A DNA stretch of 64,000 nucleotides, taken from NCBI RefSeq assembly GCF_932274485.2, contig NC_065883.2, forward strand, positions 48,268,539-48,332,538. The letters run 5' to 3'. The notes beneath the pieces are model-generated. The model worked only from the letters and a program-made list of their open reading frames with translations. It did no database searches and had not been told where the DNA came from. The number at the start of each line of letters is the position of its first letter. Positions within the stretch are counted from its first letter, which is position 1. The translations under genes and the position numbers were made by a program. This stretch comes from Patella vulgata. Taxonomy: Eukaryota > Mollusca > Gastropoda > Patellidae. Below, in pieces: positions 1 to 64,000 of the stretch.

Positions 1-564
1 GGATAACTCTTCAACCCTGGTTAAAATGCCATGTAAAAATATTCATAAATAAAAAAGTTTTTTGTAAAATTTTAAATTTTCGAAATTTGGCGCTTAATAT
101 CTACAAAGATTCGTCGACAATCAAAAATCACAAGTAGCACAGCTATGTGCCTTGTCTCCGGCTATATCAAAATGCATCATATGTTAAAATTCGATGATTA
201 TTGTTAATACTACGGCATTTTTTAAAAAACGACAACTTCGGTGATTTCGGACATTTCGCATTGTCACAGAATGCCCAAAATAGCTTTAATCTCTAAGTCA
301 CACCCACTTTCCCAATAAAACCGAAGAAATCGTATCGATTCGACATGTAGTTTCTGAGATACAATCAAATTGGAAAAAAAAAAAAAATAATAATAGGGAT
401 AATCTTAACAAAAACAATAGTGTTTCACACAAGCTTCGCAGTGTGAAACCCTAATAATCTTAACAAAAACAATAGTGTTTCACACAAGCTTCGCAGTGTG
501 AAACCCTAATAATAATCCGAACAAAAACAATAGTGTTTCACACAAGCTACGCGGTGTGAAACCC
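1..564 (-). mobile_element. Helitron/Helentron-like element E1, 5' part, cut by window edge
   Basis: Read on the minus strand this is the 5' part of the element found whole at 2486-3908: it has the same TCTCAG...TTCGGTTTTAT...GTGGGTGTGACTT stretch and the same AT-rich interior. Its 5' end lies at 564, where GGGTTTCACAC on the minus strand is preceded by TTATTA, the usual flank for this family. Diverged from the four tandem copies. No protein-coding capacity is visible. Confidence 0.75.
413..564 (-). repeat. Three tandem copies of the E1 5' terminal hairpin
   Basis: Three consecutive units of about 53-56 bp, each holding the palindrome GTTTCACAC-(10 nt)-GTGTGAAAC followed on the minus strand by ACTATTGTTTTTGTT and a TTATTA-type spacer. 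Loops differ slightly (AGCTTCGCA versus AGCTACGCG). The same multimer recurs at 4637-4755, 7497-7675, 10163-10340 and 13120-13297. Confidence 0.85.
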
Positions 565-567
565 TAA

Positions 568-2485
568 TAAACATGCTCCACAGAAAACCAAACGTGTTAG
601 GAATGCTACGAAGCAGCCCTGGCTTACCAAAGAAATTTTTAATATTGCGCGTCAACGCGATTACCATAAAAAGAAGGGAAATATTACTTAGTCTAAAATG
701 TAAAGAAATTTGTTAAAGAGTATGATTCGGAAAGCAAAAGCTATATATTTTCAAAGTCTTGTCTCTAATAATAAACATTCTAAAACTATATGGAATGCCA
801 TAAACACAACTTTAAATAGAAACAATAACAATTCACAAACAATCCCCATTGTTTCGGAAGATTTTAATACTTATTTTACTGAAATTGCCAGAAATTTACT
901 CCGTAGTAGTACAACAATTGATAATATCGATATGACAAAAATGTCTGTCTTTGTTAATAATCATAAGCCTTCTCAAGCTCAATTTCATATCCCAGGTATA
1001 AAAGTAACAGAAGTTAATAAGTCCCTAAAAGCTCTAGATATCACAAAAGCCGTTGGACTAGACTCTGTTAATGCCCTGTTTCTTCAAAAAGGTGCACACA
1101 TAATCTCTGAAAGCCTAACCTATATTTATAATATTTGTATTGATGAGAATGTTTTCCCTACTGTTTTAAAAACTGCTAACGTTTTATGGACCCAAAAATG
1201 ATCCAAACAACTACCGACCAATTTCCATATTACCAAGTTTATCAAAAGTATTAGAAAAACATGTCTATTCACATCTTAATGAATATCTTAATAAATATAA
1301 TTTATTGTATTCTAACCAGTCCACGTTCAGATCTAATAGGTCCTGTTTGACTGCTTTAACTAATATTACTGAAAATATGTATGACTCCCTAAATAATAAT
1401 CTTCTATGTGGGGCCATTTTCTTTGATTTTAGGAAAGCATTTGACCTGGTAAATCATAAGCTGTTACTACAAAAATTGCAATTGTATCAATTGTCCAAGA
1501 CATCTATAATGTTTCTCAATTCATACCTGCTTGATAGACAACAAAGGACCTTTGTAAATGGTAATTTGTCTTCTTGTAAACCAATAGTTCATGGCGTACC
1601 ACAAGGTTCAGTCTTGGGTCCTTTATTATTTAATATTTTTATAAATGATTTACCTCTGTATTTAAATTCTAAATGTGATCTTTTTGCTGATGATACAACC
1701 ATTTATACTAGTGCAAAAACTGTTTCTGACCTTCAAAACAATCTTCAAATTGATACTGATACGGTGATGAATTGGTGTAGACATAAATAGCATGATAGTT
1801 AATGAGGTCAAAACAAAATCCATGTTAATTACAACTAGACAGAAGCGTAAACATTTATCGTCTGAACTTAGTATTAAAATCAATGACTCAGTCATCTAAA
1901 TTGTTCCTAGGTTCAAACTTTTGGGAATTATTTTAGACCACCATTTACAGTGGACCGACCATGTACATTATGTAATTAAAATTGTGAATCAAAAGATTTT
2001 CCAACTTCGCAAAATCAAGCAGCTACTACCACTTCAATGTCGGTCTCTATTCTACAAAGCATATACACAAACCTATCTCGATTATTATTCACCAGTTTGG
2101 GATCGGGGTGACTCTACTGCTTTGAGTACACTAACTCGTCAACAAAACAAAGCCTTTAAATTGATTCTAGGTATAGAACATACAAAAGATTTGGCTCCAG
2201 GCCTTGCCCCAATCAAACTCTTAAATATTAAACAGCGTCACTTAGTGAACAAATATGCATTTATTTACAAAATTATTAATCAACAATGCCCTTCATATTT
2301 AACCAACATCCTCTGCTACTACGATACTCCATACTCTAATATCAATAACAAAATTGTCATTCTTCGGCCTAATCTATCTGTTGTTAAAAACAGTATTAGA
2401 TTTACTGGTGCCTATTTATGGAATTCATTACCTGACTGTTTAAAATATTGTAAATCATATTATTCATTTCGAAGGCGATTATTTA
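568..2485 (+). pseudogene. LINE (non-LTR retrotransposon) linker and reverse transcriptase, degraded
   Basis: Reverse-transcriptase ORF of a LINE, CR1/L2/Jockey-like by its style (clade not certain). An N-terminal linker piece reads WLTKEIFNIARQRDY near 630. The fingers/palm contain NNYRPISILP (about 1206), FFDFRKAFDLVNHKLL (about 1421; first catalytic D), GVPQGSVLGPLLFNIFINDL (about 1593) and the catalytic FADD (about 1683). The C-terminal part includes LGIILDHHLQWTDH, PVWDRG and a LAPIKLLNIKQRHL stretch. The reading is broken by at least two frameshifts (near 1190 and 1785) and stops (near 700 and 1897), and the endonuclease half is missing, so it is dead. The left end abuts the inverted E1 at 564; E1 copy 1 is inserted a few codons before the natural stop, with the remainder resuming at 3909. 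Confidence 0.92.
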
Positions 2486-3908
2486 GGGTTTCACACTGCG
2501 TAGCTTGTGTGAAACACTATTGTTTTTGTTAAAATTATTATTCTTATTATTATTATTCTTCTTTTGTTTTGAGTAGATCTCAGCAACTTTATGTCGGATC
2601 GTTACGATTTCTTCGGTTTTATCGGAAAAGTGGGTGTGACTTAGAGGATAAAGCTATTTTGAACGTTCTGCGACAATGCGAAATGTCGGAAATCACCGAA
2701 GCTATCGTTTTTAGAAATATTGCAGTAATTTTAACAATAATCATTGGATTTTAACTTTCGATACATTTTGGCATAGCCGGAGACGGGGCACATAGCTACG
2801 CTACTTTTGATTTTTGATTTTCGGCAAATCTTCGCAGATATTAGGCGCCAAATTTAGAAAATTTAAATTTTTACAAAAAACTTTTTTATTTATGAATATT
2901 TTTTAGTCGTGTTTTACACAAATATAACGACTCCTTTGACTTGGGCAAAAATGTGAAAATTTTTTGTCTCTGTAATTTTCCTTGGCCCCCATTGGCTAAT
3001 TCAGTTTTTCAGTCCTAGATTAATTATTTATTGTTCGATTTGTATAAAACAAAGTTCATATGCTCCGTTGTCTCAATTGTTATTTTTCTTGTTACCAATA
3101 GTGTTATCTGTCGGCACCGGAAGTGGCGTAAATTGACAAAAAACTACAATATTGACAGTTAGGTACCATTTTTCGAAAGCAAAAGGTGAAAAAAGGTGTA
3201 AAATTAAGCTATTTACAACCCATCCAGCGTTTTCATATTTTAAGATATTACTTCGTAACTTTTTAAGGTTTTTTGTCAATAAAAGTGTCAATTATTATTC
3301 GATTTTCATGAAATTTTCACTGTGTGATACATAATGCTATTTACGATTTCATACAAGTAATTTAAGATTTTCATTATCACCGGAAGTAACGTCATTTTGG
3401 CAAAAACTGTATTTTTAGCCTTCAAAACAGATATTTTATTCAAATAAATCAGATTTGTAATATTTTTAATATTATGATATTTGATTCCAATCAACAAATA
3501 GAATGAACTCATACGATCATACAGATACCTCAAAATGGTTTCTAACTTGTACGGTTGCAGAGAAATAGACGATTTTCTACAAGTCATTTTTCAAGGTTTT
3601 TGGTCTATAAAGGTGGCAATTATTATTGGATTTACATAAAATTTTCACCATGTGATGATGATATTTCTGATTTCATAAACCAATTTAACATTTTCATTAT
3701 CACCGGAAGTAATGTAATTTTGACAGGATCACTGACATGTAGCAAATGAATTGATTGCTGGATTTGGTTGTTTCTGCGTCCATTTTATTTCATGTGTACA
3801 ATGCTTATGTGGAAACCTGTTTAACGGTTTCATTAGTACCGGAAGTGACATAAGTTCAAGGGTAACGTGGCACCGGTGAAACCCGTCATTACTGCTTCGC
3901 AGTTCTAG
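2486..3908 (+). mobile_element. Helitron/Helentron-like non-autonomous element E1, tandem unit 1
   Basis: The 5' end GGGTTTCACAC forms a hairpin with GTGTGAAAC (stem 2488-2496 with 2507-2515). The first nine bases GGGTTTCAC recur inverted as GTGAAACCC at 3876-3884, just inside the 3' end. A 3' hairpin ACTGC-TTC-GCAGT (3891-3903) is followed by TCTAG|T. It lies between A and T with no target duplication: removing it joins the LINE frame as RRRLFIKFVTT-stop. This matches known Helentron derivatives with asymmetric terminal inverted repeats, although CTAG is more typical of canonical Helitrons. No transposase or Rep/helicase is encoded; short reading frames inside are not credible genes. Four CCGGAAGT octamers occur (3117, 3380, 3703, 3839). 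Confidence 0.85.
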
Positions 3909-4275
3909 TTAAATTTGTAACTACGTAGAGACCTAGTATAGTCTTCTTTGTAGTAGTACTTATATACATTGGGAGCGGTCGGAAGAAATATATTATGGTC
4001 ATTTCCATTAATTAATTTGTTCTATTTACATGTACCATAAGCATAGTATTAGATGATAAATATATGATTCCTGTGTGACAACTTTATTATATTGTGATTG
4101 TAATTGATATTTTTAATTGTGATTTTGTTAATATTCTTTTGTAAATATTGCTCTGTTTTCAAATTTCATTTGTAACTTCTTTAACTTCTGTTATAAAATG
4201 CAAAATGTAAGACAGGCCTCCTGGCCTAATTTTCAACCCTTTGAAAATAAAGTTATTATTATTATTATAGACTGC
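3909..4275 (+). mobile_element. LINE 3' end with (TTA)n tail, unit 1
   Basis: This resumes the LINE interrupted by E1: AAATTTGTAACTACGTAG closes the ORF, then a 3' UTR runs to GAAAATAAAGTTATTATTATT. A short microsatellite tail of TTA repeats is the usual end for this kind of LINE. Repeated in units 2 (6768-7130), 3 (9724-9950, truncated) and 4 (12389-12750). Confidence 0.85.
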
Positions 4276-4636
4276 TCGAGAGCTAATAAAAATAGATAAG
4301 ATAAGGTAAGATTTTATTTTATTGTTTGTATCGAAACATCCATTGAGAACAGCATACAAATTACAATATAAACATGTACAATATGACAAATAATATTAAT
4401 ATATATATTTACAAATAAGACAAATGATAATTTTAATTTAGGTTACACATTTACTAACAGGACAAACAGTAGCATGACGAATGACAATCAAATGACGAAT
4501 GACAAGGAATTTCTAAGCAATAACTGCTCCCTTTGGCTTTAGGCCAATATAATTCAACTACAGTATTCAGTAAAATTTATATTTAGGATAAATCAATCTA
4601 GTAATAAGTCACTGGAACGATAAACCGAGTCTAGAT
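4276..4636 (-). mobile_element. Retroposon 3' tail on minus strand, unit 1
   Basis: AT-rich stretch that on the minus strand ends in ACAAACAATAAAATAAAATC, carrying AATAAA, which suggests the 3' end of another retroposon in opposite orientation to the LINE. No coding sequence recognised. Copies follow in units 2 (to about 7496), 3 (partial, 9950-10160) and 4 (to about 13120). Confidence 0.4.
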
Positions 4637-4914
4637 ACTATTAGGGTTTCACATTGCGTAGCTTGTGTGAAACACTATTGTTTTTGTTAAGATTATTATT
4701 AGGGTTTCACACTGCGTAGCTTGTGTGAAACACTATTGTTTTTGTTAAGATTATTATTCTTCTTCTTATTAGGACTAAAATTATTATTATTATTAGGCTT
4801 TCAGACTTTCGTCTGAAAGCCTATTGAGATTGCTAAAATTATTATTATTATTAGGCTTTCAGACTTTTCATATTTTAAAATATTTCTTTGCAACTTTCAT
4901 AAACTTGTAGCATT
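4637..4914 (+). repeat. Array of Helitron-like 5' terminal hairpins, unit 1
   Basis: Two tandem copies of the E1 5' end (TTAGGGTTTCACAYTGCGTAG...) about 57 bp apart. Then a perfect hairpin GGCTTTCAGAC-TTTC-GTCTGAAAGCC (4796-4821), then a second GGCTTTCAGAC that runs into the interior of a different element. Each is separated by TTA-rich spacers. In units 2-4 the first array has three E1 copies. Confidence 0.85.
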
Positions 4915-4972
4915 AAACCTGACTGTTTAAAATATTGTAAATCATATTATTCATTTCGAAGGCGATTATTTA

Positions 4973-6767
4973 GGGTTTCACACTGCGTAACTTGTGTGAA
5001 ACACTATTGTTTTTGTTTTGAGTAGATCTCAGCAACTGATTGTCGGATCGTTACGATTTCTTCGGTTTTATCGGAAAAGTGGGTGTGACTTAGAGGATAA
5101 AGCTATTTTGAACGTTCTGCGACAATGCGAAATGTCGGAAATCACCGAAGCTATCGTTTTTAGAAATATTGCAGTAATTTTAACAATAATCATTGGATTT
5201 TAACTTTCGATACATTTTGGCATAGCCGGAGACGGGGCACATAGCTACGCTACTTTTGATTTTTGATTTTCGGCAAATCTTCGCAGATATTAGGCGCCAA
5301 ATTTAGAAAATTTAAATTTTTACAAAAAACTTTATTTATGAATATTTTTTAGTCGTGTTTTACACAAATATAACGACTCCTCTGACTTGGGCAAAAATGT
5401 GAAAATTTTTTGTCTCTGTAATTTTCCTTGGCCCCCCATTGGCTAATTCAGTTTTTCAGTCCTAGATTAATTATTTATTGTTCGATTTGTATAAAACAAA
5501 GTTCATATGCTCCGTTGTCTCAATTGTCATTTTTCTTGTTACCAATAGTGTTATCTGTCGGCACCGAAAGTGGCGTAAATTTACAAAAAACTACAATTTT
5601 GACAGTTAGGTACCATTTTTCGAAAGCAAAAGGTGAAAAAAGGTGTAAAATTAAGCTATTTACAACCCATCCAGCGTTTTCATATTTTAAGATATTACTT
5701 CGTAACTTTCATAAACTCGTAGCAATAATCTATACGGAGAGAATGTATGTGAAAATTAATTTGTAATATGCGCAGTTGCCGAGAAATGGGCAATTTTGCA
5801 TGAGTCACTTTTTACGCTAGTTTGCCTGTAAAAGAGTCAATTATTATTCGATTTTCATAAAAGTGACACCATTTGATGTGTAATGTCAATTTTAACTAGG
5901 TCAAACCAATTTAACATTTTCAATATCACCGGAAATGACGTAATTTGGGCAAAAATTGTAAATAATTTATTCAAATGAGTCATATTTGTTATTTGTTTAA
6001 AATTTTGATATTTGATTCAAATCAACTAATACAATGAACCCTTACGATCATATAGATATCACAAAATGGTTTCTAACTTGTTCAGTTGCGGAGAAATAGG
6101 CAATTTTCAACAGGTCACTTTTTAAGGTTTTTTGTCAATAAAAGTGTCAATTATTATTCGATTTTCATGAAATTTTCACTGTGTGATACATAATGCCATT
6201 TACGATTTCATACAAGTAATTTAATATTTTCATTATCACCGGAAGTAACGTCATTTTGGCAAAAACTGTATTTTTAGCCTTCAAAACAGATATTTTATTC
6301 AAATAAATCAGATTTGTAATGTTTTTAATATTATGATATTTGATTCCAATCAACAAATAGAATGAACTCATACGATCATACAGATACCTCAAAATGGTTT
6401 CTAACTTGTACGGTTGCAGAGAAATAGACGATTTTCTACAAGTCATTTTTCAAGGTTTTTGGTCTATAAAGGTGGCAATTATTATTGGATTTACATAAAA
6501 TTTTCACCATGTGATGATGCTATTTCTGATTTCATAAACCAGTTTAACATTTTCATTATCACCGGAAGTAATGTAATTTTGACAGGATCACTGACATGTA
6601 GCAAATAAATTGATTGCTGGATTTGGTTTTTTCTGCGTCCATTTTATTTCATGTGTGCAATGCTTATGTGGAAACCTGTTTAACGGTTTCATTAGTACCG
6701 GAAGTGACATAAGTTCAAGGATAACGTGGCACCGGTGAAACCCGTCATTACTGCTTCGCAGTTCTAG
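4973..6767 (+). mobile_element. Helitron-like element E1, tandem unit 2
   Basis: Same termini as the unit 1 copy: 5' GGGTTTCACAC hairpin, inverted GTGAAACCC near the 3' end, ACTGC-TTC-GCAGT hairpin and TCTAG|T. It keeps about 0.4 kb of interior that unit 1 lost and lacks about 40 bp of TTATT-rich sequence just after the 5' hairpin. No gene. Confidence 0.88.
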
Positions 6768-7889
6768 TTAAATTTGTAACTACGTAGAGACCTAGTATAG
6801 TCTTCTTTGTAGTAGTACTTATATACATTGGGAGCGGTCGGAAGAAATATATTATGGTCATTTCCATTAATTAATTTGTTCTATTTACATGTACCATAAG
6901 CATAGTATTAGATGATAAATATATGATTCCTGTGTGACAACTTTATTATATTGTGATTGTAATTGATATTTTTAATTGTGATTTTGTTAATATTCTTTTG
7001 TAAATATTGCTCTGTTTTCAAATTTCATTTGTAACTTCTTTAACTTCTGTTATAAAATGCAAAATGTAAGACAGGCCTCCTGGCCTAATTTTCAACCCTT
7101 TGAAAATAAAGTTATTATTATTATTATAGACTGCTCGAGAGCTAATATAAATAGATAAGATAAGGTAAGATTTTATTTTATTGTTTGTATCGAAACATCC
7201 ATTGAGAACAGCATACAAATTACAATATAAACATGTACAATATGACAAATAATATTAATATATATATTTACAAATAAGACAAATGATAATTTTAATTTAG
7301 GTTACACATTTACTAACAGGACAAACAGTAGCATGACGAATGACAATCAAATGACGAATGACAAGGAATTTCTAAGCAATAACTGCTCCCTTTGGCTTTA
7401 GGCCAATATAATTCAACTTCAGTATTCAGTAAAATTTATATTTAGGATAAATCAATCTAGTAATAAGTCACTGGAACGATAAACCGAGTCTAGATACTAT
7501 TAGGGTTTCACATTGCGTAGCTTGTGTGAAACACTATTGTTTTTGTTAAGATTATTATTAGGGTTTCACACTGCGTAGCTTGTGTGAAACACTATTGTTT
7601 TTGTTAAGATTATTATTAGGGTTTCACACTGCGTAGCTTGTGTGAAACACTATTGTTTTTGTTAAGATTATTATTCTTCTTCTTATTAGGACTAAAATTA
7701 TTATTATTATTAGGCTTTCAGACTTTCGTCTGAAAGCCTATTGAGATTGCTAAAATTATTATTATTATTAGGCTTTCAGACTTTTCATATTTTAAAATAT
7801 TTCTTTGCAACTTTCATAAACTTGTAGCATTAAACCTGACTGTTTAAAATATTGTAAATCATATTATTCATTTCGAAGGCGATTATTTA

Positions 7890-9723
7890 GGGTTTCACAC
7901 TGCGTAGCTTGTGTGAAACACTATTGTTTTTGTTAAAATTATTATTCTTATTATTATTATTATTCTTTTGTTTTGAGTAGATCTCAGCAACTGATTGTCG
8001 GATCGTTACGATTTCTTCGGTTTTATCGGAAAAGTGGGTGTGACTTAGAGGATAAAGCTATTTTGAACGTTCTGCGACAATGCGAAATGTCGGAAATCAC
8101 CGAAGCTATCGTTTTTAGAAATATTGCAGTAATTTTAACAATAATCATTGGATTTTAACTTTCGATACATTTTGGCATAGCCGGAGACGGGGCACATAGC
8201 TACGCTACTTTTGATTTTTGATTTTCGGCAAATCTTCGCAGATATTAGGCGCCAAATTTAGAAAATTTAAAATTTTTACAAAAAACTTTATTTATGAATA
8301 TTTTTTAGTCGTGTTTTACACAAATATAACGACTCCTCTGACTTGGGCAAAAATGTGAAAATTTTTTGTCTCTGTAATTTTCCTTGGCCCCCCATTGGCT
8401 AATTCAGTTTTTCAGTCCTAGATTAATTATTTATTGTTCGATTTGTATAAAACAAAGTTCATATGCTCCGTTGTCTCAATTGTCATTTTTCTTGTTACCA
8501 ATAGTGTTATCTGTCGGCACCGGAAGTGGCGTAAATTTACAAAAAACTACAATTTTGACAGTTAGGTACCATTTTTCGAAAGCAAAAGGTGAAAAAAGGT
8601 GTAAAATTAAGCTATTTACAACCCATCCAGCGTTTTCATATTTTAAGATATTACTTCGTAACTTTCATAAACTCGTAGCAATAATCTATACGGAGAGAAT
8701 GTATGTGAAAATTAATTTGTAATATGCGCAGTTGCCGAGAAATGGGCAATTTTGCATGAGTCACTTTTTACGCTAGTTTGCCTGTAAAAGAGTCAATTAT
8801 TATTCGATTTTCATAAAAGTGACACCAATTGATGTGTAATGTCAATTTTAACTAGGTCAAACCAATTTAACATTTTCAATATCACCGGAAATGACGTAAT
8901 TTGGGCAAAAATTGTAAATAATTTATTCAAATGAGTCATATTTGTTATTTGTTTAAAATTTTGATATTTGATTCAAATCAACTAATACAATGAACCCTTA
9001 CGATCATATAGATATCACAAAATGGTTTCTAACTTGTTCAGTTGCGGAGAAATAGGCAATTTTCAACAGGTCACTTTTTAAGGTTTTTTGTCAATAAAAG
9101 TGTCAATTATTATTCGATTTTCATGAAATTTTCACTGTGTGATACATAATGCTATTTACGATTTCATACAAGTAATTTAAGATTTTCATTATCACCGGAA
9201 GTAACGTCATTTTGGCAAAAACTGTATTTTTAGCCTTCAAAACAGATATTTTATTCAAATAAATCAGATTTGTAATGTTTTTAATATTATGATATTTGAT
9301 TCCAATCAACAAATAGAATGAACTCATACGATCATACAGATACCTCAAAATGGTTTCTAACTTGTAAGGTTGCAGAGAAATAGACGATTTTCTACAAGTC
9401 ATTTTTCAAGGTTTTTGGTCTATAAAGGTGGCAATTATTATTGGATTTACATAAAATTTTCACCATGTGATGATGCTATTTCTAATTTCATAAACCAGTT
9501 TAACATTTTCATTATCACCGGAAGTAATGTAATTTTGACAGGATCACTGACATGTAGCAAATGAATTGATTGCTGGATTTGGTTGTTTCTGCGTCCATTT
9601 TATTTCATGTGTGCAATGCTTATGTGGAAACCTGTTTAACGGTTTCATTAGTACCGGAAGTGACATAAGTTCAAGGATAACGTGGCACCGGTGAAACCCG
9701 TCATTACTGCTTCGCAGTTCTAG
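7890..9723 (+). mobile_element. Helitron-like element E1, tandem unit 3
   Basis: 1834 bp, complete at both ends by the same hairpin and CTAG criteria. Nearly identical to the unit 4 copy. Non-coding. Confidence 0.88.
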
Positions 9724-10554
9724 TTAAATTTATAACTACGTAGAGACCTAGTATAGTCTTCTTTGTAGTAGTACTTATATACATTGGGAGCGGTCGGAAG
9801 AAATATATTATGGTCATTTCCATTAATTAATTTGTTCTATTTACATGTACCATAAGCATAGTATTAGATGATAAATATATGATTCCTGTGTGACAACTTT
9901 ATTATATTGTGATTGTAATTGATATTTTTAATTGTGATTTTGTTAATATGATAATTTTAATTTAGGTTACACATTTACTAACAGGACAAACAGTAGCATG
10001 ACGAATGACAATCAAATGACGAATGACAAGGAATTTCTAAGCAATAACTGCTCCCTTTGGCTTTAGGCCAATATAATTCAACTTCAGTATTCAGTAAAAT
10101 TTATATTTAGGATAAATCAATCTAGTAATAAGTCACTGGAACGATAAACCGAGTCTAGATACTATTAGGGTTTCACATTGCGTAGCTTGTGTGAAACACT
10201 ATTGTTTTTGTTAAGATTATTATTAGGGTTTCACACTGCGTAGCTTGTGTGAAACACTATTGTTTTTGTTAAGATTATTATTAGGGTTTCACACTGCGTA
10301 GCTTGTGTGAAACACTATTGTTTTTGTTAAGATTATTATTCTTCTTCTTATTAGGACTAAAATTATTATTATTATTAGGCTTTCAGACTTTCGTCTGAAA
10401 GCCTATTGAGATTGCTAAAATTATTATTATTATTAGGCTTTCAGACTTTTCATATTTTAAAATATTTCTTTGCAACTTTCATAAACTTGTAGCATTAAAC
10501 CTGACTGTTTAAAATATTGTAAATCATATTATTCATTTCGAAGGCGATTATTTA

Positions 10555-12388
10555 GGGTTTCACACTGCGTAGCTTGTGTGAAACACTATTGTTTTTGTTA
10601 AAATTATTATTCTTATTATTATTATTATTCTTTTGTTTTGAGTAGATCTCAGCAACTGATTGTCGGATCGTTACGATTTCTTCGGTTTTATCGGAAAAGT
10701 GGGTGTGACTTAGAGGATAAAGCTATTTTGAACGTTCTGCGACAATGCGAAATGTCGGAAATCACCGAAGCTATCGTTTTTAGAAATATTGCAGTAATTT
10801 TAACAATAATCATTGGATTTTAACTTTCGATACATTTTGGCATAGCCGGAGACGGGGCACATAGCTACGCTACTTTTGATTTTTGATTTTCGGCAAATCT
10901 TCGCAGATATTAGGCGCCAAATTTAGAAAATTTAAAATTTTTACAAAAAACTTTATTTATGAATATTTTTTAGTCGTGTTTTACACAAATATAACGACTC
11001 CTCTGACTTGGGCAAAAATGTGAAAATTTTTTGTCTCTGTAATTTTCCTTGGCCCCCCATTGGCTAATTCAGTTTTTCAGTCCTAGATTAATTATTTATT
11101 GTTCGATTTGTATAAAACAAAGTTCATATGCTCCGTTGTCTCAATTGTCATTTTTCTTGTTACCAATAGTGTTATCTGTCGGCACCGGAAGTGGCGTAAA
11201 TTTACAAAAAACTACAATTTTGACAGTTAGGTACCATTTTTCGAAAGCAAAAGGTGAAAAAAGGTGTAAAATTAAGCTATTTACAACCCATCCAGCGTTT
11301 TCATATTTTAAGATATTACTTCGTAACTTTCATAAACTCGTAGCAATAATCTATACGGAGAGAATGTATGTGAAAATTAATTTGTAATATGCGCAGTTGC
11401 CGAGAAATGGGCAATTTTGCATGAGTCACTTTTTACGCTAGTTTGCCTGTAAAAGAGTCAATTATTATTCGATTTTCATAAAAGTGACACCATTTGATGT
11501 GTAATGTCAATTTTAACTAGGTCAAACCAATTTAACATTTTCAATATCACCGGAAATGACGTAATTTGGGCAAAAATTGTAAATAATTTATTCAAATGAG
11601 TCATATTTGTTATTTGTTTAAAATTTTGATATTTGATTCAAATCAACTAATACAATGAACCCTTACGATCATATAGATATCACAAAATGGTTTCTAACTT
11701 GTTCAGTTGCGGAGAAATAGGCAATTTTCAACAGGTCACTTTTTAAGGTTTTTTGTCAATAAAAGTGTCAATTATTATTCGATTTTCATGAAATTTTCAC
11801 TGTGTGATACATAATGCTATTTACGATTTCATACAAGTAATTTAAGATTTTCATTATCACCGGAAGTAACGTCATTTTGGCAAAAACTGTATTTTTAGCC
11901 TTCAAAACAGATATTTTATTCAAATAAATCAGATTTGTAATGTTTTTAATATTATGATATTTGATTCCAATCAACAAATAGAATGAACTCATACGATCAT
12001 ACAGATACCTCAAAATGGTTTCTAACTTGTAAGGTTGCAGAGAAATAGACGATTTTCTACAAGTCATTTTTCAAGGTTTTTGGTCTATAAAGGTGGCAAT
12101 TATTATTGGATTTACATAAAATTTTCACCATGTGATGATGCTATTTCTAATTTCATAAACCAGTTTAACATTTTCATTATCACCGGAAGTAATGTAATTT
12201 TGACAGGATCACTGACATGTAGCAAATGAATTGATTGCTGGATTTGGTTGTTTCTGCGTCCATTTTATTTCATGTGTGCAATGCTTATGTGGAAACCTGT
12301 TTAACGGTTTCATTAGTACCGGAAGTGACATAAGTTCAAGGATAACGTGGCACCGGTGAAACCCGTCATTACTGCTTCGCAGTTCTAG
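10555..12388 (+). mobile_element. Helitron-like element E1, tandem unit 4
   Basis: 1834 bp, the same length as unit 3 and with the same termini. After it come the LINE tail, the minus-strand retroposon tail and three E1 5' hairpins (13120-13297). Non-coding. Confidence 0.88.
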
Positions 12389-13367
12389 TTAAATTTATAA
12401 CTACGTAGAGACCTAGTATAGTCTTCTTTGTAGTAGTACTTATATACATTGGGAGCGGTCGGAAGAAATATATTATGGTCATTTCCATTAATTAATTTGT
12501 TCTATTTACATGTACCATAAGCATAGTATTAGATGATAAATATATGATTCCTGTGTGACAACTTTATTATATTGTGATTGTAATTGATATTTTTAATTGT
12601 GATTTTGTTAATATTCTTTTGTAAATATTGCTCTGTTTTCAAATTTTATTTGTAACTTCTTTAACTTCTGTTATAAAATGCAAAATGTAAGACAGGCCTC
12701 CTGGCCTAATTTTCAACCCTTTGAAAATAAAGTTATTATTATTATTATAGACTGCTCGAGAGCTAATATAAATAGATAAGATAAGGTAAGATTTTATTTT
12801 ATTGTTTGTATCGAAACATCCATTGAGAACAGCATACAAATTACAATATAAACATGTACAATATGACAAATAATATTAATATATATATTTACAAATAAGA
12901 CAAATGATAATTTTAATTTAGGTTACACATTTACTAACAGGACAAACAGTAGCATGACGAATGACAATCAAATGACGAATGACAAGGAATTTCTAAGCAA
13001 TAACTGCTCCCTTTGGCTTTAGGCCAATATAATTCAACTACAGTATTCAGTAAAATGTATATTTAGGATAAATCAATCTAGTAATAAGTCACTGGAACGA
13101 TAAACCGAGTCTAGATACTATTAGGGTTTCACATTGCGTAGCTTGTGTGAAACACTATTGTTTTTGTTAAGATTATTATTAGGGTTTCACACTGCGTAGC
13201 TTGTGTGAAACACTATTGTTTTTGTTAAGATTATTATTAGAGTTTCACACTGCGTAGCTTGTGTGAAACACTATTGTTTTTGTTAAGATTATTATTCTTC
13301 TTCTTATTAGGCTTTCAGACTTTCGTCTAAAAGCCTATTGAGATTACTAAAATTATTATTATTATTA

Positions 13368-14493
13368 GGCTTTCAGACTTTTCATATTTTAAAATATTTC
13401 TTTGCAACTTTCATAAACTTGTAGCATTAATCCATACGAAGAGAATCTATCTCAAAATTAGTTTGTAATATGAGCAGTTGCCGAGAAATTGTCAATTATG
13501 CATGAGTCACTCTTTACGCTATTGTGTCTGTAAAAGAGTCAATTATTAGTGGATTTTCATAAAAGTGACACCATTTGATGCGTAATGTCAATTGGGACTA
13601 GTTCAACTCAATTTAACATTTTCCATGTCACCGGAAATGACGAAATTTGGGGAAAAACTGTATTTATAGCATTCGAAACAAATAATTTATTCAAATGAGT
13701 CGTATTTGTTGTTTGTTTAAAATTTTGATATTTGATTCTAATCAACTAATAGAATGAACCCATACGATCATATAGATATCACAAAATGGTTTTTAACTTG
13801 TTCAGTTGCGGAGAAATAGGCAATTTTCAACAGGTAACTTTTCAAGATTTTTTGTCCATAAAAGTGTCAATTATTATTCGATTTTCGTGAAATTTTCACT
13901 ATGTTATACCTAATGCCATTTACGATTTCATACAAGTAATTTAACACTTTTACTGTCACCGGAAGTAATGTCATTTTGGCAAAAACTGTATTTTTAGCCT
14001 TCAAAACAGATATTTTATTCAATTTGTAATGTTTTTAAAATTATGATATTTGATTCCAATCAACAAGTAGATTGAACCTATACAATCATACAGATACCAA
14101 AAAATGGTTTCTAACTTGTACGGTTGCAGAGAAATAGACGATTTTCTACAAGTTCCTTTTCAAGGTTTTTGGTCTATAAAAGTGGCAATTATTATTCGAT
14201 TTACATAAAATTTTCTCCAAGTGATGCCTTATGCCATTTCTGATTTCATAAAACTTATTTAACATTTTCATTATCACCGGAAGTAATGTAATTTTGTCAG
14301 TATCACTTACATGTAACAAATGTATACAATGAATTGTTATTGCTGGATTTGGTTGATTCTGCGTACATTTTATTTGATGTGTGCAATGCTTATATGGAAA
14401 CCTGTTTAATGGTTTCATCGGTACCGGAAGTGACATATGTTCAAGGGTAGCGGGGCACCGGTGAAACCCGTCATTACTGCGTCGCAGTTCTAG
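13368..14493 (+). mobile_element. Helitron-like element E1b, mixed-family ends
   Basis: Begins with GGCTTTCAGAC (13368), as in the hairpin at 4796, but ends like E1: GTGAAACCC (14461), a GTCATT spacer, an ACTGC-GTC-GCAGT hairpin and TCTAG|T at 14493. Its interior is a diverged E1, including TTTCATTATCACCGGAAGT. The 5' and 3' modules therefore come from two families. This is the element whose left part was caught in the tandem duplication. Confidence 0.75.
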
Positions 14494-16816
14494 TTATTAT
14501 TATTTAGTGCCTGTAACAGATACCGATATGGGACCTAATTTCCTATCGGAAACCATGTGGTGGCTACTTGATAAACTATTTTTGAAACTTCTGCGCCGAC
14601 CGGAAGGGGCCGAATTTCGTGCGGTGCATAAAAATTAAAAAAGGGCCGTTGCTTCGTCAATTCTGTACCCATTTTCATACAAATGACATTTTCAGAAACC
14701 CTGAGTCTTTTCTCGGACGATAGCAGTTGAAAATTTCGAAATTTCGAAACTTCGTCGCTGACTTCTAGCGTTCGATAAATGAAAAAAAAAATTTTTAAGA
14801 CAATTTTTGTTATTTTTCAAAAATTTTCAAATTTTACCTACATTTTTGGAAACCTGAAGACCATCCGATTCCAGAAATATAAGTTTCATTCCGATTTATC
14901 GCCCTTTATTTTTCGATTTTTTTCGAATTTTCTGCCCATTTCCCAACCCTTATATTTGTTTGGAAAAGATAAATCGATAGTTCTGAAAGTCCTGGAACAT
15001 AAAGCTATATAGTCAGACAGCTGGATAAAGCAATTTCAAAAACGATCCGGAAACCGGAAGTAGTCGGAATAATGATAGGTATTTCGAAAAAAAAGCAAAA
15101 AATGGGTGTTTTGGGGAAAAACTCGATTTCTCCGTCCAGTATCAATGGATTAAACGAATTAAGCTTTCGTTGAGTGGCCCGAGGAATGGACTGTCGAATG
15201 ATTTATACGGATACTATCACCAAGCAGAAAAATATGACAAGCTGAAAATCAAGTATTTTCTGATTTGGAGCGTTTTTGGACGCCTTTATCTCAAAAACTT
15301 AACCTACAATTTTTTTTAACTTTCTCTATCGAGAGTCCTTTCGGTAGTCTTGTGCATGAAAACATCCAATAAGTCTTTGAAATGTCTGGAATAGGATAAA
15401 AAAGGGACTGAAAATCGAAAAAAGTCGTAAAATCGTGAAATTTTTGAAAATGCTATATTATTTTATTATTTAATCAGATTTTTACGAAAAGGTTACACAT
15501 TCAGATAGCTGACCTAATTACGATTCTAACGATGTATAATATGTATTGAGTTATTGAAATTTAATTTTCGATATTTTTACATTTTTGAATTTTTGGCACT
15601 TTTGAACATAGGATTTCTCAGGGCCATTTTATCTGATCAGATAATGTAATATATCATTACAGAGCCCTGTGGCAATCTAATTGACCAAATTGGTTATTAA
15701 AACTATCCTGACAATAATCTCCATACCGGACGTATTCAAAAAATGAAGAAAAAGGTTTTAAAAAATTGGCCCTTGTGCGAAAAACTTGATTTCTCCATCA
15801 GATCTTAGCGGACCAAAAGAACTAAAGTGTCGCTGGATAGCCCCATTAATGGACTATCATATGACATGTGAATGATACGATTTAGATGGCTAGAAAATAA
15901 ATTATGATACGCCGAAAATCTAGTATTTTCCGTTTTGGAGCATTTTGAGACGCTATTTTCTCGAAAACGAAAACTAAGTTTTTTCTTAAACCTTTTTTTA
16001 CTGAGAGTCCTATCGGTGGACTATGGCGTGAGTCCAAAAATAAAAGCATTGAAATAATATAAGTGGTCCAAAAAGGGCCTCAATCTTGGAAAAAAGTTGA
16101 AAAATCCTCAAATTACTGAAAATGCTCTTCTATTATTCTTTGTTTTGAAAACAGCTCAATGGGTGTTTCTGAAACTTCTGGTACAGAAAGTTAACTATCC
16201 AAGCCACATGTTAAAACTATCCCGACAATGATCCAAAAACCGGAAGTAGTCGAAAAAATATCTGATATTTTGAAAAAAAAAAAATAAAAAGTAAAAAATG
16301 GTGATCTTGCGAAAAAAGTGATTACAACGCCATATTTCAACGAATCAAAACAACTAAAGTGTCATTGGATAGCCGGAACAATGGACGATCTTATGACATC
16401 TCAATGGTAAAAAAATCGCTTGTTAGGTAATATATTATGAGATGCTGAAAATCTAGTATTTTCCTTTTTGGAGCCTATTCAGACGCTTTTATTTCGAAAA
16501 CTTCTCTTATTTCCTTTCTTAAACTTCTGTTACTTAGAGTCCTAACACTGGTCTGGGGGTGTGAATCCAAATTTAAAAGCCCAAATATAGTATAAATGGT
16601 CCAAAAGGGCCACAATCTTTGAAAAAAGTCGAAAAATCGTTATATCTGTAAATCTGCTTCTAATGGTATAAGGGAGGTAAAACTGTCCAATGGATCTTTC
16701 TGGAACTTCTGGTACAGGAAGTTAAGTTCCCATACCACTTGTTAAATCTATCCCGATAATGATCCGTAAACAGGAAGTAGTCAAAAAAATATTCGATAAT
16801 TAAAAAAAATAAGACA
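14494..16816 (+). mobile_element. Second-family Helitron-like element E2, 3'-truncated
   Basis: Starts after a TTATTATTA flank with AGTGCCTGTAACAGATACC and aligns by eye with 22915 onward. Interior is degenerate, AT-rich repeats of roughly 450-670 bp with recurring phrases such as ACCGGAAGTAGTCG, CTGAAAATC.AGTATTTTC and GGACTAT. It stops at AAGACA|TTATTATT without the 3' hairpin. Several small reading frames occur, but none shows a domain or codon pattern of a gene. Confidence 0.65.
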
Positions 16817-19800
16817 TTATTATTATTATTATTATTATTATTTACCGCGGGAGCCTATTTCTCCATGATCGGAAACAGATATCGATCTGGAACCAAATTT
16901 TCTATCGGGAAACCATGTGGTGGTTACTTGATAAAGTCTTTTTGAAACTTCTGCGCACACCGGAAGTGTCCGAATTTTGAACGGGAGCAATAAATCAAAA
17001 AGCGGCGGTGGTTTCGCCAATTCTTTACCTATTTTAAAACAATTCACATTTTTGGAAACCCCGAATCTTTTCCGAGACAATGGCTATCTCACATTTTTTA
17101 ATTTCGAACATTCATCTATAGCTTTTGTCGTTCGAAATTTGATCTGACTTGGGCAAAAATGTGAAATTGTTTTGTCTCAGTAATTTTCCTTGGCCGCCAT
17201 TGGCTAATTCAGTTTTTCAGTCCTAGATTAATTATTTAATGCTCAATTTGTATAAAACAAAGTTCATATACTCCGTTGTCTCAATTGTCATTTTTTTGTT
17301 ACCGATAGAGATATCTGTCGGCACCGGAAGTGGCTTAATTTTACCAAAAACTACAATTTTGACAGTTAGGTACCATTTTTCGAAAGCAAATTTTATTTTT
17401 TTTAAAAAACTGATATAACTAAAGAGTGTGCCCTTTAAAGGCGCACAAAATGTTGGGATCGCTTTTATTAATTTCGATTTCATTTTCGAGCAAATTCGAT
17501 TAAGAGGTGAAAAAGGGTGTAAAATTGACCTATTTACAACCCATTCAGGCTTTTCAGATTTTAAAATATTTCTACGTAACTTTTATAAACTTGTAGCTTT
17601 AATCCATACGAAGAAAATGTTTGTTAAAATTAGTTTGTAATATAAGCAGTTACCTAGAAATGGGCAATTTTGCATAAGTCACTGTTTTCGTTATTTTGCC
17701 TGTAAAATAGTCAATTATTATTGGATTTTCACAAAAGTGACACCATTTGATTCAAAAAGCAAGTATGCGTCGTATCAAATTGATTACAATTTAAAATTGT
17801 GCGCATAGCGGAAATGCGTCAAATCTTTAACGTGCACGAAAATTGAAAATCGGCCATTATTCTCTTAATTCTCAATGGATTCTTCAGATATTTACATTTT
17901 TGGATAGCTGGAGACATTTCTGAGCAGATAGCATTTCTAAACTGTGGAAATTAGAAACTTTGTTGCTCTCATTTTTTTGATGAAAAATGGAAAATTTTGA
18001 ATTTTGGAATTTGTTACATTTTTGGATAGCTGACCTCAATCCGATTCCAACAATATAAGTTTTGTTCTGAAATGTTGACTTTGATTTTTCACTTTTTTTC
18101 GCATTTTGGTCAAATCGTAGAGTTCTTATTTTTTTAAAACGGCTCCAACGATTTTTCTGAAACTTCAGGAATATGAAGTCGAAGGACCAAACCAGTCCAT
18201 GAACTATAAATGAAAATGCCCTAATCACCGGAAGTAGTCAAGAAAGGTATCCAAACTTTGACAAAATTGTGAAAAATGGGTGCCTGTGCGGAAAATGCGA
18301 TGTATCAATTGTGTTCTTGTCGATTAGTTAAAGTTTTATATCGTTTAATAGCCAATTGAATTGTCTATCGTATGGTACTAAAGCGGCATGTTTCTATCAA
18401 AAATTTAAAAAGTTATGTGACTTTGAAAAGTAACGTTTTTTACGATTTCGAGCAACTTTGGACGCATGTTTCTCGGAAAGTCTCCCAACGATTTTTTAAA
18501 AACTTTCTCAATCGAGAGGCTAATGGGTACTCTGTTTTGTGAAACCACTGTGTCATTTTTTGAAATGTCAGGGGTAGCCGAAAAAAGAGATCGAAAATCG
18601 AAAACGTCGTATATTTACGATTTGGAGCATTTTTAGAGGCCTATTTCTCGAAAAGTCAACATAATTCTTTTTTTGTAACTTCTTCTACAGAGAGGCCTTT
18701 CGGTAGGGTTATACATAAAACGATTTTACAATAGTCCCAAATTTCAGGAGTAGCAGAACAAAGGGATCGAAAATTGAACACGGAACCTTTCATTGTTAAG
18801 CAAAACATAAGTGGGGGGATACAATCTGTACGTTTTGTCAACGTATAGAGTCTATTCAAGAGTGCTTTTATCAGTGATGATATTTGAACTGAAATTATTT
18901 CAACTATGAGTGTTTTCTTCTTTCCAAAATATGGGTTTAGTGACCCTGTAACAGAAATAGTTGATTGCTGTGTGTAATAATTAGTCTTTGAATTAATATT
19001 GTTGCTTCTTTGTCAAAATTATCTTATACCGGTAATCATCTGGATAGAAATCGACAGCTCGCGCTGTTTATAAGACAGTCCAATTTGTTCAGCTGTTGCA
19101 TTAGTATCGTACAGTACTATCGAATATTGCACCTGTGATAAAAGGCGTGACGCTGTTTGAGCATTGACTCTATCTGTAATTAATATTAAATTTTTATTAA
19201 TGACGTCAAATCTTTAACGTACACGAAACCAGAAAATTGGCGATATTTCATTGAATATTCAATCAATTTTTGAACCAGTTACATATATGAGTAGCTGACA
19301 TGAACGCGATTCCGAAGTCTCGTGTACAAATTGGTGTGACCGTAAAAGATCCCTTGGTGGTTAGAATTCTATATAAAAGAAGACTAGCGCCGCTGTACGA
19401 GCATGTTTAGAGATCATTTCGGGACTAACATATGATTTATTTTTTTTTATTTCAACAATTCGCTTGCGCGTAGGGGTCTTTAGCAGTTCGAGGTAACCGG
19501 AGGACCCAGAGAAAACACACGAGTTTAGACAGGCGACATACTCCTTGTCACGTTCAACCGGGGAATCGAAACCCAGACCGTATGATACAGCGCAGTCCCA
19601 AAGGCTATAGCCTACCGTGCAAATTCCAGCCATCATATCGTATCTATATAAGAGACATTTTATTCCTACTGGCGATTTACAAATATTGCATGAAGAAATT
19701 CAAATCATAAGAACATAAACACGACTAATGCACAGTATCATATTGATTATAAAAGTATAATGTATATATTGGTTATACTATATATGTCACAAAACAACAA

Positions 19801-20556
19801 TCATTAGATAATAATAATCATTTACTAATTATATAAATCATTTTAAGAGGTAGGAGTTATCCATTGTTTAATTTAACAGTTATATAATTACCATGGTTAT
19901 AAAGATACGAACACCTAAGACACCTACGATATTTCTGAAACGTCGGGTATATGAAGTCGACGGAACAAACCAGTCCGTGAAATATAAATGAAAATCCTCT
20001 AACCACAGGAAGTGGTCAAGAAAGGTATTCAAAATTTGACAAAATTCTGAAAAATGGGTGCCTGTGCGCCAAATGCGATGTATCAATTGGTTGTTTACCG
20101 AGTACTTAAAGTATTATTTCGTATGGTAGCCACGTGGATTATCTACGAGATGGTGCTATAGCAACAAGATTTTATTGCGAACTAAAAAATTTATGGGACT
20201 TTGAAAAGTAAGGTTATTTACGATTTCGGTCAAGTTTAAACCCATGTATCTCGGAAAATCCGCCAATTATTTTTTTTCAAACTTGCTCAATCGAGATTCT
20301 ACTGGGTAGTGTATTGTGTGAAACCCTTGTACAATGTTTGTAATTGTCATGGGTAGCCTAAAAAAGAGATCGAAAATTGAAAACAGCGTATTTTAACGAG
20401 TTGGGGCATGTTTAGGGGTCAATATCTGAGTTATGCTAGAGTGTGGGTTTTTTGGGGAGGTGGGGGGAGTGGTGGGGTTAATCTTTTGTCATATATCTGG
20501 CGATCGTGTGACGCCTTAGCGACGGTGAAAGCCTTCAGTATTGCGCGCAATTCTAG
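16817..20556 (+). mobile_element. Chimeric Helitron-like element E3
   Basis: 5' part (ACCGCGGGAGCCTATTTCTCC at about 16845) resembles E4 at 20580. 17135-17760 is E1-type interior (GACTTGGGCAAAAATGTG, CAGTTAGGTACCATTTTTCG). 17760-20400 is another degenerate repeat set. The 3' end has GTGAAAGCC (inverse of GGCTTTCAC), hairpin ATTGC-GC-GCAAT and TCTAG|T at 20556. A SINE is inserted near 19405-19640. No genes recognised in its 3.7 kb. Confidence 0.65.
19405..19640 (-). mobile_element. tRNA-derived SINE, minus strand
   Basis: On the minus strand a tRNA-like head carries the B-box-like GGGTTTCGATTCC, followed by a body ending with CTAAAGACCCCTACGCGCAAGCG. The same body occurs at 36095, 59170 and 61580. 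Degraded A box. Confidence 0.7.
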
Positions 20557-22875
20557 TTATTATTATTATTATTATTATTTACCGCGGGAGCCTTTTTCTC
20601 CATGATCGAAAACAGATATCGATCTCGGGTTCAATTTTCTCTCGGGAAACCATGTGGTGGTTACTCGAAAAAGTATTTTTGAAACTTCTGCGCAGACCGG
20701 AAGTGGCCGAATTTTGAACGGTAGCAATAAATCAACAATTTGAAAATACGTTCTTTAGGAGACAATTTTTGTAATTTTTCAAAATTTTCAAATTTGACCT
20801 ACATTTTTGGATACCAGAAGGCAATCCGATTCCAGTAATATAACTTTCATTCAGAGTTATCACCCTTTAGTTTTCGAATTTTTTCGAATTTTCTGCCCTT
20901 TTTGTATGCCCGAATTTCGTTTTACGGCTGAATTGACGTTTCTGAAACTTATGGAACATAAAGTTATAGTCCAAAACCAACTGATAAAACTATTTCGACA
21001 AGAATCCTTAAACCGGAAGTGGTCGAAAAAATGTCCGATATTTAGAAGAAAACGCAAAAAATGGGATTCGACTGTCATATGATATCCATTTCACACGTAT
21101 CCTATGAGAGGGCAGCAAAATATGACATGCTGAAAATCAGGTATTTTCTGATTTGGAGCTTTTTTGGACGCCTGTATCCTGAAAACTGCTCCAAGGATTT
21201 TTTTTAAATTTTCCCTATCAAGAGTCCCCCCGGTAGTCTTGTACATATATCCATCCAATAAGACATTGAAATTTCTGGAATAGGTAAAATAACGTACTGA
21301 AAATCGAAAAAAGTTGAAAAATCGTGAAATTTTGGAAAATGCTATATTATTTTATTATTTAATCAGATTTTTACGAAAAGGTTACACATTCAGATAGCGG
21401 ACCTAATTACGATTCTAACGATGTATAATACTTGTATGTATTGAGTTATTGAAATTTAATTTTCGATATTTTGACATTTTGATATTTTTGACACATTTGA
21501 ACATAGGATTTCTCAGGGCCATTTTATCTGATCAGACAATGTAATATATCATTACATATCCCTGTGGCTATTTGATAAGCCATTCAGGTTATCAAAACTA
21601 TCCCGACAATAATCTCCATACCGGACGTATTCAAAAAATGAAGAAAACGGTTAAAAAAAAAATAGCGCTCTTGCGAAAAACTTGATTTCTCCATCAGATG
21701 TTAGCGGACCAAAAGAACTAAAGTATCGCTGGATAGTCCCATTAATGGACTATTATATGACATCTGAATAATACTATTTAGATGGCTAGAAAATAATTTA
21801 TGGTACGCCGAAAATCTAGTATTTTCCGTTTTGGAGCATTTTGAGACGCCATTTTCTCGAAAACAAAAACTACGATTTTTCTTAAACTTCTTTTACTCAG
21901 AGTCCTATCGGTGGACTATAGCGTGAGTCCAAAAATAAAAGCATTGAAATAATATAAGTGGTCCAAAAAGAGCCTCAATCTTGGAAAAAAGTTGAAAAAT
22001 CCTTAAATTACTGAAAATGTTCTTCTATTTTTCTTTCTTTGGAAAACAGCTGAATGGATTTTTCTGAAACTTCTTGTACAGAAGGTAAGGTAACCAAACA
22101 ACTTGTTAAAGCTATCCCGACAATGATCCAAAAGACGGAAGTAGTCGAAAAAATTTCGGATATTTTGAGAAAAAAACCCGTAAAAATTAAAAAAATGGAG
22201 ATCTTGCGAAAAAAGTGATTACTACGCCAGATTTCACCGAATCAAAACAACTAAAGTGTCATTGGATAGTTCGAACAATGGACAATCTTATGAGATCTAA
22301 ATGGTAAGAATTCGCCGGTGAAGCAATATATAATGGAACGCTGAAAATCTATTATTTTTCTTTTTGGAGCCTATTCAGACGCTTTTATTTCGAAAACTTC
22401 TCTTATTTCCTTTCTTAAACTTCTGTTACTTAGAGTCCTAACGGTGGTCTATGGTGTGAATCCAAATTTAAAAGCCTCAATATAGTATAAATGGTCCAAA
22501 AGGGCCACAATCTTTGAAAAGAAGTCGAAAAATCGTTATATCGGTAAATCTGCTTCTAATGATATAAGGGAGGTAAAACTGTCCAATGGATCTTTCTGAA
22601 ACTTCTGGTACAGGAAATTAAGTTCCCATACCACTTGTTAAATCTATCCCGATAATGATCCGTAAACAGGAAGTAGTCAAATAAATATTCGATATTTTTT
22701 TTAAAAAAAAGACAGTAAAAAAATCGGTGCTCTTGCAACAATCGGGATTTCACCGTCGGGTGTGACCGGATCAAAACATCTAAAGTATCGTTTGGTAGCT
22801 CGATAAATGGGCTATTGTATGACACACTTCCTGTCTGATTCCTGAAAGCCGGTTCAGTGCTGCTTGCAGGTCTAG
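20557..22875 (+). mobile_element. Second-family Helitron-like element E4
   Basis: After (TTA)n it opens with ACCGCGGGAGCC and closes with CTGAAAGCC, hairpin CTGC-TT-GCAG, GTCTAG|T. Interior of about 2.3 kb aligns with E2 and E5. Non-coding. Confidence 0.72.
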
Positions 22876-24789
22876 TTATTATTATTTATTTTTTTGTGGT
22901 AGATCCTATTTCTCAGTGCCTGTAACAGATACCTATATGGGACCTAATTTTCTATTCGGAAACCATGTGGTGGCTACTTGATAAACTTTTTTTGAAACTT
23001 CTGCGCAGACCGGAAGTGGCCGAATTTCGTGCGGTGCATAAAAATTAAAAAACGACCGTAGCTTCGTCAATTCTGTACCTATTTTCATACAAATGACATT
23101 TTCAGAAACCCTGAGTCTTTTCTCGGACGATAGCAGTTGAAAATTTTGAAATTTCGAAACTTCGTCGCTGACTTGTAGCCTTCGAAAAATGAAAAAATTT
23201 GTTTAAAAGACAATTTTTGTTATTTTTCAAAATTTTCAAATTTGACCTACATTTTTGGATACCTGAAGACCATCCGATTCCAGAAATATAATTTTCATTC
23301 TGAGTTATCGCCCTTTATTTTTCGATTTTTTTCGAATTTTCTGCCCATTGCCCAACTCTTATATTTTTGGGAAAGAATAAATCGATAGTTCTGAATGTCC
23401 TGGAACATAAAGCTATATAGTCAGACCGCTGCATAAAGTAATTTCAACAACGTTCCGTAAACCGGAAGTAGTCGAAATAATGATAGATATTTCGAAAAAA
23501 ACGCAAAAAATGGGTGTTTTGGGGAAAAAATCGATTTCTCCGTCCAGTATTAATGGATTAAACGAATTAAGCTTTCGTTGAGTGGCCCGAGGAATGGACT
23601 GTCGTATGATGCCCAATTTATACGAATACTATGACCAAGTAGCAAAAAATATGACAAGCTGAAAATCAAGTATTTTCTGATTTGGGGCGTTTTTGGACGC
23701 CTGTATCTCGAAATCTTAACCGCAACTTTTTTTTTAACTTTCTCTATCGAGAGTCCATTCGATAGTCTTGTGAATTATGCCATCCAATAAGACTTTGAAA
23801 TGTCTGGAATACAATAAAAAAGGGCAGAAAATCGAACAAAGTCGAATAATCGTGAAATTTTGCAAAATGCTCTATTACTTTATTATTTAAACAAATTTTT
23901 ACAAAAAGATTACAGATTCGGATAGCTGATCTAATTACGATTCTAACGATGTATAATATGTATTGAGTTATTGAAATTTAATTTTCGATATTTTGACATT
24001 TTTGGATTTTTGGCACCTTTGAACATAGAATTTCTCAGGGTCATTTTATCTGATCAGATAATGTACTATATCATTACAGAGCCCTGCCGCTATTTAATTG
24101 CCCAAACTGGTTATTAAAACTATTCCGACAATAATCTCCATACCGGAAGTATTCAAAAAATTAAAAAAAAAGGTTAAAAAATTGTCGCTCTTGCGAAAAG
24201 CTGGATTTCTCGGTCAGATTTTACCGGATCAAAAGAAGTAAAGTGTTTTTGGATAGCCCCATTAATGGACTATTATATGGCATCTCAATGCGACGATTTC
24301 GATGGTTAGAAAATAAATTGTGGTACGCCGAAAATCTAGTATTTTCCGATTTTGGAGCCTTTTTAGACGTCTTTTTCTCGAAAACGACAACTCCGATTTT
24401 TCTGAAACTTTTTTAACGCAGAGTCCTATCGGTAGTCTGTGGCGTGAATCCAAAAGGAAAAGGTTTGAAATAATATAAGGGGTCCAAAAATGGCCTCAAT
24501 CTTTGAAAAAAGTTGAAAAATCTTCAAATTATTGAAAATGTTCTTCTATTTATCTTTTTTACAAAAAACTACTGAATAGATGTTTCTGACACTTCTGTGA
24601 CAGAAAGTTAAGTATCTAAACAAATTGTTAAAACTATCTCGACAATGATCCAAAAACCGGAATTAGTCGAAAAAATATCCGATATTTTTGAAAAAAAACT
24701 GTAAAAAGTAAAAGAAGTGGTGATCTTGTGAAAAAATGATAACTATGCCAGATTTCACCGAATCAAAACAACTAAAGTATCATTGTATA

Positions 24790-26290
24790 CTATTAAAAAA
24801 AAGTAGGGGATATTTGATTTTGGGGGCATAATACTAAAATATGCAAATGACTACGAAAAAAGTCACTATAGAATCTAACAGAAGAAACATTTCCAGTTAC
24901 ATGTGACGCCCAAACGCACCAATAGCTACCGCATGGAATGCAGGTGATGCTTGGGAGCATCATGGGGGTCCAACCCAAGATTTGCACGACTCTGACTTTG
25001 AATGTTACAGTCATTGTGGCATTGAATTCCAGGGTGGAAACATCAGTTTAATTGTTTTAGTGACCAGAAAACAAATTTTGATATGCGTCGGCTTACCCAA
25101 AATGAAAGGTTACGTGCCCTTGGCATGCTACAGATCGGCACAACACAGGCGGTTGTGGCGCGGACGATGAATGTTTCTCAGTCTGTCATAAGCAGGCTAT
25201 GGTCCAGATACCGTGATACACAATCTGTACAGGACAGACCACGCTCAGGTCGACCAAGGGCGACAACTCAAGCCCAGGATTGATTTATCCGTACCTTGGC
25301 CTTGAGAAATCGTGTCATCACAGCAAATCAGATCAGCGCTCGTCTTCAAACAGACACTGGTGTGAGAGTGAGTGGCCAGACGATTCGGAATCGACTGCAT
25401 AGGGGTCACCTTCGCGCCCGACGTCCTCGCGTGATCCCTTGTTTGAGAGATCATCACATTCAGTCAAGACGTCGTTGGTGTAGGGATCGTCAACACTGGG
25501 ATAATCGACGCTGGAGCAATGTGATATTTTCAAATGAGTCAAGGTTCACTGTTGATTTTTTGGACAGACGTAGGAGGGTGTGGCGTCGTCGAAACGAGCG
25601 CTTCCAAGACGTTAACGTCATCAGACATGATCGATTTGGGGGTGGTTCTGTTATGGTGTGGGGAGGCATCCCTGTTGCTGGAAGAACGGCTTTACATGTT
25701 GTTGCAGGGCGTGTTACAGGCCAGTACTACCGGGACAACATCTTGGCGTCATGGCCGCCGTTTCATCTTCCAGGATGACAACGCAAGATGTCACAGGGCC
25801 AGGATCGTTACAGGTTACCTCCAACAACAGAACATCACCACATTACCTTGGCCAGCACTGAGTCCCGACCTCTCCCCCATCGAGCATGTATGGGACATGC
25901 TTGGACAGAGGTTACGTCAACGTCAACAACGTCCTGCCAATGTCCAAGAACTTGCTGCTGCGTTGCAACAGGAATGGGACAATCTGGACCAAAATGACCT
26001 TAGACGTCTCATTAGGAGTATGCCACGTCGGATCAATGCTTGTTCGGCAAACAGAGGAGGATTTACCCGTTACTGACTTGGTTGTGATGCTGTGGTAACT
26101 TTGCTGTTTGACCCCGGGTATCATTTTACCCTTATAATGGTCAGTCTGTGCCTTACTTAGTCTAACGATCATTTGGAATAAATCGATGAATGTGAACTTC
26201 ATTTCATTTTGTCATTTGTTTCTTCGTCAATTTCATTAGGTGACTTTAATAACACTTAAAAATCAAATATCCCCTACTTTTTTTGAATAG
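24790..26290 (+). mobile_element. Tc1-like DNA transposon, 1501 bp, inside E5
   Basis: Inverted termini CTATT-AAAAAAAGTAGGGG... at the left match ...CCCCTACTTTTTTTGAATAG at the right, bounded by TA at 24788-24789 and 26291-26292. Excising it with one TA restores a sequence matching the homologous part of E4 (CATTGTATATCC). It contains one transposase gene (25083-26076), now broken. Confidence 0.93.
25083..26076 (+). pseudogene. Tc1/IS630 transposase (DD34E), broken
   Basis: N-terminal helix-turn-helix pair: MRRLTQNERLRALGMLQIG..VVARTMNVSQSVISRLWSRY, then the GRPR-type linker (SGRPRATT). The catalytic domain shows NRLHRGHLRARRP, VIFSNESRF, GGGSVMVWGGI, FQDDNARCHRA and SPDLSPIEHVWD. The second D and the E are 34 residues apart, so DD34E. 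The first catalytic Asp, normally in FSDESRF, is Asn here. There is also an in-frame TGA at 25281, probably an old CGA, and a frameshift with a short loss near 25750-25775. It cannot make active enzyme. The gene ends RGGFTRY-stop at 26076, close to the right terminus as expected. Confidence 0.93.
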
Positions 26291-26778
26291 TATATATCCT
26301 GATCAATGGACGATTTTATGACATGTAAATGGTAAAAATTTGCTGGTTAGGCAATACATTATGGGACGCTGAAAATCTTGTATTTTCCTTTTTGGAGCCT
26401 ATTCAGACGCTTTTATTTCGCAAACTACTCTTAATTCATTTCATAAACTTCTGTTACTTGGAGTCCTAGGGTGGTCTAGCCTCAATATATACTCATGTCG
26501 AAAAGAAAGTATACGCTGTGCATTTCATACTGCATCAACCAAAGTCGTTTTTCCATTCTATGCGGTATTTGGGTACAATTTCAATATGTTTCACCTTTTA
26601 TTTTGCAAAAATCGTGATTTCTCAGCCGGGTGTCACTGAATCAAAACATCTAAAGTATCGTTTGGTAGCTCGATCAATTAATGGGCTAATGTATGACACA
26701 CTTCCTGTTTGATTCCTGAATGCCGGTTTAGTGCTGCTTGCAGGTCTAGTTATTATTATTCTACTTTTGATTTTCGGC

Positions 26779-26905
26779 AAATCAGCGATATTGTTTCTAT
26801 TTTTAGATACAAATCAGCGATATTGTTTCTATTTTTGGATACAAATCAGTGATATTGTTTCTATTTTTAGATACAAATCAGCGATATTATTTCAATCAGC
26901 AATAT
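26779..26905 (+). repeat. 32-bp minisatellite
   Basis: AAATCAGCGATATTGTTTC recurs at 26779, 26811, 26843 and 26875, exactly 32 bp apart, about 3.5 to 4 copies, with a degraded last copy. The rest of 26906-27120 shows nothing recognisable. Confidence 0.9.
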
Positions 26906-27120
26906 ACTGTACCAGTACTTCTTATTCAACATAGATCATACATATCGGCCTGCCCTGGTAAGTATATTTGGAATGAAAATGTAGTCCTCTCCAAAATAAA
27001 AAGGACCTAGATCAAGTTCATTCAGTTAGACTATCAGATAGGCCTTGGAAGACTTGTTTATTTAGACCATTGACGATCACACTACATTGACACTCTTATT
27101 TTTATTGATTTGTGTCTTTT

Positions 27121-29453
27121 TATACGCCCACATGGAAATGTGGTCGTATATTGCCGTCCGTCCGTCCGTCGGTCCGTCTGTCCGTCCATCGTCCACAATT
27201 TCTTGTGAACACTCTACAGACTACATTTATCATCGGATTGTTTTGAAATTGATATATGTTGTTTGCATTAGTGAGATGAAGAAGCCTATTTTATTTCAAT
27301 AACTTCCCTTGTTTCACTTTGTTGCACCTTGTGAACGCTCTAACGACAAAAGTTATCAATCGATCTGTATGAAATTTATATGCATCATTTAAATTAGTAA
27401 AACAAAGAAGCCTATTGAATTTCAGCAATTTCCGTTAATTACATCTAGAGTTATGGCCCTTGTTTCACTTTGTTGAATCTTGTGAACGCTCTAATGACAA
27501 CAGTTATCATCCGATCTGTTTGAAATTGATATGCATCATTCAAATTAGTGAAATGAAGAAGCCTATTGAATTTGAGCAATTTCCGTTAATTACGCCGTGA
27601 GTTATGGCCCTTGTTTCACTTTGTTGTACCTTATTTATGCTCTAACGACAAAAGTTATTATCCGATCTGTATGAAATTTATATGCATCATTTAGATTAGT
27701 AAAACAAAGAAGCTTATTGAATTTCAGCAATTTCTGTTAATTACATCGAGAGTTATGGCCCTTGTTTCACTTTGTTGATTCTTGTGAATGCTCTAACAAC
27801 AAAAGTTATCAACCGATCTGTATGAAATTTATATGCATCATTTAAATTGGTAAAACAAAGAAGCCTATTGAATTTCAGCAATTTCCGTTAATTACATCTA
27901 GAGTTATGGCCCTTGTTTCACTTTGTTGAATCTTGTGAACGCTCTAATGACAACAGTTATCATCCGATCTGTTTGAAATTGATATGCATCATTCAAATTA
28001 GTGAAATGAAGAAGCCTATTGAATTTGAGCAATTTCCGTTAATTACGCCGTGAGTTATGGCCCTAGTTTCACTTTGTTGTACCTTATTAATGCTCTAACG
28101 ACAAAAGTTATTATCCGATCTGTATGAAATTTATATGCATCATTTAGATTAGTAAAACAAAGAAGCTTATTGAATTTCAGCAATTTCTGTTAATTACATC
28201 GAGAGTAATGGCCCTTGTTTCACTTTGTTGATTCTTGTGAATGCTCTAACAACAAAAGTTATCAACCGATCTGTATGAAATTTATATGCATCATTTAAAT
28301 TAGTAAAACAAAGAAGCCTATTGAATTTCAGCAATTTCCGTTAATTACATCTACAGTTATGGCCCTTGTTTCACTTTGTTGAATCTTGTGAACGCTCTAA
28401 TGACAACAGTTATCATCCGATCTGTTTGAAATTGATATGCATCATTCAAATTAGTGAAATGAAGAAGCCTATTGAATTTCAGCAATTTCCTTTAATTACG
28501 CCGTGAGTTATGGCCCTTGTTTCACTTTGTTGTACCTTGTTTATGCTCTAACGACAAAAGTTATTATCCGATCTGTATGAAATTTATATGCATCATTTAG
28601 ATTAGTAAAACAAAGAATCTTATTGAATTTCAGCAATTTCCGTAATTACATCTAGAGTTATGGCCCTTGTTTCACTTGGTTGAATCTTTTGAACGCTCTA
28701 ATGACAACAGTTATCATCCGATCTGTGAGAAATTGATATGCATCATTTAGATTAGTGCAACGAAGATTCCTATTGAATTTCAACAATTTCCGTTAATTAC
28801 ACAGTGAGTAATGGCCCTTTTTTCAGTTTGTTGTACCTTGTGAATGCTTTAACGACAAAAATTATTATCTGATCTGTATGAAATTTATAGGTATCATTTA
28901 AATTAGTAAATCGAACAAGCCTATTGAGTTTCAGCAAATATCCGTTAATTACATCTAGAGTTATGGCCCTTGTTTGACATTGTTGAATCTTGTGAACGCT
29001 TGAACGACAAAAGTTATCACCCAATCTGTATGAAATTCATATGCATCATTTAAATTAGTGAAATGAAGAAGCCTATTGAATGTCAGAAATTTCTGTCAAT
29101 TACTTCTAGAGTTATGGCCCTTGTTTTACTTTGTTGAACCTTGTGAACGTTCGAACGACAAAAGTTATCATTCGATCCTTATGAAATTGATATGTATTAT
29201 TTGAATTAGTAAAACGAAAAAGTCTGTCGAATTTCAACAATTTCTGTAGATTACTTCCAGAGTTACAGCCCTTGTTTTAGTTTTTAGAACCTTGTGAACC
29301 CTCAAACGACGAAAATTATAATGTCATCTGTATGAAATTGTCTATTAAATGCCCCTTAATTACCTACAAAAGAACAAATATACGACAACTCTTGTCGACC
29401 GCTCGGACGATTTAGCTGCTGTGGGCGTATGTTTAGTTGCCTGGCAACCTATC
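27121..29453 (+). mobile_element. Helentron-like element H-A with tandem 151-bp core
   Basis: 5' end ATACGCCCACA with a local hairpin CCACAT-GGA-ATGTGG region, then CCGTCCGTCCG microsatellite. The 5' end is repeated inverted as TGTGGGCGTAT at 29420-29430. A 3' hairpin GTTGC-CTG-GCAAC (29436-29448) and CTATC precede TTTT. It sits between T and T in a T run, without target duplication. The interior is about 14 copies of a 151-bp repeat carrying GAGTTATGGCCCTTG. Termini fit Helentron-associated non-autonomous elements. It ends about 90 bp before DPP3 exon A. No protein is encoded. Confidence 0.85.
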
Positions 29454-29544
29454 TTTTAATTTTAATCATGTAAAACACTTTCATCAGTATGTTAATTTTA
29501 TTTCAAAACATTGACATAACATTACCTAATTACTTTACTTTCAG

Positions 29545-29717
29545 GTAAAATGGCAGAAACAGAATCATATCTTTCAGAGTATACTCTACCTAATGATACA
29601 GGTGTATGTCTGTTAGAATGTACCACAGCTTTCTCTGGTTTAACTGATAAAGAAAAACTTTATTCTCATTATATATCACAGGCAGCATTTACTGGTGGAT
29701 TGATTGTATTGATACAG
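29545..29717 (+). CDS. DPP3: Dipeptidyl peptidase III, first coding exon
   Basis: DPP III is a cytosolic zinc exopeptidase (family M49) that removes dipeptides from the N-termini of short peptides. An acceptor CTTTACTTTCAG ends at 29544, so a non-coding exon must lie upstream and was not found. Translation starts at ATG 29550 (context GTAAAATGG). The 56 residues include LPNDTGVCLLECTTAF, KEKLYSHYISQAAF and GGLIVLIQ, which match recalled vertebrate DPP3 (LPNDIGVSSLDCREAF, GGLAVLLQ) in order and spacing. Donor GTAATG follows CAG in phase 0. The preceding 2.3 kb is an H-A element, so a promoter cannot be picked out. Confidence 0.93.
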
Positions 29718-29901
29718 GTAATGTATAAATGTTAAAAACACATGTGAAATCTTACCCCATAACCTGTATGAGAGCACTACTGTAGTGACTACTAAGTCTA
29801 TTCTCAATTGGTAAGCACTGTAATAAAAACTAACAAATTTATAAAATAAACAGATATTCCAGTCGGTCTTTGTATTATTTGTGTCGAGTGTGTTTTTTCA
29901 G

Positions 29902-30018
29902 ACATCCCCAGAGTCTCCTGGTGTTTATCTTTTACTGCAGAAAGTGTTCCGTAGTCAGCCAATATCTGAGTTGGAAAAAATAGCTTTGGACAGTGGAGTT
30001 TCTGCAGAAGAGTTTCAA
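29902..30018 (+). CDS. DPP3: Dipeptidyl peptidase III, second coding exon
   Basis: 39 codons between acceptor TTTTTTCAG and donor GTAAGT, phase 0 on both sides. The start TSPESPGVYLLLQKVF matches vertebrate TSPEAPYIYALLSRLF directly after the exon A sequence. The rest (ISELEKIALDSGVSAEEFQ) corresponds to the helical N-terminal region. The downstream intron 30019-30593 holds no recognisable element. Confidence 0.93.
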
Positions 30019-30593
30019 GTAAGTTGTTCATACAAATAATAGGTGAATGTGAATGAGAATAACTGGAATTGTTTTGATCATATGCTTTAAATTTTTTAAG
30101 CTTTGAATTAGGCCATATAAAAAAAATATTCTGGTTCTCAGATAATCCTGCGTCACTAAAAAAGGGCAACTAACATGTTTTTTTTTCAAAATTTTACTAC
30201 TGTTACAGGAAGTAAATTGATAAAAAAATATATTGAATCCATAGGCTCATTTATGAAGTACACAACCCTGATAACTGTTAATGACAATCATAAATGATAC
30301 TGGATAATGACACATTCGTATAATCAACATAATGAGATAAATGTAGTGCCCTGAAATTTGATGTGTATGAGAAGTCATTTAAGAAATTAGTGAATCAGTG
30401 ACCCTTTGACAAAATAAAAACACAAAAATAAAAACCTCTCTTCCTCATCAGATTTTTGGTAAGGATTGTCTGAGAACCAGAATATTTTTTTCATGGCCTT
30501 GTATTGTATTATAAACACCTGGATGTCTTTCCACAGTATTTATTTCAAGAGGTAAAATATATTTAATAATATTTTATTGTTCCTTTTTTTCAG

Positions 30594-30683
30594 TCACTTT
30601 TGATTTATGCTGCTGGTTTTTATGCCAATATGGGCAATTATAAATCTTTTGGTGACAGTAAATTTATACCAAAGCTATCAAAG
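30594..30683 (+). CDS. DPP3: Dipeptidyl peptidase III, third coding exon
   Basis: 30 codons after a strong polypyrimidine acceptor (CCTTTTTTTCAG), donor GTGAGT, phase 0. Encodes YAAGFYANMGNYKSFGDSKF, one of the best conserved DPP3 segments (human VYAAGVYSNMGNYKSFGDTKF). The following intron (30684-34002) is filled by two Helentron-like pieces and an inverted E2-family fragment. Confidence 0.95.
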
Positions 30684-30777
30684 GTGAGTTTCCAAAATAT
30701 TCTAAAAAAAAATGTGAATGAAATACAGTACTAACAAAGGTTTGCAGGAAATGGTCATCACATCACAATGTCCTTTT

Positions 30778-31604
30778 TATACGCCCACATTGAAATGTGG
30801 TTGTATATTGTCGTCGCCCCCGTGCGTCCGTCTGTCTGTCCATCCGTCCGTCCGTCCTGTCTTGAGACAAAGAAGCCTATTGATTTTCAGCGATTTCCGA
30901 TAATTACTGCCAGAGTTATGGCCCTTGATCACTTCAAAAAATCTTGTGGAAGCTCTAGAAGCCAAAGTTAATATCCGATTGACCTTAAATTTATACACAG
31001 TGTTTAAGGTCATGAGACGAAGAAACCTATTGATTTTCAGCGATTTCCGATAATTATTGCCAGAGTTATGGCCCTTGATCACTTTGAAAAAAATCTTGTG
31101 GACGCTCTAGAGGCTAAAGTTAATATCCGATTGAGTTTAAATTTATACACAGTGTTTGAGGTCATGAGACGAAGATTCATATTGATTATCAACGATTTCC
31201 GATAATTACTGCCAAAGTTATGGCCCTTGATCACTTTGCAAAATCTTGTGATGCTCTAAAGGCTAAAGTTATCATCCAATTGACTTCATTTTGATACACC
31301 GAGTTTAAGATCTTGAGACGAACAAGTATATTGATTTTCAATGAATTTTTATGACTTGAACAGTTAAATCCATGATATTAAAAGCTTTGCATACAAAACG
31401 TTAGCATGGGGCAGAACTTTATAAAAACCAAACAAATTCTAATAGTTTTCTGATAATTACTTCGTGAGTTGTTGCTCTCAATCAGATTTTAGTGTATTAT
31501 AAATGTTTCATTACCGAAAAAAGTAAAAATATGCGACAACCCTTGTTGACTGCCCGGACGATTTAGTTGCTGTGGGCGTATGTTTCGTTGCCTGGCAACC
31601 TATC
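30778..31604 (+). mobile_element. Helentron-like element H-B, short
   Basis: Full terminal set: ATACGCCCACATTG hairpin start with a TCCGTCCG tract, inverted TGTGGGCGTAT near 31570, GTTGC-CTG-GCAAC hairpin and CTATC|TTT. The interior is three copies of a 150-152 bp repeat of a second subfamily, marked by GGCCCTTGATCAC and CTAGAGGCTAAAG. Lies in DPP3 intron 3. Confidence 0.82.
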
Positions 31605-33536
31605 TTTCGACTTTTTTTCAAAAATTGGGGCCCTTTTTGAACCGTTTATATTGACCCCTTTTAGATTTGCATTCACACCCTAAACCACCGTTAGGACCTT
31701 AAGTAACCGAAGTTTAAGAAACAAATTTAGAGTAGTTTTCGTGATAAAAGTGTCTGAATAGGCTCTAAAAAGAAAAATTCTAGATTTTCAGCGTCCCATA
31801 ATCTATTGCCTTACGCATCGAATTTGTATCCTTTGGGTGTCATAAGAACGTCCATTATTCGGGCTATCCAATGAGACTTTATTTGTTTAGATTCGGTGAA
31901 ATTCAAAGGTGAAATCACGTTTTTTGGGAAAAAATCTTCATTTTTTAACATTTTTTTTCAAAATATCTGATATTTTTTCGACTACTTCCGGTTTTCGGAT
32001 CATTGTCGGGATAGCTTTAACAAGTTGTATAGATACTTAACTTCCTGTGCCAGAAGTGTTAGAAACATCCATTTAGTAGTATTCGAGAAAAAGATAAATA
32101 AAAGAGCATTTTCAATAATTTCACTATTTTTCAACTTTTTTCAAAGATTGAGGCCATTTTTGGACCACCTATATTATTTCAATGCTTTTATTTTTGGATT
32201 CACACCCTAAACCACCGATAGGACTCTGATTAAGAAAAGTTGAAGAAAAATCGTTGGCGTCATTTTCGAGAAAAAGGCGTCTCAGAATGCACCAAAAGGG
32301 AAAATTCTAGATTTTCCGCGTACCATAATTTATTTCCTAACCATCGAATTCTTATCATTTAGATGTCATAAGATAGTCTATTCATGGGACTATCCGACGA
32401 CACTTTAATTGATTTGGTCCGCTAATATCTGACGGAGAATTTGAGTTTTTAACAAGAGCGCCATTTTTTTTTTCATTTTTTTACCTTTTTTTTCGTTTTT
32501 TAAACTACTTCCGGTATACGAATCATTGTCGGGTTGTTTTAACATCCGGTTTTGGAACTTGAATGGGCACAGGGCTTTATAATGATATACTAAATTAACC
32601 GATCAGATAAAATCACCCTGAGAAATCCTATGTTCAAAAATGCAAAAATGTCAAAATATCGAAAATTAAATTTCAATAACTGACTACATATTATACATGG
32701 TTAGAATCGCTATTAGGTCAGGTTTTTCAATTTATAGCTTTTTTGGGGGAATCTGTTAAAATAAACAAATAATAGAGAATTTTCCAAAATTTCACGATTT
32801 TTCCGACTTTTTTCAATTTTCAGTCCATTTTTTATCCTATTCCAGACGTCTCAAATTCTTATTGGATGGTTTCATGCACAAGACTACCGAAAGGACTCTC
32901 GAAAGAGAAAGTTTAAGAAAAATCCTTGGAGTAGTTTTCGAGATAAAGGCGTCCAAAAACGCTCCAAATCAGAAAATAGTATCCTTATAAATTTGGTATC
33001 ATACGACAGTCCAATCATCATGCTACCCAATGATACATTAATTTGTTTAATCCGTTGAAATTGGACGGAGAAATCCTGTTTTTCCCAAAAGCACCAATTT
33101 TTTGCTCTTTTTTCAAAATATTGAGCATTATTTCGACTACTTCCGGTTTACGGATCGTTGTTGAAATTGCTTTATCCAACGGTCTGACAATATGGCTTTA
33201 CGATCCTGGATTTTCAGAAAGATCGATTGATGCTTTCAAAAAAATATAAGGGTTGGAAAATGGGCAGAAAATTTGAAAAAAATCGAAAAATAAAAGGGGA
33301 TAACTCGGAATGAAACTTATATTACTGGAATCGGAAGGACTTCAGGTATCCAAAAATGTAGGTCAAATTTGAAAATTTTGAAAAATAACAAAAATTGTCT
33401 CGAAAACAATGTGTTTTTAATTTTTGAACGATAAAAGTCATAGACGAATGTTCGAAATTGAAAAATGTGAGATAGCCATTATCTCGGAAAAGATTCAGGG
33501 TTTCCGAAAATGTCATTGTTTAAAAATAGGTAAAGA
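31605..33536 (-). mobile_element. E2-family Helitron-like fragment, inverted
   Basis: On the minus strand this matches the interior of E2/E4/E5: GGTTTCCGAAAATGT-type complement, GACTACTTCCGG, CTAGATTTTC..CGTA phrases. It is bounded on both sides by H-element 3' ends (31604 and 33537). No terminal hairpin of its own is evident. No gene. Confidence 0.65.
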
Positions 33537-33792
33537 ATTTTTATGACTTGAACAAATTCATGATATTAAAAGTTTTGTATACAAAACGTTAGCATGGGGC
33601 AGAACTTTATAAAAACCAAACAAATTCTAATGGTTTTCTGATAATTACTTCATGAGCTTTTGCTCTTAATCCGATTTTAGTGTATTATAAATGTTTCATT
33701 ACCGAAAAAAGTAAGAATATGCGACAACTGTTGTTGACTGCCCGGACGATTTAACTGCTGTGGGCGTATGTTTCGTTGCCTGGCAACCTATC
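33537..33792 (+). mobile_element. H-B element, 3' fragment
   Basis: Repeats 31348-31604 closely: TTTATGACTTGAAC, CGTTAGCATGGGGCAGAAC, inverted TGTGGGCGTAT, GTTGC-CTG-GCAAC, CTATC|TTT. It lacks a 5' end. Confidence 0.8.
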
Positions 33793-34002
33793 TTTGACAA
33801 GCAAGAGATGAAAAATTGTCCCCAAAATAGTGATAGGAAAACCATTTACATGCTCAAGCTAGGTTATTAACATTAACTTTGTGTTGCTCAAACATGCATC
33901 AATCATTTACATGTAAGCATATTGATAGGCAGCCTTATTCCTTTATGATTATAATTGTTGTATGGAATTTTGTGACATTTTCTTTTTTATTGTAATTTCC
34001 AG

Positions 34003-34140
34003 GAGAAGTTTGAACTTGTAGTTATGAAAAGTGCAGCAGCAAAATCTGATCCAAAAGGAATGAGATCATTATGGGATAGGGTCTCTGAGCGTCTCTATTC
34101 TCTAGACAGCAGACATAAAGAATTAGGACTTGGGGAAAAT
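34003..34140 (+). CDS. DPP3: Dipeptidyl peptidase III, fourth coding exon
   Basis: 46 codons after acceptor TGTAATTTCCAG, phase 0. Encodes EKFELVVMKSAAAK, GMRSLWDRVSERLYSLD and HKELGLGEN, aligning with human KEKLERVILGSEAA.., LWQTCGELMFSLE, RHLGLGKEG. Donor is GTATAA, weaker than the GTRAGT consensus. A 212-bp MITE begins 25 bp into the intron. Confidence 0.93.
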
Positions 34141-34164
34141 GTATAATACACATTTTTCTATATA

Positions 34165-34376
34165 AAGCCTAGCTCAAAACCTGCCGTACATGCTACAACT
34201 GGCAGTCTACGGGCTAAATTTGCAGTAAACCTGTGCGTGAGACTTTCGCATCACTTGTGTGTGTTCAGCTCTGCAGAAGAAAGCAGACTGGCCATAGAGA
34301 CTTTTGGTCTTGCGAACTACCAAACCCTACGACCTGTGTGTGTCAAAACATGTACGGCAGGTTGTGGGCTAGGCTT
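34165..34376. mobile_element. 212-bp MITE with 28-bp inverted ends
   Basis: Left AAGCCTAGCTCAAAACCTGC (34165-34192) and right ending GCAGGTTGTGGGCTAGGCTT (34349-34376) are inverted repeats with three mismatches over 28 bp. No clear target duplication. The reading frame that spans it is a by-product, not a gene. Confidence 0.8.
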
Positions 34377-34689
34377 AAGCCTTCTCTATATTATCCAATT
34401 AATTTTTTATAAAATTGAAACTTTTGTACAAATCTCTGATGAAAAATGACATAATTAATTCCGGAAATTTTCATTATTTGGGTCAGCTGATCAAACTATG
34501 ATTAAATAACTGCACTGCAAGCGCGGAAAATTGGATGGCCGCATATGCATTTTCCTGCTGTTCCAGCCCGTGAATACAGTAACTTTAAAGTGGTCTAAGA
34601 TGGCTGACTCGAATTCCAATCAAACTGCCGCAAACATGTTTTCCTGCTATTCCAGCCTGTGAATATCAATCAATCGTCACATGGTATAG

Positions 34690-35540
34690 GGGCCTCGCCC
34701 TCCAGGAGAAAATTTTGAGAATTTAACTACTGCAAATGCGTAATGTTGGTTGAGTTCGAATATCGTGAAAATCGGACCAAAACTGTCGGACAAAATGGCC
34801 ACTCCTTGTACGCAAATAGTGTAAACATCTGGTATATCAAGGTTGTGGACCCTCTAGAGGTCACAATTTTGATCCGATTTTGATGAAACTTGAAATACAT
34901 CTTTATAACCCACACCAGATATTTGCGCATATCGGATCGTAACTTCCTGAATTATGGCCCTTGATTGTACAAAATTTAGAGGTCACAATTTTTATCCGAT
35001 TTAAGAAAAACGTGTGAATATATCACCGTTACACACTAAGATCTTGGTTCCTTTTGATAATTGCGGATATCCGAAGCAACTTCCTGGATTATGGCCCCTG
35101 ATTATTCGAAAAATAGCATTTGTAGCTTGCGGATTCTCTAGAGGTCACAATTTTTTTTCCAGTTTTAAAAACCATTTAAATATATCACCATTCCACCATA
35201 ATGAAGGTTGAATTCGAATTTCGGGAAAATTGAAATGAAACTGCCCAACAAAATGGCCGCTCTTTGTGTGCAAATTGTGTAAAAGTATTTAATATGAAGG
35301 CTGTTGACCCTCTAGAAGTCACAATTTTTATCCGATTTTGATAAAACTTGAAATGTTTGTTCATAACCCAAAGATCTTGGTTTCTTTCGATATTCGTGCA
35401 TATCGGACCATATCTTCCTGGATTATGGCCCCTGATTGTACAAAAAATCACATTATTTTTTTTAGCTTGTTCCCTGTCCATCTCTTGCAAAATGTGGGTG
35501 TATACTGTATCTTGCTTGCATGTCAATCGCTTGTTTAATC
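34690..35540 (+). repeat. Degenerate repeat array related to H elements
   Basis: Diverged repeats carrying TCCTGGATTATGGCCCCTGAT, CTCTAGAGGTCACAATTTTT and ATCCGATTTTGATAAAACTTG. It resembles the core of the H-A/H-B arrays (shared TTATGGCCC) but with no termini seen. Non-coding. Confidence 0.55.
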
Positions 35541-35731
35541 AAATTATTAAAGATACATTATGGGAGGTTAGATAAAGAGCTGGCAGTTCTCACTATAATA
35601 GTTAAGAGTGTATCCGCGAGAAGACCAGGCAAAAATCGCAATATGTGCTAAGATGGGGGGGGGGGCGGAAGTTTTTGATCAAACTTATGGTATGACCCTG
35701 TCTAATAAAGTGAGTGGTCAACTTCCACCCC

Positions 35732-36760
35732 ATCCTCGGTTACCCAGTGTACTCATTCCATTCTACTCCACTATACCCTGGGTTAATCTATGGGGGAGAC
35801 ACATTTTCAAGTTATCCGCCCTTGATGATTGTGCTATTTTTATCGACCAATCCCATAAATTGTTATTTGAAAAGGAATTTTGCAAAGGGAAGTAACTCTA
35901 ATCTGACAATGTTAGGAGTTGGCCTATTCTAAATGCGTAATTTTTAACAACCAATTATATATTATGTTAATGAAGACCAGACGTTCGTATAATAACGTAG
36001 GGTCATTAGTTTTATTTAGAATCCTTCATTCGCTTCCAAAATTTTATGTCCACGTGATATCGTAGACAAGTTATTGTGAATGTTGTTGTTGTTCTTAGAG
36101 TTTAACGTCCGCTTCCACCGAAGGTGATATCGCAGACAAGTTGATTTTAATGATCTTAGCGCACGCGCAGGGGTCTTTGCTGTGGGAGGAAACCAGAGTA
36201 CCCGGAGTAAACCCACGAGGTTGAGAAGGCGCCCCTATCTCCAAGCCACATAAGCTCACACCTGGGATCGAAACCACAGCCGCAAGCCAGAGGTGACCGG
36301 CCAACTAGAGGTCGAAGCGTGACACTCTAGACCATCCCAACCCCCCTTATTGTGAATCAAATTGCCAAGTATAAGTTCAATAATAATAAACATAACAGAA
36401 TGACATATTTCAGACAAAAAACGAATAGTAATAATAATAACAAAAGTCAAACATATAGATGTTATACATATTTGAAATCAACAACACATGCTACAGATTT
36501 TGATAATACAATTAAATATAGATAAATTATAAATATATACATTATTTACATAAATCCTTCAGTAAAGGGACATGAATATGGTTATCTACCCTTTTAAAAA
36601 CGAAGGCGAAACGATCGGTTTGTAAACTGTTTTCTGATTGGTTCGTAGATTGTAGCTACATTCTAGGCCAGGGCAGATAATTTGAAATCGTGGAAACCCT
36701 ATGGATTAACCCAGGGTATAGTGGAGTAAAACGGAATGAGTACACTGGGTAACCGAGGAT
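35732..36760. mobile_element. Inverted-repeat (foldback) element about 1.0 kb
   Basis: About 65 bp at 35732-35796 (ATCCTCGGTTACCCAGTGTA...) recur inverted at 36696-36760 with few mismatches. The interior is AT-rich, with a minus-strand SINE at 36095-36352. A run of about 24 A follows at 36783. No coding capacity; superfamily not identified. Confidence 0.72.
36095..36352 (-). mobile_element. tRNA-derived SINE, minus strand
   Basis: Read on the minus strand: GGTTGGGATGGTCTAGAGTG (A-box region), GTGGTTTCGATCCCAGG (B box), then body GGGTTTACTCCGGGTACTC, AGACCCCTGCGCGTGCGC and GGACGTTAAACTC. Complete enough to show both RNA polymerase III boxes. Confidence 0.85.
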
Positions 36761-36807
36761 GCTTCCACCCCAGCACTAATTTGAAAAAAAAAAAAAAAAA
36801 AAAAAAT

Positions 36808-38789
36808 CAGTCCATACTAATTTTTTGTGGACTTGTTTTAGGGTACCATATTCGCATTGTCACTGTAGTCCAGAAAAAGATACACTGTAACTTTTTCTTT
36901 CATGGTCGCAAGTAGAATTTCTTCGGATGGTTTTGAAGTGCTAAGCACATAGTATTAATAGGTGTAAACAAAAATGACCGGAATGCAACATACTTAAAAT
37001 ATAGAGCTTATTGAAAAGTGCTAAAAATAGGCTTTTGTGATACATCTTTTTGCAAATTTAATTAGCAAAATAAATTTTTGCCTTTTAACATATTTGTTGT
37101 ATTGTCTCTTTAAGGTTTCATTTTCCAAAACGTCACCGAAAATGGCTACAAAATGTCCAATTTCAGAGCATGTTTCCACTCTTCATTTTGGGACACATCC
37201 ACTGATTTCTACAATTCTACAATACAGAAATGTGGAAGCTTAAATTGTAACGGCAACGCAGCCTTGCGTCGGAGTGGGCAACGTTGAACAGTGTAACATG
37301 GTAGCTACGGTTCTCGAGTGCCGTCAGCTACACCGTCAGGGCCGGATTTAGAATAAGAGAGGCCCAAGGCAAATCCCCTGAACAGGGCCCGCGACATGGA
37401 CCTTGGGCCCCTGGGACAAGCAACTCGGTGGGTGGGTCGTAGGCAATCATGCGGGTTGATGGTTTGAATCTCAATTTTAGGTGAATTTTTCATTTTTGTT
37501 TGGATTATTTTATTTAAAATAATGTCTACTTGAGAGTAATGGATATGTTTTGTTAAGATCATTTCATTGAGCACGTCGATACTCCAATGGAAGCTCGTGG
37601 ACAACTGTGGAAGCAAATTCCCGTCGGCGCCAGATGGACCATGAACGATTTACAGGCCTTTTAAAGTATTTTTTCAAGACATTTTTATAAAACAGATACT
37701 AATGTATTTTAGGACTGGTAGCAAACACCATATGAATGAAAAGAAAAAATATTGTTAAGTTTTTTTTTTTTATCGACTACAGTTATCTCAAAAATAGGGA
37801 AATTACAGGTTAATTTCATGGGTTATTGTTTCCTTTACCTAGTTTTTGTCAAGTCGATTCCGGTCATTTTTATTTTTTGTATCAAATGTTGGGAAGTTGC
37901 TTGTTCACGAGAACATAATTTTTTTAAACCTAACCCACCATGAAAGAAGTAGCTATAGGGCGTCAAACTTTGGGTGACGAAAAATGGGGAATTTAGATAG
38001 GCTTTGATATCCAGTCCGTATACTGATCGTCTGAAATTAATTTTGTGGTAACCGCACTAGGTCATCTACAAACTGTGTGAGTTTGGTCTTTTTGCTACGT
38101 ATAGTAAAGGTGTGAGGACTTGCCAAACTTGGTATTTGAGAAAAGACGGATTTGGGCAATTTCACAATATGAAATATGTTTTTTCAATTTTCTCAGTCAG
38201 GAATTGAAAGATTTATCTGATATTGCATATTTATGTGTTTTGGGACTATCCCAACTTATAAACCAAATTTGGTCAAAATCTGTGATTGAAGCCTTAGCAC
38301 CTTCTGCATGGTGTTCTCGCAGACACGCTCTTATAAACTAGATACTGTAAAAGGAATTTGCTGAAAATATCAGTCAAATTGATTCACTATGAACCGAGAT
38401 TTTAGCGATTGAATTTTTGGCCTAGCCTTGATCATTATTACTGTAGTCGGTAGGATAAAAATACATAGTCTCAATTATCCATTTCATGTCGAACAGCAAA
38501 TTGGAACTTAATCCAATAAACATCGCAGCCTAGCGATGCCATCGAGGGTTGATTATTGTCTGAATAAGTTAATTAATGTCTAATTAATAATTTAGATAAC
38601 ATTTCAGGCCCAAAGAAAGACCTGCAATAGGCAGATTTAGCTCTTGCATAATGTATATTTAACTGTCAAATGTGTTTAAATCTGTTGAAAATCAAAAGAG
38701 GCCAAAAGGAAGGTCTGCATTTAGGTGGATTTAGCTCTTACATAATGCATCTTTAATGATGTGGACATATACCGGTAAGATTTACTAGC
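36808..38789. other. DPP3 intron 4, mostly unassigned
   Basis: About 2 kb of AT-rich intron. A possible DNA-transposon end reads CAGGGCCGGATTTAG near 37336, similar to a start common in animal hAT-like repeats, but no partner end was found. Nothing else recognised; the small reading frames here lack domains. Confidence 0.5.
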
Positions 38790-38889
38790 ATTATAATATA
38801 TTATATTATATATTATATTATATTATATTATATTATATTATATTATATTATATTATATTATATTATATTATATTATATTATATATTATA
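38790..38889. repeat. (TATTA)n microsatellite
   Basis: About 20 copies of a 5-bp unit, almost pure, with two 2-bp slips at the ends. It stops 10 bp before the DPP3 exon 5 acceptor. Confidence 0.97.
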
Positions 38890-38899
38890 TCTTGTACAG

Positions 38900-38974
38900 G
38901 GAACCACAACTTATTTTTCTGAAAATTGTGATAAAAGAGATGCAGAGATTGCCCAGAAATTCCTAAATAAAATG
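38900..38974 (+). CDS. DPP3: Dipeptidyl peptidase III, fifth coding exon
   Basis: 25 codons, acceptor ATCTTGTACAG, donor GTGAGA, phase 0. GTTTYFSENCDKRDAEIAQK aligns with human GITTYFSGNCTMEDAKLAQ. The acceptor has almost no polypyrimidine tract because the TATTA microsatellite takes its place. Confidence 0.93.
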
Positions 38975-39057
38975 GTGAGATATCTACTTAACATCAGATA
39001 GAGTATATTTATCTAATTCACAGCTAAATAAAATGGAATAAAATATACCATGATTTT

Positions 39058-40457
39058 TATACGCCCACATTGAAATGTGGATGTATATTGTCGTCGCCCC
39101 CTTTCGTCCGTCTGTCCGTCCATCCATCCATCATCCATAATTTCTTGTGAACGCTCTAACGCCAAAAGTTATCATCCAGCTGTTTTAAAATTGATATATG
39201 TTGTTTACATTAGTGAGATGAAGCCTATTTAATTTCAATAATTCCAATTTATTACATCTAGAGTTATGGCCCTTGTTTCACTTTATTGAACCTTGTGAAC
39301 GCTCCAACGCCAAAAGTTATCATCCAATCTTTCTGAAATTTATATGCATAATTTAGATTAGTGAAACGAAGAAGCGTATTAAATTTCAGCAATTTCTGCT
39401 TATTACGCCTAGAGTTATGGCCCTTGTATAACTTTACTGAACCTTGTGAACACTCTAACACCAAAAGTTATCACCCGATCTTTGTGAAATTTATATGCAT
39501 GATTTAAATTAGTGAAACAAAGAAGCCTATTGAATTTCAGCAATTTCGGTCAATTACTTCTAGTGTTATGGCCTTTGTTTCACTTTGTTGCACCATGGGA
39601 ACGCTCTAACGCTCTGCCGATCTGTATGAAATTTACATGTGTTATTTAAATTAGTCAAGAGAAGAATCCTATTGAATTTCAGCAATTTTCCATTTATTAC
39701 TTCTAGAGTTATGGCCCTTGTTTCACTTTGTTGCACTTTGTGAACGCTCTAACCTCTAAAGTTAACTGCCGATCTGTATGAAATTTATATGTGCCATTTA
39801 AGTTAGTAAAAAGAACAATCCTATTGAATTTCAGCAATTTCCGTTTATTACGTCTAGAATTATGGCTCTTTTCACTTTATTGAACCTTGTGAACGCTCCA
39901 ACGCCAAAAGTTATCATCGGATCTTTGTGAAATTTATATGCATTATTCAAATTAGTGAAACCACAAAGCCTATTGAATTTCAGCAATTTACAATAATTAC
40001 TTCTAGGGTTATGGCCCTTGTTTCACTTTGTTAAACCTTGTTAATGCTTGATTGATGAAAGTTATCATCCGATATGTATGAAATTTATATGCATCATTTA
40101 AAATTGTGAAACATAGGTCTATTGAATTTCAGCAATTTCCGTCAATAATTTCTAGAGTTATGGCGATTGGGAACCTTGTGATCTGTATGAAATTTATATG
40201 CATTATTTAGATTAGTAAAACGAAAAAGCCTGTCAAATTTCAACAATTTCTGTAGATTACTTCCAGAGTTGAGACCCTTGTTTCAGTTTGTAGAACCTTG
40301 TAAAGCCTCAAACGACACAATTTCTAATCTGATGTGTATAGAACTGTCTTGTAAAGGCCCCAATTACCTACAAAGGAATAAATATGCGACAACCCTTGTC
40401 AACCGCTCGGACGATTTAGCTGATGTAGGCGTATGTTTCGTTGCCTGGCAACCTATC
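39058..40457 (+). mobile_element. Helentron-like element H-A, 1.4 kb
   Basis: Starts ATACGCCCACATTG, followed by TCCGTCTGTCCG. Ends with inverted GTAGGCGTAT, GTTGC-CTG-GCAAC and CTATC|TTG. Core is about eight diverged 151-bp repeats. Lies in DPP3 intron 5. Non-coding. Confidence 0.82.
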
Positions 40458-40686
40458 TTGTAAATTCTGAAATCACCTATACCAAGTGAATGTTAACACA
40501 TGACACAATAGTATGGGATACAAGTTACTTAAAGGATTTATTTCAGCGATGTTTCGATGAGGGTTCTCCCGTCTTTATCAAGCCAAGTGGATGTTAACTG
40601 TCATTTATCACACTCTCCTGTCTTTGTTCACATAACTTTGGTAGAATTAGCAAGCAGATACATTTTTTGCATTTCTTTCTTTTCAG

Positions 40687-40783
40687 AATATAAGTGCATA
40701 CAATACACGATTATTCAAAACTACTGATAAATCCTCTAATTTACCAGTTTATGAAATTCGTTTAGCATCATCTAACAATTCAG
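40687..40783 (+). CDS. DPP3: Dipeptidyl peptidase III, sixth coding exon
   Basis: Acceptor TTTCTTTTCAG, donor GTAAAA, 97 bp, ending in phase 1. NISAYNTRLFKTTD and PVYEIRLASS match human NLSAYNTRLFKEVD and PYYEVRLASV. This takes the protein to about residue 228 of roughly 730. The next part (a segment like FRGSPFQVTRGDY) and the HELLGH zinc site are not found in the remaining 23 kb, so the gene must continue to the right, or this copy is partial. Confidence 0.93.
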
Positions 40784-40871
40784 GTAAAAATATAAAATAG
40801 TTGATGGATCCACTAATAACGTTGTAGGAGTAGTCGCCCCCTTTAGTTAGCTTTCGTGGTTATCAGTTAAA

Positions 40872-41275
40872 AATATACTCTTCAAAAAAAGAAATCCATA
40901 GTGACATTTCATCGTCGGTATACCCTCGCTCTACCATTGCCTCGTTGCAACAGGAACTGTGACTCATTGCTGAACCAAACTGTTCTCCAGCGTTGCTGTG
41001 GCCATATGCTGTGTGTCTGAACCCATTGAAGTTGGATTTGACAGTGTTGGCATATTTCAAAACAACAGCGCTAACAGGACGCCTGGTTCGTAATATGGTT
41101 CGCGTAAGCGTCTATGGACTGTGGTCTGAGATCTGATGCCGTCAAGGAATTGCTGTTGCAGTAGACGTCGCTGTTGTGAACCATGTCCGCAAATAACATA
41201 AACGGATGTGACGATCCAGGGCAGGTGGGGGTCACTCTTGTTTGGCCTAGATTGGGCGGTCACATGTTTTACTTC
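40872..41275 (-). pseudogene. Tc1-like transposon fragment with transposase remnants
   Basis: Left end ACTCTTCAAAAAAAGAAATCC is a typical Tc1-type terminus. On the minus strand one frame near 40900-41000 reads WPQQRWRTVWFSNESQFLLQ and GRARVYRR, the Tc1 catalytic start with the first Asp replaced by Asn. Another frame near 41090-41180 reads TVHRRLRE. Everything after RVYRR up to the terminus is deleted, and the other end is lost where an H-B fragment begins (about 41290). Confidence 0.85.
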
Positions 41276-41283
41276 GCTGTCAG

Positions 41284-41570
41284 GACAGTACCTATCCCAA
41301 AGGCTAAAGTTAATATTCGATTGACTTTAAATTTATACACAGTGTTTAAGGTCATGAGACGAAGAAGCCTATTGATTTTCAATGATTTCCGATAATTACT
41401 GCCAGAGTTATGGCCCTTGATCAGTTTGAAAAATCTTGTGGATGCTCTAGAGGCTAAAGTTAATATCCGATTGACTTTAAATTTAAAAGTAAAAATATGC
41501 GAGAACTTTTGGTAACTGCCCGGACGATATAGCTGCTGTGGGAGAATGTTTCGTTGCCTGGCAACCTATC
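41284..41570 (+). mobile_element. H-B element, 3' fragment
   Basis: Nearly two H-B core repeats, an inverted-repeat remnant (TGTGGGAGAAT), hairpin GTTGC-CTG-GCAAC and CTATC|TTTT. No 5' end. Confidence 0.78.
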
Positions 41571-41573
41571 TTT

Positions 41574-42648
41574 TTCAAAGTGGCAATATTTGAAGGTCAT
41601 GAGTGTTTAAGGTCATGAGACGAAGAAACCTATTGATTTTCAGCGATTTCCGATAATTACTGCCAGAGTTGTGGCCCTTGATCACTTCAAAAAATCTTGT
41701 GGAGGCTCTAGAGTTAATATCCGATTGACTATAAATTTATATACAGTGTTTAAGGCCATGAAACGAAGAAGCCTATTGATTTTCAGCGATTTCTGATAAT
41801 TACTGCCAGAGTTATGGCACTTGATCACTTCAAAAAATCTTGTGGACGCTCTAGAGGCTAAAGTTAATATACGATTGACTTTAAATTTATACACAGTGTT
41901 TAAGGTCATGAGACGAAGAAGCCTATTGATTTTGACCGATTTCTGGTAATTACTGCCAGAGTTATGGCCCTTGATCGCTTTGAAAAATCTTGTCGACACT
42001 CTAGAGGCTGAATTTCATATCCGATTGACTTTAAATTTATACACAGTGTTTAAAGTCATGAGACAAAGAAGTCTATTGATATTCAGCGATTTCCGATAAT
42101 TACTGCCAGAGTTATGGCCCTTGATCACTTCAAAAAATCTTGTGGGGGCGCTAGAGGCTAAAGTTAATATCCGATTGACTTTAAATTTATATACAGTGTT
42201 TAAGGCCATGAAATGAAGAAGCTGATTGTTTTTCCGCGATTTATGATGATTACTGCCAGAGTTATGGCCCTTGATCACTTTGAAAAATTTTGTGATGTTC
42301 TAGAGGCTAAAGTTATCATCCAATTGACTTCAAATTGATACACAGAGTTTAAGATCTTGAGACGAACAAGTATATTGATTTTCAATGAATTTTTATGACT
42401 TGAACAGCTAAATCCATAATATTTAAAGTTTCGTATTTTAAACGTTAGCATGGGGCAGAACTTTATAAAAACCAAACAAATTCTAATGGTTTTCTGATGA
42501 TTACTTCATGAGTTGTTACTTTTAATCAGATTTTAGTGTATTATAAATGTTTCATTACCGAAAAAAGTAAAAATATGCGACAACACTTGTTGACTGCCCG
42601 GACGATTTAGCTGCTGTGGGCGTATGTTTCGTTGCCTGGCAACCTATC
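41574..42648 (+). mobile_element. H-B element, 5'-truncated
   Basis: About five H-B core repeats of roughly 150 bp (GCCAGAGTTATGGCCCTTGA), the same GCATGGGGCAGAAC stretch as 31410, then TGTGGGCGTAT, GTTGC-CTG-GCAAC and CTATC|TTT. No ATACGCCCACA start, so truncated or fused to the previous fragment. Confidence 0.8.
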
Positions 42649-43545
42649 TTTGTTATAAAACATATATCATATTTGTTGACCAAATTAGGTAACAATCCCT
42701 ATTGATATCAAGGGTGGGGTGCATGTCCATTCCATATTTGGAATTTAGCTGTTATCAGTCTTTTATGTAAACACCACAGACAAAAGAGAGAGTGAGGGCT
42801 AGAATAGTCAGACTCGCATTGGGCTCTTTAGACAACCATTTCATGATGTAGTGGTTTTCTGAGTCTATTCACGCTGGTTAGACTTTTACAGTACTGGGGT
42901 TGGAGAGAAAGACATATTAATTTTAAATATTGTAATGTAGACTACTGTGTAACTGTTGTTACATAAAAACGTTTAACAAAAACACTATCGTTGTTCCTTT
43001 TACTTATTTGATTTCGGTATCGTTAGAAAACACAATGGTGAAGTCATTAAGAAGAAAGATACAACAGTAGCCGGTGAAAAGTTTGGGAGAATTTGCAACT
43101 ATAAATCCTGGGCTCAGGATTTCAGCCAATCAGCAATCAGAAAAATCGTCATTACGGGCACTGATGTAAATATCAACAAAGACGCGCATTTGATTATTTT
43201 GTCCTGTGTTTTAACGAATTGTGAAGTGCTTTATCCACCAAGCAATCAAGAAGCCAGGCAAATTAGTTCAGTTTAGTGATGCCAGTTGAAATCTGTTGCG
43301 AACTACGCTTCTCAGTGCAAAATCTCAACGGAGAGGAGTAGAAAATTGCCATTTCATATCGTGATGTTTTTGAAGGTAAAGTAGGCCTACAATAATTCTC
43401 ATTTCTCTCTTTCTCTCTCTTACACTGAAATGACAACTGATTTTATTCTTTAGGTCTATGGTTCAAACAATATTTAATATATAATTGCATGAAATATACA
43501 ATAAATACACTGTAATAAATTATATGGATTTGGAAACAAACTATA
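42649..43545. other. DPP3 intron 6, unassigned stretch
   Basis: About 0.9 kb with no recognised repeat, exon or RNA gene. Normal AT content. Confidence 0.4.
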
Positions 43546-45028
43546 CTCAGCCAAATTAAAAACTTGACACTCAGGATTTTTGGGACTAGAGTTTTAATAT
43601 TTGGTTTAAGGCAACTATTTTAGTGTTATGTTGTGCACAGACGACCTTGACATCAACAGAAAGCAAGAATACGTCTCACCAAAAGTCCTTGACATCGATA
43701 ACGTTCGTGATGTCATAGTACCCCCCAAAATGAAATTCACAGACTTGGAGAACAATTGGAATAAAGTGTTTAGTAACGGTTGTGGCCTCCTCTAGCGTCT
43801 CGTACTGCCACACGTCTTCTCATGGATCTCAGAACATTAGTAAACACTACCCGAGGAAGACGTCGCCACTGCTCAGCAAGAGCATGTTGAAGGTCCTGCA
43901 ACGTCAGTGGTGGATTCACTTGCTGACGAACACGTCAACCCAGTTCGTCCCAGATGTGTTCAATAGGATTAAGGTCGGGGCTAAGCGACGGCCAATCCAG
44001 GACGTGGACACCGGCATTTTTTAAAAAATTCTGGGTAGCAATTGCTGTATGGGGTCGAGCATTGTCTTGTTGAAACGTTAGTCCAGGCCCATGTCTCTGC
44101 ATAAACGGAAGAAGAACAGGTTGCAAAATCTGATCCCTGTACTGGACAGCATTTAAGTTCCCTTGGACAACAACAAGAGGAGAACGTCCATGTGCACAAA
44201 AAGAACCCCAAACCATGACGCTGCCGCCACCAAATCGGTCAACTTCTCTGACGCATACTTGAGCGTAACGTTCACCTCGTCTGCGGTACACTCGGACCCT
44301 GCCATCGGCAAATCTCAAAGTGAATCGAGATTCGTCACTAAAGACAACCGAATTCCACTGTCTTTGAGTAAATCTTATGTGTCTTGTGGCCCACACAAGT
44401 CGGTTACGGCGATGAAGAGGTGTCAATATTGGTCCATTATAGGGCCTCCGAGCTCGAAGACCAGCAGCCTGCAAGCGATTTCGAACAGTTTGTGCAGTTA
44501 CCCTTCCACCAAACATCTCTCTACTTGTGGAGGTTCTAAGATGACGTAATCATATTGCTTGATCTTCCTGGAGTGACGTCACATGTGGCGCTCCCGCCCT
44601 TGGGCGGTCGGCAATAGTTCCAGTTTGAAGCACTCTCATTCTAAGATTAATTATTGTCTGGCGTGAACAATTAAAGGCTCTTGCAACAGTGACCACAGAC
44701 TGACCAGCATAGAGCCTACCTATAGCACGTAGACGTTCTACATTTGAAAGGCGTGGCATTTTCTAATAAAGATGAAAATGACAATTTTAATTTGTTTTTC
44801 CAGTTCAAGTTACGTGTGCGTGTTCAGTTTAAGCAAACTTGCATCGATTGACCTCACGAGTTTGTGTTTGCACGTGTTTTTCAGGTTTTTCATCTTTATA
44901 TGCTCAAAAGTCACGTGATCCACGTGACTTTACAATTTTATCGTTAGAAACACTTTAAAATTTATTTGACTTACCAGAAAAAAAATTTTGTTGAAATTCA
45001 TCAGTGTCAAGTTTTTAATTTGGCTGAG
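43546..45028 (-). mobile_element. Tc1-like DNA transposon, 1483 bp
   Basis: Inverted ends CTCAGCCAAATTAAAAACTT (43546) and ...TTTTTAATTTGGCTGAG (to 45028), more than 25 bp and essentially perfect, flanked by TA at 43544-43545 and 45029-45030. Carries one minus-strand transposase gene. A 25-bp palindrome with two CACGTG boxes (44907-44931) lies on the side upstream of the gene. Confidence 0.95.
43770..44759 (-). pseudogene. Tc1 transposase (DD34E-type), two in-frame TGA codons
   Basis: 330-codon frame on the minus strand from ATG at 44759 to TAA at 43770. N-terminal HTH: MPRLSNVERLRAIGRLYAG, VARAFNCSRQTIINL. Catalytic core: TVRNRLQAAGLRARRP, VVFSDESRF, GGGSVMVWG, FQQDNARPH and SPDLNPIEHIWDELG, so all three acidic residues are present. 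After the second TGA the frame continues without further breaks to ARGGHNRY. The two TGA codons (about 44551 and 43936) stand where Tc1 proteins have Arg and are explained by CGA to TGA changes. A young copy, clearly less damaged than the one at 25083. Confidence 0.95.
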
Positions 45029-45251
45029 TATATAAAGCTTATATTAATCCGTCTTCAAATGGTAAAAAATAAATAAAATAAAAATGGCATGTCGAAGATA
45101 AATGTTTGACGCAATATCTAAACTTATTTTAATATTGTAGGAATTCTATTTCATACTGACCAGATACTGTAAAATGTTGAAAATTAGGTCATGCATTTTT
45201 TTTTCAAAATATAAACTTTATTCACAAAGAAGCTGTAATTTTTAACTTTTT

Positions 45252-46485
45252 GTAGGCTCAAAAGAAGAACCATTGAAGATCTATGGTTACCACTCCAAAT
45301 GCTATCTCGCTGCTGTGATAAGCAATGGGTCTAACATTTGGAAAAGAGAGCCTTGAAAAGGGCCGCACCAGCAACACCCAAAACCCAAAATAGTCCCTCA
45401 ACTTGTCACATTTTCTACCACAATGTAACTCAAGTTGATTTCGTTGCGGATCAGTACCCAGTTATAAGCATCAAGAATGCCGAGTGCAGTAGGCAAGCTA
45501 ATAAAGGTGTGTCAAAATTTACAGCAAGGACCAAAACATTCCACTGCAGTGGTCATGTTTTCTTAGTAATGGAACAAACAAGGAAGCCCTTGGCAAAATA
45601 TATTCTTCTACACCAAGTTTAATTAATATGTATGTTACCCATTGAAATTTATGTACCAAATTAAGTGCTGATAATGATGTCCTAAATATAGAGAATGTTT
45701 CTGAATTATACTCGGTTCATGAAGAGGCAGAAACTTATTCTTCATGCTAACCATGCTTCTACTCTAATGTTTATAGATATAGTTATCAATAGCCTTGATA
45801 CATATGTGGCAATCATTTTACTTTCCGTTACTGTGGACATTGTGGAAAATTTAACTTTACTGAAAGTTTTTCACTCACTTGGGGGTGAAATTTCATTGGC
45901 CTTGGTTGGACTTCATACATTCACTGGCTGTGATTCAAAAAGCTGCTTCCAAGGAAAAGGCTAGAAAAAGCCTTATGAAGTAATGATTAGGAATCAGAAA
46001 TACGATCAGGCCTTCATAAAACTTGGAAGTAGTTTCATCCTCGATGAAACCCTCATCACTTTAAAGAATTTGTTTGTGATTTGTAGATACAGAAAGGTAA
46101 TAGTGTGGACAGTGCCAGATATAAATTATTCTGCTTAAAAACTTCTTCTGAACACCCCCCACACCTCCACACAACTAAAGATGCATTGGTTTTACATGTC
46201 AAAAGATGTAACTATCAGGCTTCGATCTATGAAAAATGTTATTTCCCCTCCACTCCTGTCAGAGCATGGGTGGAATATAGCTGATAATGACATTTCAATA
46301 AAAGGGATGACACTTGATCCATTAACTCTAAAAGATGTTCATGTAGGCTTGAAAATCTCTCATGCACCAATCTTTGTGGATGTAGGGACTGTAATAATAC
46401 TATGGTTACGACGACAGAAATTGATGCTGATGATTTATCAGATGATGATATTGATGAATATTGATCTTAAGCTTCCTGATTGAGC
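45252..46485 (+). pseudogene. Broken gene of a PIN/XPG-like protein family common in marine invertebrates
   Basis: Pieces in several frames give an ordered set: VDFVADQYPVISIKNAE (about 45430), HEEAE then LILHANHA (about 45720), INSLDTYVAIILLSV (about 45787), LVGLHTFTGCDSKSCFQGKG (about 45900), then a C-terminal Cys-rich SCTNLCGCRDCNN (about 46350) and an acidic tail. I recall a multi-copy uncharacterised family with HEEADTR, SPDTDV and LTGCDST. Those acidic motifs resemble the metal-binding sites of PIN/FEN-type nucleases, which is inference. Several frameshifts and stops; intronless over its length. Function unknown. Confidence 0.75.
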
Positions 46486-46489
46486 AATA

Positions 46490-47774
46490 TGAACATGCAA
46501 TAATAATAAATGTCCAGTTCTTGAGCACCAAATCACCCATAAGCATGCTCAAAGTGCTTTTAAGAGCAATAGACTATATACATACATGTCCTTCAATTTT
46601 TGTCTACATAAGATTTTTTGAACAAATGATTTGAGACCTTCAAACTATTATGCATTGTTATTGTTGTGACTGTTGGGCTTGTTAATAAATACAAAATTAA
46701 CAATATTTTGGGTCTTATTTTGTGCATTGCCTTTAGGGGATGTCAATTGCTATATTCTTTTCACCTACATGTAGCATTGTTTTGCCTGTCAATCTTAGAC
46801 ACGAGCAATAACCTGTGGTTAATTGAACATTCATCAATCTATTTATCTTGGTTTGCCATGCCCCAACATATTTTGCAAAATGATGAGAAACTAAATTTTA
46901 GTATAGAGGCCTGATGGAAATGATAATTTGGGGACTCACAGGTTCATTTGACCCCTTTCCTAGCCCATGGGCCAGCCACAAAAACTTGTTTTACTCAGCT
47001 AAGAGCTAATTTTTCTGCAATATTCAGATTCAAGCTAGTAAAAAGCCGTTGAAATATGAATTTTCAGCTGAGTGAAAAAAAAAAAAAAGTAAAATAAATA
47101 ATGTATTATAGCTCTGAGCCATATGTCCCCAGGCCTTCCCCAACAATTATTGAAACTGCATGATTATCTTATCTGTGAGTGTACGCATAGATAATACCGT
47201 AATGACGCTATTTGCACTGAGTTTGAAGTTCAAATTCGACGTTTCAACTGTTTCATGTGTGCCTGATTATCCTGAATCCATTTCTTACCAATCCTTGTTG
47301 AAACACCGTTTCCACAAACCCTAAAATGGCAATAACCAGCCGTAAAACATAGTTATTTTAGTCAAACCGATCACGACACTGTTTATAAACAATGATCACG
47401 TGACTAATCACATGCCGCAATCCAACGGGTTTCATTAGTCAATTACTTGACCGTGTAGCAACTTTGTGTTGTGGTGAGAAAATATATAATTCTTATTCCG
47501 ATAATGTTATAAATATTATACACACTTTCAGCGACATGTGAAGTGTGTTAGTTAACATCATTTTTGCTGTATCTATCAATTCCAAAAATTGGAAAGGCAG
47601 CCCCAGGCGTTTTAACGAGAGTAAAGATCTGAGCCATATAATCTTGCCCAGTCCACGGCCTATAGTCTTAGATTGATATTTTTCATTTATTGTCCCCCGC
47701 CTTTCTGTTGGCTTGTTTAAATGAAAGCTACATAAAAACAACGATATTTAAAAAAAAAAAATGATATGCCTTTT
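46490..47774. other. DPP3 intron 6, unassigned stretch
   Basis: About 1.3 kb of AT-rich sequence with no recognised exon, repeat family or RNA gene. Short poly-A at 47076. Confidence 0.4.
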
Positions 47775-48801
47775 TATACGCCCACATGGAAATGTGGTCG
47801 TATATTGCCGTCTCCCCTGTCCTTCTGTCCGTCCGTCTGTCGGTCCGTCCGTCCGTCCTTCGTCCACAATTTCTTGTGAACACTCTACAGACTACATTTA
47901 TCATCTGATTGTTTTGAAATTGATATATGTTGTTTTCATTAGTGAGATGAAGAAGCCTATTTAATTTCAAGAACTTCCGTTAATTTCTTCTGGAGTTATG
48001 GCCCTTGTTTCACTTTGTTGCACCTTGTGAAAAGTTATCAACCGATCTGTATGAAATTTATAGGCATCACTTAAATTTCAGCAATTTCCGTTAATTACAT
48101 CTAGAGTTATGGCCCTTGTTTCACTTTGTTAAATCTTGTGAACGCTCTAATGACAACAGTTATCATCCAATCTATTTGAAATTGATATGTAACATTTAAA
48201 TTAGTGAAACGAAGAAGCCTATTGAGTTTCACTTTGTTGTACCGTTTAAATTAGTAAAACAAACAAGCCTATTGAGTTTCAGAAAATTTTTGTTAATTAC
48301 ATTTAGAGTTATAGCCCATGTTTCACTTTATTGAAACTCATGAACACTTCAACAACAAAAGTTATCACAAAATCTGTATGAAATTCATATGCATCATTTA
48401 AATTAGTGAAATAAAGAAGCCTATTGAATGTCAGCAATTTCCGTCAATTACTTCTAGAGTTATGGCCCATGTTTTTCTTTGTTGAACCTTGTGAACGTTC
48501 GAACTACAAAAGTTATCATCCGACCTGTATGAAATTTATATGCATTATTTGAATTAGTAAAACGAAAAAGCTTGTTGAATTTCAACAATTTCTGTAGTTT
48601 ACTTCCGGAGTTACGGCCCTTGTTTTAGTTTTTAGAACCTTGTGAACCCTCAAACGACGAAAAATTATAATGTCATCTGTATGAAATTTTCTATTAAATT
48701 CCCCAAATTACCTACAAAAGAATAAATATGTGACAACCCTTGTTGACCGCCTTGACGATTTAGCTGCTGTGGGCGTATGTTTTGTTGCCTGGCAACCTAT
48801 C
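47775..48801 (+). mobile_element. Helentron-like element H-A, 1.0 kb
   Basis: Starts ATACGCCCACATGG, then CCGTCCGTC tract, seven or so 151-bp-type repeats (some shortened), TGTGGGCGTAT, GTTGC-CTG-GCAAC and CTATC|TTT. Non-coding. Confidence 0.83.
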
Positions 48802-49385
48802 TTTATTGAAGGCTATATATCATAATGGAACAGAATGTTTATTTTAAAGCAATTTCAATTATGGTTGTCACGTGACAATTGTACCGTTGTCTTTCATCGA
48901 TGAATGAATAAAAACTTCTGCAAGTTACGTGACTAGTTACTTGATAGACAAAAAACTACAAATTGTGTTATGAAGAAATGCCATGGTGCCGTATCAGTTT
49001 ATTTTGGCTACTGCATTTTCTGATACTGGCAATAGTAGAAAATGCTAATAATTTAGATCATAGACTTATGAAACTTCTCGTTTCATCGAATAAACAAAGA
49101 CAGTAATTTATTCTGGAATATTACTGACGAGAACTTCAAAAGCTGGTGAATATGGAAAATTTTCAAAAGGTGTACCTGTTGTTATTTTTGTGATAATAAC
49201 TTACATTGAAATACGACATTCTCCATAACAAATTACCAAGAATTATTATGTTGAAGTCTAGTTATATTAAAGAGAATATAATTGAGCTTATAATTAACCC
49301 ATTTCCTACGGGACCTCATTTGACCCAATTCTGGCTGGTTCGTTTCAAAATGGATTAAGAACACTTGTTATGCCCCTTGGATCAC
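48802..49385. other. Unassigned intron stretch
   Basis: About 0.6 kb; no gene or repeat recognised. Confidence 0.4.
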
Positions 49386-50872
49386 TTTGTCAAACCCTGT
49401 GAATGCCCTAATGGCAAAAGTTATCATCCGATCTGTATGAAATTTATATGCATCATTTGAAATAGTGAAACAAAGAAGCCGATTGAATTTCAGCAATTTC
49501 TGTTTATTACATCAAGAGTTATGGTCCTTGTTTCAATTTCTTGAACCTTTTTATACGCCCACATTGAAATGTAGACGTATATTGCCGTCGCCCCCGTCCG
49601 TCCGTCTGTTGGTCCGTCCGTCCATCGTCCACGCTCTAACGCCAAAAGTTATCATCCAATTGTTTTAAAATTGATATATGTTGTTAACATTAGTGAGATG
49701 AAGAACCTTATTTAATTTCAATAATTTCTGTGATCTTTGTGAAATTTATATGTAATATTTGAGTTAGTGAAACAAAGAAGCCTATGGCCCTTGTTTCACT
49801 TTATTGAACCTTGTGAACGCTCTAACTCCAAAAGTTATCATCCAATCTTTCTGAAATTTACATGCATTATTTAAATTAGTGAAACGAAGAATCCTATTGA
49901 ATTTCAGCAATTTCCGTTTATTACGTCTAGAGTTATGGCCCTTGTTTCACTTTATTGAACCTTGTGAACGCTTTAACGCCAAAAGTTATCATTCGATCTT
50001 TGTGAAATTTATATGCTTTATTTAGATTAGTGAAACGGAGAAGCCTATTGAATTTCAGCAATTTCCGTTTATTACGTCTAGAGTTATGGCCCTTGTTTCA
50101 CTTTATTGATCCTTGTGAACGCTCTAACGCAAAAGGTTATCATCCGATCTTTCTGAAATTTATATGCATTTTTTAGATTGCTGAAACGAAGAAGCCTATT
50201 GAATTTCAGCAATTCCTGTTTATTACGTCTAGAGTTATGGCCCTTGTTTCACTTTATTGATCCTTGTGAACGCTCTAACGTCAAAAGTTATCATCCGATC
50301 TTCCTGAAATTTACATGCATTATTTAAATTGGTGAAACGAAGAATCCTATTGAATTTCAGCAATTTCCGTTTATTTGGTCTAGAGTTATGGCCCTTGTTT
50401 CACTTTATTGAACCTTGTGAACGCTCCAATGCCAAAAGTTATCATTCGATCTTTGTGAAATTTATATGCATTATTTAGATTAGTGAAACGGAGAAGCCTA
50501 TTGAATTTCAGCAATTTTCGTTTATTACGTCTAGAGTTATGGCCCTTGTTTCACTTTATTGATCCTTGTGAACGCTCCAAGGCAAAAAGTTATCACTTGA
50601 TCTTTGTGAAATTTATATGCATGATTTAAATTAGTGAAACGAAAAAGCCTATTGAATTTCAGCAATTTACAATAATTATTTCTAGAGTTATTGCCCTTGT
50701 TTCACTTTGTTAAACTTTGTTAATGCTTGATTGATGATAGTTATCATCCGATATGTATGAAATTTATATGTATCATTTAAATTTGTGAAACAGGTCTATT
50801 GAATTTCAGCAATTTCCGTCAATAATTTATAATCTGATCTGTATGGAACTGTCTTGTAAAGGCCCCCAATTA

Positions 50873-53863
50873 CCCTTATAAAAAAAGTCCTATAGAAAAA
50901 GTACAGGTTTCTATAGAAATTTGTGGGATTCTATAGAATGCTATAGAATGCTGCAGGAAAACAAATTCATTCTGTAGTTTTATTCACATGACTATAGATT
51001 CAAAAACATGTACTATAGTTTTGTGTAGGATTGATAGATGAATATTTTCCAAGTGTAATTTCCTACAGAATTCTATAGAATACTGTAAGAAACTATTGGA
51101 AAAAAAATAAACCTACAGATTCATTGGTGCTGCTATAGTTTTCTATAGAACCTGTATCCTCGAGTCATTTGAGTAATCCTTCAGTTTTCTACAGCATTTG
51201 TGGTAAAAACTATAGTTTGCTATAAAACTAACTTGTATTCTCATGTCAGCTGCCGTTCTTATAGATTTGGTGGTAAAAACTATAGTTTTCTATAGAACTG
51301 ACTTATTGTCTCAAGTCAGTTGTGTGATCCTATAGTTTTCTATGACATTCTGACATTTTTTTCTATAGATTTTGTGGAGAAAAATATAATGCATGAGCCT
51401 TCTATAGTTTTCTGTAGAATTTATATGTATACTGTACTTAAACCATTTTAACAAATAGCCTACTATAGTTTCCTACATAATAATGTAGAAACAATGTTCT
51501 ATACTATAGATTTCATAAATTGGTGATGTCTTTTATTCATACTATAGTTTACAACAGAATTTAGTGAGGCACTTGTGTGAATTATGTAAACTTTTCCAAC
51601 ATAATTTTCCTGGATACGGTTTTCCTTAATTTATTGTGATACCAAATGACAAACTAAAATAAGCTTACCACGAAAAATAAAATATTAAGTATAAAATAGT
51701 GTATATAATATGAATGAAATAGTGATACATGTTGACACTCAAAGGAATTCCCCACCCACCCTCCAAAAAATGCCAGTAAATGTAGATCTTCACAAAAAAA
51801 ATATCAGATAATAAATTATTCTTCAGATAAGTCAATGAAATAAAGACAAAGTTTATTTAGAACACAGCAGTCTGACTGTTATTTGATCCTGCTAGTTAGA
51901 TCTTAACCCTTTCAATGCTAGACGTAAATCCACTGCCTGAGCTAGACCCTTTTTTGAGGAAAAAAGGGAGGTTGGAACTGAATGCCAAGCAGTACTTATG
52001 GAAGCTTTTATGAAAAATCTTTTTGTCTGTTGGAATGGGCATGAGGTTGGGCTAAGAGGAAAAAATAGAATTTTGGAAATTTGCATAATAATGTAGTTAC
52101 GTGACGTCATGGCGGCCATTTTGGATTTCTCATTTCTCACTAAAGCTAACACGAAAACAAATTTTTCTCCATGAAATACTTAAAAGATATTGTTTTTTTC
52201 ACTGGATTTTGATAAAGATATATAAAATGAACAAAAATATCAATAGCAGCCATGAGCAATGCCGGCACAAACACGCGCATCAAATCTCCAGCTGCCATGA
52301 CCACGTGCGGATTGCAATACCTTGTTTTTACTTTCACTTTCATCTCCAAGTCCCATATCATTATCAGTATAGTCAGTCAATAGATCTACACGTTCGGGAC
52401 TCAGGAATTGCCTACGTCTTCTATGATCCAGCAGGCCAGCATTATTATCAACATCAGAATTATTGTCAGAATCTACTGCAGACACAGGGCTATCGTGTTC
52501 ACATTGGGCTTGTTCATCATGCACGGGAGACATAGCTAGCCATGGGCGGAACGTCGCGCAACAAATCACACACTTCATAATACCAATCACTGTCCTGACT
52601 ACTATCATTATCAAGTAACTGGAAACAAATTATGTGTATCACCCGCCTCGAAATTGTCCACGTGTTGGTCAGCAAGACGTCATTCACGACTTCGTCGAGA
52701 GTGCATCGTCTACGTTGTCACTATGCACTCCGCCATTTTACGGTTTGCCGCTTTGAAACACGTGGAAATATGTTCTAGTGTATAGAAAATACAATAGATG
52801 GCACTTGCAGTTACGGTACTAATTTTAGCGAGGGCTTTACTGAGTACACGGTAATACCGGGTACGCGCATTTTACCGACATTTTATAATACCCGGTACTA
52901 CCGGGTATACGCAGTGAAAGGGTTAATGACTATAGCAGATTCTGTACTCAAATTATATAATTTGTTCAAGTCACCAGGTCAGCCGTTTATACTTGTCAAC
53001 AAATTATAATTAACAGCCAATGTACTCTCTTGAAATCTGTTTGGCCATTGGCTTAATTTTAAATTCAAAAATTCATTGTATAACAACTTAATATGTTAGT
53101 ATTAACAAGAAACTGAAGAGAATGGTGCTATTTTTTTCACAGATTCGATTAAAGATAGAAAGATAAGTATACTTTATTACTTTCTTAACAATAATATTAA
53201 ATTACTTTAATTAGATAAGATTTATGTGATTTTGTTATTTATTTCACTTTATTACCTATTCTTTTCCTTATATTTCAGTTATACCAAGAAAAAAAACTTT
53301 TCATGGTTCTGGCTGGTGAATCATCAACAGAATTCAGATTTATCCATAAGAGAAAAAATAAGCTTATCAATTTAGAAGAATCCATGAGAGAAAAATAAGC
53401 TTATTAATTTAGAAGAAATCATGGGCCAACTATAGTTTTATTCCCAAAATAAGATTTAATAAAAAAAAGTCTATAGAATTCTATAGTACCCATTCCTACA
53501 GAAAACTATAGTGGCCCAATTTTCAAACTACAGACTACTACAGTATTCATTCCTATACATAACTGTAGAATTTCCTACAGAAAGTGCAATAAAAAAAAAA
53601 CCCTATAGAATACTATAATATTTTCCTATAGAAATTTTGCCATAAATCTGTAGGAAAAACTATAGGATGTGCGCTACAGAAATTATAGAATATTTGGGGC
53701 CCTTATTTCCTACAGGCCCCCAAAATTCTGTAGAATACTATAGAGTTTTATCCTATAGAAAATGGGACACGCCCCCCCCCCCCCCAAAAAAAAACCTCTA
53801 TAGTTTTTCTATAGAATTATATACAATACTACACTGGTATTCTGTAGGACTTTTTGCTAAGGT
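50873..53863. mobile_element. CTATAG-rich inverted-repeat element, copy A
   Basis: Ends CCCTTATAAAAAAAGTCCTA at the left and TAGGACTTTTTGCTAAGG at the right form inverted repeats of about 22 bp. Both outer thirds are dense in CTATAG and TTCTATAGAA palindromes. A piggyBac-like element sits inside (51907-52922). The target appears to duplicate only 2 bp (TA). No coding sequence; superfamily unresolved. Confidence 0.85.
51907..52922 (-). mobile_element. piggyBac-like non-autonomous element P1
   Basis: Ends CCCTTTCAATGC and GCAGTGAAAGGG, flanked on both sides by TTAA (51903-51906, 52923-52926). Copy B of the host element has the empty site (TTTTAATGATATAGCAG, 56065). A minus-strand frame (52240-52614) has an acidic segment (SDNNSDVDNN, DMGLGDESES) and then Arg/Gly-rich sequence, plausible for the N-terminus of a piggyBac transposase; no catalytic domain. 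Orientation is set by the frame. Confidence 0.88.
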
Positions 53864-53956
53864 TAACTACAAAGGAATAAATATGCGACAACCCTTGATG
53901 ACCGCTCGGACGATTTAGCTGCTGTGGGCGTATGTTTTGTTGCCTGGCAACCTATC

Positions 53957-54386
53957 TTTTTTTTTGTAAACTCACTAATGACAAATGTTATCATCCGAAC
54001 TGCACCTTGGGAATGCTCTAACATCAAAAGTTATCTGCCGATCTGTATGAAATTTATAGGCATCACTAGGTTAGTGAAACGAAGAGGCCTATTGAATTTC
54101 AGCAATTTCCGTTAATTTCTTCTAGAGTTATGACCCAATTTTCACTTTGAACTTTGTGAACGTTCGAATCATGAAAGTATCATTTGACCTTTATGAAATC
54201 TATATTTGCCATTTGCTATATATGGTCCTTGTTTCACTTTGAACCTTGTGAACACTCGAATGACAAAAGTTATCATCCGATCTGAATGAAATTTATATGC
54301 ATCATTTAAATTAGTGAAACAAAGAATTCTATTGAATTTCAGCACATTTGTATAACAAAAGCTATCATCTGATGATTAGATCTAGT
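53957..54386 (+). mobile_element. H-A core fragment
   Basis: Shortened core repeats (TCTAGAGTTATGACCC, GATCTGAATGAAATTTATATG) without termini. Ends at a TTAA where a MITE begins. Confidence 0.7.
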
Positions 54387-54392
54387 TATTAA

Positions 54393-54532
54393 GGCCTCCT
54401 GCAGATTTCGTCAAGGTCACAAGATGTGGACAGGGCTGCTGCTAACCCTTACCCTAACCCACAATCTCATCAACAATCACATACCCTAACCCTATTTAGA
54501 TATTACTACTTTCACGAAATCTGCAGGTGGCC
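54393..54532. mobile_element. 140-bp TTAA-flanked MITE
   Basis: Inverted ends GGCCTCCTGCAGATTTCGTC and GACGAAATCTGCAGG-type (GGCC at the right) with one or two mismatches, flanked by TTAA at 54389-54392 and 54533-54536. The centre contains two short runs of CCCTAA-like telomeric repeats. Confidence 0.8.
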
Positions 54533-54584
54533 TTAATATTTAGACCTGACCTTGATCCTATCACTATGAATTTATATTATTTAA

Positions 54585-57301
54585 CCCTTTCATTGCGTCT
54601 ACCCGGTAGTACCGTGTATTATAAAACGTCGGTAAAATATGCGTACCCGGTATTGCTGTGTACTCAGTAAAGCCCTCGCTAAAATTAGTACCGTAACTGC
54701 AAGTGCCATCTATTGTATTTTCTATACACTAGAACATATTTCCACGTGTTTCAAAGCGGCAAACCGTAAAATGGCAGAGTGCATAGTGACAACGTAGATG
54801 AAGCACTCTCGACGAAGTCGTGAATGACGTCTTGCTGACCAAAACGTGGACAATTTCGAGGCGGGTGATTCACATAATTCGTTTCCAGTTACTTGATAAT
54901 GATAGTAGTCAGGACAGTGATTGGTATTATGAAGTGTGTGATTTGTTGCGCGACGTTTCACCCATGGCTAGCTATGTCTCCCGTGCATGATGAACAAGCC
55001 CAATGTGAACACGATAGCCCTGTGTCTGCAGTAGTTTCTGACAATAATTCTGATGTTGATAATAATGCTGGCCTGCTGGATCGTAAAAGACGTAGGCAAT
55101 TCCTGAGTCCCGAACGTGTAGATCTATTGACTGACTATATTGATAATGATATGGGACTTGGGGATGAAAGTGAAAGTAAAAACAAGGTATTGCAATCCGC
55201 ACGTGGTCATGGCAGCGGGAGACGTGATGCGCGTGTTCGTGGTGGCATCCCTTATGAAAAAGTCCTATAGAAAAAGTACACATTTCTATAGAAATTTGTG
55301 GGATTCTATAGAATGCTATAGAATGCTGCAGGAAAACAAATTCATTCTGTAGTTTTATTCACATGACTATAGATTCAAAAACATGTACTATAGTTTTGTG
55401 TAGGATTGGTAGATGAATATTTTCCAAGTGTAATTTCCTATAGAATTCTATAGAATACTGTAAGAAACTATTGGAAAAAAAATAAACCTACAGATTCATT
55501 GGTGCTGCAATAGTTTTCTGTAGAACTAACTTGTATCCTCGAGTCAGTTGAGTAATCCTTCAGTTTTTTATAGCCTTTGTGCTAAAAACTATAGTTTGCT
55601 ATAGAACTAACTTGTATTCTCGTGTCAGCTGTGATTCCTATAGATTTGGTGGTAAAAACTATAGTTTTGTATAGAACTAACTTATTGTCTCAAGTCAGTA
55701 GTATATTCCTATAGTTGTCTATGACATTCTGTTGAAAACTAAGAATTTATATGTATACTGTACTTAAACCATTTTAACAAATACCCTACTATAGTTTCCT
55801 ACATAATATTGTAGAAACAATGTTCTATACTAATTTATTGTGATACCAAATGACAAAATAAAATAAGCTTACCACGAAAAATAAAATATAAAGTATAAAA
55901 TAGTGTATATAATATGAATGAAATAGTGATACATGTTGACACTCAAAGGAATTCCCCACCCCACCCTCCAAAAAATGCCAGTAAATGTAGATGTTCACAA
56001 CAAAAATATCAGATAATAAATTATTCTTCAGAAGTCAATGAAATAAAGACACAGTTTATTTAGATTTTAATGATATAGCAGATTCTGTACTCAGATTCTG
56101 TCAACCGTGAATACCTGTCGACAAATTATAATTAACAGCCAATGTACTCTCTTGAAATCTGTTTGGTCATTGGCTGAATTTAAAATTCAAAAATTCAGTG
56201 TATAACAACTTTAGTATTAACAAGAAACTGAAGAGAATGGTGGTGTTTTTTCACAGAGTCGATTAAAGATAGAAAGATAAGTATACTTTATTACTTTCTT
56301 AACAATAATATTAAATTACTTTAATTAGATAAGATTTATGTGATTTTGTTATTTATTTAACTTTATTACCTATTCTTTTCCCTATATTTCAGTTTTACCA
56401 AGAAAAGAACTTTTCATGGTTCCGGCTGGTGAATCATCAACAGAATTCAGATTAATCCATCAGAGAAAAAATGAGCTTATCAATTTAGAAGAATCCATGA
56501 GAGAAAAATAAGCTTATCAATTTAGAAGAAATCATGGGCCAACTATATTTATTCCCAAAATAAGATTTAATAAAAAAAAGTCTATAGAATTCTATAGTAC
56601 CCATTCCTACAGAAAACTATAGTGGCCCAATTTCCAAACTACAGAATACCACAGTATTCATTCCTATACATAACTGTAGAATTTCCTACAGAAATTGCAA
56701 TAAAAAACCTATAGAATACTATATTATTTTCCTATAGAAATTTTGCCATAAATCTGTAGGAAAAACTATAGGATGTGCGCTACAGAATCTGTAGAATATT
56801 TGGGGCCGTTATTTCCTACAGGCCCCAAAAATTCTGTAGAAAACCATAGAATTTTATCCTATAGAACATGGGACACGCCCCCCAAAAAACTCTATAGATT
56901 TTCTATAGAATTCTACACTGCTATTCTGTAGGACTTTTTGCTAAGGGATTGTTCATGGTTGCTATTGATATTTTTGTTCATTTTATATATTTTTATCAAA
57001 ATCCAGTGAAAAAAACAATATCTCATAAGTATTTTATGGAGAAAAATTTGTTTTCGTGTTAGCTTTAGTGAGAAATGAGAAATCCAAAATGGCCGCCATG
57101 ACGTCACATGACTACATTATTATGCAAATTTCCAAAATTCTATTTTTCCCTCTTAGCCCAACCTCATGCCCATCCCAACAGTCAAAAAGATTTTTCATAA
57201 AAGCTTCCATAAGTACTGTTTGGCATTCAGTTCCAACCCCCCTTTTTTCCTCAAAAAAGGGTCTAGCACAGGCAGTGGATTTACGTCTAGCGTTGAAAGG
57301 G
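54585..57301 (+). mobile_element. piggyBac-like element P2 with CTATAG insertion
   Basis: Ends CCCTTTCATTGCG and CGTTGAAAGGG, flanked by TTAA (54581-54584, 57302-57305). Inverted relative to P1. The acidic frame MSPVHDEQAQCEHDSP... (54893-55245) is kept up to the insertion of CTATAG element B. Without that insert P2 is about 1.0 kb, the same as P1. Right part has a TGACGTCA next to an AAAATGGCCGCC motif. Outside, the sequence is H-A core (ATTAGTCAAAC...GCTGTCAAATTTC), giving the empty site. Confidence 0.88.
55249..56947. mobile_element. CTATAG-rich inverted-repeat element, copy B
   Basis: Starts CCCTTATGAAAAAGTCC and ends GGACTTTTTGCTAAGGG, the same ends as copy A. Inserted in P2: the intact P1 sequence (GCCGGCATTGCTCATGG on its minus strand) is the empty site, and only AT appears duplicated. 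1.7 kb, no piggyBac insert, non-coding. Confidence 0.88.
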
Positions 57302-57305
57302 TTAA

Positions 57306-57420
57306 ATTAGTCAAACAAAAAAGGCTGTCAAATTTCAACAACTTTTGTAAATTACTTCCAAATTTAAAGTGGGTGTTATGGAATCCGAGTTTGGGAACTT
57401 TTGGATATGTGTAGCCAATG
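57306..57420 (+). mobile_element. H-A core fragment, right of P2
   Basis: ATTAGTCAAACAAAAAAGGC and CAAATTTCAACAACTTTTG match the last core repeat of H-A (compare 40215). No 3' terminus; the similarity fades by about 57370. Confidence 0.6.
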
Positions 57421-58629
57421 GTTACTATATCAACTTGTACGGCAAGTTCACACAAATCTGATTGAAATTAATTCAGTTATCTTCACTCAAAGTCGTAAAA
57501 ATGGACCTCCAGTAAAAACGACTTTGCAATTATCGAAAACACTCTTAATCCCCTCAGAATGTTTATTCCTTAATTACCTATATACAGCCGGCATGCGTAC
57601 TCATTAACGCCTGACTGATTCCTTAATCCCCCTAATTAAATAAAACAATTGACTACGGAATAATTTGTTTTGTAATTCATTTTAATTTAAGAACCAATTT
57701 CGAATTTGTTTCATAATGTACGGTCGCTCTCGTTTCTCACGACAGCAATTTTAATACCCTCTTACATCGTGTGCAGTCCAGTCGATTCGAGATACATTTT
57801 CGTCAAAAGAGTATTGTGGTTCTAATTTCCCCGAGTAAAAGAGTACAGGGGTAAAAAGATGTGGTCATGAAAAATGTATCATAGAAGTCAAACATTTTTT
57901 TTTCCTAACACTTTTTATTCACTAAATATTTATATAATATAAATATAAAATATATAAATCTGGGATCTGAAAACAAGCCGGGGCTTATATAAATTCATTT
58001 CCCTGATTCAAACATGATTGAAAAGCGATTTGTAAATGATGATCCGTTATCATCATACGGCGGATTTGACTTCATTACTCTGAAATAGACCGTAAAAATG
58101 AAATACGAAAAAATATCTCAATATAGGCCTACTTTAGAATTAACAGTACAAATAAAATTTGTTGGTAACCATCTAAATGGAATAACAGACAGATTGAGAA
58201 GGGTCATCTAACTATCTTTGTGTACTGATAATAATATGACAAGTAGTCTCGTTAATATCTGTCATTAATTAATCAATCCGACTAAAGTTATACAGACTTG
58301 GGGGTCATAAATTACTTTACATCTCGGTGTTAGCAGTGATTGTTAGTGGGATTAAGAATGCTGATTAGGTAATTATCTTTTTTACGCCGGCCAGATCAAA
58401 GACAGCAATCTAGGTGGAACGTGTGCGTAGTACCCACGAATGAACTAATGGTAGAATCGTACACACACATATTAATTGTATAAAATAATTAAGTTTTACT
58501 CATCAGTTGTTTATAATTATTATTTACCCAATACTTATTGCTAGCTAGTGTTGTTGTAATCAAGTAGCCTCGTATTATTTGTTGACTGGAGTTTAAACAA
58601 CATTGCAGCTTGTAAGCATTTGGAATCCC
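57421..58629. other. Unassigned intron or intergenic stretch
   Basis: About 1.2 kb without recognisable gene or repeat, AT-rich with short TATA runs near 57930. Confidence 0.4.
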
Positions 58630-58881
58630 TTGCAAACTACAAGTTGAATGCCGGGGAGACATTCCTCACAGGGGTCAGTCACTTTGAATTGCACATGACA
58701 TCAGAATTTCTGGACCAAACCCGATTTTTTTGACCAAACCCAACCCTAACCCTAGCCCGTGATGCGTGTCAGTGTCGCTAAAAATAAACCTTCATCTCTT
58801 TTATCAACGTGAGATTTCGTCAATTCACCATGGCCGGTGTTGTGAGGAATGTCTCCCTTGTGCAAAATTTGCAAACTACAA
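58630..58881. mobile_element. Small inverted-repeat element with 13-bp flanking direct repeat
   Basis: GGGGAGACATTCCTCACA (about 58653) recurs inverted as TGTGAGGAATGTCTCCC (about 58839). TTGCAAACTACAA occurs as direct repeats at 58630-58642 and 58869-58881. The middle has CCCAACCCTAACCCTAG. Confidence 0.65.
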
Positions 58882-59154
58882 TAATGTAAAACAAAAAAAA
58901 TCTCAAATAGGAATATCGGTCCAAAAATACAATTGCATTGACAGTTTAATAACTCACCAAACGGCACCAGGAACTCTGCATATGATCAAGTGTATTTGAT
59001 ATTCATGTCCATGAATCCCATGCAATTTAACCTCAGTTACTAGTGCATGGAACAGTACATGGCAATAAGATTCCCAGCGTTGATTGGCTGAGAAATGAGG
59101 GCAATCTATGCATGGTCATCGAAAAATTCCATATTCGCTGTGAATTTCGAATGG

Positions 59155-59310
59155 AGAGAAATGGGGTTTAACGTCCACTCGACACAAACTGGGTCATTTC
59201 GGGACTAACATATGGTTCAATTTTATTTTCATAATTCGCTTGCGCGTAGGGGTCTTTAGCAGTGGGAGGACCCGGAGAAAACCCACGAAGTTGGACAGAC
59301 GACCCTAAAT
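59155..59310 (-). mobile_element. SINE body fragment
   Basis: GGGGTTTAACGTCC, CGGGACTAACATATGG, TTCGCTTGCGCGTAGGGGTC and CCCGGAGAAAACCCACGAAG: the SINE body seen at 19410 and 36110, without the tRNA-like head. Confidence 0.75.
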
Positions 59311-59693
59311 TTCGATAGGAGTTACGATAAAAGTTGTTCTTTGTGTATAGAAATGGTTATTATTATTATATAATATATATAATATGGCTAATAATGAATA
59401 TATCGACAATTGACTGGCACCATTTGTATTTCTGTACTTATAGAGAATAGTTTGGGATATCAAGTATTACGGGGTTATCCAAATTACCGGTAAATGCGCG
59501 AATTGCCTAGGTCTTCTTCAGTTGTCACGGGGCCTATTTCAACAACGGCACCTTAAATGGATCTACGGCATTTTAAATTCACCTTAAAATATTCCAATCA
59601 CAAATGTCTAATCTATAACAATGCAAAACGATAATTCGGTGATTATGATTATGCCAGTTTTTTTAATCTTATGTGGTCTTTAAGTCCTCCTCA

Positions 59694-60741
59694 GTTTATT
59701 AAAGTTCTCCGGCAAAAGTGTCGGATCCAAACCCTAATAGACGTTTTCACTTGAATATCCTAAATAACTCTTTTCAAAATGGTCTAAGCTATTAAAAATT
59801 TTGGCCATCCCTCCATTTTCGACCCTTGCATGTTCGAATCTAGGTCTCAAAATTAAAATCGGAGCATTCTACGATTTTTGAGGAAAAAAAAAATTCACTT
59901 CGGTAACCTCGAGAAAATGGCCACCGCTCGACTTGCAGAGTTTGGAATCGAAAGTGAGGGTTATGGAATCCTGTGGAGGGTTCTAGGGCAGGTACCCAGT
60001 GAATTTCAGGCTGATACCCACGAAAATACGGATACTGTGAGGATACGGGCATGCATATTTCGATTTTCGGCCCATACTTAGCCCCTATGGGCCCGAGGGG
60101 GTCTACATTTGGCTGAGCGAGGGGCAATTGACTGAGGTACCTGCCCTGAAAATTTGATGCCAATCACCCCTCTGGAAGGGGTCGGGCATAGTGATAATCC
60201 ACCTGAAAACAGGACAAAAAGTAAAAAAGTCAATTTTGGTACCCAATGGAAAAAGCCCATAAATCAGAGTAGTAGGTTAATAAAATTTGGAGGGTGGCCG
60301 GTAGGGGTCCGTGGGCAGGTGCCTACTAAAAATAGGCATGATTAGCCGGGGGGTTCTAATTTTAAAGTTATCCAACAACATATAAATTTAGGGTAGGTAA
60401 GTGTCGGATCCGAATCCTACCAGACTTCTAAAGAGTTAAAGCAACATAGATTTTGTAAAGTAATTAAAGATGCATTCCCATCAAAGTATTTATCGGGTGG
60501 TTATTGTCTCCAGCATCTCGAAGAAAGCAGGGGACTATATAAAATCTGTCTGTCTATCCGTCCGTCACACTTTTTGGGACACAATGACTCTCCTTTTTGG
60601 CCCAAATTTTCAAGAGCTTAGATTATTTTGAAAAGAGTTATTTAGAATATTCAAGTGAAAACGTCTAGTAGGGTTTGGATCCGATACTTACCTATTCTAA
60701 ATTCAAGTTTTGCCGGAGAACTTTAATAAACTGAGGTGGAC
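59694..60741. mobile_element. TTAA-flanked foldback element, 1048 bp
   Basis: About 120 bp at the left (GTCCTCCTCAGTTTATTAAAG..., down to GGTCTAAGC) recur inverted at the right (GAGCTTAGATTATTTTG... to CTGAGGTGGAC), imperfectly. TTAA flanks both ends (59690-59693, 60742-60745). Interior GC-richer than surroundings (59900-60350), non-coding as far as can be seen. Confidence 0.8.
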
Positions 60742-60745
60742 TTAA

Positions 60746-61180
60746 CACCAGGTTAAGTGGCTAAAAAAACTTGGTGTAGGTTTTAATTAGGTGAATGCCT
60801 TGATGGACTTTGTAGATGAGCATTTTCTACTTAAAATAAGAAGAGATAACCAATTTGATGGGTTGATGCTTTGGGACACGATAACTTTTTTCTAATTAAG
60901 TGGGAGTGATGAAGCTTGGTGTATAGTTTCATTACATCAATACCATGGCTAAGTTTGATAATGAGTATTTTATGCTCAGTGTAAGCAGATCAAAAAACTA
61001 TGTGATCGGTCGAGACTTTGGAACACGATAATTATCCTTCTAATGATAACTCTATTTTTAATATATGTAGCTTGATGGAGTTCGCAGATGAACATTTTCA
61101 GCTTAGAAACACAGATACACAATTTGATTGGTTGATACTTTGAGATAAACAGACGATAAACTTCTTTTGGGGAGCGGGGA
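60746..61180 (+). repeat. Degenerate tandem repeat
   Basis: Phrases such as GCTTTGGGACACGATAA, GACTTTGGAACACGATAA and GATACTTTGAGATAAAC, with GATGGAGTTCGCAGATGAACATT-like neighbours, recur at roughly 120-180 bp. Very diverged. Nothing else seen up to 61560. Confidence 0.45.
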
Positions 61181-61567
61181 TTGTGTTAGACCATCGTGTT
61201 TTTAGGTTGTGGAACCTTTATTTTTCTACGTAGTCGCCTAGGTGTATACACTTGTGCAAACAATGGCGGTCACGACAAAATTTTCTTTAACCACCCTTAA
61301 AAAGTTATTCACAGCTAATGACATTACTACTAGGAAAATAGCCAGTTGTTTATTTCTTGGGATTTCAATAGGTAGAGTCCCAAGATAGTCTGATACAAAG
61401 ACAATAATAACACTACAGTAAGAGTTGCAGTTCTTATTTTTAGGATTCATTCAAGAATTGTACTTGTTGGTGGCAAAAGTTTGATTTACTCCAATTGATC
61501 TACCAGTACCCTTTTCAGACTTAGAACTTTTCAGCCAATCCTCGTATGTGTTTGGAAAGAATAGAGA

Positions 61568-61812
61568 GAGATTAGGCTTAAAGTCCCCTTGGCACATACT
61601 AGGTCATTTTGAGACTAACATAGTTCAATTTTATTTCAATAATTCGCTTGTACATAGAAGTCTTTAGCAGTAGGAGGACCTGAAGAAAATCCACAAAAGA
61701 CTGGACAGACAACCCTACTCCGTGTCATGTGTAAGTGGGATCAAAACCACATCACTTAACTCGATGAAAGACTTTATGATCTAAAGTGCAGGCATAAGGC
61801 CTGTGACCACGT
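61568..61812 (-). mobile_element. Degraded SINE, minus strand
   Basis: Diverged SINE body (CTAGGTCATTTTGAGACTAAC, TAATTCGCTTGTACATAG, GAAGAAAATCCAC) with a worn tRNA-like head to the right (GTGGGATCAAAACCACA as B-box region). Confidence 0.65.
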
Positions 61813-61965
61813 TGTTTCTGGTCTTATAAAATTAAGACTAAGTCAAAGTAACCTCTATGTGATTTATTAAACATAGATGAATCAACAAATATTTACAAGA
61901 AAGAGAGAGATTCGATCTGTTCTAAACCATAGCTCACTCTGTTTGAAATACATGAAATGAAATGA

Positions 61966-62170
61966 AATGGGGTTTAACGTCCTACTGTTCTGCTCCTATA
62001 CTGGGCTAATGAAGACGGGCATACGCCATACAGTGTGCTATGAGGGAAATTTTGCCCGGGCAGCGGCACTATCACCTACTCTTATATCGAATTCCAACTG
62101 CCAAGGGATCTTTTACGTGCATTCCAATGTTTACACGGGACGTCGGTTTTTCGTCTCATCCGAAGGACTA
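61966..62170 (+). mobile_element. SINE-like conserved segment
   Basis: ATGGGGTTTAACGTCCTACT, CTGGGCTAATGAAGACGGGC, GGATCTTTTACGTGCATTCC and CGTCTCATCCGAAGGAC: a segment I recognise as abundant in mollusc genomes. The reading frame across it is incidental. Confidence 0.6.
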
Positions 62171-63838
62171 GACAGCTATTCTACAAAATATATAATAGAC
62201 AATTATGACACATTGACAATTAAACTATAAAATATTGCTTCTAAGTTGAAATCTAAAACAATAGTTCATTCTATAGAGAGTTTGGTTAATGACCAATACT
62301 TAATCCCTCCATTGTTTAGACTGTAATGCTTCATCTAAATTATATCTGGCGTAATAGCCAGTGGCTGGTTTAATAAGGTTCTATAACCCAGGGGCCAGTT
62401 GATATTTGGTTGTAAAGAGTTAATTGACTATGTGTTTTTATAAGAACAATATATCACCCATGCCAGTGTCTGTTTAATTCAACACGTATCTTACTTGAGA
62501 AATAAATAGGTAAATAAAATATATTTAAAATATATTAATGTTGTCAAAGATATATTTACCAAAATGGGAAAAGTAACATTGGTTTTTAATATATAGAAAT
62601 CATATGACTTATGTCGGTCATATTTCCCTCGGTCCCCAAGAAATCTTACCTCCTGGTAAGATACAACTAAATTACTAGTTTATAGGACAAATATGCATAC
62701 AATTCGTGAAATAGAAAAGCAAAATGAAAAATATATACATTGACATCTACGTCCACTATAATACAGTTCAGATGTATTAGAATGAAATTCTCCTTGAAAA
62801 TATGTTAAATAACAATAAAGTATATACACATCTTAATAAAACACTATCACTGTAACTATGGTTCATTATTAACTACTGTAGGTAGTATTCATCCATTCCA
62901 GTTAATTGTTTTTCAGATATAATTACATATGTATACGCATCATTACGGTATATACTATTTAACACTGCACGGATTCAACAATAAACTTTTAACACGGCAC
63001 AGATTCAGCAATACACTTGTGAAATAAGTTTTGGGTTGATGTTGGGGTTTGTTAAACACACACATTACTGATTTTTTTTTTCTATTTCTTCCTGCATTCT
63101 GCAATATCTGGTAACTAAATAATGGAAAAATGTTTATCATCCTTATAATTGATGGTTGTTGTTGTTCAGATGTCGCATGTCAGTACACAATGATTATCTG
63201 AGCTGGGTTTATATTTCCAGTTTCTCCAAGTGAGCCTAACGGATTCTCCAGTTGCTCTCCTTTATACTGGTTTCACAGACGAACTTCAGACTACCGGACA
63301 TTGTTTGATAGTATGCTGGTTGGTTTATGACGTTCATCTGTAAAAATAGCTCATACAACAAAATATTGATCTGATATAACATACATGTATATATATACGT
63401 TATGCATTGTGTTCCAAGAAACAGCTATAGAAACCAGTGTATTAATTCTCTAAATGGAAAGGGGGTGGGGGTAAATTATATTAAAAGACTGTGTTACTAT
63501 CTTATATTAAGACAGAATCATAAAATAGCTATATACGTACGAGTGTGCTTGTTACCAAACCTAATCTGTAATCATTTGTATTTTTCTTCTTTTTTTTTTT
63601 TAATATTAGAGCAGCGATCTGTGATCATAAAAAAAAGCGTACCTTTGATAGTTTTTTTTTTTTTTTTATTATTATTAAAACGTAACATTCTTATATTCAA
63701 ATATATATATATACACCTTCACAATTATGTGGTGATAAAGATCACGAAACGTTTGCCTTATTTATGATCTGGATGTTCGTTGAACACATCCATTATCCTT
63801 CCAATTGTGTATATCCTCAGGATATAATTTAATCATAT
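62171..63838. other. Unassigned AT-rich stretch
   Basis: About 1.7 kb without recognisable gene; two T-rich runs (63590, 63650) and a short AT repeat at 63702. The small reading frames lack domains. Confidence 0.4.
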
Positions 63839-63839
63839 T

Positions 63840-63950
63840 GAAATATCTTTACGATATATTTATATCAAATTCACCTGTATTTACGATATATTTAAATCAC
63901 ATTCACATATCTATACGATATAGTTAAATCATATTCATAATACATATCTT
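63840..63950. repeat. 32-bp degenerate minisatellite
   Basis: ACGATATA recurs at 63851, 63883 and 63915, each with TTAAATCA-type neighbours, giving about 3.4 copies of a 32-bp unit. Confidence 0.75.
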
Positions 63951-63961
63951 TACAATGTTTT

Positions 63962-64000
63962 CGGGGGGATGGATGGCTGAATGGTTAGCGTGCGCGCGCT
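63962..64000 (+). mobile_element. tRNA-derived SINE head, cut by window end
   Basis: GGGGGGATGGATGGCTGAATGGTTAGCGTGCGCG-type sequence (read in place) is a tRNA-like 5' end with an A box (TGGCTGAATGG). The B box would lie beyond the window, so a true tRNA gene cannot be excluded, but the context favours a SINE. Confidence 0.6.

Follow-up and report, generated by a model that had tools for sequence, protein, structure and literature searches.

A probable Helitron2/HINE-type transposon in a Patella vulgata LINE, with relatives apparently piled up in each other's TTA repeats

Within a 64,000-nucleotide stretch of Patella vulgata DNA (the window), a LINE open reading frame is interrupted near its 3′ end by an element, E1, whose termini raise two questions: whether it combines traits of different Helitron groups, and where exactly it was inserted. 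An earlier note on this DNA had answered yes to the first, and to the second had proposed insertion between A and T without duplication. E1 is very probably a non-autonomous rolling-circle transposon of Helitron2/HINE type, non-coding and dependent for its movement on a predicted Rep/helicase element acting in trans. It is largely ordinary for that known type; the one thing that sets it apart is that its relatives appear to accumulate in each other's TTA repeats.

Termini and classification of E1

The boundaries of E1 are certain to about 3 bp, the start lying perhaps anywhere in 2483–2486, and the independent ends of copies in the window confirm both termini to within this distance. The element comprises the following parts.

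2486–3908, + strand: E1, probable non-autonomous element of Helitron2/HINE type, lodged in the 3′ end of a LINE reading frame
2484–2519, + strand: 5′ hairpin TAGGGTTTCACAC...GTGTGAAACACTA, with the upstream TA within the stem
2486–2494, + strand: 5′ asymmetric terminal inverted repeat (ATIR) GGGTTTCAC, 9 bp
2529–2563, + strand: ATT/TTA-rich microsatellite of the left module, with the same motif as the insertion target
3255–3725, + strand: remnant of a central tandem repeat, unit about 323–328 bp
3876–3884, + strand: 3′ asymmetric inverted repeat GTGAAACCC, 24 nt from the end at 3908
3891–3903, + strand: 3′ hairpin ACTGC-TTC-GCAGT, then TCTAG, from folding and comparison of ends

The asymmetric inverted repeats described in the earlier note are borne out: GGGTTTCAC occurs 23 times on the two strands of the window against 0.38 expected, and the chance of its partner GTGAAACCC falling at the right place is about 5e-5. 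The 5′ hairpin is likewise strong, folding at -10.6 kcal/mol (z -5.1, with 0 of 200 shuffles as good), and a second family of 5′ ends (GGCTTTCAGAC) forms a hairpin with 13 perfect pairs (-13.4 kcal/mol, z -6.5). In both 5′ families, the TA just upstream of the GGG pairs within the stem. The stem changes between these families are paired (GGGTTTCACAC/GTGTGAAAC versus GGCTTTCAGAC/GTCTGAAAGCC), and the 3′ inverted repeats change along with the 5′ stems (GTGAAACCC versus CTGAAAGCC).

Hairpins had been claimed at both ends, and the 3′ one is weak in energy: its 5-bp stem, ending 5 nt from the terminus, is short and unexceptional alone (z -0.6), but the hairpin recurs in related ends and its position is kept in five 3′ ends. 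One of its five pairs carries a compensatory C-G to T-A change, which is equalled by 87 of 500 shuffles and is within chance for five sequences, hence suggestive only. Three related families have a common 3′ plan, comprising an inverted repeat, a hairpin and then TCTAG/TTA (the slash marks the junction with the flank). The CTAG terminus at 3908 is confirmed by independent 3′ ends with different flanks, and the 5′ ends, reading (TTA)GGG or (TTA)GGC, have no 5′ TC, as the note had stated.

These features place E1 with Helitron2, which upholds the Helentron-like identity given earlier and removes most of the case for a combination of groups. Helitron2 is defined by hairpins at both ends together with asymmetric inverted repeats at such distances (Bao and Jurka 2013, PMC3627910), and E1 is therefore not a mix; a CTAG end with insertion between A and T has also been described already (PMC4067079). 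The 9-bp 5′-ATIR lies 0–2 bp from the 5′ end and is involved in the 5′ terminal hairpin, the 3′-ATIR falls in the range of approximately 20–30 bp from the 3′ end, and the 3′ hairpin, albeit weak in energy, is downstream of the 3′-ATIR at a position conserved in five ends. The 5′ terminal T of Helitron2 can be read in E1 only ambiguously, as the start lies within TTA. E1 differs from Helitron2 (PMC3627910) in its CTAG 3′ end, in a TTA-flanked site rather than one between TTTT and T or C, and in that no protein was seen. Canonical Helitrons (Helitron1) share the 3′ CTRR, present as CTAG in five of five independent ends, and differ in having a 5′ TC, no 5′ hairpin and a palindrome of 16–20 nt about 11 bp from the 3′ end, whereas the 5′ hairpin of E1 is strong.

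The internal plan is that of the HINE elements known from oysters and other bivalves, which have a microsatellite, central repeats and a 3′ palindrome (PMC7492417). As in the HINE/Pearl-type Cg_HINE (PMC7492417), a left module with a subTIR, its inverted partner and a microsatellite is followed by central tandem repeats (more complete in the copy E2 than in E1) and by a right module with a subTIR and palindrome; in E1, however, the microsatellite is of ATT/TTA type, the central unit is about 325 bp and the flanks are TTA instead of oligo-T. HINEs occupy TT or T-rich sites without target duplication, and E1 has T on both sides in one placement. The proto-Helentron-Pi of Phytophthora shares the CTAG 3′ end and is reported to insert between A and T (Thomas et al. 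2014, PMC4067079), but is described as protein-coding with a canonical-Helitron-like structure, whereas E1 has ATIRs, a 5′ hairpin and no coding capacity. Elsewhere in the window, GTCC-type microsatellites near 151-bp tandem arrays (27123–29339 and 47819–50819) look like bivalve Pearl/Cg_HINE-type elements. By their style, the repeats suggest a molluscan host.

E1 is classed as non-autonomous because no ORF in the window was recognised as a Rep/helicase. The window has 17 ORFs of 110 aa or more; a Pfam check of seven of them matched no Rep/helicase, detecting one LINE reverse transcriptase, two Tc1-like DDE fragments and nothing else, and no autonomous partner was seen in the window. Two similar sequences at 52101–52800 and 54700–56530 form an inverted pair with matching ORFs of about 125 aa and no Pfam match. 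Searches of viral contigs with the 5′ and 3′ end patterns of E1 returned either nothing or two near-identical contigs, which have neither the hairpin nor the inverted repeat of the element and were taken as chance matches.

Independent copies and the insertion site

Further copies and ends in the window are as follows.

1–570, - strand: E0, an independent copy cut by the window edge, apparently in the same LINE as E1, with three tandem 5′ ends from 564
4973–6767, + strand: E2, a copy of the E1 insertion made by segmental duplication and flanked by the same LINE sequence
7890–9723, + strand: E3, segmental duplicate of the E1 insertion
10555–12388, + strand: E4, segmental duplicate, 99.9% identical to E3
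13124–14493, + strand: E5, a composite in which a row of 5′ ends (three of family 1, two of family 2) precedes an E1-like body and a single CTAG 3′ end
20525–20556, + strand: independent 3′ end of a related family (GTGAAAGCC...ATTGCGCGCAATTCTAG)
22841–22875, + strand: independent 3′ end of a third related family (CTGAAAGCC...CTGCTTGCAGGTCTAG)
26715–26749, + strand: second 3′ end of the third family

E1–E4 are one insertion copied by tandem segmental duplication, because they share their LINE flanks (the left 56 bp of LINE identical, the right flank 99.6–100% identical) within a larger tandem duplication; four separate transpositions are rejected on the identity of these flanks. The duplication spans 2430–14496, in units of approximately 2.5–2.9 kb that each hold a LINE end, the element, a LINE tail and a 5′-end array. 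Identity between two adjacent units reaches 99.96% over 2667 bp, and their duplication is thus either very recent or a product of the assembly. Three flanks (E1, the 4644-type end and minus-strand position 564) bear independently on the 5′ end, and five ends in three related families (3908, 14493, 20556, 22875 and 26749) on the 3′ end. A Tc1-like element with a DDE_3 domain (24783–26293) interrupts a Helitron2-type copy of the third family, at what appears to be a TA-containing site.

Every junction reads TTA/GG at the 5′ side and CTAG/TTA at the 3′ side, and because TTA stands on both sides the placement is ambiguous between A/T, T/T and a 3-bp TTA duplication. Removal of E1 had been said to restore the LINE frame and so to fix both ends. 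When the LINE flanks were joined under seven placements, including the 3-bp TTA duplication, the frame stayed open in all seven, with 0 to 6 residues to the stop; the frame therefore fixes no boundary, and was rejected as boundary evidence. The exact cut site of E1 cannot be fixed from the window, A/T being one of at least four readings. Each predicts its own empty LINE site: ATTTATTAAATTTG for A/T, ATTTTTAAATTTG or ATTTTAAATTTG for T/T, and ATTTAAATTTG for a TTA duplication or an element beginning TTAGGG. No empty site was seen, and an uninterrupted relative of the LINE was absent from the viral and bacterial collections searched.

One serious possibility, held at somewhat less than even confidence, is that the element is TAGGG...CTAG (or AGGG...CTAG) lying between T and T, an ordinary Helentron/Helitron2 target, with A/T an alignment artefact of the shared TTA. 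This placement, which puts T on both sides of every junction, is slightly favoured by the TA that pairs inside the 5′ hairpin in both families, by the tendency of Helitron2 elements to start with T and to carry the ATIR 0–2 bp from the end (PMC3627910), and by the preference of bivalve HINEs for TT. That TA could, however, be host sequence if TTA is obligatory in the target, and the perfect continuity of (TTA)n fits A/T equally.

Insertion between A and T without duplication, the mode of canonical Helitrons and the reading first proposed, is not established and is held with much the same, less than even, confidence. It is slightly favoured by the CTAG end and by the same insertion reported for the Phytophthora proto-Helentron (PMC4067079), and it makes GATTATTTA/TTAAATTTG a simple continuation. 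Against it, with the frame argument void, A/T is indistinguishable here from the other placements, and conservation of the flanks reaches TTA on both sides, which exceeds what an A/T rule needs.

The alignment of termini among the window copies, which agree to about 3 bp, upholds the ends, but a 3-bp TTA target duplication fits the junctions as well as A/T does, since TTA flanks every junction on both sides. Removal of one TTA also yields the LINE C-terminus SFRRRLFKFVTT, which we take to resemble the usual LINE pattern. Such a duplication is nonetheless improbable: a fixed 3-bp target duplication is not normal for rolling-circle elements built in this way, and a match is automatic within (TTA)n tracts. 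A cut-and-paste element with TTA duplication (Harbinger-like) was judged unlikely, as the repeats are asymmetric and the 3′ repeat lies 24 nt inside the conserved end.

TTA tracts and composite 5′ ends

Tracts of (TTA)3 or longer occupy 463 of the 128,000 strand positions of the window (0.36%), and four of the five independent 3′ ends directly adjoin one. At least some of these tracts lie in sequence that resembles related elements; the flank after 26749, for example, resembles E1 at 2800–2838. Long non-coding bodies of a further related repeat family lie at 14498–16819, 20557–24789 and 31602–33539, several of which start with a (TTA)n tract adjoining a 3′ end.

The tandem 5′ ends of 58 bp are joined exactly at TTA/GG, and in E5 a row of 5′ ends drawn from both family 1 and family 2 precedes the single 3′ end. 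Arrays similar to that of E5 are also present at 4644, 7503 and 10168. At 4636–4853, and in repeats at 7498, 10163 and 13119, two to three family-1 5′ ends (58 bp) are followed by two of family 2, again joined at TTA/GG. Because E1 itself has (TTA)n in its 5′ region, the element may provide its own landing pad, which could be the source of the tandem 58-bp 5′ ends.

A mechanism can be proposed from what is observed: the structure of the element, its independent ends, the TTA on either side and the tendency of 3′ ends to lie beside (TTA)n. A Rep/helicase acting in trans would copy E1 by rolling circle, as in the published Helitron2 model (PMC3627910), with strand displacement presumably beginning from a nick at one end and the end point set, following the same model, by the 5′ hairpin and pairing of the 5′ and 3′ ATIRs. 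The product would join a TTA-rich target, probably without duplication. New copies may thereby nest in the (TTA)n of their relatives' 5′ regions, and copying that started at the outermost 5′ end and stopped at the first 3′ end would then yield composites bearing several 5′ ends.

For part of the arrays it is quite possible, if somewhat short of probable, that unequal exchange or slippage between TTA tracts, and not nested insertion, made the tandem 58-bp ends. The homologous TTA tracts that border the unit on each side would permit this, and a private variant, GCGAAGC, is common to two adjacent E0 units. The mixed row of family-1 and family-2 ends in E5, both joined at TTA/GG, does not follow from simple duplication alone. 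Nested insertion has a precedent in the Helitrons of Fusarium, whose multiple 5′ termini are explained by self-insertion (PMC5148889). The FoHeli composites, like the E5-type arrays, have short tandem 5′ termini and one 3′ terminus; here, by contrast with FoHeli (PMC5148889), the units are joined at a TTA tract in every case, and this would explain where self-insertion takes place.

The broader proposal, which we advance as speculative and rather doubtful, is of a Helitron2/HINE lineage that keeps its own (TTA)n target near the 5′ end as a landing pad in which relatives nest to give multi-headed composites, and that, with CTAG and A/T insertion, would stand between canonical Helitrons and Helitron2. 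The E1 terminus adds a CTAG-ending example on the Helitron2 side. No function is known for the microsatellite of the HINE left module. Should it serve as the target at which the element itself inserts, a single cause would account for its presence, for the nesting and for the multiplicity of 5′ ends, and such a landing pad would be a route by which such elements seed satellite-like arrays.
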